A DNA stretch of 40,582 nucleotides from the IMG/VR virus record IMGVR_UViG_3300020183_000184, positions 1 to 40,582 of that record. The stretch is one strand, 5' to 3'. Below are positions 1-40,582 of this stretch, piece by piece. The stretch is from a virus. The notes beneath the pieces were generated by a model that saw only the letters and a list, made by a program, of their open reading frames with translations, was not told where the DNA came from and searched no databases. The stretch's first letter is position 1; every line of letters starts with the position of its first letter. The translations under genes and the position numbers were made by a program.

Positions 1-2
1 AT

Positions 3-212
3 GACTTCCATATCGAGAACAATTCCGGAGAATGGTGCTGTTGTGCTTGGCCCACTAATTCTGATGAGCATCTGTATGGGTATTCCAGCCCCAACTTTCC
101 GACCTATGAGGAAGCTCTTCAGGACTGCTACCAGGGTCTAAAAAGGATTCTTCAGGAGTCTGGTGCTACTGCTCTTCCCCTACCTAGTGCTTACCTCCCT
201 ATGGGAGATTAA
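3..212 (+). CDS. C-terminal fragment of an unrecognised protein (5' end outside window)
   Basis: An open frame enters the window at base 3 and runs 69 codons to TAA at 210-212. The composition looks protein-like: it contains a Cys cluster (EWCCCAWPTNSDEHLYGYS), then a Tyr/Glu-rich amphipathic segment (PTYEEALQDCYQGLKRILQE), and ends in PMGD. The other two forward frames are closed or carry no sensible peptide. It converges on the Ntn-hydrolase gene with a 45-nt gap. I do not recognise a family. The Trp-Cys-Cys-Cys motif may bind metal, but this is only a guess. The start lies upstream of the window. Confidence 0.55.
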   Translation, partial: DFHIENNSGEWCCCAWPTNSDEHLYGYSSPNFPTYEEALQDCYQGLKRILQESGATALPLPSAYLPMGD

Positions 213-257
213 TAACACTGGTTTTAGAAACGTGGCCGCAAATGAAGCGGCGCTTGT

Positions 258-953
258 TTACTTAGCCCTCTTGCTGGCTCTACTCTTCTTGGCGGGAACA
301 TTCTTAACCGCAGCTGGAACTGGGGATTTATGGGTTTTCCTACCATCAAATTCTTGGACAAACGTCTGGAACGGCGAGCCCGTATAGGGGTCAAATCTGC
401 TTGCTACAGCAAGCGCTTTATTCACGGCCATCTTTGCCTGTGGTATGGCGAGCTGCTTCTTGCCGCCAGTTATTGCCTGAAGCGCCCCTAGGGCGTAGGA
501 AGAGCCGGTACCGATTGCATATATTCCGTTGGTGTCACTCGTCCAAGAATAATCCCCATCAATAATGTAAAGAGTTCCATGAATAATCGTGATTATCTGA
601 GATGAGTGCTCGGCGATATGGTCGCTGGAATCTCTTTCCGGTAGCGCATATCCCTGCTCTTCGAAACAGGCCCTGAGAGCTGGAACAAACTGACGGGTGA
701 TGAACTGGTCTAGTTTCTTTCCATAGGCGGTCGCTGCTGGCGTAGGAGGGGTAAAGGCGTGATGTAGGATATTTATTGCGCGGACATCTCCGGCAGCACC
801 TAACACATACTTGCCGTTTGTTGCCAATTTGGATGTTCCGGCCCCCAAAGTTGTTATTTGATACGCCATCCCGGAGTCATCAAATGAGGAAATTCTGCTA
901 TCCGTGCCTACTACAGTAAAACCATCCCCCTGAACCCCAACGACCGTTGTCAT
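258..953 (-). CDS. Proteasome beta/HslV-like Ntn hydrolase
   Basis: 231 aa. The protein starts MTTVVGVQGDGFTVVGTDSR. Removing Met1 would expose Thr as residue 1, and the Asp and Arg of TDSR then fall at positions 17 and 19, as in 20S beta subunits and HslV. A later segment, IYAIGTGSSYALGALQA (about 141-157), matches the 'aiGsGs.yAlga' helix of that superfamily, and YVLGAAGD (about 49-56) matches the strand after the S1 loop. I cannot place a clear equivalent of catalytic Lys33; the nearest lysine (K42) aligns a few residues late, so activity is not certain. There is no propeptide, which resembles HslV. The C-terminal tail is Lys/Arg-rich. The ATG lies 2 nt after the phosphoesterase stop with only a weak SD, suggesting coupled translation. 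Role unknown; it could be a self-compartmentalising peptidase acting on host or virion proteins. Confidence 0.75.
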   Translation of the reverse strand: MTTVVGVQGDGFTVVGTDSRISSFDDSGMAYQITTLGAGTSKLATNGKYVLGAAGDVRAINILHHAFTPPTPAATAYGKKLDQFITRQFVPALRACFEEQGYALPERDSSDHIAEHSSQIITIIHGTLYIIDGDYSWTSDTNGIYAIGTGSSYALGALQAITGGKKQLAIPQAKMAVNKALAVASRFDPYTGSPFQTFVQEFDGRKTHKSPVPAAVKNVPAKKSRASKRAK

Positions 954-955
954 AA

Positions 956-2158
956 TTAGACCCCATATTCCTTACCCCTGAACATCATCCAGCCGTCGTA
1001 TATCGGTGCTACCTCATAGCAGAACTTATGCTCTCCTGAGTCCTCAAACGTGACTACTCCAATACCCTGCTGCCAATTCTCATGACGGGTGAGTGGTCTT
1101 CCGTCCAGGTCTACGCCGCCCTTGGTCGACGGAATGGCACCATCTATCCTTGCTAGGCACCCTGGAGATGCGGCCATTATCGTCCGGGGACCATCAAAAT
1201 CTTCCCTAGTCTTAAAGGCTGTCTCGATGCGATGAATGTGTCCGTATATCACCGAGGTCTTTTCAGCATTTAGATATACATGGGCTGTTGAGCCAGAAGA
1301 CTTAACCCTGTCACCGTGGATAATCCGCAATTTCTTATTTATCCAGTAATCGGCGGCCGGATATCCCGGGAAGTACTCAACGCAATATTCCTCCATCCTG
1401 CATAGGTATGGAATAGAAAGTACCGGCCATGATTCTGGTGAATTGCCCTTCCTTAGACCATACGCGGCCACAGCATTCTGAACAATGTATTTCGGCATGC
1501 GCTCTTCGTGGTTTCCTGCCAACCAAATTATTCTGGCATGTGGCGCAGCGTTGCGCATCTGGGCACAAAACATTGTTGCCCTGTCAATAGATGCCTGAGT
1601 TGTTTGAGCGTAGGCGGGATACGTGATGTATTTACCCATCTCGGGAAGGTCAAGGTTGTCTCCAACACAGACAATCAACTCGGGTTGTATATCTTCAATC
1701 AGGGCAATCAGGATGTCTAGGGCCTTTTCGTCGTGCGTTGGCTCAAGAGTTCCGTCGAAATTGCGGTAATAACCTATTTGTATATCAGGTGTGACTATGC
1801 ACGTTTTGAAGCCCTTAGTCTGCTTCGATTTTGTCTTTGTCTTTTGTATTTGTATGGAAGGGCCCTGTTGGACAACTGGCCACTCTGGCCCACTCTCCCA
1901 CTTGGGGCTGAATTGTATTGCAGTCAGGTCCTGTACTTCAGCTTCCCCCAGGTCATTCTTGATAATGGATTGATAGACGGATACTCGCTTAATCTCACCA
2001 ATCTCGTCCAGACTGATGTTTTTACGCTCGAGCATGTCCGCTATTGCGCCGAGGATTTTCTTCTGTTCCTCAGCTCTACGCTTTTCCCCTGCAATCTTGT
2101 TAAGAGTGGATGCCAGCTTGGTGTCCTTATTTGTCTTATTTGTCTTATTTGTGGCCAT
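956..2158 (-). CDS. Calcineurin-like metallophosphoesterase
   Basis: 400 aa from ATG at 2158. A longer in-frame reading from 2179 exists, but the 2158 start has GAAGGAG upstream and overlaps the preceding stop as TGATG, so I prefer it. Residues 1-110 form a charged, partly helical N-terminal extension beginning with a TNK repeat. The phosphoesterase core follows with the expected metal-binding motifs in order: DIQ (about 125), GDNLD (166-170), GNHEE (215-219), HGD (281-283) and GHIH (306-309). Members hydrolyse phosphodiesters or phosphomonoesters with two divalent metals; the substrate is not predictable here. In many actinobacteriophages such an enzyme sits next to a small HTH protein, as here. 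It is the middle gene of a three-gene reverse cluster ending in the Ntn hydrolase. Confidence 0.9.
   Translation of the reverse strand: MATNKTNKTNKDTKLASTLNKIAGEKRRAEEQKKILGAIADMLERKNISLDEIGEIKRVSVYQSIIKNDLGEAEVQDLTAIQFSPKWESGPEWPVVQQGPSIQIQKTKTKSKQTKGFKTCIVTPDIQIGYYRNFDGTLEPTHDEKALDILIALIEDIQPELIVCVGDNLDLPEMGKYITYPAYAQTTQASIDRATMFCAQMRNAAPHARIIWLAGNHEERMPKYIVQNAVAAYGLRKGNSPESWPVLSIPYLCRMEEYCVEYFPGYPAADYWINKKLRIIHGDRVKSSGSTAHVYLNAEKTSVIYGHIHRIETAFKTREDFDGPRTIMAASPGCLARIDGAIPSTKGGVDLDGRPLTRHENWQQGIGVVTFEDSGEHKFCYEVAPIYDGWMMFRGKEYGV
2126..2152. repeat. Three tandem 9-bp units inside the phosphoesterase start
   Basis: The unit CTTATTTGT occurs three times without a gap; on the coding strand it encodes Thr-Asn-Lys repeats immediately after the initiator. 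Copy-number change would be in frame (multiples of 9 bp) and alter only the N-terminal tail. Confidence 0.9.
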
Positions 2159-2550
2159 CAGCCGTTCTCCTTCAAACAATTGTCAATAGTTTCCCTAATA
2201 CAGCAGGACGTTTCTGGGTTTTTAAAGCACTCGCGTTTTACCCCAATTACGTCTCTCCCCACGGAGAGATTGCTTGCAGCGAGCGCCCTGGCTATCGACA
2301 TTGTCGTTGCGTCGCTAGTCATGGCAATTATTAGGGCATCTGAAGTCTCTTTTTCCAAAGACTTAACTATTGAGCCAATTTTGCAATTCTTTTTTGAATT
2401 ACCACTGATTGCTTGAAGCAATGCGTTTCGTAATGCATCTGTTTCCACCAGGACCCCCGGAAGTTGTAGATGTTGTAAACGCGAGTAGTCCACACGCGCG
2501 TCTACGGATGATACTACACTATGGCAACATAGGGATGTAGGAGCGACCAC
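2158..2550 (-). CDS. Small helix-turn-helix DNA-binding protein
   Basis: 130 aa if started at GTG 2550, the first possible start. Internal GTG codons, for example the one before ETDALRNALL (about residue 35), are realistic alternatives, because the 2550 start abuts the divergent gene at 2551 and leaves no room for promoters. The C-terminal half, from about KIGSIVKSLEKETSDALI through MSIARALAASNLSVGRDVIG, reads as a helix-turn-helix of the type seen in small actinophage regulators or terminase-associated proteins: a repeat of short helices followed by 'IArAL...g..vgrd.i..hr..C'. Cysteines at the C-terminus (CFKNPETSCC) may bind metal. Its stop overlaps the phosphoesterase start by one base (TGATG), implying co-translation. 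Target DNA is unknown. Confidence 0.6.
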   Translation of the reverse strand: MVAPTSLCCHSVVSSVDARVDYSRLQHLQLPGVLVETDALRNALLQAISGNSKKNCKIGSIVKSLEKETSDALIIAMTSDATTMSIARALAASNLSVGRDVIGVKRECFKNPETSCCIRETIDNCLKENG

Positions 2551-2964
2551 ATGGGGAACGACAAATCAGCCGCAGTGAGAAAAGCGCTAGAAGAATCCCT
2601 GCCGGTTGAGATGGTCGACCAGGTCCTAAAAACTCTCGATAAACAAAAGGTATTTAGGTACCACAATGAAGACGATATAAATCTCGTATCGACAAATGGG
2701 AGGGTTCTGATTGCCCTCCTTGAAGATAGCACGATGACGCAAAGGGCACTGTCGGTTTATCTGGGACTAAGCGAAACGATGATTGATAAAACGCTTAAAA
2801 CCCTTATGGGTAAAGGGCTTGTTACAAAGACAAAAATACAACGACAAAATACCTACGAAGTCAATATCGAAAAACTGAAAATCCATCCTGATATACATCA
2901 CCTGGAAGGCGTTATATCGGACATATTTAAGGTACGCAGGGTTGTCGAGGAAGAGCCTTTCTAG
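2551..2964 (+). CDS. Winged-helix (MarR/ArsR-like) DNA-binding protein
   Basis: 137 aa; ATG preceded by AGGAG with 7-nt spacing (2539-2543). The centre (about 50-105) has the pattern of a winged helix: LIALLEDSTMTQRALSVYLG, then recognition helix LSETMIDKTLKTLMGKGLV, then a beta wing with TKTKIQRQNTYEVN. It diverges from the HTH gene on the other strand, so the roughly 100 bp on each side of 2550 probably carry both promoters, and this protein may control one or both transcripts. The C-terminus is a helical tail rich in acidic residues. Regulator identity not recognised. Confidence 0.65.
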   Translation: MGNDKSAAVRKALEESLPVEMVDQVLKTLDKQKVFRYHNEDDINLVSTNGRVLIALLEDSTMTQRALSVYLGLSETMIDKTLKTLMGKGLVTKTKIQRQNTYEVNIEKLKIHPDIHHLEGVISDIFKVRRVVEEEPF

Positions 2965-2979
2965 GTATATTCCTCCCAA

Positions 2980-3270
2980 ATGACAAACACCTGCAAGCAC
3001 AAATTTTCATTTAAAAAAGATTCTTCTACGCACTACGTTTTACAGTACGTAAAGTGGAAGGGGGGGATGGCGGATGTAAAAGACGCTGCTTCCCTGTTCA
3101 GGGGGAAAGTTCAGGACCAATCAAAGGCAAAAAGGTCTGCCGAGGTTCTCGTCAAAGATGGATGCTTAATCCCGGTCTCTGGCGATATACACGCCATCAC
3201 GCTCAAAGGTCTGGAAATTCTTCAATATTTTGTCCAGATGAATCCCTCCCGGAAGGAAGGCCGAGGCTAA
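2980..3270 (+). CDS. Small winged-helix-like protein
   Basis: 96 aa. It lies 15 nt after the preceding regulator and is probably co-transcribed. The SD before ATG 2980 is poor; the internal ATG at 3067 is also possible but the G-run before it is too close. The section from DVKDAASLFRGKVQDQSKAK through RSAEVLVKDGCLIPVSGDIH to ITLKGLEILQYF has the helix-helix-wing rhythm of a degenerate winged helix ('a..Lv..G.l......y.lT..G...l'). Its 3' end overlaps the 3' end of the opposite-strand gene by 68 bp. Function unknown. Confidence 0.5.
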   Translation: MTNTCKHKFSFKKDSSTHYVLQYVKWKGGMADVKDAASLFRGKVQDQSKAKRSAEVLVKDGCLIPVSGDIHAITLKGLEILQYFVQMNPSRKEGRG

Positions 3271-3577
3271 CTAGCCACGCGCTGAAGACTTCATCTTTTA
3301 TCGGCATGACCCAAATTTGGCAAGAGTCAATATCTTTCTTGTTTCCAACAAGAGTCCAGCAAACTTCCATCTCGGACTCAGCCCTACATGAGCCCACGTT
3401 GCACTCAAGGCCGAATCTCATCATAAACCACTGAACTAAACAGCCATAGTCTTTTTCATAACATTCGCCGTCTTGTCCGCAGGGGCAAAATACAGAGTCA
3501 ACAATAATTTCAGATTTCTCTATTTTTAGACTGACGATATGCCCATCTCGGTGCCACATCATTTCGTCAAGTGCCAT
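3203..3577 (-). CDS. Hypothetical Cys-rich small protein
   Basis: 124 aa. The N-terminal three quarters read like a genuine soluble protein: MALDEMMWHRDGHIVSLKIE, a Cys group FCPCGQDGECYEKDYGCLV that could bind zinc, and MEVCWTLVGNKKDIDSCQIW. The ATG has only a weak SD (AAAGG, 13 nt upstream). The last 22 codons are antisense to the end of the forward winged-helix-like gene, so the two mRNAs would overlap tail to tail. No family recognised. Confidence 0.5.
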   Translation of the reverse strand: MALDEMMWHRDGHIVSLKIEKSEIIVDSVFCPCGQDGECYEKDYGCLVQWFMMRFGLECNVGSCRAESEMEVCWTLVGNKKDIDSCQIWVMPIKDEVFSAWLVSLGLPSGRDSSGQNIEEFPDL

Positions 3578-3633
3578 TAAATCAGCCTTTGGATAAATCT
3601 AAAAAAATAAGCGTATCCCTTTACAGGCCGCTC

Positions 3634-3673
3634 TTAGCACTAAGTTAGCACTATTTATTCATCCGTAGTGCTA
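3634..3673. repeat. Direct repeat plus inverted copy around a stop codon
   Basis: TTAGCACTA occurs at 3634-3642 and again at 3645-3653. Its inverse TAGTGCTA lies at 3666-3673, covering the stop codon of the reverse holin-like gene. An 8-bp perfect stem with a 12-nt loop can form. No T-tract follows directly, so it is not a clear intrinsic terminator; it may be an mRNA 3'-end hairpin or a protein-binding site. Confidence 0.5.
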
Positions 3674-3970
3674 CTCATCATCTGCGGTTTTACGAGTCTT
3701 TTTTCTTGCAACTTCTTCGTCGGAGACGGCACCCTTTTTATCAAAACGGGAGAAAACTGCGTTTATTTCGTTTGAGGTAAGTTTTCCGTCATCAAGGAAG
3801 GCCCTCGATAGACCCTCAACCACGGTAGCAACTCCAGCAATTCCTGCCATAAGTATCGCTTTTGCCATACTTACGCCGGCAACCGCACCCGCTCCTACTA
3901 CGCTTAGACCTGACGCGGCAAACGTCGCCAGCATTCTGAGAAGGATATTAGTAAATGCCCGGCTTTTCAC
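3671..3970 (-). CDS. Holin-like membrane protein
   Basis: 99 aa, GTG start at 3970, overlapping the preceding stop as GTGA. Two hydrophobic Ala/Gly-rich segments lie at about 10-30 and 34-54 (MLATFAASGLSVVGAGAVAG and SMAKAILMAGIAGVATVVEG). They are followed by an EF-hand-like acidic loop LDDGKLTSNEINAVF and a charged tail ending KKTRKTADDE. Two short TM helices plus a charged C-terminus next to an endolysin suit a holin, and the 'dDGKLt.eEIn' tail recurs in actinophage membrane proteins. It is last in the reverse lysis cluster. An antiholin or a phage membrane protein of other function is possible. Confidence 0.6.
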   Translation of the reverse strand: MKSRAFTNILLRMLATFAASGLSVVGAGAVAGVSMAKAILMAGIAGVATVVEGLSRAFLDDGKLTSNEINAVFSRFDKKGAVSDEEVARKKTRKTADDE

Positions 3971-4179
3971 TCAGCCTTTGATTCGGCCGCCGCCGCAGGC
4001 TCCGGAGACTCCCCCTCCGCACCCTCAGCAGCCTCTGCTACTTCTTTATCCGCCTCTACGGCTGAAGAATCAGTATCGGGGGCGCTGACCTTTGCTTTTC
4101 TTGGCTTAGATGCCGTTGAAGCAGGAGATTTAACTCCTTTTCTTTTGGCTGCTCTATCTTCTGGTGTTAGCTTTCTCAT
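3967..4179 (-). CDS. Low-complexity Ala/Glu/Lys-rich small protein
   Basis: 70 aa. A basic N-terminal half (MRKLTPEDRAAKRKGVKSPA) is followed by an acidic Ala/Glu-rich half, giving a predicted disordered, bipolar protein with no recognisable fold. The ATG sits 2 nt after the upstream stop with GAGGT as SD, and the stop overlaps the holin-like gene as GTGA, so it is translated inside the same cluster. Function unknown; bipolar disordered proteins can act as scaffolds or nucleic-acid-binding linkers, but nothing here shows that. Confidence 0.6.
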   Translation of the reverse strand: MRKLTPEDRAAKRKGVKSPASTASKPRKAKVSAPDTDSSAVEADKEVAEAAEGAEGESPEPAAAAESKAE

Positions 4180-4180
4180 G

Positions 4181-4429
4181 TCACAATACCTCTGAATCTT
4201 CTGTTTTGGTTTCTACTGCTTCTTCGACTGTTTCCTGTGAAGCGAGTTCTTCTTGTTTTGGCTCCTCTACAACCTCGGGAGCAGTTTCTTGAAGGGTAAC
4301 TAAGAATGTTGGTGTTTCCGACTTTTTGGGCCTGCCGCGCTTTGGTGAATTTGCAGAATCGGCAGCAATTTGTTTTGCCAGTTCATTGAGAACTGCTTTT
4401 CTTAATGGGCTTATTCTGTTGTCGCTCAT
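4181..4429 (-). CDS. Small acidic protein with AT-hook-like motif
   Basis: 82 aa from ATG 4429. An upstream in-frame start at 4495 exists, but ATG 4429 has AGGAG with 7-nt spacing and overlaps the previous stop as ATGA, so the shorter form is chosen. Residues 29-36 read PKRGRPKK, containing the GRP core of an AT-hook; the N-terminal 25 residues are helical and the C-terminal half is Glu/Thr/Val-rich and probably disordered. It could bind AT-rich DNA, but the motif is short and may be fortuitous. Confidence 0.6.
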   Translation of the reverse strand: MSDNRISPLRKAVLNELAKQIAADSANSPKRGRPKKSETPTFLVTLQETAPEVVEEPKQEELASQETVEEAVETKTEDSEVL

Positions 4430-4683
4430 TTTGGAATCTCCTGCGCTTTGGGAATCGTTGCTTCTACGCATGTTATGGAGCAGTACATCAGGCAATTTTC
4501 CGCCAAAACGTCGCCTTTTATGCGTACCATTCCTCTAACAGTCTTCTTTCCACAATTATCGCATTTACAATACGCTCCGGCAGAACCTACATACTTGATA
4601 AGTGTTCCGTATAGTGCAGGGTCTAGCATTACCTGCTTTGGGGCTTGTGTTGGTGGCTGTACATTTCTCTTTTTTGCGGCCAT
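4426..4683 (-). CDS. Small Cys4 zinc-binding protein
   Basis: 85 aa. The basic N-terminus (MAAKKRNVQPPTQAPKQ) precedes a probable zinc site: CKCDNCGKK at about 39-47 and ENCLMYCSITC at about 62-72, i.e. CxxC pairs separated by a beta-hairpin containing VRGMVRIKGDV. This arrangement resembles zinc-ribbon or treble-clef phage proteins. Start and stop are tightly coupled to the neighbours (ATGA at its 3' end). Partner unknown. Confidence 0.6.
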   Translation of the reverse strand: MAAKKRNVQPPTQAPKQVMLDPALYGTLIKYVGSAGAYCKCDNCGKKTVRGMVRIKGDVLAENCLMYCSITCVEATIPKAQEIPK

Positions 4684-4693
4684 AGCAATTTAC

Positions 4694-4948
4694 TTAAACC
4701 TTTTTAGTAAATTTCCCGCGCGCGTGGTCGGCTATGTGTTCATCAAGTTTCAACTCTGTTCTGTCAAGGCCTTTCTCGACCCTGTCGATGGAGCGACCAA
4801 GATTTTTTCCTAGCGCAGATATTTCGCGCATGACCGTGTCGTGGTCAGATTTGTTTTCTTTACGGTTTTTACGTGTTTGTATTAAGGAATCGGCAATTCC
4901 TCCTACGGCCGTAATTGCAGCAGCTATAACAACACCCTCAAATAACAT
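4694..4948 (-). CDS. Membrane protein with N-terminal TM and coiled coil
   Basis: 84 aa. One TM helix lies at about 3-22 (FEGVVIAAAITAVGGIADSL). It is followed by a basic stretch (QTRKNRKENKSD) and a long heptad-rich helix from ALGKNLGRSIDRVEKGLDRT to ELKLDEHIADHA. The ATG directly abuts the endolysin stop (TAAATG), so it is read as part of the lysis module. The topology, with a short anchor and a long cytoplasmic or periplasmic coiled coil, is seen in actinophage membrane proteins near lysins (DUF2746-like from memory) and in pinholins. A holin accessory role is likely but unproven. Confidence 0.6.
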   Translation of the reverse strand: MLFEGVVIAAAITAVGGIADSLIQTRKNRKENKSDHDTVMREISALGKNLGRSIDRVEKGLDRTELKLDEHIADHARGKFTKKV

Positions 4949-5470
4949 TTATGCCTCGCCGGGCTTGGGGAGTGCTCTCCATGCTGCTTCAAACTTTGCG
5001 GCATCATTGGCCATCTCTGGTGATAGTTCTATGTGCAACCACTTGCCGCCTTGCGAACCAGCGTTGTCTTTGGCGTCATAAATTTTTACGCCTTTTTCGC
5101 CTTCACCGCGACTACAGCGATACCCGCGACCCCAGCCCGGCTTCTTATCATTTACATTTGAGTCATACGCATAATCGTGTACTTCCTCAATGCCGAGTTC
5201 CTTCGTGTATTTCATGAACCAATCCCATGCCTCAACAGCCTTCTTACGGTCTGTATAACCCATATCGATTGCCCTGCCCGTTGCATGAACGCTCAGCCAC
5301 TTTGGGTTATTTGGGTCTTTGTCGGCCGCAGGATTTCTCATGCGCCTGTTGACGTAAATCCCCAAATTAGAAAAGCCCCACCTCTTCTTACAGAGCTCTA
5401 GAAGCTTCTCGGTGCCGGGCTTGGCGCCATTACCGTTGCCGTCAGAATTTCCCGTGTACTTACGTGGCAT
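4949..5470 (-). CDS. Endolysin: M15-like zinc D,D- or L,D-peptidase
   Basis: 173 aa with a strong SD (AGGAGG) before the ATG. The motif SVHATGRAID at 60-69 is the SxHxxGxAxD signature of the M15/VanY-type fold (zinc ligands H62 and D69), and WLHIEL gives a third ligand at H146. The Glu usually three residues before the last His is Lys here, but WLHIE occurs in phage enzymes of this sort. A Gly/Asn-rich N-terminal linker (8-18) carries no separate binding domain. It would cleave peptidoglycan stem peptides at lysis. It lies among small membrane proteins and has its own plausible promoter upstream. Confidence 0.85.
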   Translation of the reverse strand: MPRKYTGNSDGNGNGAKPGTEKLLELCKKRWGFSNLGIYVNRRMRNPAADKDPNNPKWLSVHATGRAIDMGYTDRKKAVEAWDWFMKYTKELGIEEVHDYAYDSNVNDKKPGWGRGYRCSRGEGEKGVKIYDAKDNAGSQGGKWLHIELSPEMANDAAKFEAAWRALPKPGEA

Positions 5471-5502
5471 ATTTATTGCCTCCTAAATGAAGCGGAACAA
5501 CC

Positions 5503-5530
5503 AAAGTATTGTACCCCAACTGATAGTCAA
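5503..5530 (-). promoter_or_regulatory. Possible promoter upstream of the endolysin
   Basis: On the reverse strand, TTGACT (5525-5530) is followed 16 nt later by TACTTT (5503-5508); an overlapping better -10-like TACAAT lies at 5508-5513 but only 11 nt from that -35. The site is inside the 183-bp gap 5471-5653, the largest gene-free stretch of the window, about 30 nt upstream of the endolysin RBS. Confidence 0.35.
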
Positions 5531-5653
5531 TAAATAAAAAGGATTTATAAATTGATGATTTTTTAGACTCTATCGACCGCAAAAAATAGTTGTCGAATCA
5601 CAATGTTTAGTAGATATCGGTAGTAATTCCGACCGAAGAAAATCTGTTTTTAC

Positions 5654-5824
5654 TCAGTCCGAGCTGAGCAGTTTATATACATAGTGAACAGCCGTCGCAG
5701 ATATGGTTATCCACATTGCGACGGCCTGTGTTGTGCCAGAAAGTGTGACAATCACAATTATGCTCCCGGCTAGCGTCCACGCTAAGTCGGCAGTTATGTC
5801 CCATATTTTTCTGAGAAAATTCAT
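5654..5824 (-). CDS. Small two-TM membrane protein (holin candidate)
   Basis: 56 aa from ATG 5824. An upstream GTG at 5836 is in frame, but ATG 5824 has GGAG at 6 nt and overlaps the preceding stop as ATGA. Two hydrophobic helices (about 12-29 and 33-52: LAWTLAGSIIVIVTLSG and AVAMWITISATAVHYVYKLL) with short charged ends match the size and layout of class II holins. It is translationally coupled to the large secreted protein upstream, so it may instead help insert or stabilise that protein. Confidence 0.6.
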   Translation of the reverse strand: MNFLRKIWDITADLAWTLAGSIIVIVTLSGTTQAVAMWITISATAVHYVYKLLSSD

Positions 5825-7875
5825 CGTTTTCTCCACCCCCGGCGTCTTCCAGATGTTTTAGCTTTTTTAGATGATTTACTATCCCCAGGACCAGTAGGCG
5901 AATCTCCACCGCCGCCCCCACCGCTACCGCCGCTACCGCTGCTCGGCTGTGATGAACTGGGCGAGGATGAAACTACGGAACCTGTAGTTATTACTGATGT
6001 AGATAATACAACACCAGCAGCAAGCACGACTCGACGTGTTCCGACATCGACTACTGAACCCTCGGGGACATATGTATCAAATCCGTCACCATAAACGTCG
6101 ATTGATTCTTCAAAAGCAGATTTTATTTCATTATCTGCCGAACTTAGAACTTCTGACAATTTGGTTTTATCTTCTTCTGTTAGTTCTACGGTGTTAATTG
6201 AGTCAAATATTTCAGATGCCTGTTCTTGGGAAATAGATTCCAATACTTCTGGAGATGTTGCCAGCTCTTGAGCTATTTCTGTATCTATTTCTCCGGACTT
6301 AACAAGAGCATCAATCGCTGCAACAATCTGTTCTTCTGTTGCCTCACCACTTGTCAAAACGTCAACAAGTTGTTCTGCCACCTCTGCAGTTATCCCAATA
6401 TCACCAGAAGCAATAGCGTCAACTACTGCGTCAATGACTTCTGGAGTTACTTCTCCATCTAGTACTTCAGATAGATTCTCAGTTGTTACTTCAACTACTT
6501 CATTATTTTCATCCTGCGGCGCTTCATTTTTCTCGTCTGGCGCTGGTTCAGGTACCGTTGTTTCAGTACCTTGGATTCCCTTTGCTCCATCCATTTCCTC
6601 CGGCTGGGTTGTAGTTGGTTCAATAATATCTGGAGGAATTGTGGTGACTGCGACAACTATTGTTGTAGTAGCTTCTGGTTCAGTAGTTGAAACAATTTTC
6701 TCTATGGTTGTAGTTGTTTCTGGATAAACAAAAGTTGTAGTTGTTTCTGGGTCTGGTGGCTCAGGTTTTGGTTCAGTAGTGCTAGTGCTAGTGGTACTGC
6801 TGGTAGTGCTAGTACTGGTGGTAGTGCTAGTGCTGGTAGTGGTGGTAGTGCTGGTAGTGCTAGTACTGGTGGTAGTGCTAGTGCTGGTAGTGGTAGGTGG
6901 AATGGTAGTTGTGGTAGTGGGCGGAGTAGGGTCAATCACCACAGCATCAACAGTTGCTTGGGGTCCGTACATACAGGACCCAGCACCCTCTCCGACGCAT
7001 GGGGCCGTCCCTGCCTGAATCTTAAATCTCACTGGTCCGTATCCAGTTGTTCCAGGCCACATCCACGGGCCGAGGCTGTATGAAGTATTTACGGCGTATG
7101 TCCACACTCCCCAACCACCAGCTTCTACCCCATCAACGAGGTCATAAAATAAAATGTTGTACATATATGGGGCAGTGTTGCTTGGTGTTGGGGCGTTCCA
7201 ACTCAAAACAACATTTCCATCGTTGTCTGCTACCGCTGTGAGATTTTGAACAGAGTTAAAGTATGGCGCTATCGTTGTAGTTGTAGTACTGGTAGTAGTC
7301 GTGGTTGGTACAACGACAGTCTTCGTAAAAGCAGAGGCGGGAACTACCTGCCACCCCGAACCTATATCCCAGTAGAGAGTCGTATTGGCTCCGCCACCAT
7401 TTTCGTAATACCAATATGTGATTGGCTTGGAAACTCCAGCGCTAAAAGAAACGTACTGTGACGGGTTGCCCCAGCCGCCCTTGTCAACCCAGTTGTTGTC
7501 TATCAAAACATTGTCTATATAGAGTTTGGTTCCGTCATCCGCAGCGGGCAAGAACCTAAACGAGCCAGTCACGGGCAGGGTTATGTGACCTTCATACTTA
7601 ACAATAAAGTCTTCGTACATGTTGAACAGCGGTGCATTGTCAAAGTTCTGATTAATCTGAGTGAGAGTGGTGGTTCCAACGACCGGGCGACCGCTGACCG
7701 TGGGGAGTGGAGGCGAATTGTTGTAGCCAAAGTTGTTGTAAACGGTTACACTAAGTCCTGGTTCGGCTTGGGCAGAAATACCGCCAATTCCTACCATAGG
7801 CGAAATAAATGAGCCGCCAATCGTCGCAAGTAAAATCCAGCTGCCACTTCTGCGGCGAAGTTTCCCGGGGGACAT
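5821..7875 (-). CDS. Secreted PA14-FnIII-Thr-rich membrane-anchored surface protein
   Basis: 684 aa with AGGAGG before the ATG. Segments in order: a signal peptide (about 1-38; RRR then a hydrophobic core, cleavage near AQA); a PA14-like sugar-binding domain (about 40-185, with SFRFLPAADDGTKLYIDN); a Thr-rich linker; a fibronectin III domain (about 208-315, with DGNVVLSWNAP); a long Thr/Ser linker (about 320-370); more Pro/Glu/Thr-rich sequence; a helical repeat domain (about 430-590, with ATEEQIVAAIDALV and SPEVLESISQEQASEIF); a TM helix (about 616-635); a Gly/Ser spacer; and a basic tail (SGRRRGWRKR). This is the architecture of an actinobacterial cell-surface protein, not a typical virion protein. 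It may coat or modify the infected cell surface, or be a displayed adhesin. A decoration protein is an alternative. Confidence 0.75.
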   Translation of the reverse strand: MSPGKLRRRSGSWILLATIGGSFISPMVGIGGISAQAEPGLSVTVYNNFGYNNSPPLPTVSGRPVVGTTTLTQINQNFDNAPLFNMYEDFIVKYEGHITLPVTGSFRFLPAADDGTKLYIDNVLIDNNWVDKGGWGNPSQYVSFSAGVSKPITYWYYENGGGANTTLYWDIGSGWQVVPASAFTKTVVVPTTTTTSTTTTTIAPYFNSVQNLTAVADNDGNVVLSWNAPTPSNTAPYMYNILFYDLVDGVEAGGWGVWTYAVNTSYSLGPWMWPGTTGYGPVRFKIQAGTAPCVGEGAGSCMYGPQATVDAVVIDPTPPTTTTTIPPTTTSTSTTTSTSTTSTTTTTSTSTTTSTSTTSSTTSTSTTEPKPEPPDPETTTTFVYPETTTTIEKIVSTTEPEATTTIVVAVTTIPPDIIEPTTTQPEEMDGAKGIQGTETTVPEPAPDEKNEAPQDENNEVVEVTTENLSEVLDGEVTPEVIDAVVDAIASGDIGITAEVAEQLVDVLTSGEATEEQIVAAIDALVKSGEIDTEIAQELATSPEVLESISQEQASEIFDSINTVELTEEDKTKLSEVLSSADNEIKSAFEESIDVYGDGFDTYVPEGSVVDVGTRRVVLAAGVVLSTSVITTGSVVSSSPSSSQPSSGSGGSGGGGGGDSPTGPGDSKSSKKAKTSGRRRGWRKR
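6800..6894. repeat. Two identical 44-bp units, 51-bp period, in the Thr/Ser linker
   Basis: The 44-bp sequences at 6800-6843 and 6851-6894 are identical by eye and are separated by 7 bp. They lie in the Thr/Ser-coding linker (about 6776-6900), itself built of near-repeats of AGTGCT and GGTAGT. The 51-bp period is a multiple of three, so gain or loss keeps the frame. Confidence 0.85.
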
Positions 7876-7965
7876 AGAAACCTCCTGAATTTAAATCTTA
7901 CCACTTATTAAAAACTTCTAAATTTAACGCTTTGTGATAAAATTCAAGGTGGCGAAGGAGAATTC
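7876..7965. promoter_or_regulatory. Divergent promoter region
   Basis: This 90-bp AT-rich gap separates two divergently transcribed units. On the reverse strand TTTAGA, 16 nt, TAAGAT lies upstream of the surface-protein RBS. On the forward strand a TAAAAT -10-like hexamer within GTGATAAAATTC lies about 20 nt upstream of the holin RBS (GAAGGAG). The -35 elements are poor, so the calls are tentative, but this is the only place for a promoter of the forward fibre operon. Confidence 0.4.
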
Positions 7966-8181
7966 ATGAATACAAAATTCGCAAAAGAAGCAGCAGAGAG
8001 GGCAGTAAGAACTTTCTTCCAGGGATATCTGGCTTACTGGATGGTAAATGGGGCGGATTTTGACAGCCTGATTGCAGGCGACAGCTTAAAGGCTGGAGTC
8101 GTTGCCCTTGCGCTATCAGTAGCCATGAGCCTTGGTTTAAAAAACGTTGGGCCAAATAAAGGCTCAGCGAGCGCCGTCTGA
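7966..8181 (+). CDS. r1t-type holin
   Basis: 71 aa with GAAGGAG before the ATG. The sequence follows the r1t-like holin pattern: an N-terminal amphipathic stretch KEAAERAVRTFFQGYLAYWM, a short turn containing DFDSLIAGDSLKAG, then a TM helix VVALALSVAMSLGLKNVG and a short Ala/Ser/Val tail. Such holins permeabilise the membrane to release endolysin. It opens the forward late operon, immediately before the fibre genes. This is the clearest holin of the several candidates in the window. Confidence 0.85.
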   Translation: MNTKFAKEAAERAVRTFFQGYLAYWMVNGADFDSLIAGDSLKAGVVALALSVAMSLGLKNVGPNKGSASAV

Positions 8182-8256
8182 TTATTCCTAAATCAAAAGG
8201 CATTCCTCATCTACAATAATTTCATGCGTTTCTAGCAGCAGAGGAGCTGGCCAAAC

Positions 8257-8628
8257 ATGCTTTCAGGCGTTTACAACATAACCTGCGAGCAGGGAGCTAC
8301 GTTCGTAAGGCTGATTGAGCTTGAGTATCCAGACCCACTAGAACCAGATGTGTATCTAGATTTTGACCTATCTGGATTTACCGCTCGTCTTCAGGTACGT
8401 CGAACTATAGAAAGCTCAACATTTTTTGTTGAACTAACGTCCGAAAATGGTGGGATAGAAATGCAGCCGGGTGGAATATTAAACGCAATGCGTGTATATA
8501 TGGATGACGAACTTACTTCAACAATTCCATCTGATGGTGTTTATGACTTAGAAATAGAGTCGGCGGCCGGGGAAGTGTCAAGAGTTATAAGAGGAACATT
8601 TACTCTATTGCCGCAGGTAACACGATGA
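8257..8628 (+). CDS. Tail/baseplate accessory protein
   Basis: 123 aa, with GAGGAG about 10 nt before the ATG. It begins MLSGVYNITCEQGATFVRLI and contains FTARLQVRRTIESSTFFVEL, ENGGIEM and YDLEIESAAGEVSRVIRGTF. This matches a beta-rich phage protein of 100-130 aa often found directly upstream of tail-fibre genes ('i.qGatf...l...d...ydL...GyTarmqvR...g.i.L'). It is probably a baseplate-upper or fibre-attachment beta-sandwich. Its stop overlaps the next gene as ATGA. The precise role in the virion is not known. Confidence 0.65.
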   Translation: MLSGVYNITCEQGATFVRLIELEYPDPLEPDVYLDFDLSGFTARLQVRRTIESSTFFVELTSENGGIEMQPGGILNAMRVYMDDELTSTIPSDGVYDLEIESAAGEVSRVIRGTFTLLPQVTR

Positions 8629-8933
8629 GCAACGTTCCCAACAATGTAGTCATAGTTCAAGATGTTCCCAATCAGGTAATAGTCAACCAAGACGCACCGA
8701 ATCAGGTAGTCGTCAGAACTGGCGGACAGGCTGGAAACACAAGAAGACATACTCATTCGCAGGCAATGGCCTCTACTGAATGGGTGATTAACCACACGCT
8801 CGGAGGGAAGCCATCCGTTACTATCGTCGATTCTGCAGATACGGTAGTAGTTGGTGAGGTAACATATAACAGTAATTCGCAAGTGACGGTAACGTTTACT
8901 GCGGCTTTCTCCGGATATGCATATCTAACATAA
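8625..8933 (+). CDS. Small tail-fibre/neck-type protein
   Basis: 102 aa; ATGA overlap with the upstream gene. The N-terminus has a repeated motif: NNVVIVQDVPNQVIVNQDAP then NQVVVRTGG. The C-terminal half (about 45-102) is the module HTHSQAMASTEWVINHTLGG followed by PSVTIVDSADTVVVGEVTYN. This is a common phage fibre beta-domain ('W.inHnLg..PsVtvvds...vv.geV.Y.s...v.v.F...fsG.aYlt'). It is related to the IGDG/THNFGT repeats in the next two genes. Probable role: an adaptor or small fibre on the tail tip. Confidence 0.7.
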   Translation: MSNVPNNVVIVQDVPNQVIVNQDAPNQVVVRTGGQAGNTRRHTHSQAMASTEWVINHTLGGKPSVTIVDSADTVVVGEVTYNSNSQVTVTFTAAFSGYAYLT

Positions 8934-8945
8934 AGGCGAGGCCAA

Positions 8946-10427
8946 ATGGCGACTAAATTCGTAACAAACTTAGACCTCGTACAGAATCAAATCCTCAATG
9001 GTCGGTTTGAGTCTGTCGCCAGTGACCCAGAATCTGGCAACTTTGAAGGTCGCCTAATATACAACAGCACCGAAAAGACAATAAAAGTCTACACCGGTTC
9101 TGCATGGAGAAAGATGCTCCATGGTGTCTCTATCGCTGGTGATTCTTCTTCTGCTCTAAGCGTTTCTGAGTCAAATGGCGCTATTACCCTTACGCCAAAT
9201 CTAGCAACCGGTTCAGATGACGGAGTTATGTCCGCAGAGGACAAGGCAAAGCTTGATGCCGCAACAGCCTCCGATTCGATAAGCACCCTGGTCATTCGTG
9301 ATGCCAACGGAAGATTTCAGGTTGCGACTCCTGTAAGCGGCCTCGACGCTGCAAACAAGTCTTATGTTGACTCTGCCCGCACTGGCCTAGACGTAAAAGC
9401 ATCTGTCAAGGTTGCTACCACTGGTGCTATCACTCTTTCTACTGGCCTCGAAGCTGGCGATACAATTGACGGTTACACGCTTGTTGCAGGTGACCGTGTT
9501 CTTGTAAAAAACCAAGACACCCCATCCGAAAACGGTATTTATGTAGTCGCTGAGTCTGGAGCACCAAGCCGTTCCGACGACGCTGATTCTTCTGCAGAAG
9601 TCACTCCAGGGCTATTCACCTTCGTCGAGCAAGGTACTATCAACGCTGACTCTGGATGGGTTCTGATTACAGATGCACCAATTACTCTCGGCACAACCGG
9701 TCTATCATTCTCGCTCTTTTCCGTTGCTGGCAACATTCTGGCGGGCGATGGCCTCCTAAAGACGGGAGACGTTCTTTCTGTTCGCGTTGATGATGATGCG
9801 GCAAGCCCAACTCTCGAGATTTCTAGCGACAGGTTGCGCATCGCATCAACTGCTGCAGGTAGCGGTCTAAGCGGTGGCGGCGGTAGCCCGCTTGCGGTTA
9901 ATGTCGCTGCTGCTGGCGGTATAGAAATATCGTCAGACAACTTACAAATCAAGGTTGACGGCGCAGTTAATGGACTAGAGACAACATCGAACGGCCTACA
10001 TCTAAAGTCAAATATGGCTGGCACAGGCCTTACATTTACTGCCGGCGTTTTGTCTGTCGACGCAATCGACCTCGACTCGTCAAGCGGTGGGGGCGTAACA
10101 GGGCTACTGCCTATCGCTAACGGCGGTACAAATGCCTCGACAGAGTCGCAGGCTCGCACAAATCTTGCCGCTACTTCGCCAACTGGTGCAAATACCAATA
10201 CGCCAGTACTTGCCCGCGTAGCCTCTAAGGTAATCGGAGATGGTGCAAGCACCTCATACGCAGTGACCCATAATTTCGGAACTAGAGCAGTTGTTGTTCA
10301 GGTGTTCGATTCTTCCTCGTATGATACCGTAATTGCGGACGTAGTTCGCACCACAACAGATTCAGTAACTGTGACGTTTTCTTCCGCTCCGGCATCAAAC
10401 GCTTTTACGGTTGTTGTAACAGGCTAA
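8946..10427 (+). CDS. Tail fibre protein
   Basis: 493 aa with an AGGCGAGG SD. The N-terminus (KFVTNLDLVQNQILNGRFES) and the peg motif GRLIYNSTEKTIKVYTGSAW (about 35-56) are typical of virion-proximal fibre ends. The middle contains PVSGLDAANKSYVDSARTGL and NQDTPSENGIYVVAESG, repeats widespread in phage fibres, then SGGGGSPLAVN and LLPIANGGTNASTESQARTN. The C-terminal about 65 residues form an IGDGAST...VTHNFGTRAVVVQVF domain that recurs twice in the next gene. Long, low-Cys, Ser/Thr/Gly/Ala-rich composition indicates a trimeric beta-helical fibre. Probably a proximal or shaft fibre. Confidence 0.85.
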   Translation: MATKFVTNLDLVQNQILNGRFESVASDPESGNFEGRLIYNSTEKTIKVYTGSAWRKMLHGVSIAGDSSSALSVSESNGAITLTPNLATGSDDGVMSAEDKAKLDAATASDSISTLVIRDANGRFQVATPVSGLDAANKSYVDSARTGLDVKASVKVATTGAITLSTGLEAGDTIDGYTLVAGDRVLVKNQDTPSENGIYVVAESGAPSRSDDADSSAEVTPGLFTFVEQGTINADSGWVLITDAPITLGTTGLSFSLFSVAGNILAGDGLLKTGDVLSVRVDDDAASPTLEISSDRLRIASTAAGSGLSGGGGSPLAVNVAAAGGIEISSDNLQIKVDGAVNGLETTSNGLHLKSNMAGTGLTFTAGVLSVDAIDLDSSSGGGVTGLLPIANGGTNASTESQARTNLAATSPTGANTNTPVLARVASKVIGDGASTSYAVTHNFGTRAVVVQVFDSSSYDTVIADVVRTTTDSVTVTFSSAPASNAFTVVVTG

Positions 10428-10437
10428 GGTTTACATA

Positions 10438-10453
10438 GCACCTCGAGGGGTGC
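10438..10453. repeat. Small inverted repeat with CTCGAG core
   Basis: GCACC-TCGAGG-GGTGC forms a 5-bp stem in the 55-bp gap between two fibre genes. Its reverse complement shares CACCCCTCGAGG with the palindrome at 23255-23270 downstream of the fibre locus. No T-run follows. Confidence 0.5.
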
Positions 10454-10482
10454 CCAAATAGAAATCAGTTGAGGCTGGGTTC

Positions 10483-13400
10483 ATGACAAGATTCGTAGGC
10501 ACACCACTACGTGGAATTGAATTTTCATCTCCCAGTGACGAAGCGCTCTCTGCTCGTGTTGTAAGTGACGGCGTTGCACGGATTAGAATTGATGCCGGTG
10601 GCCGAATTACCTGGTCTAGTGGTTCTGCGACTGGCGACGTTAATCTGTATCGCGATAGCGCAAATACTCTTAAATCCGATGACAATTTTGTCGCTGCTGG
10701 CGGAGTAACAACATTTACAACAAACGGTGTCCCAGCAGCTGCAAGTCCTGACGGCACTATTGCTGTTGACACAACTAATGATGTTTTCTATTACAGAAGC
10801 GGCAGTGAATGGCTGCAAGTGTCTTCTGGTGCGAGTGTTGTTATCTCTCCCACAGAACCCGCCGGTGCATCCTCTGGGGACCTGTGGTTTGACTCGGATA
10901 CAGAAGTTCTCTACATTCTTAATGGGGCGACGTGGGTTAGCGTCAGTGGTTCGCTCACCCTTTCCGAACTGGACGACGTTTCAATCACCGCACTCGAGGT
11001 TGGGCATGTTCTCAAGTATAACGGTACCAACTGGGTTAACGACCTAGAGGCAGGGTATAACAACGCTCACACTGAAATCATTGGTGACGGCACAACGACA
11101 CTGTTTGTGCTCACTCATAATTTTGGGACACGTGACATTTTTGTTCAATGCCGCAACAATGCTTCGCCATATGAAAACATTAACGTTCGCTGGGAAGCAA
11201 CAACCGAAGACACGGTCACCCTTGACTTCTCTGTAGCGCCTTCAAGTAACGCAGTACGAGTCAATATCTATGCGAGTGTCGGTGTCGTTGGACCAAGCGC
11301 ATACTCGCAAACAATTGGCGACGGAACCAATGTCGACTATGTCATTACGCACAACATGCAAACCCGCGATGTTGTCGTGTCGGCACGGAATACTTCATCC
11401 CCGTACGAAGTCATTGACATCAACTGGGAGGCAACAAGTACCAACACAATTACTGCTAAGTTTCAGACACCTCCATCGAGTAACTCAATCCGTGTATCTG
11501 TTTACGCAGCCGCTGGTGTGGCTGGCGTAACAACTATCCAAGGTACAGCAAACGAAGTAGAAGTATCGAGTAGCACTGGTGGCGTAACCGTTGGTCTCCC
11601 AACAAATGTCACGGTCTCTGGTTCAATGTCCTCATCGACACTATTTGTTGATTCGATTGAAGTCGATACAACTGGTGCGACGAACGGTCAGTTCCTTGGC
11701 TTTAACGGCACAAAGTTTTTACCAACAGCAATCCCGACAATCAATACTCTCGATGATGTTGGCGACGTAACCATTACGTCGGCTGCTTCGGGTCAATTCC
11801 TTAAATGGAATGGCACCGCATGGGTAAACGATGCTATTGACTTGGGAACTGACACAACAGGAAATTATGTAGGAGATGTAACTGGCGGTACTGGCGTCAC
11901 CGTCACACACACCCCGGGTGAAGGCTCTAGCCCAACTATCGCAATTGGTCAGGCCGTTGGAACTGCAGATAATCCTACTTTTGCTGGAGCGACTCTCGGC
12001 AATATAAGAGTTGGCGTTACTGATGACTCTACAATTGACACAACTAGTGGTGGAATTAACATAGGTCGTGCTTCATTTGAAACTCCACCTAATGGTGGAA
12101 TTAACATATGGCCAGTACTTAGGGTTAACGCTGGTGCTGTCACTGGGGGACACGTTGGTATCTTTGGTGGCGAAGCGAACACCTCAGATGGGTCTGGCGC
12201 AGCACAGGGTGGCAGTGTAACTATTCTTGGGGGGTGGGGGGCTGACAGTTCGACATCAAATACAGGCGGTAGCGTTTTTATTGATGCCGGTCGAGGCTTT
12301 TCCGGGGGCATTCCGGGGTCAATAACCACTGACGGAAACATTTATATCGGCGATTACGACGCTGAAGCAGTGTATATTGGACGAACTGGTAAAACGACTA
12401 CTGTCAATGGAAACTTGACCGTTTCTGGTAACCTTACGGTCTCTGGAACAACTACTTCAATTAATACTGAAACACTGACAATTGATGACAACATCATTGT
12501 TCTGAACAACAATGCGACCGGTGCACCTTCTCAAAATGCCGGAATTGAAGTTGAACGCGGTTCTTCAGCGAATGTTGACCTTCGTTGGAATGAATCAACA
12601 GATAAATGGCAATTCACCAACGACGGAACAACATATAAAGACCTTGGCTCGGGTGGGGTTACAGTCTCCGACACAGCACCGTCGTCACCAGCGGCGGGGG
12701 ATATGTGGTACGAATCAGATACTGGCTCTCTCTATGTTTATTACGACTCATTCTGGGTAGAAATCGGTCCAGGTGCTGTCTATGACCAAATCATCGGGTC
12801 GATACAAGCCAAGGGTGATTTACTTGTTGGTACAGCATCACAAACGATTGGTCGCGTTGCGGTCGGTTCAAACGGTACACGCCTAACAGCAGACAGTTCT
12901 ACCTCGACTGGTGTCGCGTGGGTAGCTGACTCTACAAATACGGTAATTGACGCCAAGGGCGACCTTCTTGTTGGTAGCGCTGCGGATACTCTAGTTCGTC
13001 TTGCTGCAGGTTCTAATGGGCAGTATTTAGTTTCCGATTCCAGTCAGGCTTCTGGTGTTGGTTGGGTTAGTCAGAATACTCGTAATTTACTATATAACGG
13101 TGCGATGCAGGTATCGCAACGAGGAAACTCGGCTACTTTTATTAGCTCAGGGAGTAATTATTTAACAGCAGACAGATGGGCTGTTGGCGCAAGTTCTCTT
13201 GGTACATGGACTCAAGAAGTTGCTTCTGCTTCTGATGATTTCCCGACTGGTTCTGGTTTTCGCAAATCACTCAAAATGACTTGCACGACTCAAGATGCGT
13301 TTCCCTCTAGTACAGACGTAATGCTAATTCAACAAAAACTTGAAGGTCAGGATTTGCAGTCCATTTGCAAAGGAACGTCGTCTGCGCAACAACTAACCGT

Positions 13401-14058
13401 TTCATTTTGGGTTAAGTCGGGCCTTACTGGGACATACATTTGTGAGTTGTATGACATTGACAACACTCGCCAAACGAGCAAGGCATACACGGTAAATGCC
13501 GCAAATACTTGGGAATTTAAAACACTGACGTTTGCTGCGGATACAACTGGTGCTTTTGATAACGACGCAAACGGGTCAATGACTATGATGTTTTATCTTG
13601 GTACGGGTGCGAGTTGGCAAAGTGGCAGTTTGCAATCGTCATGGGCTTCTGCATCAACCGGAAATCGTGCAGTAGGACAGGTCAACCTCGCTTCGGGGCA
13701 AAATGCTTCTGTCAACTATTGGCAGATTACTGGTGTTCAATTAAATGTTGGGCCAGTAGCAGCACCGTTTGAGCATAAGTCATTCGGAGAGGAACTAGCA
13801 CTCTGCCAGCGATACTTTGAAGCACAAGGAACCCTAGCCGCATCTGGCGATTACCTGTTCGTCAATTCCCTCTATATCGCAAGCACAACTTGGTTCCTCA
13901 ATGTGCCTTTCAAGGTGACTAAGAGAGCCACACCCACTATCACAGTTTATACTTTTGGCACTTTTCTTGGCGTTGATAGAACTTTCAAAGATGGTTTCAA
14001 TGCGTTTTGGTCAAGCAACGGCGTGATGTACGGATTCACCGCATCGGCAGAACTATGA
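10483..14058 (+). CDS. Large tail fibre with C-terminal receptor-binding domain
   Basis: 1191 aa, the largest gene in the window. It has several peg motifs (SPDGTIAVDTTNDVFYY, SSGDLWFDSDTEVLYILNG, AAGDMWYESDTGSLYVYY), two IGDGT...LTHNFGTRD domains (about 205-345), the common segment NLTVSGTTTSINTETLTIDD, and two AKGDLLVG repeats (about 770-860). From about residue 867 (RNLLYNGAMQVSQRG) to the end lies a jelly-roll-type receptor-binding module. It ends with VAAPFEHKSFGEELALCQRY and a variable tip finishing in SAEL. The same module recurs in three later genes. The stop overlaps the following mini-gene as ATGA. It is likely a main host-recognition fibre. Confidence 0.85.
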   Translation: MTRFVGTPLRGIEFSSPSDEALSARVVSDGVARIRIDAGGRITWSSGSATGDVNLYRDSANTLKSDDNFVAAGGVTTFTTNGVPAAASPDGTIAVDTTNDVFYYRSGSEWLQVSSGASVVISPTEPAGASSGDLWFDSDTEVLYILNGATWVSVSGSLTLSELDDVSITALEVGHVLKYNGTNWVNDLEAGYNNAHTEIIGDGTTTLFVLTHNFGTRDIFVQCRNNASPYENINVRWEATTEDTVTLDFSVAPSSNAVRVNIYASVGVVGPSAYSQTIGDGTNVDYVITHNMQTRDVVVSARNTSSPYEVIDINWEATSTNTITAKFQTPPSSNSIRVSVYAAAGVAGVTTIQGTANEVEVSSSTGGVTVGLPTNVTVSGSMSSSTLFVDSIEVDTTGATNGQFLGFNGTKFLPTAIPTINTLDDVGDVTITSAASGQFLKWNGTAWVNDAIDLGTDTTGNYVGDVTGGTGVTVTHTPGEGSSPTIAIGQAVGTADNPTFAGATLGNIRVGVTDDSTIDTTSGGINIGRASFETPPNGGINIWPVLRVNAGAVTGGHVGIFGGEANTSDGSGAAQGGSVTILGGWGADSSTSNTGGSVFIDAGRGFSGGIPGSITTDGNIYIGDYDAEAVYIGRTGKTTTVNGNLTVSGNLTVSGTTTSINTETLTIDDNIIVLNNNATGAPSQNAGIEVERGSSANVDLRWNESTDKWQFTNDGTTYKDLGSGGVTVSDTAPSSPAAGDMWYESDTGSLYVYYDSFWVEIGPGAVYDQIIGSIQAKGDLLVGTASQTIGRVAVGSNGTRLTADSSTSTGVAWVADSTNTVIDAKGDLLVGSAADTLVRLAAGSNGQYLVSDSSQASGVGWVSQNTRNLLYNGAMQVSQRGNSATFISSGSNYLTADRWAVGASSLGTWTQEVASASDDFPTGSGFRKSLKMTCTTQDAFPSSTDVMLIQQKLEGQDLQSICKGTSSAQQLTVSFWVKSGLTGTYICELYDIDNTRQTSKAYTVNAANTWEFKTLTFAADTTGAFDNDANGSMTMMFYLGTGASWQSGSLQSSWASASTGNRAVGQVNLASGQNASVNYWQITGVQLNVGPVAAPFEHKSFGEELALCQRYFEAQGTLAASGDYLFVNSLYIASTTWFLNVPFKVTKRATPTITVYTFGTFLGVDRTFKDGFNAFWSSNGVMYGFTASAEL

Positions 14059-14219
14059 CTTACCGAATCAAACAAAACGAAGCACACATTGTTGTTTTTC
14101 GCACAACAGATGGTGCGTGGATACCTTGCGATGAGGCAAACATGGACTATCAGGCGTATCTGACATGGCTTGCTGAAGGCAACACACCTGAACCGTGGGA
14201 GGCCCCCCATGCCGATTGA
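14055..14219 (+). CDS. Mini tail-fibre-assembly-like protein (copy 1)
   Basis: 54 aa from ATG 14055, which overlaps the RBP stop as ATGA. MTYRIKQNEAHIVVFRTTDG leads to WIPCDEANMDYQAYLTWLAE and ends GNTPEPWEAPHAD. The 'Y..WLAeGNTPEP' ending is the hallmark of tail-fibre assembly chaperones, here reduced to one small domain. Copies 2 and 3 lie at 19631 and 21858, each directly after an RBP; a shortened copy lies at 18409. Presumably each helps trimerise or attach its upstream fibre. Its last 11 nt overlap the next ORF. Confidence 0.7.
   Translation: MTYRIKQNEAHIVVFRTTDGAWIPCDEANMDYQAYLTWLAEGNTPEPWEAPHAD
14178..14217 (+). repeat. Conserved module joint, copy 1
   Basis: A 40-nt element encodes the conserved C-terminal part GNTPEPWEAP.AD of the mini-chaperone and, in another frame, carries the SD GGGAGG and the start ATGCCGATT of the next gene. 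Copies lie at 19766-19805 and 21990-22029 with 1-3 differences (here T for C at the twelfth base and CC for TG before the ATG). Confidence 0.85.
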
Positions 14220-14373
14220 TTTTCCAAACTCACCAACTACTAATGATTTTTATACTGTTGGAAACCGCACATGGCGCTATGACGGCGAAAAATGGGTCAT
14301 CTTGAACGAGGCTGCTAACCAACAAAACCAGCTGTATGACATGATGGTCATGATGAATATGGAGACCAACTAA
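14209..14373 (+). CDS. Short fibre-tip peg protein
   Basis: 54 aa from ATG 14209, inside the end of the mini-chaperone, with GGGAGG as SD 6 nt upstream. MPIDFPNSPTTNDFYTVGNR is followed by TWRYDGEKWVILNEA, the 'P..g..y......W.y.g..W' peg motif found on many phage fibre proteins. The tail is a Gln/Met helix (NQQNQLYDMMVMMNMETN) that could trimerise. It ends in TAATG with the next fibre gene. Probably a connector or tip subunit. Confidence 0.6.
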   Translation: MPIDFPNSPTTNDFYTVGNRTWRYDGEKWVILNEAANQQNQLYDMMVMMNMETN

Positions 14374-15245
14374 TGGCTAACAAGCGCTTCGACCATGCAC
14401 CAAAGTTTGTTGTCAAAGACGATTCTGTTGTTATTCAACAGGCGGCTGGTTCTAGCGCATCTTTGCTTGACGTTAAAGACCATACTGGCTCATCCTTAAT
14501 GTCAATCACGTCTACTGGCGCGATGACTGGCGCAAATCTTACTAGCCCTGCGCTGACGGGTACGCCAACTGCGCCAACAGCGACAGCGGGAACTAATACA
14601 ACCCAAATTGCAACTACAGCGTTCGTGCGTACTGAGTTGTCCAATCTTGTTGATGCTGCTCCGTCTGCTCTCGATACCCTGAATGAACTTGCCGCTGCGC
14701 TTGGTGACGACGCAAATTTTTCTTCCACAATAACAACTGCTCTTGGACTAAAAGCACCGCTAGCGAGTCCTACATTTACTGGCACTGTTGTTTTACCAAG
14801 CAATACATCTATCGGCGCAGTTTCAAGCACGGAATTGCAGTATCTTGATGGGGCAACAAGTTCAATACAAACGCAACTGAACTCTAAGGCTAATACAGCA
14901 AGCCCAACTTTGAGCGGAACAACAACGGTTAGCACGTTAAATATTACTTCTTCTTATCAGTTGAATGGTAATACTCTGGTTAATCTTAGATTTGCAGAGG
15001 TTAGTCAAGTACTGACCGCTAGTGCTGCTGATTATCTTATTAATCTTCCACCTGGGGTTGATATGTTTAATTTTGTTAGCATAACCCCAATTAGCAATTT
15101 TGATAATAATATTGTTTGGCTTTTCGGCTGGGCTTTAGGTCACTGGGGTGGTATCCACGAGCCTTATCAAATCCGTATAAGAGCGCAGTTGGGTAACGGA
15201 GTCCATCTGGGCGCCGCAGTTTTTAGGGTGTATTACCGTGGATAA
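14373..15245 (+). CDS. Tail fibre with short C-terminal tip
   Basis: 290 aa. The N-terminal about 45 residues (FDHAPKFVVKDDSVVIQQAA) resemble the gene at 15341, indicating duplication. Next come typical fibre repeats: SPALTGTPTAPTATAGTNTT, IATTAFVRTELSNLVDAAPS and ALDTLNELAAALGDDANF, then ASPTFTGTVVLPSNTSIG and STELQYLDGATSSIQTQLN, which form the triple-stranded shaft. The last about 90 residues (VSQVLTASAADYLINLPPGV onward) form a distinct aromatic-rich tip containing WLFGWALGHWGGIHEPYQ, perhaps a sugar-binding head. Start TAATG-coupled. Confidence 0.75.
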   Translation: MANKRFDHAPKFVVKDDSVVIQQAAGSSASLLDVKDHTGSSLMSITSTGAMTGANLTSPALTGTPTAPTATAGTNTTQIATTAFVRTELSNLVDAAPSALDTLNELAAALGDDANFSSTITTALGLKAPLASPTFTGTVVLPSNTSIGAVSSTELQYLDGATSSIQTQLNSKANTASPTLSGTTTVSTLNITSSYQLNGNTLVNLRFAEVSQVLTASAADYLINLPPGVDMFNFVSITPISNFDNNIVWLFGWALGHWGGIHEPYQIRIRAQLGNGVHLGAAVFRVYYRG

Positions 15246-15247
15246 TT

Positions 15248-15340
15248 ATGATTTCGGTTTGCACCAGCACCTACAACAACAACTGCGACCAATTATGTGT
15301 TATTGTCTCGAGTCACCGTGGTGGGGGAGTAGGAAAGTAG
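15248..15340 (+). CDS. 30-aa ORF inside a 62-bp direct repeat (copy A)
   Basis: ATG lies 2 nt after the preceding stop, and the TAG ends directly before the next ATG. The peptide begins MISVCTSTYNNNCDQLCVIV. A diverged version of the same frame is open at 23177 (ISVCTSTYNNTPDQLCAIV). No SD is evident. It could be a micro-protein, the remnant of a larger fibre tip, or coding-neutral sequence conserved as DNA. The repeat runs across most of it. Confidence 0.35.
   Translation: MISVCTSTYNNNCDQLCVIVSSHRGGGVGK
15251..15312 (+). repeat. 62-bp direct repeat, copy A
   Basis: From ATTTCGGTTTGCAC to TATTGTCTCGAG. It matches 23183-23244 at 57 of 62 positions with no gaps, counted by eye. The two copies flank about 7.9 kb of fibre genes. 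Confidence 0.9.
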
Positions 15341-16594
15341 ATGGCGCGTCAAAGGTTTGACACTGCACCCGAATTCAGGGTGGCTGACGACTCTGTTGTA
15401 ATTCAACAGGTCGCTGGCTCGTCTGCGCCCCTACTTGAACTAAAAGACCACTCTGGTTCAACTTTAATCACCGTTCATTCGACAGGACAAATGACCGCAA
15501 CGGTTGCTCCATCGTTTGTTTCTGCTTCACTGACAGGAACACCGACCGCACCAACAGCGGCTGCTGGAACGAACACGACGCAGGTGGCGACTACCGAATT
15601 CGTGCGAACTGAGTTGTCTAATCTTGTCGACGCCGCTCCATCTGCTCTCGACACTCTGAATGAACTTGCCGCAGCTCTTGGTGATGACGCAAACTTTGCG
15701 ACAACAGTAACAAATGCGTTAGCAGACAAAGCACCTTTGAATTCGCCTGCTCTCACAGGCACGCCTACTGCCCCCAACCCAATCACTGGTGATAACAGTG
15801 CGCAAATCGCCACTACCGCGTTTGCTAACGCTCTAGTCGAAGCATTTCTGCCTGCTGGAATGATTTCCCCATACGCTGGCTCTTCTGCACCAAGCGGGTG
15901 GCTGCTTTGTGCAGGTCAAACAGTTAGCAGGACTACATATTCGCGGCTTTTCTCCGCGCTTGGCACAACGTACAATATAGGAGAGGAAGCGGGTACTGAT
16001 TTCCGTCTTCCAGACTTACGTGGGCGTACAATCGCGGGTGTTGACAACATGGGCGGCTCGGCAGCATCGCGGCTGTCGTCTGCAACAATTTCAAGTGGTG
16101 CTGATGCGCTTGGGCGCGTTGGTGGCGCAGAAACGCACGTTTTGACAGAAGCCCAATTGGCTAGTCACACGCACGTTCAGAATTCTCATAATCACACTCA
16201 AAACGAGCACACGCACGCGAACGCTTTGACTGGAAGCACGGTTTTTGCGTCCAGTAACCACACCCATCCTAGTCACGGCTCACTCCATGCAGCAGTTGGT
16301 GCGACCAACAGCGATGCTGGCAGAATTGCTTACATTGCAGGAGGTGTGTATGCCAACCCTTCTACATACTCAATTGTGGGTGGTGGTTTGGTAGTTGGCC
16401 AGAACTTTAACCACAATACCCCTGTTTATGGAGACACTGGAGGAAACTCCGCAAACCTATCCGTAGGTCTTAGTAATGCAGGTCAAACTGCGACAAACCA
16501 AGCACAAACTGCAACCAACCAAAACACAGGCAGCAACTCTGCCCACAACAACGTGCAACCAACAATGGTTCTCAACTATATCATCAAGGCATAA
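15341..16594 (+). CDS. Tail fibre with collar domain and His-rich tip
   Basis: 417 aa with GGAGTAGGAAAG before the ATG. The N-terminal part is shared with the previous fibre gene (FDTAPEFRVADDSVVIQQVA, then TGTPTAPTAAAGTNTTQVAT and ALDTLNELAAALGDDANF). From about 170 to 235 is a phage tail collar domain: GMISPYAGSSAPSGWLLCAG, YSRLFSALGTTYNIGEEAG and FRLPDLRGRTIAGVDNMGG. It is followed by a His-rich stretch (SHTHVQNSHNHTQNEHTHAN, SSNHTHPSHGS) that in T4 gp12-like spikes coordinates metal along the trimer axis. It ends HNNVQPTMVLNYIIKA, the usual collar ending. It is a short tail fibre or receptor-binding spike. Confidence 0.9.
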   Translation: MARQRFDTAPEFRVADDSVVIQQVAGSSAPLLELKDHSGSTLITVHSTGQMTATVAPSFVSASLTGTPTAPTAAAGTNTTQVATTEFVRTELSNLVDAAPSALDTLNELAAALGDDANFATTVTNALADKAPLNSPALTGTPTAPNPITGDNSAQIATTAFANALVEAFLPAGMISPYAGSSAPSGWLLCAGQTVSRTTYSRLFSALGTTYNIGEEAGTDFRLPDLRGRTIAGVDNMGGSAASRLSSATISSGADALGRVGGAETHVLTEAQLASHTHVQNSHNHTQNEHTHANALTGSTVFASSNHTHPSHGSLHAAVGATNSDAGRIAYIAGGVYANPSTYSIVGGGLVVGQNFNHNTPVYGDTGGNSANLSVGLSNAGQTATNQAQTATNQNTGSNSAHNNVQPTMVLNYIIKA

Positions 16595-16595
16595 C

Positions 16596-16931
16596 ATGTT
16601 TACACAAGAAGAACTGCATGAACTTAGCATGATGGCGCAAGCAATTTGGGATTTGCGCCCCAACGCGACATGGGAATTGCCGCGCCCTGATTTTGATTCA
16701 CTTGTTTGGAAAGATGAAGTTCAAACTAAACCAGATTGGGCAGATGTTGAAGCGCGCATGGTCATCCTTAAAGAGGAATACGATGCGCGCGCATGGGTTC
16801 GAGAGCGCCTCGCGGCATACCCTTCTATTGCCGACCAACTAGACCTCATTTACCATGGCGGTATTGATGCATGGCGTGAGACAATTAAAGAAATCAAGAC
16901 TCGTATCCCGAAGCCTGAAGAGTCGATTTAG
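16596..16931 (+). CDS. Fibre-associated small protein (XkdW-like)
   Basis: 111 aa from ATG 16596, one base after the collar-fibre stop; a longer in-frame reading from 16476 lies inside the collar gene and is rejected. Residues about 75-111 (RLAAYPSIADQLDLIYHGGI, DAWRETIKEIKTRIPKP) match the 'YPs..dQLD..YhdGidaW...I..ik...PKP' motif of small phage proteins next to collar fibres (XkdW-like from memory). The N-terminal half is helical with several Trp. Probably a fibre-assembly or attachment factor for the upstream collar protein. Confidence 0.7.
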   Translation: MFTQEELHELSMMAQAIWDLRPNATWELPRPDFDSLVWKDEVQTKPDWADVEARMVILKEEYDARAWVRERLAAYPSIADQLDLIYHGGIDAWRETIKEIKTRIPKPEESI

Positions 16932-16945
16932 GTGATGAGGTAGTT

Positions 16946-18409
16946 ATGCCGTTTCAACATAAACGCTTAGTTGGGCCGCTTGCACTGACAACAAGTTCAA
17001 CGCTTGTGTATACAGTGCCTGCGAGCAAGACATCAATCGTGAAGCAGGTTGTAGTCGCGAATACGACTGGTAGTTCTGCCACGTTTACTTTGCGCATTGG
17101 GGCTAGTACTGCGTTGTTTAATGCGGTTACTGTTGCCGCTAACGATTCCCTTCTGATTAATTTGTCGCAAGTTTTGGAGACTACTGAGACTCTTTATGCT
17201 TCTGCTTCGGCAAACACAACTTTGAATCTGACAATTTCTGGTGTCGAGAATGATGGTCCGCTAGAACCGACAGAGACATACATTGCGGACAATGCAATAA
17301 CAACCCCTAAATTATCAAATGCTTCTGTCACAACAGATAAGTTAGCAGCAGATGCTGTTACAACAGCCAAAATTGCTAATAATGCTATTACACAAGCAAA
17401 ACTTAGCACAGATGTTCCGTTAAGTGGAATGAGGAATGTGCTGATAAACGGCGGGTTTGATGTTTGGCAACGCACCACTAGCAGCGAGTATTCGGCATCC
17501 CTATCAACCGCCGAATGGAAAGCCCCAGACCGTTGGTGGACAGCCCAATTAGCAACAGCAAGCACTTTGATTGTCGAGCGTAAACCTGCCGATACAACAA
17601 ACTTCAACTACGGTTGCCGTGTCCAACGAAAATCTCTCCAGACAGGAACTGGCACAATTTATTTCGGGCAAACGCTAGAAAGCGTTACGTCAAAAGCGTG
17701 TGCCGGAAAGCAAGTTACGTTGTCTTTCTATGTAAAAAAGGGGGCCAATGCCCCTTCAACATTTGATGCCGTTGTCTACGGCGGGAAAGGGACAGACCAA
17801 ACATCTGGTGCATTATTCTCAACGGGCTTTACGAGCGGGGCAAATTTGCTGTCGCAGACTGTTACGCCGACCACAACTATGACGAGGTACATCTACACGT
17901 TTGCTGTGGACAGCACCTATACCCAGTTGGCTCTTTGGTTTAAGTGGACACCTTCTGGTACAGCGGGTGCAGATGAGTGGTTCCAGTTTGAGGGTGTCCA
18001 ATTGGAGCAAGGCACTCAGCCGACCCCGTTTGAGCAACGCCCTATCGGTGTTGAACTAGCACTCTGCCAGCGGTATTATCAAATGATTGTGTCTGGAAAT
18101 AGCAAATCAATTGCACATGCTTATATGGCATCTACAACTGCATGGGAATCTATAATTAACCTACCTGTCCCCATGCGCTCGGCGGCGACTATTGATTTAG
18201 CAACAACGGTTGGTGGAGCTCAATATTTTGGCGTATACGTAAACAATTTTGAACATAGCATTAACGCTATTCCTAACTCGGATTTTGCTTCGGCAGATAG
18301 ATTTAGGGTGTATGGAGTAATAGTTGGCTCAACCAGTACAGCTGGTGCATCGGGAATGTTTTATACCAGAAACGCCGCTGCACGCTTAGCGGTTTCAGCG
18401 GAGTTGTGA
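16946..18409 (+). CDS. Receptor-binding protein A (adaptor + RBP module)
   Basis: 487 aa. Residues about 1-115 are a beta-sandwich adaptor (IVKQVVVANTTGSSATFTLR, ANDSLLINLSQVLETTETLY) also found in the genes at 19952, 20450 and, on the other strand, 30916. A linker with repeated ADAVTTAKIANNAITQAKLS follows. From about 161 (MRNVLINGGFDVWQR) is the RBP jelly-roll-like module, with DRWWTAQ, VTLSFYVKKGANAP, FQFEGVQLEQGTQPTPFEQR and LALCQRYYQ. A variable tip ends SAEL. It differs strongly in the tip from the other RBPs, so it probably recognises a different ligand. Its stop overlaps the short ORF at 18409 as TGATG. Confidence 0.8.
   Translation: MPFQHKRLVGPLALTTSSTLVYTVPASKTSIVKQVVVANTTGSSATFTLRIGASTALFNAVTVAANDSLLINLSQVLETTETLYASASANTTLNLTISGVENDGPLEPTETYIADNAITTPKLSNASVTTDKLAADAVTTAKIANNAITQAKLSTDVPLSGMRNVLINGGFDVWQRTTSSEYSASLSTAEWKAPDRWWTAQLATASTLIVERKPADTTNFNYGCRVQRKSLQTGTGTIYFGQTLESVTSKACAGKQVTLSFYVKKGANAPSTFDAVVYGGKGTDQTSGALFSTGFTSGANLLSQTVTPTTTMTRYIYTFAVDSTYTQLALWFKWTPSGTAGADEWFQFEGVQLEQGTQPTPFEQRPIGVELALCQRYYQMIVSGNSKSIAHAYMASTTAWESIINLPVPMRSAATIDLATTVGGAQYFGVYVNNFEHSINAIPNSDFASADRFRVYGVIVGSTSTAGASGMFYTRNAAARLAVSAEL
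17375..17431 (+). repeat. 57-bp linker repeat, copy 1
   Basis: Encodes the ANNAITQAKLSTDVPLSGM linker just before the RBP module. It matches 18609-18665 at 53 of 57 positions by eye, in the same reading frame. Confidence 0.85.
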
Positions 18410-18522
18410 TGTACAGGATTTCGACAGACCCAATTAGTGGTTCGCAATCCGTAGTGCTTGTTGAGGCAACGTGGTGGATTCCAATGGATGAAGCCAACTC
18501 CGACATTAGTTATAATGGATAA
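18409..18522 (+). CDS. Shortened mini-chaperone (copy lacking the conserved tail)
   Basis: 37 aa, TGATG-coupled to RBP A. MYRISTDPISGSQSVVLVEA then TWWIPMDEANSDISYNG. The N-terminal part and the W.P.DEAN segment match the mini-chaperone at 14055 (WIPCDEANMDY). The following Y..WLAeGNTPEPWEAP.AD and the 40-nt joint are absent; the frame ends in SYNG-stop two bases before the next ATG. It is either a truncated, possibly still functional copy or a deletion product of recombination. Confidence 0.55.
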   Translation: MYRISTDPISGSQSVVLVEATWWIPMDEANSDISYNG

Positions 18523-18524
18523 AT

Positions 18525-19634
18525 ATGACCGGTATTAGACGAATATCAGATTTAGGAACACAGGGTGTTAAGACTATTCTTGATGGCTCTGTACAGACAG
18601 CTGACATAGCTAATAATGCTGTTACACAAGCAAAACTTAGCACAGATGTGCCATTAAGTGGGATGCGTAACAACATCATCAACGGTGATTTTAAAATCAA
18701 CCAACGGCAATTGTTGTCACGCTCCACCACGGGGTATCTCCATGACCGTTGGAGACTTGAGTGCGCCGGAGGCTCCACCACATATAGCACTCAGGCGTTT
18801 ACTCTGGGAAATGAAATATCTGGTTTTGAACCAGCAAACTTTGCTCAATTAGCAGTTTCCGGTCAATCATCGGCAAGTCATTATTCTGTTTTGCACCAAT
18901 ATATTGAAGGCGTTAGGACGTTCGCTGGACAGACGGTTACTGTGTCTTTTTATGCAAGAGCAACATCTGGCACGCCGAAAATTTCTCTTGAGTTAGCTCA
19001 ATACTTTGGGACAGGAGGTTCACCTTCTAACACTGTAAATACAAATGGAGGAATTGTGACTTTGTCAACAACATGGTCACGATACTCATTGACTGTTGCA
19101 GTCCCCTCTATTAGCGGGAAAACTGTAGGGTCAGTTGACGATGCACTGATAGTTCAATTTTGGCTTTCAGGTGGGAGCGACTACTCAGCAAGAATAAATT
19201 CTATGGGGATACAGAACAGCACTTTTCAAATTTGGGGAATACAAGCCGAACCAAACGTTCAGGCCACACCTCTAGAAATCAGGCCACACGCTTTGGAGTT
19301 GCAACTGTGCCAAAGGTATTACTACGAGTTGCGAGGTTGGGGCTTCGACGATGGGTTGTGTCAAGGACATTACTACTCCACTACGCAGTTGTGGTGCGTC
19401 ATCCAGCATCCAGTGCAGATGAGGAAAGGGCCGGTTTTTGCCCTGGCTAACGGGGTTTACAACGCCTATGCAATATCGCAAGGGAACCCAGTGACGACAG
19501 CGGCTCAGTATTCTGGCACGCCACAAACATCTACAGTGTATTTTTCTGTTTTAAACGCTCGCACCCATGGTGTAGGTGGGTGGATTGCTACCGCTGCTGG
19601 AATTATGTATTTCAATTCGGAGTATTTTGGATGA
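18525..19634 (+). CDS. Receptor-binding protein B
   Basis: 369 aa. A short N-terminus (MTGIRRISDLGTQGVKTILD) replaces the adaptor seen in RBP A. It is followed by the shared linker (ADIANNAVTQAKLSTDVPLS) and the RBP module: MRNNIINGDFKINQRQ, VTVSFYARATSGTPKISLEL, FQIWGIQAEPNVQATPLEIR and LQLCQRYY. The tip is unrelated to the others and ends SEYFG, not SAEL. Without the beta-sandwich it would need another protein to dock, or it replaces RBP A as an alternative allele. It overlaps the next mini-chaperone (ATGATG). Confidence 0.8.
   Translation: MTGIRRISDLGTQGVKTILDGSVQTADIANNAVTQAKLSTDVPLSGMRNNIINGDFKINQRQLLSRSTTGYLHDRWRLECAGGSTTYSTQAFTLGNEISGFEPANFAQLAVSGQSSASHYSVLHQYIEGVRTFAGQTVTVSFYARATSGTPKISLELAQYFGTGGSPSNTVNTNGGIVTLSTTWSRYSLTVAVPSISGKTVGSVDDALIVQFWLSGGSDYSARINSMGIQNSTFQIWGIQAEPNVQATPLEIRPHALELQLCQRYYYELRGWGFDDGLCQGHYYSTTQLWCVIQHPVQMRKGPVFALANGVYNAYAISQGNPVTTAAQYSGTPQTSTVYFSVLNARTHGVGGWIATAAGIMYFNSEYFG
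18609..18665 (+). repeat. 57-bp linker repeat, copy 2
   Basis: Second copy of the linker element at 17375-17431 (53/57 identical), again directly before the RBP module. Confidence 0.85.
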
Positions 19635-19807
19635 TGTATTTTTACAACGATGTTGAATTTTTGGGAAATGTGAAACGCCTTGTGTGCTACAAGAACGATG
19701 ACGGTTTGGATTGCTGGCTTCCTGATGGGGAAGCCAATGTGTATTACCAGCAGTGGGTTGCTGAAGGCAACACACCCGAACCGTGGGAGGCCCCTGATGC
19801 CGATTAG
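19631..19807 (+). CDS. Mini tail-fibre-assembly-like protein (copy 2)
   Basis: 58 aa from the first ATG of ATGATG (19631; 19634 is equally possible). MMYFYNDVEFLGNVKRLVCY, then DCWLPDGEANVYYQQWVAEG and NTPEPWEAPDAD. It has the same layout as copy 1: a variable N-terminal strand pair, the W.P.gEAN turn, and the invariant tail encoded by the 40-nt joint. It lies directly after RBP B and so is probably its cognate assembly factor. Confidence 0.7.
   Translation: MMYFYNDVEFLGNVKRLVCYKNDDGLDCWLPDGEANVYYQQWVAEGNTPEPWEAPDAD
19766..19805 (+). repeat. Conserved module joint, copy 2
   Basis: 40-nt joint with GGGAGG (SD) and ATGCCGATT (next start), overlapping the C-terminal codons of the mini-chaperone. 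It is identical by eye to copy 3 at 21990-22029 and differs from copy 1 (14178-14217) at three positions. Confidence 0.85.
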
Positions 19808-19907
19808 TTCGTTCTCCGCTCCGTCCGCGATGGAACGGGTCGGCAGGGGTGCTACTATATCCGCGTTTACGGATACGGGAACTAGGAGCCAGCATGAGTG
19901 CGTCTAG
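19797..19907 (+). CDS. 36-aa ORF started by the joint
   Basis: ATG 19797 uses the GGGAGG of the joint. MPISSFSAPSAMERVGRGAT then ISAFTDTGTRSQHECV. The MPIS start equals that of the full RBP at 20806, and S.SAPSAMERVGRGA...D.GTR loosely recalls fibre peg sequences, but the frame stops after 36 codons. It may be a short peg protein or the decayed 5' end of a tip gene. Confidence 0.35.
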   Translation: MPISSFSAPSAMERVGRGATISAFTDTGTRSQHECV

Positions 19908-19965
19908 CGTAAATCGAGGACTCCGCCCAGGGGTGAGCACAAGGAGTAGTAATGGCTTTCACTGA
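19894..19965 (+). pseudogene. Remnant of a fibre-tip N-terminus
   Basis: ATG 19894 has AGGAG 5 nt upstream. The 23-codon frame reads SASSVNRGLRPGVSTRSSNG. This resembles the start of the tip gene at 22620 (SSNATGLRPGVCTSSTRP, about 12 of 18 positions) and less closely the one at 22021. It then runs into the next adaptor gene and stops. It looks like a tip gene cut off shortly after its start by the insertion of, or recombination with, the adaptor gene at 19952. Confidence 0.45.
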
Positions 19966-20449
19966 GAAAAGACTGTTTAATAGTGGTGTTGCTAGTCCGC
20001 TTGCATTGACAGCTAATACTGATACGACCATTTACACCTGTCCGACGAGTCAGACGACGACTACTATTCTTAAACAAATTGTGATGACTAACACTGGGGC
20101 GTCTTCGACAACGTTTTCAATATCCCTAGTTCCATCTGGTGGTTCCGTTCAAACGTCAAATAGAATATTCAATAGCGTGTCAATCGCGTCTAATGAAACA
20201 ATTATTCTAGATGTCTCGCAAATCTTGACATCTGGTGACTTCATTTCTGCTCTTGCTGGTGCATCTGGTGTGAATATCACTATGTCTGGCGTAGAAAACG
20301 CCGGCGGAATGGTTATCTCGGGCTTGGCTGACAGTGCGGTCACGACGGCAAAAATTGCTAATAGCAACGTCACAGCGGCTAAACTAGGTCCAGACGCTTT
20401 TATAGCCAACAATCAGGCTGGCGCAATAGTTCTTATGGAGATGATGTAA
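19952..20449 (+). CDS. Beta-sandwich adaptor protein with linker
   Basis: 165 aa with AAGGAG before the ATG. Residues about 20-120 repeat the adaptor domain of RBP A: ILKQIVMTNTGASSTTFSIS, SNRIFNSVSIASNETIILDV and VNITMSGVEN. A truncated AKIANSNVTAAKLGPDA linker follows, but then FIANNQAGAIVLMEMM ends the protein where an RBP module would be expected. It is therefore either a stand-alone adaptor or an RBP that has lost its head. TAA directly abuts the next ATG. Confidence 0.65.
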   Translation: MAFTEKRLFNSGVASPLALTANTDTTIYTCPTSQTTTTILKQIVMTNTGASSTTFSISLVPSGGSVQTSNRIFNSVSIASNETIILDVSQILTSGDFISALAGASGVNITMSGVENAGGMVISGLADSAVTTAKIANSNVTAAKLGPDAFIANNQAGAIVLMEMM

Positions 20450-20806
20450 ATGGCTACCGGGGACAGAACAGAAACACGAGTACTAGGTCCAGTAGAACTA
20501 CCGACAACACCTGGACTCATCAATGGCAACCCGAGCAACGCCGTCGCTGCGAGCCGTGTTTGGGTTGTAAAGCAAATTGCCCTATGTAATAGAACGGGAA
20601 CAGACGCGCTTGTGTACCTTGCCCTAGCCCCAAACGGTGTCTCCATTGCAAACAGCCACTACTTCATGTGGGCGCTCCCTATTGCCGCCTCTGACACCCT
20701 GGTTCTTGATACGGGAATTGTGATGGTAACTGGCGACCAGTTTTATGGATATGCCGACCGTGCTGGTGTGAATATCATTGTTAATGGTTGGGTGAAAGAA
20801 GTCTAA
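20450..20806 (+). CDS. Beta-sandwich adaptor protein, second type
   Basis: 118 aa. It has the same fold signature as the adaptor just upstream but is diverged: VVKQIALCNRTGTDALVYLA, NGVSIANSHYFMWALPIAAS and DTLVLDTGIVMVTGDQFYGY. There is no linker. It abuts the upstream stop and overlaps the next gene as TAATG. Tandem placement with the previous adaptor suggests duplication. Probable role: a baseplate-proximal socket for the RBP encoded next. Confidence 0.6.
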   Translation: MATGDRTETRVLGPVELPTTPGLINGNPSNAVAASRVWVVKQIALCNRTGTDALVYLALAPNGVSIANSHYFMWALPIAASDTLVLDTGIVMVTGDQFYGYADRAGVNIIVNGWVKEV

Positions 20807-21861
20807 TGCCTATATCATCTGCTTTAGGTTCGTCTGCGTTGCTGCCTGCTGGCCTCGGGTTTCGTAACAAAATCATCAACGGCGGGTTTGATATCTGGCA
20901 ACGTGGTACGTCGTCGTTCACGACAAACGGCGCATATACGGCAGACCGCTGGGTGATGAATTTGACGGGAACTGGGACAGCGCAAACTGTTAGCCAGGTT
21001 GCCTTTACCGCTGGCAACCCAATCTCTAACCAAGAACCGGCTTATCACATTCGCAATGCTGTAACCGGTGGTTCTGGCACATCTTCGCTTGTTGTGTTGA
21101 CGCAAAAAATTGAGGATGTCAGAACGTGTGCGGGCCAGCCTGTTACGGTTTCTTTTTGGGCGAAGGTGACAAGCGGAACAGCCAACCTTGGTCTTGACTT
21201 GTACCAGGAGTTTGGGTCGGGTGGTTCGGCAACTGTTGGCGGTATCGGTGCGCAGAAGTTTGCGTTGACAACTTCGTGGCAGCGGTTTACGGCACTTATC
21301 AACGTGTCATCTATTAGTAGCAAAACAATTGGGACCAACAATTTTCTTGCTTGCCGTTTTTGGTTTTCGAGTGGCTCTGATTACAACTCGCTGAATAATT
21401 CGCTTGGCATCCAGTCTGCGACTTTTGATATTTGGGGTGTGCAGGTTGAGCAGAACTATCAGCCGACCCCGTTTGAACAACGCCCTTTTGCTGTTGAAGT
21501 TTCTTTATGCCAACGCTACTTTAGCAAATCATTTCAATTAGAAACAGCGCCCGTAAATGGGAATGGTACTGGTGATAATACAGGAAATAATCTTGTTGTA
21601 TGGGCACCAACTGTTGGCAATTCTTATTCAGCAGCAATTAAATTTCCAGTAAGGATGCGTAGAACTCCTGACATCACACTCTATAATGCCGAGACATCAA
21701 CACCTAACACATGGAGTGTATACAACAGTTCTGGTTCAATAAATAACTCGTATTCTGTAGTAGTTGGAACTCGTAATGAAATATCTGTATTGGTTTACGC
21801 TACATCTATTACAACTATCACTGTTTCTAACGGAGCATGGTCAGCGAGTGCGGAATTATGA
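20806..21861 (+). CDS. Receptor-binding protein C
   Basis: 351 aa from ATG 20806; a longer in-frame reading from 20788 lies in the adaptor gene. It begins MPISSALGSSALLPAGLGFR with no adaptor, then the RBP module: NKIINGGFDIWQRGTSSFTT, VTVSFWAKVTSGTANLGLDL, FDIWGVQVEQNYQPTPFEQR and VSLCQRYF. A separate tip of about 110 residues ends WSASAEL. Nucleotide and protein similarity to RBP A and B is highest in the body and lost in the tip, as expected for host-range variation. It overlaps the next mini-chaperone as ATGA. Confidence 0.8.
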   Translation: MPISSALGSSALLPAGLGFRNKIINGGFDIWQRGTSSFTTNGAYTADRWVMNLTGTGTAQTVSQVAFTAGNPISNQEPAYHIRNAVTGGSGTSSLVVLTQKIEDVRTCAGQPVTVSFWAKVTSGTANLGLDLYQEFGSGGSATVGGIGAQKFALTTSWQRFTALINVSSISSKTIGTNNFLACRFWFSSGSDYNSLNNSLGIQSATFDIWGVQVEQNYQPTPFEQRPFAVEVSLCQRYFSKSFQLETAPVNGNGTGDNTGNNLVVWAPTVGNSYSAAIKFPVRMRRTPDITLYNAETSTPNTWSVYNSSGSINNSYSVVVGTRNEISVLVYATSITTITVSNGAWSASAEL

Positions 21862-22031
21862 AAAAGTATTTTATAACCAATTCTGACCCTTTGTGCGGTA
21901 TTAGTGTTGCTCGTCTTGATGATGACGGAATAATTACATGGCTTGGCGTCCCAAATGAGGATTTAGAATACCAAGAATGGCTCGCCGCTGGCAACACACC
22001 CGAACCGTGGGAGGCCCCTGATGCCGATTAA
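21858..22031 (+). CDS. Mini tail-fibre-assembly-like protein (copy 3)
   Basis: 57 aa from ATG 21858. MKKYFITNSDPLCGISVARL, then ITWLGVPNEDLEYQEWLAAG and NTPEPWEAPDAD. The first about 35 residues differ from copies 1 and 2, while the tail is the same. Its last 11 nt overlap the next gene's start. It directly follows RBP C. Confidence 0.7.
   Translation: MKKYFITNSDPLCGISVARLDDDGIITWLGVPNEDLEYQEWLAAGNTPEPWEAPDAD
21990..22029 (+). repeat. Conserved module joint, copy 3
   Basis: 40-nt joint, identical by eye to 19766-19805, with GGGAGG and ATGCCGATT; here the next gene is a complete tip protein. Confidence 0.85.
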
Positions 22032-22623
22032 CAATTACATAGCGTCCTCTGCCATTGCTAAACCAGGAGTATGTACTAGTACTACTCGTCCTGCTAGTCC
22101 TTATGAGGGTCAGTTTATTTACGAAACAGATACAAGCAAAACATTGTTGTGGACTGGTTCTTTATGGGTTACTCAAAATTGGGCTGGTCAATGTGCATTT
22201 TCGGCGTATAACCCAAGCAATATACAAATTTGTAGTAGCGGAACATCAACAAACGTTTTATACCCATATACAGAAAGATATGACCTAGGAAGCAACTTTA
22301 ATGCAACTACTGGAGTTTTTACTGCTCCAGTTTATGGTGTCTATTCTTTTTCTATTGTTTTGCACGCAATGGGAATCTCTGCCAGTACTGATTTCCTTTT
22401 CGTTAATATGACTGGCAACATTAACGTTGAGTTTATGGTCGTTTCGGGAACTAGTAATGAAAATTATAATACTAGTGGACAAGGAACACTTTCCACAGTT
22501 TTGAACGCTGGAGAAGTAGTGGGGCCACCAACTGTTGGGACAAACACAGCACAAGGTGCGGCGTACTGGCGTGGTGGAAATACTTTTAATAGTTTTACTG
22601 GAATGTTGGTGCGCCCACTATGA
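22021..22623 (+). CDS. C1q/TNF-like fibre-tip protein
   Basis: 200 aa, started by the joint. The N-terminal peg motif KPGVCTSTTRPASPYEGQFI then YETDTSKTLLWTGSLW is shared with the next gene. Residues about 60-200 read as a C1q/TNF-type jelly roll: YDLGSNFNATTGVFTAPVYG, VYSFSIVLHAMGISAS, then LSTVLNAGEVV and a closing GMLVRPL. The 'f....G.ft.p..G.Y.f...' pattern is characteristic. Such heads trimerise and bind sugars or proteins. ATGA overlap to the next gene. Confidence 0.75.
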   Translation: MPINNYIASSAIAKPGVCTSTTRPASPYEGQFIYETDTSKTLLWTGSLWVTQNWAGQCAFSAYNPSNIQICSSGTSTNVLYPYTERYDLGSNFNATTGVFTAPVYGVYSFSIVLHAMGISASTDFLFVNMTGNINVEFMVVSGTSNENYNTSGQGTLSTVLNAGEVVGPPTVGTNTAQGAAYWRGGNTFNSFTGMLVRPL

Positions 22624-23180
22624 CCATTTCATCTAACGCTACAGGACTAAGACCGGGGGTCTGTACGTCGTCTACTAGGCCGAGCAACCCGTTTACGGGG
22701 CAGATTATCTACGAGACTGACACGGGTTATCTGCGTGTGTGGGACGGTTCAGCGTGGGACTACCTCAGCCAGTCTGCGGATAACACGGCTGCGTTACGCC
22801 CAGCGGCAGGTCTGATTGGCACGGTGGCTAATTGGGCAAGCAACACTAAAACTGTTAGTTCGGCATCTCCAACAGTTGACTTGTATGACCAAACCTTGAA
22901 TTTGGTCGGTGGAAGAAATTACAAATTGAACTGGTCTTTTGACGTATTCCATTCTGCTGCCGTTACATGGTTTCTATATGTTTACGTCAACACTGTGTTT
23001 ACGGGGACGTTGGCATTTTCTAACTCGTACCAAATTGGTACATCGTGGATTTACCCAAATACCACTACGTCATCAAAACGCATACAACTTAGGGCGTCGT
23101 ACAACTCGGGGGCTGGAACCGCCTATTTTGGAAGTTTGGCAATAGGTGGTGTGTGGCTTGAGGACGTCGGTCCTACGTGA
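22620..23180 (+). CDS. Fibre-tip protein, second type
   Basis: 186 aa. The N-terminal peg (LRPGVCTSSTRPSNPFTGQI, YETDTGYLRVWDGSAWDYLS) is followed by a different beta-rich head of about 120 residues: NTKTVSSASPTVDLYDQTLN, NYKLNWSFDVFHSAAVTWFL and FGSLAIGGVWLEDVGPT. The pair with the previous gene shows head exchange behind a common peg. Its stop overlaps a GTG that opens the 24-aa frame in the 62-bp repeat. Confidence 0.7.
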   Translation: MTISSNATGLRPGVCTSSTRPSNPFTGQIIYETDTGYLRVWDGSAWDYLSQSADNTAALRPAAGLIGTVANWASNTKTVSSASPTVDLYDQTLNLVGGRNYKLNWSFDVFHSAAVTWFLYVYVNTVFTGTLAFSNSYQIGTSWIYPNTTTSSKRIQLRASYNSGAGTAYFGSLAIGGVWLEDVGPT

Positions 23181-23251
23181 CCATTTCGGTTTGCACTAGC
23201 ACCTACAACAACACCCCCGACCAATTATGTGCTATTGTCTCGAGCGTATAA
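23177..23251 (+). CDS. 24-aa ORF inside the 62-bp repeat (copy B)
   Basis: GTG 23177 overlaps the preceding stop as GTGA; the frame reads VTISVCTSTYNNTPDQLCAI then VSSV and stop. It has the same frame and most residues as the ORF at 15248. Of the five nucleotide differences in the repeat, one is silent and the rest give N/T, C/P and V/A changes. Product doubtful. Confidence 0.3.
   Translation: MTISVCTSTYNNTPDQLCAIVSSV
23183..23244 (+). repeat. 62-bp direct repeat, copy B
   Basis: Matches 15251-15312 at 57/62. It ends at the same CTCGAG. It sits at the exact downstream end of the fibre locus. Confidence 0.9.
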
Positions 23252-23254
23252 GTA

Positions 23255-23270
23255 CACCCCTCGAGGGCAC
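23255..23270. repeat. Palindrome with CTCGAG core
   Basis: CCCTCGAGGG at 23258-23267 is a perfect 10-bp palindrome within CACCCCTCGAGGGCAC; 12 nt are shared (inverted) with the element at 10438-10453. A second CTCGAG lies 17 nt upstream at the end of the 62-bp repeat. No T-run; possibly an mRNA hairpin or binding site. Confidence 0.5.
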
Positions 23271-23311
23271 AATAGTTGTAAAGAGTTTCCGCAACAAGGA
23301 GTGATGACAAA

Positions 23312-23467
23312 ATGGAAGAACAGCTCGACCCGCAAACACTTATCGACGAACTCGTCAGGCGCATCCAAACACTAACGCTCGAAAACGTGGTGTTATCAGC
23401 GCGCCTCACAGCAGCAATCAAATCACAAAACGAAACAACTGCCAGCGGAGACGACACAGGGCAGTAA
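23312..23467 (+). CDS. Small helical protein
   Basis: 51 aa from ATG 23312, with AAGGAG about 10 nt upstream (a nearer ATG in another frame at 23304 is too close to the SD and out of frame). MEEQLDPQTLIDELVRRIQT then LTLENVVLSARLTAAIKSQN shows a clear heptad pattern, so a coiled-coil oligomer is likely; the tail is ETTASGDDTGQ. It follows the fibre locus and opens the accessory cassette. I do not recognise a family; short coiled coils of this kind are common around phage tail genes. Confidence 0.6.
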   Translation: MEEQLDPQTLIDELVRRIQTLTLENVVLSARLTAAIKSQNETTASGDDTGQ

Positions 23468-23470
23468 ACA

Positions 23471-23707
23471 TTGGTTACCATCAATCGCTCCGTCGCCATG
23501 ATGGACTCGCTCAAGCAGGAGCTGTTTACGCTGTGCATCCAGAATGGCATTGACCCAGAGACGCTGGACATCGAAAATCCAGATTCCGACCCAGCAATAG
23601 CGGCGTCTACTCCTCACGAGCATAACTTCTATGCAATTCGTAGAATTAAGCAGGTATGCGAGGGATACGTCTTGGCTAAAGGGAAGTTTGATAATCTAGC
23701 CGAGTGA
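23471..23707 (+). CDS. Small paralogous protein, member 1
   Basis: 78 aa if started at TTG 23471 (CAGGG upstream); ATG 23498 or 23501 would shorten it by 9-10 residues. The core LKQELFTLCIQNGIDPETLD then IENPDSDPAIAA and a C-terminal helix IRRIKQVCEGYVLAKGKFDN matches the proteins at 26994 and 28312: a helix ending 'eLf.Lc..nGiDPe.iDien' and a second helix 'ie.lc..y....gk'. Three copies lie within 5 kb, one on the other strand. Function unknown. The stop overlaps the next gene as GTGA. Confidence 0.65.
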   Translation: MVTINRSVAMMDSLKQELFTLCIQNGIDPETLDIENPDSDPAIAASTPHEHNFYAIRRIKQVCEGYVLAKGKFDNLAE

Positions 23708-24144
23708 TTCGTTCGGTTTACTGCCCTTCTGAGGAGTTCCTTGAAGAGGCGCAATCTTTAGCTGAAAAAAATAGCCTGTCTATAACTATTGGACGGTCGG
23801 AATCTATGGAAAATATAGATTTTGACGAAACCAGGGTATGCATTGTCCACATCCCCACAATTCACATTTTTAATATTTCATCGCCGACCCTTCCGATTGG
23901 ACTGATGCAGGCTTTTGGGTATACGTGTGATTACATTGATTTTAAGAAAGATGGCAATACTCCGATACTGAAAGTCAGGTATGGGCATAATTTTTCAGAA
24001 GAAATAAAAATACAGCCTTTTTATCTAGAGTCCCATATAGCAAAGTATTCGCATAGATTTTCTTCGGCAGGCATACATGATGTGAGTATTGTTGTTGCCG
24101 GGGAAGAATATGTCAAAAATTACACATTTGAGGTGACGGAGTGA
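23704..24144 (+). CDS. Hypothetical protein with C-terminal beta domain
   Basis: 146 aa, GTG start overlapping the previous stop (GTGA). The N-terminal part (VYCPSEEFLEEAQSLAEKNS) is helical; the middle includes IVHIPTIHIFNISSPTLPIG. The last 35 residues (KYSHRFSSAGIHDVSIVVAG, EYVKNYTFEVTE) look like an Ig/PKD-type strand set ('h.F...G.h.v.i.v.g'). It is translationally linked to the 2OG oxygenase (GTGA). No enzyme motif is visible. It could be a partner or substrate of the adjacent enzymes. Confidence 0.55.
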   Translation: MIRSVYCPSEEFLEEAQSLAEKNSLSITIGRSESMENIDFDETRVCIVHIPTIHIFNISSPTLPIGLMQAFGYTCDYIDFKKDGNTPILKVRYGHNFSEEIKIQPFYLESHIAKYSHRFSSAGIHDVSIVVAGEEYVKNYTFEVTE

Positions 24145-24728
24145 AGATAGAAGTTTTAGCGCCATGCATCAACTATTACACAGAGGTATATGACGCTTAT
24201 CCATTAATAGAAATGCTTGAAGAGGAGGCCGATAAATCGTGGCCTCGGATGGAGTGGGCGAGGTCATCTACCGGGCAGGCTGGTAATACATCTGTAAATG
24301 AGTACCGCTCGTCAATGGAAATGTCCTTGCTACCGATTATGACCGAAGAGGACATACCGGAGTTAAACCACATAAAAGATGGGTTTCATAAAATATACAG
24401 TGAAATAGATAAGTGCGTCTGGGACTACAGAAACCAGTATGAATTATTTATTTCTCGTCACGAGCCATTTAGTGTTTTGAGGTATGAGAATAGCGCTGAA
24501 TACCATATACATACAGACTCGTCCCCAGAGAACGGAAGAGTCATGAGTATGGTTGGGTACTTTAACGACGGATATGAGGGCGGAAAATTGGAGTTCCCAT
24601 TATTTAATGTAGAAATTCAGCCAGAGGCCGGCTCTGTAATCCTCTTTAGTTCGGCATATCCATACCAACATGCTGCACACCCAGTAACGAAAGGCACCAA
24701 GTATTCCTTGGTGACGTGGTTCCAGTGA
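24141..24728 (+). CDS. 2-oxoglutarate/Fe(II)-dependent oxygenase (prolyl-hydroxylase type)
   Basis: 195 aa; GTG start in a GTGA overlap. The double-stranded beta-helix signature is complete: YHIHTDSS supplies the HxD iron ligands (H124, D126), HAAHPVTKGTKYSLVTWF supplies the distal His (H177), and K187 stands where Arg or Lys binds 2-oxoglutarate. EGGKLEFPLFNVEIQPEAGS is the usual 'GGeL.fp.....v.P..G.' stretch. These enzymes hydroxylate side chains of proteins or small molecules using O2 and 2-oxoglutarate. Relatives are frequent in T4-like cyanophages near tail genes. The substrate is unknown; the neighbours (DUF6065-like, halogenase) suggest a shared modification pathway. Confidence 0.85.
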   Translation: MKIEVLAPCINYYTEVYDAYPLIEMLEEEADKSWPRMEWARSSTGQAGNTSVNEYRSSMEMSLLPIMTEEDIPELNHIKDGFHKIYSEIDKCVWDYRNQYELFISRHEPFSVLRYENSAEYHIHTDSSPENGRVMSMVGYFNDGYEGGKLEFPLFNVEIQPEAGSVILFSSAYPYQHAAHPVTKGTKYSLVTWFQ

Positions 24729-25531
24729 GAAAAGTAAAGTACAAGATTGCAAATTTCACTTCGGATATTCCGAGAGTGAAAAAAAACGAAATGCTTATAA
24801 TTCCGCATACAAACCTACTGTGGGAAGTGCCTCCATTTACGAATAGAAACAACAAGCCAGAGTGGTGGAAAAATCTAGAAAAGGGGAAAGGCTCTCTCCG
24901 GAGGTGCCATGGAACTATTGACTACCTGTCTCTGGGCGTCACATTTTCGCTATGGACAAATGTTCACGTAAGACCGACAGCGAACAACAAAAGTTTCGAG
25001 CTCAAGCTGGACCAAATGGGCGCACCAGAAATGAGGCCAGAGTTTAGAACCGAATGGTTCCCGTACTCCTCAACGGAGGGGTGTCCGTTTGCAAAAAACA
25101 GAGAAATACCTGAAGGCGACTTTCCCAAGCTGGTTACGCCCTGGATGTTTAAAACTGCACCAGGGTATTCCACACTAATCCTTCCGACCCTATTTGAGCA
25201 AAATCCCAACTATTCAGTTTTGCCGGGAGTTGTTCATACCGACTACTACCACGCAATAAATATTGTTCTCAATATACATACTAAAAATGAGTTCACTATA
25301 CCGATAGGGACCCCCATGTATCAGTTGATTCCATTTAAGAGGAGCGACAATACCTCCGAAATAATCAAGGGCAACGAAAGCATGTGGAGATTTGTAAACG
25401 GAAGAGGTGTTGGCCAGCACTACTTGGGCGATTTTGACAGAAGAATTTCGTACCGCAGGGAGTTGGCGCGAGCCGATGATTCTGTGGAAAAAGAAGACAA
25501 GTCGCTTATTGAAAGAATCCTGAGAAGATGA
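24725..25531 (+). CDS. DUF6065-like phage protein
   Basis: 268 aa from GTG 24725 (GTGA overlap); an in-frame GTG at 24716 gives three more residues. Residues about 130-220 contain LVTPWMFKTAPGYSTLILPT, SVLPGVVHTDYYHAINIVLN and IPIGTPMYQLIPFKRSD. This is the pattern of a phage-associated family ('...W.i.tppG.s.l.t.P.n.....f..l.GvveTD....in...........i..GtPi.qviPf.R') that I recall as DUF6065, a small all-beta, dUTPase- or cupin-like fold. The N-terminal 100 residues contain NLLWEVPPFTNRNNKPEWWK. Enzymatic role unknown. It lies between the oxygenase and the halogenase, coupled to both. Confidence 0.65.
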   Translation: MRKVKYKIANFTSDIPRVKKNEMLIIPHTNLLWEVPPFTNRNNKPEWWKNLEKGKGSLRRCHGTIDYLSLGVTFSLWTNVHVRPTANNKSFELKLDQMGAPEMRPEFRTEWFPYSSTEGCPFAKNREIPEGDFPKLVTPWMFKTAPGYSTLILPTLFEQNPNYSVLPGVVHTDYYHAINIVLNIHTKNEFTIPIGTPMYQLIPFKRSDNTSEIIKGNESMWRFVNGRGVGQHYLGDFDRRISYRRELARADDSVEKEDKSLIERILRR

Positions 25532-26991
25532 TTAAAACAATATGTGTTGCTGGTTCAGGAACGGCTGGGAACATATTCGCCTTGATGCTTAGGCAGGCAT
25601 TTCCGTCATGTGAAATCATAAAGGTCTACTCTCCAGAAATAGGCATAGTTGGCGTCGGTGAGGGCTCGACTGAACACTGGAAAATGTTTATGAATATGTG
25701 TGAAATCCCATTAGGGGAGATGATTGTAGAGACTTCAGCTACACACAAACTAGGAATTAGGTTCGAAGGGTGGACAAATCACACCCCTGATTATTTTCAC
25801 AGTATTAGCGGCAACGAGTATCTAAACCAGTTTGGGCTAATGGGGCTGTACTCGGGTCTTAATGAAAACAGAAAACTTCTAACTAATTCAATTTCTTATA
25901 GAGGTCTTATAGAGCATTCCGTCCACTCGAAAGACCCACACAACAGGACAAATCAGTTTCACTTTGACACTTTCAAGCTCAATAAATACTTCGAAAAGCT
26001 GTGTATTCAAAGGAATATAAAACTTGTAGAGGCTGAGATAAAAAATGTGGAAATTGATGTGGAAAACGGACGAATAAAGTCCCTTCACCTAGACAATAAT
26101 AAAGCTGTCAGTGCTGACATATTTATTGACGCAACGGGTTTCAAAAGAGTGCTGATGTCGGCCGTCGGCGCAAATAAATGGAAGTCATATTCTAAATTCC
26201 TCCCTATGAATGCGGCAATCGCATTTCCTTCAGCTTTGCCAGAAGACAGAAAAATAAACCCCTTCACTAGGGCTATAGCAAAATCATCTGGGTGGATGTG
26301 GGAAATTCCCACACAAGAGAGACGTGGCAACGGTTATGTGTACTGCTCTGAATTTATTTCTGAAGAAGAGGCTGTTAATGAGGCGTCTACTCAGGTCGGC
26401 TTCGAGGTTGAACCAGCAAGAAAGTTCTCAATAGACCCAGGTTGTCTTGAGGAGCAATGGGTGAAGAACGTCATTTCAGCAGGACTATGTTCAAGTTTTG
26501 TCGAGCCACTCGAAGCAACCTCCATAGGTTCAACAGTGATGCAATCTGTGGCGGCAGTTAGGTATTTGGCTGGATACAACGGAAGCCCGGTTTTGGCAAA
26601 AAACTACAACGCGCGGATGAATGAAATGATGGAGAATCTCGTGTCCATGATTTCTCTTCACTATCTCTCAGATAGGGGAGATACGGAATTTTGGAGATTC
26701 GCCCAGGGGCTGGATAGGCCGGAATATCTGGTCGAACTTCTGGAGCTTTGGGCAGTGAGACCACCGACAGAGGGGGACATGAAGAAGGGGCAATATGAGT
26801 TATTCCATGAACCCCATTTCTGGCATGTAGCTCAGGGCCAGGGGCTCATCAGCGCTGACGCCTCCTCGCGTATAATTGACATGCTTGGTATTAGGCAGGC
26901 AGTCAACAAAAAAATATGGGACCTCAAGGTTGAGCAAACCGCTGAACCAGTGATTGACCATCTAAAAGCACTACTTGCTCTAAAGGAGTAA
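25528..26991 (+). CDS. FAD-dependent tryptophan-type halogenase
   Basis: 487 aa; ATGA overlap. The diagnostic features of the flavin-dependent halogenase family are present. GSGTAG (9-14) and GVGEGST (42-48) bind FAD. ATHKLGIRFEGW (71-82) carries K74, equivalent to the catalytic Lys of PrnA-type enzymes. WMWEIP (256-261) is the WxWxIP motif that separates halogenases from monooxygenases. FVEPLEATSIG (324-334) contains the conserved Glu of EPLE. Length (about 500 aa) is normal, so it is probably active. Reduced FAD would have to come from a host reductase. A marine cyanophage homologue (VirX1) halogenates small aromatic substrates in vitro, and phage versions lie among tail genes. The natural substrate is unknown. 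Confidence 0.9.
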   Translation: MIKTICVAGSGTAGNIFALMLRQAFPSCEIIKVYSPEIGIVGVGEGSTEHWKMFMNMCEIPLGEMIVETSATHKLGIRFEGWTNHTPDYFHSISGNEYLNQFGLMGLYSGLNENRKLLTNSISYRGLIEHSVHSKDPHNRTNQFHFDTFKLNKYFEKLCIQRNIKLVEAEIKNVEIDVENGRIKSLHLDNNKAVSADIFIDATGFKRVLMSAVGANKWKSYSKFLPMNAAIAFPSALPEDRKINPFTRAIAKSSGWMWEIPTQERRGNGYVYCSEFISEEEAVNEASTQVGFEVEPARKFSIDPGCLEEQWVKNVISAGLCSSFVEPLEATSIGSTVMQSVAAVRYLAGYNGSPVLAKNYNARMNEMMENLVSMISLHYLSDRGDTEFWRFAQGLDRPEYLVELLELWAVRPPTEGDMKKGQYELFHEPHFWHVAQGQGLISADASSRIIDMLGIRQAVNKKIWDLKVEQTAEPVIDHLKALLALKE

Positions 26992-26993
26992 AA

Positions 26994-27242
26994 ATGGGTA
27001 TAGAACAGTTTCTATCTGCGGAAGATAAAAAGGCTGCACTTGGGGAGGTTAAGTCACTCCTTGAAAGGGAGATTTATTTCCTGTGCCTGAAAACGGGCGT
27101 AGACCCGGAAGAGATTGACCCAGAGACGTTTACCGCTCAGGGGGTAATCAATCCCGTGCCCGTGAGCATGATGACGTACCAAATAATTGAAACCCATTGT
27201 AAGAATCTAGTAGCGGTTACAGCAAAACTAGCGACAATGTAG
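26994..27242 (+). CDS. Small paralogous protein, member 2
   Basis: 82 aa; GGAG 5 nt before the ATG, 2 nt after the halogenase stop. The core LEREIYFLCLKTGVDPEEID then PETFTAQGVINPVPVSMMTY and IIETHCKNLVAVTAKLATM parallels the proteins at 23471 and 28312. Its position directly behind the halogenase makes it a candidate helper or target peptide, but no such link is visible in sequence. Confidence 0.65.
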   Translation: MGIEQFLSAEDKKAALGEVKSLLEREIYFLCLKTGVDPEEIDPETFTAQGVINPVPVSMMTYQIIETHCKNLVAVTAKLATM

Positions 27243-27252
27243 GGCCCGGATT

Positions 27253-27972
27253 ATGGTATGGCCCCAGTATCTAACGCTACCAAATGAGGTAATTTTTAGA
27301 CCACCGGCAACGGAGCCGCCTGGTTACAATGGCGTTTTTCAGTTAATGAAAAGCTTTTTTGTTGTTGAAGGTCTAAATGTTCCCAGAACTGGGCGTTGCG
27401 AGAATCTTTGCTATAGCTCGGACTCCCCGGTTGTTGGCACAAAATATGAAAGCGAAGTAAACCTACTCGGAAAGAAGTCACCATTTTCCGGCACCTCACT
27501 AAAGACAGAGAATCTAAAAGTAGTGCGGTGGGTAATGGATGTAAAAGGGCTGTTTTCTATTGTGTATCTGGAATACACAGAACACCCAGTCGTCTATGGT
27601 GAATCGAGAGACTCTTTCTATTTGGAACAGGACGACTCCCCGTCAGCGATGTGGGTTGGCAGAACTCTTCCAGAGCTTTTCAAAAACATGAGAGAATGGT
27701 CCATCCTTCTGGATGACCCCTTCAATTCTGACCACCCCGTTGCACAGATTTCCAAAGCTGCATTTGATTACATGGGCACCCCAGAATGGGTGTATGAGGA
27801 AATAGATAATATGCCCGATATGCATTTATCTAGATTTCTCAAGGGCGATGAAAACTATAGAGAGCTCGTATGGGGGTTCCCTCAGTTTTCTAACGAAATG
27901 ATTGATTGGCTTGACAGCCACTTTAAAGCCAATAAATTCAAATCTCTTGAGCAGATGCTTGAGGAAATGTAA
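27253..27972 (+). CDS. Hypothetical protein of the halogenase cassette
   Basis: 239 aa from ATG 27253. A well-formed soluble protein with motifs LPNEVIFRPPATEPPGYNGV, KVVRWVMDVKGLFSIVYLEY, PSAMWVGRTLPELFKNMREW and the acidic C-terminal region DDPFNSDHPVAQISK, ending HFKANKFKSLEQMLEEM. No catalytic signature or TM is visible. It has the same strand and tight spacing as the halogenase, so it is probably part of the same operon; the stop overlaps a 25-aa ORF (TAATG). Confidence 0.55.
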   Translation: MVWPQYLTLPNEVIFRPPATEPPGYNGVFQLMKSFFVVEGLNVPRTGRCENLCYSSDSPVVGTKYESEVNLLGKKSPFSGTSLKTENLKVVRWVMDVKGLFSIVYLEYTEHPVVYGESRDSFYLEQDDSPSAMWVGRTLPELFKNMREWSILLDDPFNSDHPVAQISKAAFDYMGTPEWVYEEIDNMPDMHLSRFLKGDENYRELVWGFPQFSNEMIDWLDSHFKANKFKSLEQMLEEM

Positions 27973-28049
27973 TGACATTACAGGAAGAAAAACTTTACAA
28001 AGAAGCCCAACCGTACAACCACGGATTTTTCGTTTTATGGTCTGATTGA
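27972..28049 (+). CDS. 25-aa ORF at the end of the forward operon
   Basis: TAATG overlap with the previous gene. MTLQEEKLYKEAQPYNHGFF then VLWSD and stop. The start is well placed but there is no independent support. The stop lies inside the first inverted repeat of the terminal region. It may be a leader or a non-functional frame. Confidence 0.3.
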   Translation: MTLQEEKLYKEAQPYNHGFFVLWSD

Positions 28050-28075
28050 AACATTTAAATCAGATGTTCAGACAT
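28041..28075. terminator. Inverted repeats between convergent operons
   Basis: TCTGATT-gaaacattta-AATCAGA (28041-28064) forms a 7-bp stem; GATGT-TCAG-ACATC (28062-28075) forms another. They lie between the last forward ORF and the reverse zinc-ribbon gene, where a bidirectional terminator is expected. No long T-tract follows, so termination efficiency is uncertain. Confidence 0.4.
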
Positions 28076-28099
28076 CAGACAGAATATCTGGCCTATAAA

Positions 28100-28315
28100 T
28101 CACCAATGCCCGACTGGGCACTCGGCGTGCTGTAGACGCACCTTGAGGTTCATAAAACAACCACACTTACGACACTGGTTTGTCGCTTCAATAAAATGAG
28201 GGCATTCGGTACATATTGAGTACCTATTACGCGCTTCTTCATCGGATGCGTATTTGGTCGACTTCCTGAAAAAGTCTAAAGGAGAGGCTTTTTTACCGCG
28301 ATTTTCTCTTGTCAC
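28100..28315 (-). CDS. Small zinc-ribbon phage protein
   Basis: 71 aa from GTG 28315, which overlaps the preceding stop as GTGA; the longer frame from 28360 overlaps its neighbour by 49 nt and is rejected. The C-terminal half has six Cys positions in two knuckles: YSICTECPHFIEATNQCRKC then GCFMNLKVRLQHAECPVGHW. This 'iC..Cp.f...t..CrkCGCfm..K..l..a.CP.g.W' pattern is a recurrent small phage zinc protein (DUF6171-like from memory). It is the last gene of the reverse tail operon. Confidence 0.75.
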   Translation of the reverse strand: MTRENRGKKASPLDFFRKSTKYASDEEARNRYSICTECPHFIEATNQCRKCGCFMNLKVRLQHAECPVGHW

Positions 28316-28575
28316 GAAAGAGAGTCTATCTTGCCTTGCAACATGGCGTAAGCATTGCACAGTTCTTCAATTCGTGACACCTCGATTGATTTACTGGGAT
28401 TCTTTTCGTCATCTTTAAGTGATGCCAAAATTGAGTTTTCAAATGGGTTGGAAATATCTATATCATCAGGGTCTATCCCATTGATGGCCAGCAGTCTGAA
28501 CAACTCTGTCGCTATTTGTGACTTAGCAGCAGAAAGCGAAGCCATTTTCTGTATGTTTGAAATTTCAAGTTTCAT
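28312..28575 (-). CDS. Small paralogous protein, member 3
   Basis: 87 aa; AGGAG 5 nt before the ATG. The core AKSQIATELFRLLAINGIDP, DDIDISNPFENSILASLKDD and SRIEELCNAYAMLQGKID is closest to member 1 at 23471. It is the only member on the reverse strand, at the junction where the two tail operons converge. It lies just after the His-rich fibre gene and overlaps the zinc-ribbon gene (GTGA). Confidence 0.65.
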   Translation of the reverse strand: MKLEISNIQKMASLSAAKSQIATELFRLLAINGIDPDDIDISNPFENSILASLKDDEKNPSKSIEVSRIEELCNAYAMLQGKIDSLS

Positions 28576-28583
28576 TTCTTCTC

Positions 28584-30200
28584 CTAATTATTAAGAACAA
28601 TTATCTGCATTCCTGGAGTGCCAGCTATGCTCCACGGGGGAATCGGTAAGCTTGATGTACCACCAGAGGTGTCAATTGATATCCCGGAAGGTGGGGATGT
28701 CTCGGTAACCAATATTACTCCTCCTCCGCCCCCAGGATTGCCATTAGTTCCTTCTGTTACTGAGCCAGCAGTTCCCGCTGGTCCGGCCAATCCAGCTACC
28801 CCTGCAGCACCACCAGGCCAATCGAAGGAATAGTGCCCTACGTTTAGAACTGGTCCAGCATGTCTGTGTACATTTACATCATGGGCTCGGGGCGCTCTAT
28901 GGTGTACGGTGTACTGGCCGGTAACGTATTGTATGCCGCCGGAGAACCCGCCTTGACCGCTGTTATTTGCCCCAGTATGGTTCACGTTGGCGTTGTGATG
29001 ATAATGAACAGGGTTATCAAGTTGCATGTGCGCATAATTACCCGCTGGAGCTCCACCGGTAGATGAAGGAGAGGAAAAGTGATTATGGTTTACCCCATTT
29101 ATAGAAGTAAAATCACCGGCGAACGGAACAAAGTTATTTAGTATCCCATGGTCATGGTGGGTTGCTGCCGCAAAAGTCGGAATACCACCTATTGATGCTG
29201 AGTAATGCTCTTCATACACATATCTTTGAGACGCAGAGCTGGCATGACTCATGATAAATGAGCCATTCGTTGGGTCTGGAAAACCAGCCGTACGCGCGCC
29301 AGCATGTGAATGCGGCAGTGGGGTTGTGTGGTGGTCCTGTCCACTGTGGTGCGCTGGCCTAGTGTGATGGTATGTATAAAAGGCAACAGCGTGTCCAGTC
29401 TTAGCGGCTGGAGAAGAGCCTCCCGAACCAGGCGAGCCTCCATGCATTGGCCCTGGCGCTATTGCCGGTGTTTTATCAATTCCATTCCTTCCTTGACTAA
29501 AAATTGTTCCACTTCCAGCGACAGTCTTTGCCGCGACTATTACAACAGGTCCACCAAAACCTCCTGCTCCGCCAACCCCCGCTGTACCCGGCGAAGCCAA
29601 AGCGCCTCTTGTCCCTGGCGTTGCATCCGAGCCTTTTCCACCAGGAACACCATGGTTGTTTGCATCTGGTGGATACTGTCCAGGACTACCGCCTGTACCG
29701 GCAGAACCGGGCCATGTTGCAGGGGAATCTGTACCGGGTGTTAGTGTTCCATTTGTTCCAGATGTTCCTCCGGAACCGCCAGAAAGCTGCCTCAAAATCC
29801 CAGAAGACTCCCGGTATGAGCCAGATACAGCAGATTGCACATCATTTAAAATAGATGCGGGTATTTGTGTTGCTGTTGTTCCAGGACCAGCTCCGCCTAT
29901 TGAGTAAATTACCGCAGTAGAAGATGGTGTATTCCCAGATACAGTACCGGAAGTAACAGTTGTATTGCTTTTCACACCTATGGAACCATTTATCGTCAGT
30001 GCACTTTTCACAAAAACCCTGAACCCATTCGTGTTTAGATGAACCCCAGAATTTATTGTTAGATTGTTATAGTGCATGTCCCTAGATAGCGAGGTGTTGG
30101 CTGAAATAACAACGTTTCCATCCACGCCACTTCCATAGACAGAATCGTTGCCAATTCTTTGTTTAAAGGTTTTATCTGGAAATCTTACGAGCGAACCCAT
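28584..30200 (-). CDS. Gly-rich, extremely His-rich tail fibre/adhesin
   Basis: 538 aa. The N-terminal 75 residues (VYGSGVDGNVVISANTSLSR, DMHYNNLTINSGVHLNTNGF, RVFVKSALTINGSIG) form a beta-helix-type fibre base shared with the next gene. Residues 140-265 are Gly/Pro/Ser/Thr-rich collagen-like or polyglycine segments. Residues 269-456 contain about 27 histidines, many as HH or HxH (HHTTPLPHSHAG, THHDHG, NHNHF, VHYHH, VHRHAG). The end is again Gly-rich (GGAAGVAGLAGPAGTAGS, PGGGGGVILVTETSPP). Gly-rich sandwiches occur in phage adhesins, and HxH sites bind metal along trimer axes, so a metal-stabilised receptor-binding tip is likely. Confidence 0.7.
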   Translation of the reverse strand: MGSLVRFPDKTFKQRIGNDSVYGSGVDGNVVISANTSLSRDMHYNNLTINSGVHLNTNGFRVFVKSALTINGSIGVKSNTTVTSGTVSGNTPSSTAVIYSIGGAGPGTTATQIPASILNDVQSAVSGSYRESSGILRQLSGGSGGTSGTNGTLTPGTDSPATWPGSAGTGGSPGQYPPDANNHGVPGGKGSDATPGTRGALASPGTAGVGGAGGFGGPVVIVAAKTVAGSGTIFSQGRNGIDKTPAIAPGPMHGGSPGSGGSSPAAKTGHAVAFYTYHHTRPAHHSGQDHHTTPLPHSHAGARTAGFPDPTNGSFIMSHASSASQRYVYEEHYSASIGGIPTFAAATHHDHGILNNFVPFAGDFTSINGVNHNHFSSPSSTGGAPAGNYAHMQLDNPVHYHHNANVNHTGANNSGQGGFSGGIQYVTGQYTVHHRAPRAHDVNVHRHAGPVLNVGHYSFDWPGGAAGVAGLAGPAGTAGSVTEGTNGNPGGGGGVILVTETSPPSGISIDTSGGTSSLPIPPWSIAGTPGMQIIVLNN

Positions 30201-30201
30201 G

Positions 30202-30912
30202 TTATATGACCTGCATGTAAAAAACTGTCCCAGCGTTTTGACCAGCTACATCCGTAGCCACTCCAGATGGAAGTGAAACCCCACTTGAAACAATTAATAT
30301 GACTCCTCCACCGGCAGGTGCTGTTCCTGGAGCCCTAAACGATGCAGTTCCTGATGATGGTCCACCTATGTATCGAGCAGAAACTACCACAACTCCACCA
30401 CCCGGCTGGCTGTTCCCACCAGCGCCGCCCCTAAGGTATGTTGGGCCACCCCCAGATGCGGTGATAGAATAACCAGTTATCGCCTGATGTGGAACTCTAA
30501 AATATTCAGTGCCGCCTAATGCTGCGGTAGGTGGAGTAGCGGTAAATCCAGAAGCTGAACCACCAAGGCTATGGGTAACCGATGTAGACGCTGCACCACC
30601 CTGCTGTATGGAGCCAGCGGTTGAAAACCCAGTAGTAAAACCAATTACCGAGCTAGAGCCAAAACTGAGAGTTCCCTTTACGAATATTCTGTATCCGTTT
30701 GGCGCTAGTCGTACTCCAGAGTTAATAGACAAGTTCTGAAAATGAATGTCTCGAGTCATTGAGTAGACGTTCCCAGATGGGGTCATGCTTAAAACTGCGC
30801 TAGACCCGTCTAGGGTGGCGTTGCCATCCATCCCGGTTCCATATACCGGGTCGGCTGAGTCAAGAAACTGCGCTAGTGTATTTTGCGCTGGGTAGCGCTC
30901 AATGCCAGGCAT
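30202..30912 (-). CDS. Tail fibre, paralogue of the His-rich fibre base
   Basis: 236 aa, 1 nt upstream of the His-rich fibre. Residues about 20-92 (VYGTGMDGNATLDGSSAVLS, MTRDIHFQNLSINSGVRLAP, NGYRIFVKGTLSFGSSSV) repeat the base domain of that protein. The rest is Gly/Ser-rich (ASGGGPTYLRGGAGGNSQPG, GGVVVVSARYIGGPSSG) and ends VILIVSSGVSLPSGVATDV. It lacks the His-rich region. It may form the proximal part or an alternative short form of the same fibre. Confidence 0.7.
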   Translation of the reverse strand: MPGIERYPAQNTLAQFLDSADPVYGTGMDGNATLDGSSAVLSMTPSGNVYSMTRDIHFQNLSINSGVRLAPNGYRIFVKGTLSFGSSSVIGFTTGFSTAGSIQQGGAASTSVTHSLGGSASGFTATPPTAALGGTEYFRVPHQAITGYSITASGGGPTYLRGGAGGNSQPGGGVVVVSARYIGGPSSGTASFRAPGTAPAGGGVILIVSSGVSLPSGVATDVAGQNAGTVFYMQVI

Positions 30913-30915
30913 CGA

Positions 30916-31251
30916 TTACTCCTCATAGGCATTGATTGTTACGGAGACAGTACCGCCAGCTCCACAGTAAAAGTAAAGCCTATCTGTTGAAGCCATCCGA
31001 ATATTTGTATTGAAAGTTATGGTCTCGTTTGCTGCTATTGACTGACCATTGAATATTCTGTTTACTGAAGTTTCTGACCCAGTAGTCGAAACGCCAAAAG
31101 TAACAGTTGTAGCAGAGCCGGAATTACAAAAAATAACCTGCTTAACTACCCCGGTCGTGGCAGTCGGCGAATAACGCCCTGTTGCCGTATCAGATGACCA
31201 GCTACCAGTTGGGACTGCCTTGGGGCCAAATCTCACTGCATCCAGACTCAT
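30916..31251 (-). CDS. Beta-sandwich adaptor protein on the baseplate operon
   Basis: 111 aa; overlaps the preceding stop as ATGA. GVVKQVIFCNSGSATTVTFG, SVNRIFNGQSIAANETITFN and YFYCGAGGTVSVTINAYEE are the same strand set as the adaptor domains at 16946, 19952 and 20450 on the opposite strand. Its place between wedge-like proteins and fibres suggests it is the socket on the baseplate to which fibres dock. Confidence 0.65.
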   Translation of the reverse strand: MSLDAVRFGPKAVPTGSWSSDTATGRYSPTATTGVVKQVIFCNSGSATTVTFGVSTTGSETSVNRIFNGQSIAANETITFNTNIRMASTDRLYFYCGAGGTVSVTINAYEE

Positions 31252-31736
31252 GCGGATACCTCCATAATTGTTTTAAGCTGCAAATCTCTGAGGTTCGTTG
31301 CATAAGAAATCGAACCGCCAGTACCGAAGTTTACAGAAGACCCATCTGTGCCAGAGAAGCTAACGGTGTTGCTCACCGTAAGCGTTTTAGTGTCGGCAAC
31401 TGTTATCGTTGCCCCGACCGCCGGGGGCGTAAGGGTAACTCTGTTGACGACTATGGGGGTTTGCAACTTTTCGGTCGTAATTGTCCCATCGCCAACAACA
31501 AACTGCTCTGAGTCAACCCATGCAACTCCGTTGTAATACTGAACCTTTTGTTCGTTAACTAGATAAACGAATCTCCCCGGGGCGAGGGCGGGTTTTGTAA
31601 TTCCGTCTCCAAAGGCATTATTTCTGGCTGTTGCATTTGCAAAGATGGCAACAACCTGGTCCATGAAATAGCCATTGAGCTCGTCGTCCGAGAGCACCTC
31701 ACCATTTCTGAAAATTTTTACACCGAGACCAGCCAT
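31248..31736 (-). CDS. Fibre-base/baseplate peripheral protein
   Basis: 162 aa; GGAGG before the ATG. MAGLGVKIFRNGEVLSDDEL then NGYFMDQVVAIFANATARNN is a common N-terminus of fibre-attaching phage proteins ('...F..geVLtaadvNgYLmdQ.v.vFa...aR..a'). The peg motif APGRFVYLVNEQKVQYYNGV-AW follows. The C-terminal part has TVADTKTLTVSNTVSFSGTD and ends LQLKTIMEVSA. It probably connects baseplate wedge and fibre. Confidence 0.7.
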   Translation of the reverse strand: MAGLGVKIFRNGEVLSDDELNGYFMDQVVAIFANATARNNAFGDGITKPALAPGRFVYLVNEQKVQYYNGVAWVDSEQFVVGDGTITTEKLQTPIVVNRVTLTPPAVGATITVADTKTLTVSNTVSFSGTDGSSVNFGTGGSISYATNLRDLQLKTIMEVSA

Positions 31737-31791
31737 ATGCCCTCCAGATACTTGATAATTTTACCATTTGAATAAAAATGAATGAGCACTT

Positions 31792-33303
31792 TTACCTTCG
31801 CACTTGACCTACGTCTGGGGTGGTAGGAACATTCGTACCAGGGTTTGCGTAGGAGAAAGTGTCCGCTGTAACTGCGGTTACCGTGTATGTACCACTAAAA
31901 GGCCCACCAGAGGCGTCTACATCTATAACCTCAACAATGTCACCAACCAGAATCCCGTGTGTTCCGTCTGTGGTAATTGTTGCGACATCACTTGACCTTG
32001 ATTTTGAAAGAACATCGAACCAGTCATAACCGTCGTTTGTCTCTCCAATCGGAATACCACTAGATGAGCCGACTATGCCAAGAACTGGGTTACCCACCGT
32101 GAACTCGAACTCATCTTTAGCTTCATGATAGATTTTGTACCCCATCGGCCTAGCGTCTTCCACCGACTGGAGGATTAACTCGCTTGATTCAAGTTCAGCG
32201 ACACAATCGGAAGTTTCATTAACCAAGGTTTGAATAAGTATCTTGAATGGGTCGCCAAGGTATTCCGGTGTTATAGCTACCGCATATGTAGAGGGGTTTC
32301 CGTTTTTAGTAAAATGAAGGCACTGTTTTGCAGATTCCAAGAGAGCCTGTCTGCTCCCTGCAGCAATTCCGTAAAACCCTGTTGATAATTGCCATCTTTC
32401 ATATGACCGCTCAGCTTCTGAAGACGGCAAATATGGTGAACCAGAAGAGCTGTATACGTTTTTTCTAGATTTTGTCCCAACGAATTGAGCCAGCCATGGA
32501 GCGTATCTGGGATTTACGTAATATGGGTTTGACAAGGTGCTGTGAACATTGTTGATTGTTATTTGCTCTTGAAGCGAGTTCAGAACATACGGCTGGTGCT
32601 CATATAGGGCCTTGTACTCCTCAAAAGCATCATCGGCAGAAGCAGTCATACAGTCTATTAGACGATGCATCGGCATGGTTGGGTCTGTTTGCTGAGAGTC
32701 AATATCCCAATAAAAGTCCGGCATAAGCAGTCTCGAGCTATGAACAAATATATTTTCATAATACATTTGGTCATCTATTAGGTTCGGAGAAGTTATGTAA
32801 ACAATAGAACCATTATGTCCACTTACTTCAATTCTCGCCTTTACCGCGTAAGTTGCTGAAGAACTTATTGGGATAGTAAGCAAATTACTTCGTATCGTGG
32901 TGAAAGAACCTGGATATACGGTCTTGGTTAGTGGTGTTACTGATGTGTGGGCTTGTGTTGATAGATGTAGGTATGTTGTTACGGTACAGACCGATGGGGT
33001 TATGATTTTTGCATTAAACGAAAATCTTCTAGCGTTATCGCCTACAAGTAACTGTGTTTCAAAGTCTGTGTAAACATGAATATCAGCTCCAGTGACTGGA
33101 TTTATGTTTAGTGAGTACCTTGAGAGCACGCTGTAGGGTTCAGGTACTATTTCTATGGTCGGTGTTATTGATAGAGATGATGAGCCAACACGCCACCCTG
33201 CATCATAAGAATACGAAGAAGTTATTTCAGATGGATACCCCGTAGAGCGAGATTTTACATACAGCCCGGTTTGGTCGCTAAATCGATTAACTGTTTTTGA
33301 CAT
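31792..33303 (-). CDS. Tail protein I-like baseplate protein with extra beta domains
   Basis: 503 aa. Residues about 1-190 are a beta-rich domain with a carbohydrate-module feel (YSVLSRYSLNINPVTGADIH, YAVKARIEVSGHNGSIVYIT). Residues about 195-400 match the P2 gpI family: PDFYWDIDSQQTDPTMPMHR, EYKALYEHQPYVLNSLQEQI, NPRYAPWLAQFVGTK and FYGIAAGSRQALLESAKQ. The C-terminal about 70 residues (SSDVATITTDGTHGILVGDI, TYTVTAVTADTFSYANPG) repeat a small domain also inserted in the neighbouring gpJ-like protein. It bridges baseplate and fibres. It precedes a 55-nt AT-rich gap. Confidence 0.8.
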   Translation of the reverse strand: MSKTVNRFSDQTGLYVKSRSTGYPSEITSSYSYDAGWRVGSSSLSITPTIEIVPEPYSVLSRYSLNINPVTGADIHVYTDFETQLLVGDNARRFSFNAKIITPSVCTVTTYLHLSTQAHTSVTPLTKTVYPGSFTTIRSNLLTIPISSSATYAVKARIEVSGHNGSIVYITSPNLIDDQMYYENIFVHSSRLLMPDFYWDIDSQQTDPTMPMHRLIDCMTASADDAFEEYKALYEHQPYVLNSLQEQITINNVHSTLSNPYYVNPRYAPWLAQFVGTKSRKNVYSSSGSPYLPSSEAERSYERWQLSTGFYGIAAGSRQALLESAKQCLHFTKNGNPSTYAVAITPEYLGDPFKILIQTLVNETSDCVAELESSELILQSVEDARPMGYKIYHEAKDEFEFTVGNPVLGIVGSSSGIPIGETNDGYDWFDVLSKSRSSDVATITTDGTHGILVGDIVEVIDVDASGGPFSGTYTVTAVTADTFSYANPGTNVPTTPDVGQVRR

Positions 33304-33305
33304 GT

Positions 33306-34766
33306 TTATACCGAAACGTAAGTAAATATTATGCCTGTCGGGTCCAGTGAAGGGGCCCAGCCTTTACGGGAAGGCTCGAGGTCCGTGGCGAGCTGAGTCA
33401 ACCACCCATCTGCGGTAGTTCCAATTAAGGAAAGAGATTGGACATATCTAACACCAGGGATTTGGCTAATTAAGCCGATAATTACATTCTTTCTTACGAT
33501 GTCTTCGTGCGTTGGGAATCCAGACGGGCTTAAGTATTCAATTACTGTATTTTCAATAATTTGTTCTAGAGGTTCCCTATCGTATGCTGTATCCAAAACT
33601 ATTGAACCCTCTATCGAAAGAGGAAGAATTCCCATATTTTCTACGTTGACAGTGAGGCCACCTATTGCTGCCTCTGCTACAGCAAGTTTGATTATTTCTT
33701 TTTGTTCTGTTTCGACAAATCCACCAAGACCATAAACATATGTTGCTATATGACCGACAACCTCTTTGCCGCGCACTGCTGTTCCAGAATCTGAAGTAGA
33801 CGATACGTTTCCTCCGGCGCTCAAATATGAAAAAGTAGTTGAAGTAATTGCAGTAACTTCTACTTCTCCGTCAAAAGCTCCAGAAGGAGAGCCCGCAGCA
33901 GATATATCACTTACCGTAATTATGTCACCGACAAGTATCTGGTGAGCTTCCGATGTTGTCAGCGTTGCAACACCAGATGCCCTTGATTTAGTGGTAATAG
34001 AATAAGTTTTTTCTGTGTCTCTATTACCAACGTCTGGGTCACCGTTTGTTAGGTCATAAGTTCTAACTCTTCCTACATAGCCGACGTAATTATTTGCTAT
34101 AAATGCATCAACCTGAGTTGACTTTGCAAGAGTGGAAGATAGGGACGAAAGATACGATGTGGCTCTCGACAGGAATTCTGCAGAGTTTTCTTCATTAAAA
34201 CCATTTTGGAAGTAGCTGCCAGCAGCAACGCTAAGTATTTCTGTGGACGGGGAAAGAATCAGCAGCGACTCCCCTTCTGCAATAACTGGTATAACACCGG
34301 GCAAAAATGCTTCACACAATACTGTTCCCGATGGGTACGGGTCCCCACCAACGTATGACTCGTCTGCCGGTATATCGAGCGATTCAACTGTCTGAAATAC
34401 AATCTCAGTTGTTTCATCTTCGAAGGTGTAGGGGTATCCAAATAGCGTTCCCGAAGCTATTGTTGCCCCCTCGTAGGAATCAGCCGTTATTGTTACGGAC
34501 ATTTCTGCAGGAATAGCGGGTCTCTGCGTAACGCCCATCATGGAAAGTATTCCAGACATAACACTATCTGGGAGCCTGTTGAGACCAGTTGCCATCTGCC
34601 ACCCAATATATGAAATTGCCTGGAACATGGCGTCTTCCACTGTTCCAACTCGCAAATTAAACTCCGGGAGAGTCAATCTCGCCATTTCTATAGCTTCGAG
34701 ATAAAGGTCTCCCGGAGTCTTGTCGAAAATTGTCAAATCTACGTACTGCGAAAAATCAGCCGTCAT
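33306..34766 (-). CDS. Baseplate J-like wedge protein
   Basis: 486 aa. It has the gpJ layout: N-terminal LYLEAIEMARLTLPEFNLRV and AMFQAISYIGWQMATGLNRL, MMGVTQRPAIPAEMSVTITA, a core with NEENSAEFLSRATSYLSSLS and YVGRVRTYDLTNGD, and a C-terminal domain GLTVNVENMGILPLSIEGSI, SGFPTHEDIVRKNVIIGLIS, IPGVRYVQSLSL. Residues about 258-333 carry an inserted small domain (SRASGVATLTTSEAHQILVG) also present in the gpI-like protein. It is equivalent to T4 gp6 and forms the iris ring of a contractile tail baseplate. Confidence 0.9.
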   Translation of the reverse strand: MTADFSQYVDLTIFDKTPGDLYLEAIEMARLTLPEFNLRVGTVEDAMFQAISYIGWQMATGLNRLPDSVMSGILSMMGVTQRPAIPAEMSVTITADSYEGATIASGTLFGYPYTFEDETTEIVFQTVESLDIPADESYVGGDPYPSGTVLCEAFLPGVIPVIAEGESLLILSPSTEILSVAAGSYFQNGFNEENSAEFLSRATSYLSSLSSTLAKSTQVDAFIANNYVGYVGRVRTYDLTNGDPDVGNRDTEKTYSITTKSRASGVATLTTSEAHQILVGDIITVSDISAAGSPSGAFDGEVEVTAITSTTFSYLSAGGNVSSTSDSGTAVRGKEVVGHIATYVYGLGGFVETEQKEIIKLAVAEAAIGGLTVNVENMGILPLSIEGSIVLDTAYDREPLEQIIENTVIEYLSPSGFPTHEDIVRKNVIIGLISQIPGVRYVQSLSLIGTTADGWLTQLATDLEPSRKGWAPSLDPTGIIFTYVSV

Positions 34767-34767
34767 C

Positions 34768-35067
34768 TCATCCCTCCGTTATAACAAATGAAAAACTTAC
34801 ACCAGCAGTGCCGTCTGTTTTTGTATTCACTGATAAGGAGGTAATTTCTACCTCAGGAACATAACGTGCAGCATTCAAAATAAATAAACCCCTATCAATC
34901 GAGGTAAAAGACGGGTCATTGACCCCAAAAAATGGGGAATACGGGTGTGTTCGAGGCTCAGTGAGGATAGCCATTGTCAATAGTTGTGCGTAATAATCCT
35001 CAGAACCGTCACGAAGAAGCTCTAGGCCGTCAGAGCCAAATCTTATAGGAAATTTAATTGTGTTCAT
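34768..35067 (-). CDS. gp25/gpW-like baseplate wedge protein
   Basis: 99 aa; AGGAGAG 8 nt before the ATG. IKFPIRFGSDGLELLRDGSE then YYAQLLTMAILTEPRTHPYS and PFFGVNDPSFTSIDRGLFIL have the gp25 signature ('...i.ll.T..GeR.m.p.fG', with the EPR triad at about 37-39). This protein nucleates sheath assembly in contractile tails and is strong evidence for a myovirus-type tail. Adjacent J and I homologues support it. Confidence 0.85.
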   Translation of the reverse strand: MNTIKFPIRFGSDGLELLRDGSEDYYAQLLTMAILTEPRTHPYSPFFGVNDPSFTSIDRGLFILNAARYVPEVEITSLSVNTKTDGTAGVSFSFVITEG

Positions 35068-35149
35068 TGTTTTCGCTCTCCTGAATAATACATTTTAATT
35101 CATTTTTTAACCCTAATGCGACGTCATTTGTTGCCGATATTGAGGTCAT
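35054..35149 (-). CDS. 31-aa ORF coupling spike and wedge genes
   Basis: The start overlaps the spike stop as ATGA, and the stop lies 14 nt inside the gp25-like gene. MTSISATNDVALGLKNELKC then IIQESENNEHN is helical. The gp25 SD (AGGAGAG) lies within this ORF, so ribosomes translating it would open that site. It may be a genuine micro-protein or a translational relay. Confidence 0.45.
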   Translation of the reverse strand: MTSISATNDVALGLKNELKCIIQESENNEHN

Positions 35150-35859
35150 GTTAAGTCCCCTGTGAGTAGGTAAGAATTTAAATCAACACATACTAGCGTC
35201 GCCACTGAATAGCGCGCCCTTAGGCTTAAGGAACGAGCCGTGTCAACAGATACTCCAGCTCCTGGGATTATTGTAAAAGTTCCAGTCGCACGTCTAGCAA
35301 AATCAACTTTTTGACCAATCGCGAAACCTGTTGATGAATTAATCTCAAGCGTGCATGTTGTTGTGTTGTATAAAAGTTTTCCAGCCGCAGAAGCACCTAG
35401 GGGGCCATTAGAGACAGCCTCAACGGGTTGCGCATTGCTCCACAGGGAGACCCATGATTCTCCATCCCACAAAAAGTAAGAATTAGTATCTGTAGCGTAG
35501 GCGAGACAGCCCTCCGGTAGAGCAGCAACAACTTCCGGGTATATTGCTGTGGACTCCATGATTAAAATCATTGATTGATTAATAGGTCTTGCGTTTCCAA
35601 AAACAACCATAGAAGTCATTGCCTGGTTAGAGAAAGCACAGAGCACCGTGTCGTCAATTATCATCTTGGTGCTTTGCGTTACGCCGAGGGGCATTAGGGG
35701 GCCATATGAAATTCCAAGAGCCTGCACATATATTACTATCCGTCCATCTGGGTAGGCCTTGGTGACAACACCTTGATACATCTCCCCTGGTCTCTTAGGG
35801 GCAGATGCTGCCTTATCGCGACGAACTGGGGCGTTCTGAATTCCATAATCTGAAATCAT
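35146..35859 (-). CDS. OB-fold baseplate spike/hub protein (gpV/gp5-like)
   Basis: 237 aa. Residues about 25-95 form the OB-fold: MYQGVVTKAYPDGRIVIYVQ, GPLMPLGVTQSTKMIIDDTV and MTSMVVFGNA. A peg motif (LPEGCLAYATDTNSYFLWDG) follows, then a C-terminal beta domain of the kind found on fibres (INSSTGFAIGQKVDFARRAT, VATLVCVDLNSYLLTGDLT). There is no lysozyme domain. It would sit at the tail tip above the membrane-piercing point. It overlaps the hub gene as ATGA. Confidence 0.75.
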   Translation of the reverse strand: MISDYGIQNAPVRRDKAASAPKRPGEMYQGVVTKAYPDGRIVIYVQALGISYGPLMPLGVTQSTKMIIDDTVLCAFSNQAMTSMVVFGNARPINQSMILIMESTAIYPEVVAALPEGCLAYATDTNSYFLWDGESWVSLWSNAQPVEAVSNGPLGASAAGKLLYNTTTCTLEINSSTGFAIGQKVDFARRATGTFTIIPGAGVSVDTARSLSLRARYSVATLVCVDLNSYLLTGDLT

Positions 35860-37796
35860 GATGCGCCTGGAGTGTTTTCGAATTTCCCATTTGGAAATCT
35901 TTTTTTCATAACTTCTAATTGCTGTCTAGATATGAGTTTTCCATAAATAGATGCGTTGGCTATTGCTTCTTTTGTTGTGTTTCCACGAGCTTTGGCAAGA
36001 AACAAACCAGAAGATTCCGCATATCTAAAAGAGCTTGTATCTGATTCGATATAACCACCAACTATTTTGTTTTGTATGACTGCGATTTGCTTACCATGTA
36101 TCGGTGTTGGAACAGAAATAGTTACCCTATTCCCCATGACATTGATACTATTTATTCTAAATAAAGTTGTTGATGCGGCTAGCCTTGATGAGCTAGATGC
36201 GTTTTTAAAATCTACAGGTAATATTGTTAGTGTGTCGTTGACCTGTAGGTCAGATACAGAGTCAACCCCCAGATGCAAATATGGTGCCTTCTGAAAAGAA
36301 ACAGATGAAGCAACGGGAACAAGCCCAGATGCATCTGAAGACCTAAAAAAGCTGAGAATTTGACACCTAGAAAGTTGAACAGGTACAGAACCAGAAGAAA
36401 GCACTTTTGTCCATATTTGTGGAACCAAAAGAGCGTAAGGCTTGCCACCGTTTACCCCGCTTTTTCTAGTCACAAAAGTTGCTGAATATAAGGTTCTTGG
36501 TTCATTGTCAACCATAAACACCGGCCTAGACCATAGGTTTATGTTCCCTGTTTCAAAAATGCCCTTAGTTTTCGGGGGGTAGTTGTATGGGAGTGACGCA
36601 CTAGGGAGTGGAAATATGTTTAAGTTTGCTGGCGGAGTAAAAAATCTAGGTATGTTGTCCTGTTTAAAAACTTGATTCTGCACAACAGAAGTATTGGCCA
36701 AGACGTCTATCACCTGCGGACCCCTTTTGCCAATTTCTAAGTCTTTTATTTCTTTTTCTTCTTTTTCTGGCTTCTTAAAAGATATATTCACGGGGTCTGG
36801 AACCAGGTCACTGAATGTGACTGAATCGATTAGGTAGTAGCCATTAAACGTTGGTACGCCGTCTATTTTTATTGTCATTCCGGGACGAAGACGGACGGCG
36901 TTCGCTCTGTCGATAATTGCATTGCCACTCCCATCGAAAGGATTATTTTCCGAAATCGTCACGTTTGGAACAGATAGAAGCTGTAGTGAATTTCTGGCTG
37001 ATGACTCGATTGTTGGCTGAAAAGAAAACGGCTTCACTGAAGATTGTTGAAAGTGTGACTTATATATCACCGGTATGTACTTATTTTGTTTTGAGTCTGA
37101 CTTTTTCTTGGTTTTCTTTTTACTCAGGGGAACTTCGTGTGTACCCCATCTCTTCAGGAGGAACTTTTCTGAAGCAAATACCAGATATCCGTCAACTTCA
37201 AAAACTACGAATTTAGCTTCTGTAGCCAGATTTGTTATAACATCCCACACAGAGTCTGCTTTATTTCCGCCCGATGCTTTATTTATCTGCTGTTTTTTGT
37301 TCGTACTTTGTCCAAAAAACTTAAGACCATATTTTTTCGCTGCCTGCTGCACAAAGGCGGTTCCGCTACCCTTTATACTGCCTGGTCTCCTATCTCTTTT
37401 CATTTGTTGAATAGCCCTCGAGTAGCAGCGAACCTCCACGGTTGGGCTTGCTCCTGGCCCCTGAGATACCGTAACGTTGGCTATCTCAAAAAGCTGTGTT
37501 TGCTTTTCTTTTACATCGGGATTCCTTGTCCCCTCAATCGTCCCAAATGTTTCTGTTACATAGGCAACAATTCTTCCTATTGAGAAATAGTTGTTCTCGA
37601 GCATTTTGAGACCAGTATCGCTTACGCTAAAAGATATTTCACTTGACATATTCATCGCATAACTAACGTTTAGGTTTATAAGGTTTGCCCTTACGTCGGC
37701 AATTTGGTAGTTCTTTTCGTCTACGAAGTAGATAACACCGCCCGCCTGTCTTAGGAGACTTGTTGGTGTCGGCAAATAGGTTATCGAAGCAGGCAT
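35856..37796 (-). CDS. Baseplate hub protein (gpD/gp27/XkdQ-like)
   Basis: 646 aa. The N-terminal half is like the hub proteins of contractile tails: YAMNMSSEISFSVSDTGLKM, PTVEVRCYSRAIQQMKRDRR, FVQQAAKKYGLKFFGQSTNK, DSVWDVITNLATEAKFVVFE and DGYLVFASEKFLL. This is the conserved 'A...Gl.f......i.r......ds.wdvi..LA....+v.f..dg.l.f' series. The C-terminal half is longer than usual, with a Lys/Glu-rich stretch (KKPEKEEKEIKDLEIGK) and added beta domains. It forms the central hub to which the spike attaches. It overlaps both neighbours by about 1-4 nt. Confidence 0.75.
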   Translation of the reverse strand: MPASITYLPTPTSLLRQAGGVIYFVDEKNYQIADVRANLINLNVSYAMNMSSEISFSVSDTGLKMLENNYFSIGRIVAYVTETFGTIEGTRNPDVKEKQTQLFEIANVTVSQGPGASPTVEVRCYSRAIQQMKRDRRPGSIKGSGTAFVQQAAKKYGLKFFGQSTNKKQQINKASGGNKADSVWDVITNLATEAKFVVFEVDGYLVFASEKFLLKRWGTHEVPLSKKKTKKKSDSKQNKYIPVIYKSHFQQSSVKPFSFQPTIESSARNSLQLLSVPNVTISENNPFDGSGNAIIDRANAVRLRPGMTIKIDGVPTFNGYYLIDSVTFSDLVPDPVNISFKKPEKEEKEIKDLEIGKRGPQVIDVLANTSVVQNQVFKQDNIPRFFTPPANLNIFPLPSASLPYNYPPKTKGIFETGNINLWSRPVFMVDNEPRTLYSATFVTRKSGVNGGKPYALLVPQIWTKVLSSGSVPVQLSRCQILSFFRSSDASGLVPVASSVSFQKAPYLHLGVDSVSDLQVNDTLTILPVDFKNASSSSRLAASTTLFRINSINVMGNRVTISVPTPIHGKQIAVIQNKIVGGYIESDTSSFRYAESSGLFLAKARGNTTKEAIANASIYGKLISRQQLEVMKKRFPNGKFENTPGAS

Positions 37797-39493
37797 TATG
37801 ATACGCCCCTGGCGCGTAGCGCCCCATCTGTTGCCGTGGAATTATATCTATCTATAGCTGCCTGTACTCTTGCATAATCCTTACTTGGAATTGTCCAGTA
37901 AGAACATTTGGCATTTTTTGTCTGCCTCTCAATAAGTTTCTGTGCCTTTAGAGCCAGTGCTAGCCCTGAGTTTACGGGGAGTTGCTGCAGGTTAATCTTA
38001 AGTTTGTTGGCGCCCGACAGTGTGGTTCCGGCGGCCCCTCTTCCACAACCCTCGATTGTTTCTCCATCTTTTGGCGGAGGAGGATTCCACGGTGGTGGCT
38101 TTGGGAACTTAATTAAGTCAACAAGTTCGTGCGGAAACTCCGTTAGAGTTATGTCGCATGATGCTCTGCTTATTGAGCCATTAACGTTTCTGTAGACAGA
38201 TGTAACGCTAAATTCTGATATTACAAATAGAGCGCCCGCATTGCTTGAGTTCTTAAACGGAAATTTCAGCTGAGTTGACATTATTTCGTCAAGACCCATA
38301 AACACTATCGGGTAAGGAGACAGCGATATTTTTCTTAAATTGTTCAGCTGCTGGTCCACCGACGTGGTTATAACTTTTCCATCTATTGCGCTATCAAGCG
38401 TTCCTGATGTGTCAGATGAAACAAGGAATGTGAAAGAAACCTGCATCAGCTTGTAGCTCTGCCAGTCAACTATTGGCCTATTGGCTACTCGTTCTATGGT
38501 TGACCAGTTAGAGCCTATTGAGCTATATGAAATTTGATTAGGTTTATGCAAGAACTGGTGCGACAGGGGTGCGATTGTGTTATCGGTAACCTGCATTAAT
38601 TTGGGTGTCACTGGCACTTGCGCAAGTGTTCTCGGTGCACCAGCTGCATTGATAAGCTGTCCTCTTGACCTTTGAGCATCCCCCACGCTGACAGATATAT
38701 TAACTGGCATTCCAGCTGAACGAGAAGCAACAGCACGTGGAGTAGAGGTTGATAAAGCGGCTCTGGTAGCTAGGGCCTCCGAGGATTTTGCATCAACAAG
38801 GGCTATGGCCTGTTCTCGAGTTTTGCCAATAGATACAAGTTCATCAACTTGTGCTAGGCGTATCGATTCCCCGGCTGCAGCCATAAGCGAATCCGTCGAC
38901 TGACCAGAAGTGTCCCTGGTAAAAAGAACGTCAAGCATGAATTGGGTGTCTCGTGTTCCAGGTGCGGAAAACTTGGCAAAAGGATAAAATTTATTTTCAA
39001 ATGGGTTATGCCAATACCCGGGGTAGACAAGGTCCCCATTGTCGTCATTGACTGCTGTATACGTCTGGGAGCTTTCCACCCAAACCTGTATGTTGCTGTA
39101 AGAGTATGGGTTTAGTGATGAATTAAGAGGGAATTTCTTTAATCGAGCAGTGGCTACATACAGTTTATTGCCGGAATATTTATGCGTGAAGACCGGAAAA
39201 GAACCTGTATATTTTCTTCGCAGCTGCGTAGGTCTCGTCACCACTCTTTTTTCATATTTAATACGAGATTGCTCGACAAGTTCGTCCCCCGCCGTGTACT
39301 GGACATATGAACCCATTAGAGGTAATGGCATCCAGTATTCGTCTTCGTCCAACCTTGACGAAGAGACGCCATCGGGCTGTGTTCTAAATAGGTGATAGAC
39401 CGGATATCCGGGGTATAGAACACCTACACCGTTTTGTATCTTTCTCACCTCTACGTAAAAATATGTATTTCTGATAGCTTGGTTTACAGGCAT
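37796..39493 (-). CDS. Tail tube/baseplate connecting protein
   Basis: 565 aa from ATG 39493 (GGGAG at 8 nt; TGATG overlap); GTG 39496 is one codon longer and equally coupled. Residues about 310-465 are the recognisable part: PLSHQFLHKPNQISYSSIGS, VDWQSYKLMQVSFTFLVSSD and LRKISLSPYPIVFMGLDEIM. This resembles the LysM-type tail proteins found between tape measure and hub (XkdP/gp53 position). No clear LysM repeat is seen. Other parts are Pro-rich (KPPPWNPPPPKDGE) and a C-terminal helix. It probably joins tube to baseplate. Confidence 0.65.
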   Translation of the reverse strand: MPVNQAIRNTYFYVEVRKIQNGVGVLYPGYPVYHLFRTQPDGVSSSRLDEDEYWMPLPLMGSYVQYTAGDELVEQSRIKYEKRVVTRPTQLRRKYTGSFPVFTHKYSGNKLYVATARLKKFPLNSSLNPYSYSNIQVWVESSQTYTAVNDDNGDLVYPGYWHNPFENKFYPFAKFSAPGTRDTQFMLDVLFTRDTSGQSTDSLMAAAGESIRLAQVDELVSIGKTREQAIALVDAKSSEALATRAALSTSTPRAVASRSAGMPVNISVSVGDAQRSRGQLINAAGAPRTLAQVPVTPKLMQVTDNTIAPLSHQFLHKPNQISYSSIGSNWSTIERVANRPIVDWQSYKLMQVSFTFLVSSDTSGTLDSAIDGKVITTSVDQQLNNLRKISLSPYPIVFMGLDEIMSTQLKFPFKNSSNAGALFVISEFSVTSVYRNVNGSISRASCDITLTEFPHELVDLIKFPKPPPWNPPPPKDGETIEGCGRGAAGTTLSGANKLKINLQQLPVNSGLALALKAQKLIERQTKNAKCSYWTIPSKDYARVQAAIDRYNSTATDGALRARGVS

Positions 39494-40582
39494 CACGAAC
39501 GCTCCCTGGCTATTGATTCGGCACGCTTTATCTTCTGCATAACAACATTGGCTATTTCTTCTGGCGAACTATTGCCACCATTGATGTGGAATGTATATGT
39601 ATTACCACCACTGCTTGAAGTGCCAGCGACAGCGGTGGAAGACATCGTATTAACAGATGGCGTCATTGCATCGCCTATCGCGCCAGGACCCGGGACGACG
39701 TGCAGATGTCTGCTGCCAGCTGTTCCATGGAATTCAGCAAAACCACCCGACTGGCGAGTTAGCACTGCATACTGGCCAAGATTCTGACCAACAAGGTCTA
39801 TCGCTCTCCCCGTTACATGGTCTGAGTTTATTGAGCCAAGATTCCCAGTCCTGTATGAGGAAGTAATTGTTCTGTTGCCAGTTAGTTGCGCATTTATTGC
39901 GCCATGGCGAGCCATTGTCTGCGATAGACGCGAAGAAGTTGTATCACCAACAGAAGAGCCACGAGGAGTTGATGTGTCAGCTTTTTCTGCAATAAGTTTT
40001 ATAAACTTATTCGTCATCCACTCTGGTTTGTTCGTACTGCTGAAGTATATAGCCATATTCTTCGAGAAGTTGTCCACAGCGGTTTTAAACGTTTCGCTGG
40101 CAGTATCCATCTTTTCAGCAACCAGATTTGCCCCCTCGTCCATGTCGCTAAGGGAAAGCTTATTGTTTTGTCCGTACTGAGCAAATATTTTGCTAGCTTG
40201 AGCCGACATAAATTCAGATTCAGTTGCAAAACCTGAATCTTTAATTAGCTTCTTTTTCTCTTCTTCCGTTTTGTCGGCAAGAGGGTTTTTAAAGTTAATC
40301 TTTCCGGCTTCATAGTCGGTAAGGAACTTACGTCTGTTATCGGCACTCATTCCAGATATGAGGCCGCCTATCTCTTTATCATTAGACAGGAACCCAAGAC
40401 CAGCCATCTGCGCCGATATGTCGGCAGAAGCAGTGCCTATAAATCCCTGCTCTGTTTGTCTGTTTGAGGCATCAAGAGCATTTGTGACTCTATCTGTGAA
40501 GAAGTCCTTTGGGTCTATCCCGTACATAAAGCCACCAGGTTTAAATGCGGCTCCTGGGGCATCCTTTGTTCCTAGCTGGTCC
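39493..40582 (-). CDS. Tape measure protein, C-terminal part with M15-like peptidase domain
   Basis: The frame is open to the window edge: codons before Met 40527 encode GTKDAPGAAFKPGGF, so the gene continues upstream. Long helical segments (EFMSAQASKIFAQYGQNNKL, ETFKTAVDNFSKNMAIYF) are typical of tape measures. A domain at about residues 210-285 after Met 40527 carries NSDHVTGRAIDLVGQNLGQY and SRHLHVVPG, the HxxGxAxD and HxH ligands of an M15-like peptidase, giving a tail-borne peptidoglycan hydrolase. The end NTYTFHINGGNSSPEEIANV VMQKIKRAE is the usual tape-measure C-terminus. It sets tail length and helps penetrate the wall. Confidence 0.8.
   Translation of the reverse strand, partial: DQLGTKDAPGAAFKPGGFMYGIDPKDFFTDRVTNALDASNRQTEQGFIGTASADISAQMAGLGFLSNDKEIGGLISGMSADNRRKFLTDYEAGKINFKNPLADKTEEEKKKLIKDSGFATESEFMSAQASKIFAQYGQNNKLSLSDMDEGANLVAEKMDTASETFKTAVDNFSKNMAIYFSSTNKPEWMTNKFIKLIAEKADTSTPRGSSVGDTTSSRLSQTMARHGAINAQLTGNRTITSSYRTGNLGSINSDHVTGRAIDLVGQNLGQYAVLTRQSGGFAEFHGTAGSRHLHVVPGPGAIGDAMTPSVNTMSSTAVAGTSSSGGNTYTFHINGGNSSPEEIANVVMQKIKRAESIARERS

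Follow-up and report, generated by a model that had tools for sequence, protein, structure and literature searches.

Cyanophage Syn10 encodes VirX1 (CPUG_00131), a crystallised halogenase (PDB 6qgm) that iodinates and brominates in vitro, as stated in an excerpt of PMC8407142. As to the natural substrate of viral halogenases, the portions of the literature available give suggestions only. The same fold is found in PyrH, PrnA and RebH, in BrvH and Xcc4156, and in MibH, a lanthipeptide tryptophan 5-halogenase that belongs to a natural-product pathway and has, by the title of its PDB entry, a ribosomal peptide substrate. This is the kind of target that we propose for a phage halogenase encoded in the window, by which we mean the whole stretch of 40,582 nucleotides analysed (IMG/VR virus record IMGVR_UViG_3300020183_000184, positions 1 to 40,582).

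A halogenase-family gene in the window

The gene (25528-26991, plus strand) has an ATG start and encodes 487 residues plus the stop codon. Residues 5-445 match the PF04820 Trp_halogenase profile (E 2e-96), and phrog_2928, tryptophan halogenase, gives E 1.3e-99. The two-domain halogenase fold is present in the AlphaFold model (pLDDT 91.3), which matches full-length PyrH with Z 44.9 over 476 residues (28% identity), Xcc4156 with Z 44.2, BrvH with Z 43.3, PrnA with Z 42.9 (23%), RebH with Z about 41 (26%) and MibH with Z 40.6 (24%). VirX1 belongs to the same PF04820 family and shares the fold (Z 37.9, phmmer E 9.3e-39) but is only 21% identical to the window halogenase in the structural alignment. 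The structure prediction that the initial annotation had proposed as a check therefore agrees with PyrH, PrnA and VirX1.

The motifs named in that annotation (GxGxxG, the catalytic-type lysine K74, WMWEIP and a glutamate of EPLE) were all found in this ORF. The dinucleotide-binding motif consists of G9, G11 and G14 (39/39 clade members), WMWEIP occupies residues 256-261, and the EPLE region FVEPLEATSIGS spans residues 324-335. In the alignment of 39 clade halogenases G9, G11, G14, E45, K74, W256, I260, P261, E326, P327 and E329 are invariant, K74 being also present in all nine database-phage rows, and residue 258, the second Trp of WxWxIP, is Trp in 37 and Phe in two. PyrH, PrnA and RebH have GxGxxG, the Lys, WxWxIP and the Glu in common with the window enzyme. 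The relevant glutamate can be refined to the second Glu, E329. In the alignment it stands opposite the Glu in the PLES motif of PyrH and BrvH, and we take it to be the equivalent of PrnA E346, the substrate-activation Glu (the title of PDB 2jkc, in the structure-match list, names E346D). The Ser that comes next in PyrH and BrvH is Ala330 in 39 of 39 clade halogenases. Given Ala330 in place of Ser, the halogenase site is not classical throughout, although we do not take the Ser to be an established necessity for the whole family.

The named tryptophan-halogenase equivalogs of NCBIfam gave weak matches that lie under every curated cut-off. CmlS scored 21 of 900 bits and QhpG, a flavin monooxygenase that modifies protein-bound Trp, 22.5 of 240 bits (E 4.6e-5), both far under cut-off. 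Three further contigs (L002-L004) encode the protein with 100% identity, and hence the gene is no sequencing artefact. Taking alignment and model together, the ORF is a real gene of the flavin-dependent halogenase family, and its product would presumably halogenate by use of reduced FAD and halide. The flavin reductase profile PF01613 matched none of the 11 phage records searched; the control was matched in 13 of 14.

Abundance and relationships of viral halogenases

Viral halogenases had been described as rare. That view is ruled out by halogenase genes in 71 of 50,697 phage records and 198 loci in viral contigs, and part of the text of PMC10452541 gives 20 of 153 cyanophages. In the tree, the window halogenase forms a group with 67 further rows from viral contigs, which P-SSM2 and S-H38 join next. 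VirX1 itself is absent from the tree and is represented by its relative S-RIM44, which sits elsewhere, on a long branch among cellular rows. The proposed grouping with viral halogenases consequently holds insofar as the group is made up of viruses only, but the group lies apart from the VirX1-like row, and by this placement the window enzyme falls outside the VirX1 orthologue group. VirX1 is of a different halogenase lineage and host group. BrvH, Xcc4156 and the cellular relatives form separate tree groups and lack tail genes; the cellular genes adjoin those for a TonB-dependent receptor (47/80 loci), a cupin-like protein (9/80) or SapC (6/80), one example of each neighbour cluster having been identified.

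The cassette and its partner enzymes

The initial annotation regarded the halogenase neighbours as all tail or accessory phage genes. A tail locus is indeed present: upstream lie a tail fibre protein gene (20788-21861, plus strand; phrog_4492, E 2.2e-68) and other tail-fibre-like genes within 8946-19634. What had been overlooked is a conserved enzyme cassette beside the halogenase, which consists of seven genes that run in one direction, overlap or lie 2-10 nt apart, and are probably co-transcribed. The first encodes a small protein of the p82 family, found by family search (23471-23707, plus strand, with a TTG start read from the sequence), and overlaps by 4 nt the gene of p146 (23704-24144, plus strand, GTG start), a conserved cassette protein of unassigned function that has no match in Pfam or PHROG and is present at 33 of 41 loci. 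The p146 gene in turn overlaps by 4 nt that of a 2OG-Fe(II) oxygenase (24141-24728, plus strand). Next come d271 (24716-25531, plus strand) and, with a start that lies 4 nt inside it, the halogenase gene, followed after 2 nt by a second p82-family copy (26994-27242, plus strand), also without a match in Pfam or PHROG; the family occurs at 38 of 41 loci. The last gene encodes p239 (27253-27972, plus strand), a conserved cassette-associated protein with no PDB profile match that is found at 26 of 41 loci. No repeats were found within 22000-28600, and scans for promoters and terminators gave no result (11 vs. 12.7 and 8 vs. 5.9 in shuffles). Megablast of 8000-22000 against phages returned no result. 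A match to the exonuclease family phrog_724 at 402-474 (E 9e-4) was dismissed as chance.

The 2OG oxygenase matches PF13640 (E 1.9e-15), and the profile of its alignment matches PDB 3itq (E 3.2e-12), prolyl 4-hydroxylases being nearest by profile. The metal triad HxD...H and the 2OG-binding Lys are intact (H124, D126, H177 and K187 in 28/28). The enzyme is therefore prolyl-4-hydroxylase-like, and hydroxylation of peptidyl proline is predicted by similarity. The d271 protein matches phrog_7084 (E 1.9e-25) and has a dUTPase fold: its model has a best Foldseek dUTPase match with E 1.2e-4 and probability 1.00, though the TM-score by query is only 0.24-0.36, and its profile matched dUTPase with E 0.0052. 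The motif-3 catalytic Asp is replaced in the d271 family, by His in 27 of 34 members and by Asn in seven.

The glycine-rich pair

Downstream, on the minus strand, lie gly538 (28584-30200), which encodes a glycine- and histidine-rich protein, and its glycine-rich partner gly236 (30202-30912), with a third p82-family gene (28312-28575, minus strand, taken from the ORF list) 3' of the pair; a p82 match occurs at the same place in L002. Relatives of gly538 (n = 37) have a scaffold in which glycine recurs with period 3, around a centre that is variable and rich in His. Trp is scarce in this family (0.7%, absent in 1/37) and Pro-Gly is mildly enriched (265 vs. 212.7), whereas Pro-Gly is not enriched in the glycine-rich proteins of cyanophages (13 vs. 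14.0). The window proteins have no match in Pfam, PF21722 included, or in NCBIfam, and are likened to the cyanophage PF21722 proteins by composition, with no claim of homology. A tblastn search of phages with gly236 gave no result. For gly538 we take as comparison the gp38-type polyglycine tail-tip adhesins of T-even-like phages. The likeness lies in the glycine-repeat scaffold that the gly538 relatives have around their His-rich centre, but gly538 has no family match in Pfam or NCBIfam and we do not claim membership. By composition, glycine periodicity and linkage gly538 is a candidate tail-tip adhesin and a candidate substrate; gly236 is a candidate substrate by alignment and linkage. Both are probably virion components.

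Linkage across related viral loci

Among 41 non-redundant viral loci, which come from related phages and are not independent, d271 and the 2OG oxygenase are each present at 37 and the glycine-rich pair at 38, at 35 of these within six genes. Scans with single sequences of gly236 and the 2OG oxygenase found only nine and three loci, so alignments were used. Reverse searches, limited to the best 80 matches of profiles built from halogenase-bearing loci, brought in 75 new gly236 loci, of which 60 have the halogenase, and 76 new 2OG loci, of which 72 have it; the remaining 15 and 4, respectively, run into a contig end. One locus (L074) has a halogenase without the glycine-rich pair, d271 or the 2OG oxygenase within 3.5 kb on its upstream side and 4.6 kb on its downstream side. 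The window and two related contigs, G001 and G002, have 33 kb in common at >99.9% identity and then diverge, and G001 carries a second full set of the cassette, its own glycine-rich pair included. Two distinct terminases occur among the contigs that carry the cassette, each with relatives in actinobacteriophages, and the halogenases from these contigs interleave in the tree.

Halogenases of named phages

For comparison we used 18 named-phage records with another halogenase lineage, that of Syn10 included. In eight of these a PF21722 glycine-rich gene lies 468-698 bp from the halogenase, whereas 1.05 of 12 would be expected within 6 kb by chance; the other ten have no PF21722 gene over cut-off within 6 kb. 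phrog_7084 lies directly downstream of the halogenase in five and is lacking in 13, and 2OG-like ORFs occur in the halogenase stretch of 15. The d271 alignment profile matched one of seven named phages, and the p146 and p239 families were absent from the eight database-phage stretches searched, a set without Syn10. VirX1 is one of the halogenases with partners of like kinds, namely glycine-rich tail genes, phrog_7084 and 2OG-like genes. PyrH, PrnA and RebH differ from the window halogenase in that the latter has a phage tail context.

A possible tail-tip modification module

As a like arrangement surrounds the window halogenase and VirX1, we read the cassette as a tail-tip modification module, mobile and transcribed as a unit, to which the halogenase contributes one of several enzymes, a reading that we hold to be evenly balanced between right and wrong. 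The sequence itself shows which enzymes are encoded and that they keep their metal-binding and catalytic residues; it also shows how the genes overlap, and that glycine-rich tail genes recur close to them in actinophage-like contigs and in cyanophages, VirX1 included. The virion target preferred in the initial annotation gains support from the neighbourhood comparison. The phage would make its glycine-rich, histidine-loop tail-tip proteins together with the cassette enzymes. The d271 protein, its catalytic Asp lost, may serve as a binding scaffold, and the 2OG oxygenase would hydroxylate side chains, either in the tail-tip adhesin or in a protein next to it, before virion assembly. Through K74 and E329, and with reduced FAD, O2 and halide supplied by the host, the halogenase would halogenate the same target, and the modifications would tune receptor binding or stability. 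We infer that a tail protein is the substrate, and likewise which residue would be modified; the product would presumably be halogenated rather than hydroxylated, and adsorption would be affected.

Two halogenase lineages, found in phages that infect different groups of hosts, are accompanied by partners of like kind (2OG oxygenases and a dUTPase-fold protein beside glycine-rich tail proteins), and hence the substrate question can be put directly to purified virions and to identified tail proteins, which gives VirX1-type enzymes a concrete, testable target. The likeness also suggests that phages may widen their receptor-binding chemistry after translation. Syn10, S-RIM44 and S-CREM1 have laboratory Synechococcus hosts. 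For S-CREM1, excerpts of PMC9964418 describe mass spectrometry of virions. More tentatively, and with doubt outweighing belief, phages whose bacterial hosts belong to at least two phyla may build a tail tip that is chemically altered by means of a mobile cassette. Its flavin halogenase, 2OG hydroxylases and inactivated dUTPase-fold protein would halogenate and hydroxylate glycine- and histidine-rich adhesins at side chains for which His and Tyr are candidates. Virus particles would then be halogenated enzymatically, and this would be the task that VirX1 has in nature. The glycine- and histidine-rich jaws of worms are halogenated, a precedent that we set aside. Halogenated Tyr and 5-bromohistidine have been reported in sponge skeletons, according to excerpts of that literature.

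An auxiliary metabolic gene that halogenates free tryptophan, indole or another host small molecule, so that the infected cell benefits from an antibiotic, a signalling compound or a decorated surface glycan, seems unlikely. Excerpts of two papers propose a metabolic role for cyanophage prnA (PMC2984593, PMC9964418) and a passage of a third (PMC7824862) suggests that the S-SSM6a enzyme decorates metabolites or the capsule. The halogenase gene of S-SSM6a lies among carbohydrate-type genes, and that of S-MbCM6 beside photosynthesis genes. Moreover, the best sequence and fold match of the window enzyme is PyrH, a free-tryptophan halogenase. However, the halogenase genes of the window clade lie beside those for tail proteins, d271 and the 2OG enzyme, Pfam and PHROG scans of ten neighbours recognised none as biosynthetic, and the same kinds of partner come back in phages of different hosts.

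It is still less probable that hydroxylation, not halogenation, is what the flavin enzyme catalyses; as a protein-modifying monooxygenase of halogenase fold it would be compatible with a tail-tip target. The change from Ser to Ala after E329, the replacement of the catalytic-type Glu by Gln or Asp in three of nine database-phage relatives, the weak QhpG match and the constant pairing with a hydroxylase-type 2OG enzyme would fit such an activity, but the clade retains K74, E329 and WxWxIP, and VirX1, with its like partners, halogenates in vitro according to the excerpt of PMC8407142. Equally improbable is a moron cassette parked in an often-recombining tail-fibre region with no action on tail proteins, which the break after 33 kb of identity, the non-tail neighbours of cellular relatives and the other contexts of some phage halogenases would suit, but not the constant position beside a glycine-rich gene in eight named phages, the pair at 38 of 41 loci or the pair within the second set of G001.

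Phage type and host

PF07068 (T4-type capsid) matched none of 13 records, and the controls gave no match either. The window phage probably infects aquatic actinobacteria, in line with the actinobacterial phage assumed previously. The major head protein of G002 is 48.6% identical to that of Brevibacterium phage Cantare and 46.8-49.0% identical to those of the Gordonia phages listed, and its primase is nearest those of Arthrobacter phages (29-31%). The terminase is mixed, with Gordonia at about 42% and methanogen viruses at 42.7-43.6%. A Trp-rich, membrane-like protein of 93 residues is encoded downstream of the halogenase at 25 of the 41 loci; it is absent from the window and in G002 lies at 95473, about 76 kb from the cassette.

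The viral halogenase has the motifs and fold of its family

The open reading frame at 25528-26991 (+) starts with ATG, encodes 487 residues and matches the profiles PF04820 (E 2e-96) and phrog_2928 (E 1.3e-99). As the identical protein occurs on three further contigs, the gene is real, and the motifs named in the initial annotation are all there. Its 198 relatives in viral contigs remove the rarity then claimed for viral halogenases. Residues K74, W256, P261 and E329 are invariant in an alignment of 39 clade members (the window protein and 38 others 46-54% identical to it), and position 258 holds Trp in 37 sequences and Phe in the other two. The relevant glutamate is the second of EPLE, E329, whose aligned counterpart in PyrH and BrvH is the PLES Glu; the Ser that follows in those two enzymes is Ala in 39/39 clade members, and hence the site is not wholly classical. 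An AlphaFold model built from 39 sequences (mean pLDDT 91.3) was aligned by VIA-align with PyrH over 476 residues at 2.1 A (Z 44.9); the other scores were 44.2 (Xcc4156), 43.3 (BrvH), 42.9 (PrnA), 40.6 (MibH) and 37.9 (VirX1). Judged by fold and alignment only, the protein withstands the structural test first proposed to refute the reading, namely K74 or the EPLE Glu lying away from the halide tunnel.

Eight database phage records contributed nine halogenases. Of these, the Syn1 and S-PM2 proteins (L088, L086) have Gln where the E329-type Glu is expected, and that of DSL-LC01 has Asp there and WVSKIP for WxWxIP. Given these substitutions some viral relatives may have lost activity, and the S-PM2 and Syn1 proteins are possibly no longer halogenases.

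The halogenase belongs to a cassette linked to glycine-rich tail genes

Seven genes, all in one direction (+) and overlapping or 2-10 nt apart, make up the cassette: p82 (23471-23707), p146 (23704-24144), a 2OG-Fe(II) oxygenase (2OG, 24141-24728), d271 (24716-25531), the halogenase (25528-26991), a second p82 (26994-27242) and p239 (27253-27972). The oxygenase keeps H124, D126, H177 and K187 in 28/28 aligned sequences. Prolyl 4-hydroxylases are the closest match to the oxygenase profile (3itq, E 3.2e-12). The d271 model (pLDDT 86.8) resembles dUTPases in fold, with a best Foldseek E of 1.2e-4 and low TM-scores by query of 0.24-0.36; at the position of the motif 3 catalytic Asp the family has His (27/34) or Asn (7/34). 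Its phage family, phrog_7084, also matches in Caulobacter vibrioides, one of 14 control genomes. Just upstream of the cassette region lies a gene for a C1q-domain protein (22021-22623, +; PF00386, E 2.8e-6).

The best 80 of the 198 viral-contig relatives gave 41 loci non-redundant at 90% halogenase identity. Partners recur in most of these (d271 37/41, 2OG 37/41, p146 33/41, p82 38/41, p239 26/41), and so do glycine-rich proteins of the types encoded in the window by gly538 (28584-30200, -) and gly236 (30202-30912, -). The latter are present in 38/41 loci, within six genes of the halogenase in 35 and upstream of it in 37 of the 38. Two of the three loci that lack the pair have less than 2 kb of upstream sequence each (L019, L029); L074 is a true exception, with neither the pair, d271 nor 2OG found over 3.5 kb of upstream and 4.6 kb of downstream sequence. 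At the HMM threshold used, d271 was missed in three further loci with room for it (L013, L032, L037), and 2OG in two (L020, L041). Reverse searches recovered a halogenase in 60/75 (gly236) and 72/76 (2OG) newly fetched loci. These searches are biased, as their profiles derive from loci that carry a halogenase and as each was limited to the best 80 relatives, out of 268 for gly236 and 540 for 2OG. Gene orders indicate that the other 15 gly236 contigs end before the expected halogenase start (L114 has the window's own arrangement, then the contig end), and the remaining four 2OG contigs end within 1 kb. A Trp-rich, membrane-like protein of 93 residues (L079:13362-13643) is encoded in 25/41 non-redundant loci, with 64-92% identity between loci, usually 0.7-3.3 kb downstream of the halogenase and far away in the 119-kb contig G002 (95473-95739); it is another possible substrate candidate.

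The crystallised cyanophage halogenase VirX1 (6qgm) is the product of Syn10 CPUG_00131 (530 residues matched by phmmer, E 0). In Syn10 it is preceded by a pair of glycine-rich PF21722 genes, a 164-aa gene and a further halogenase, and followed by a phrog_7084 gene, one small gene and several 2OG-like genes in a row; the stretch examined holds seven 2OG-like ORFs. PF21722 exceeds its cut-off in 12/18 named phage records and lies 468-698 bp from the halogenase in eight of these. Random placement put 1.05 of 12 within 6 kb and reached eight in 0/200,000 simulations, which is not a clean probability, as the 18 phages are interrelated and 10 were chosen through their likeness to the VirX1 relative from S-RIM44. 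phrog_7084 occurs in 5/18 phages, directly downstream of the halogenase every time, and 2OG-like ORFs in the fetched stretch of 15/18. Other neighborhoods are recombination or photosynthesis genes (S-B64, S-MbCM6), carbohydrate-type genes (S-SSM6a, PF21722 6.9 kb off), 2OG and terminase genes (HTVC008M, PF21722 8.0 kb off) and upstream collagen-annotated genes (DSL-LC01). "DNA endonuclease V" genes beside cyanophage halogenases (L082:4401-5033, 7443-7934; L346:10229-10816) match our 2OG-oxygenase profiles, and thus that annotation looks wrong.

Candidate substrates and function

Relatives of gly538 contain 20.0% Gly and 7.5% His (versus 9.7% and 2.2% for proteins of the same loci), with a His-rich center and a three-residue Gly period, the residue recurring at 2.28 (lag 3), 1.91 (lag 6) and 1.55 (lag 9) times the expected frequency (37 proteins). 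Both Syn10 glycine-rich proteins likewise have histidine loops within a glycine scaffold, although periodicity in the cyanophage proteins is weaker (1.52 at lag 3, mean of eight); the likeness is one of composition and pattern rather than established common descent. Trp makes up 0.7% of gly538 and is absent from one relative, which rules it out as an obligatory target there. Pro-Gly shows only mild enrichment in gly538 (265 versus 212.7) and none in the cyanophage proteins (13 versus 14.0), giving little support for proline as target.

We put at about even the chance that the halogenase module modifies the phage tail tip, a reading that rests on the conserved catalytic-type residues of halogenase and oxygenase, the tight gene order and the recurrent linkage to glycine-rich tail genes. 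That linkage also strengthens the virion target first suggested. The tail tip would be the substrate of the cassette enzymes, the flavin enzyme would halogenate it using host-reduced FAD, and d271 might act as a scaffold; PF01613 flavin reductase was found in none of 11 phage records searched. The finding widens from a single gene to a module, which suggests for VirX1-type enzymes a natural role that can be tested.

Roles proposed in sections of PMC3037559, PMC2984593, PMC9964418, PMC9146016, PMC7824862, PMC10452541, PMC8407142 and PMC8659048 are host antibiotic protection, decoration of metabolites or capsules, 2OG balance and DNA repair, and in excerpts from the open-licence literature we found no link among halogenase, phrog_7084 and glycine-rich tail genes. 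Action on a small molecule, to be weighed with such metabolite roles on one side and the tail-gene linkage on the other, seems unlikely. The Ala after E329 speaks for, and the invariant K74 and E329 speak against, a flavin enzyme that hydroxylates instead of halogenating; we consider this activity improbable, and it would be compatible with tail-tip modification.

Phylogeny, movement and likely host

The halogenase tree, a quick one with several long-branch warnings, has 105 rows (68 viral-contig, nine database-phage and 28 of 80 cellular) and contains no PrnA, RebH, PyrH or VirX1 sequence. All 68 viral-contig rows cluster together (SH-aLRT 99), and their sisters are the cyanophages P-SSM2 and S-H38 (96). 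Both rows from S-RIM44, of which one is VirX1-like, fall among cellular rows (97) on long branches. A common neighbor cluster, with a TonB-dependent receptor as its one identified example, occurs in 47/80 cellular loci; clusters with one identified cupin-like (PF13621) or SapC example occur in 9/80 and 6/80. Hence, the family lies beside surface proteins outside phages too. The top-ranked cellular relative (36%), from Acinetobacter piscicola (L262, 1373-5479), follows two secreted-looking genes with similar N-terminal ends.

The window, an IMG/VR record of 40,582 bp, matches the first part of G002 at 99.97% identity from 7532 onward. Among 34 contigs searched, 10 besides G002 (itself the eleventh match) encode a head protein with 58-81% identity to the G002 one, and the G002-type terminase is encoded on 6/13 (G002 included) and on 4/29 contigs. 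A different terminase, nearest to Streptomyces phages (45.7-47.0%), is found in 3/41 contigs. Halogenase rows from the two terminase kinds of contig interleave, most rows being unlabelled, which limits inference; from this pattern the cassette seems to have moved between phage backbones. That it merely hitch-hikes in the tail region, a view at odds with its constant glycine-rich neighbors, is doubtful. Over 33 kb contig G001 is 99.95% identical to the window, and its differing left flank bears a second set (L096, 10746-17543, -) of gly236 and gly538 types, 2OG, halogenase and d271 type. The second set is 43% (2OG), 52% (halogenase), 47% (d271), 44% (gly236 type) and 36% (gly538 type) identical to the first, and may reflect either genuine variation or a join made in assembly.

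The G002 major head protein is 48.6% identical to that of Brevibacterium phage Cantare and 46.8-49.0% to those of the Gordonia phages listed, its terminase shares about 42% identity with Gordonia phages and 42.7-43.6% with methanogen viruses, and its primase is nearest to Arthrobacter phages (29-31%). A tail-sheath domain match falls under the curated cut-off (27 of 31.4 bits). Together these similarities make an actinobacteriophage likely, as first guessed, and perhaps a myovirus. The left end of the window (258-2179, -), absent from the part shared with G002, carries genes for an HslV-family peptidase (phrog_1040) and a metallo-phosphoesterase (phrog_20266).
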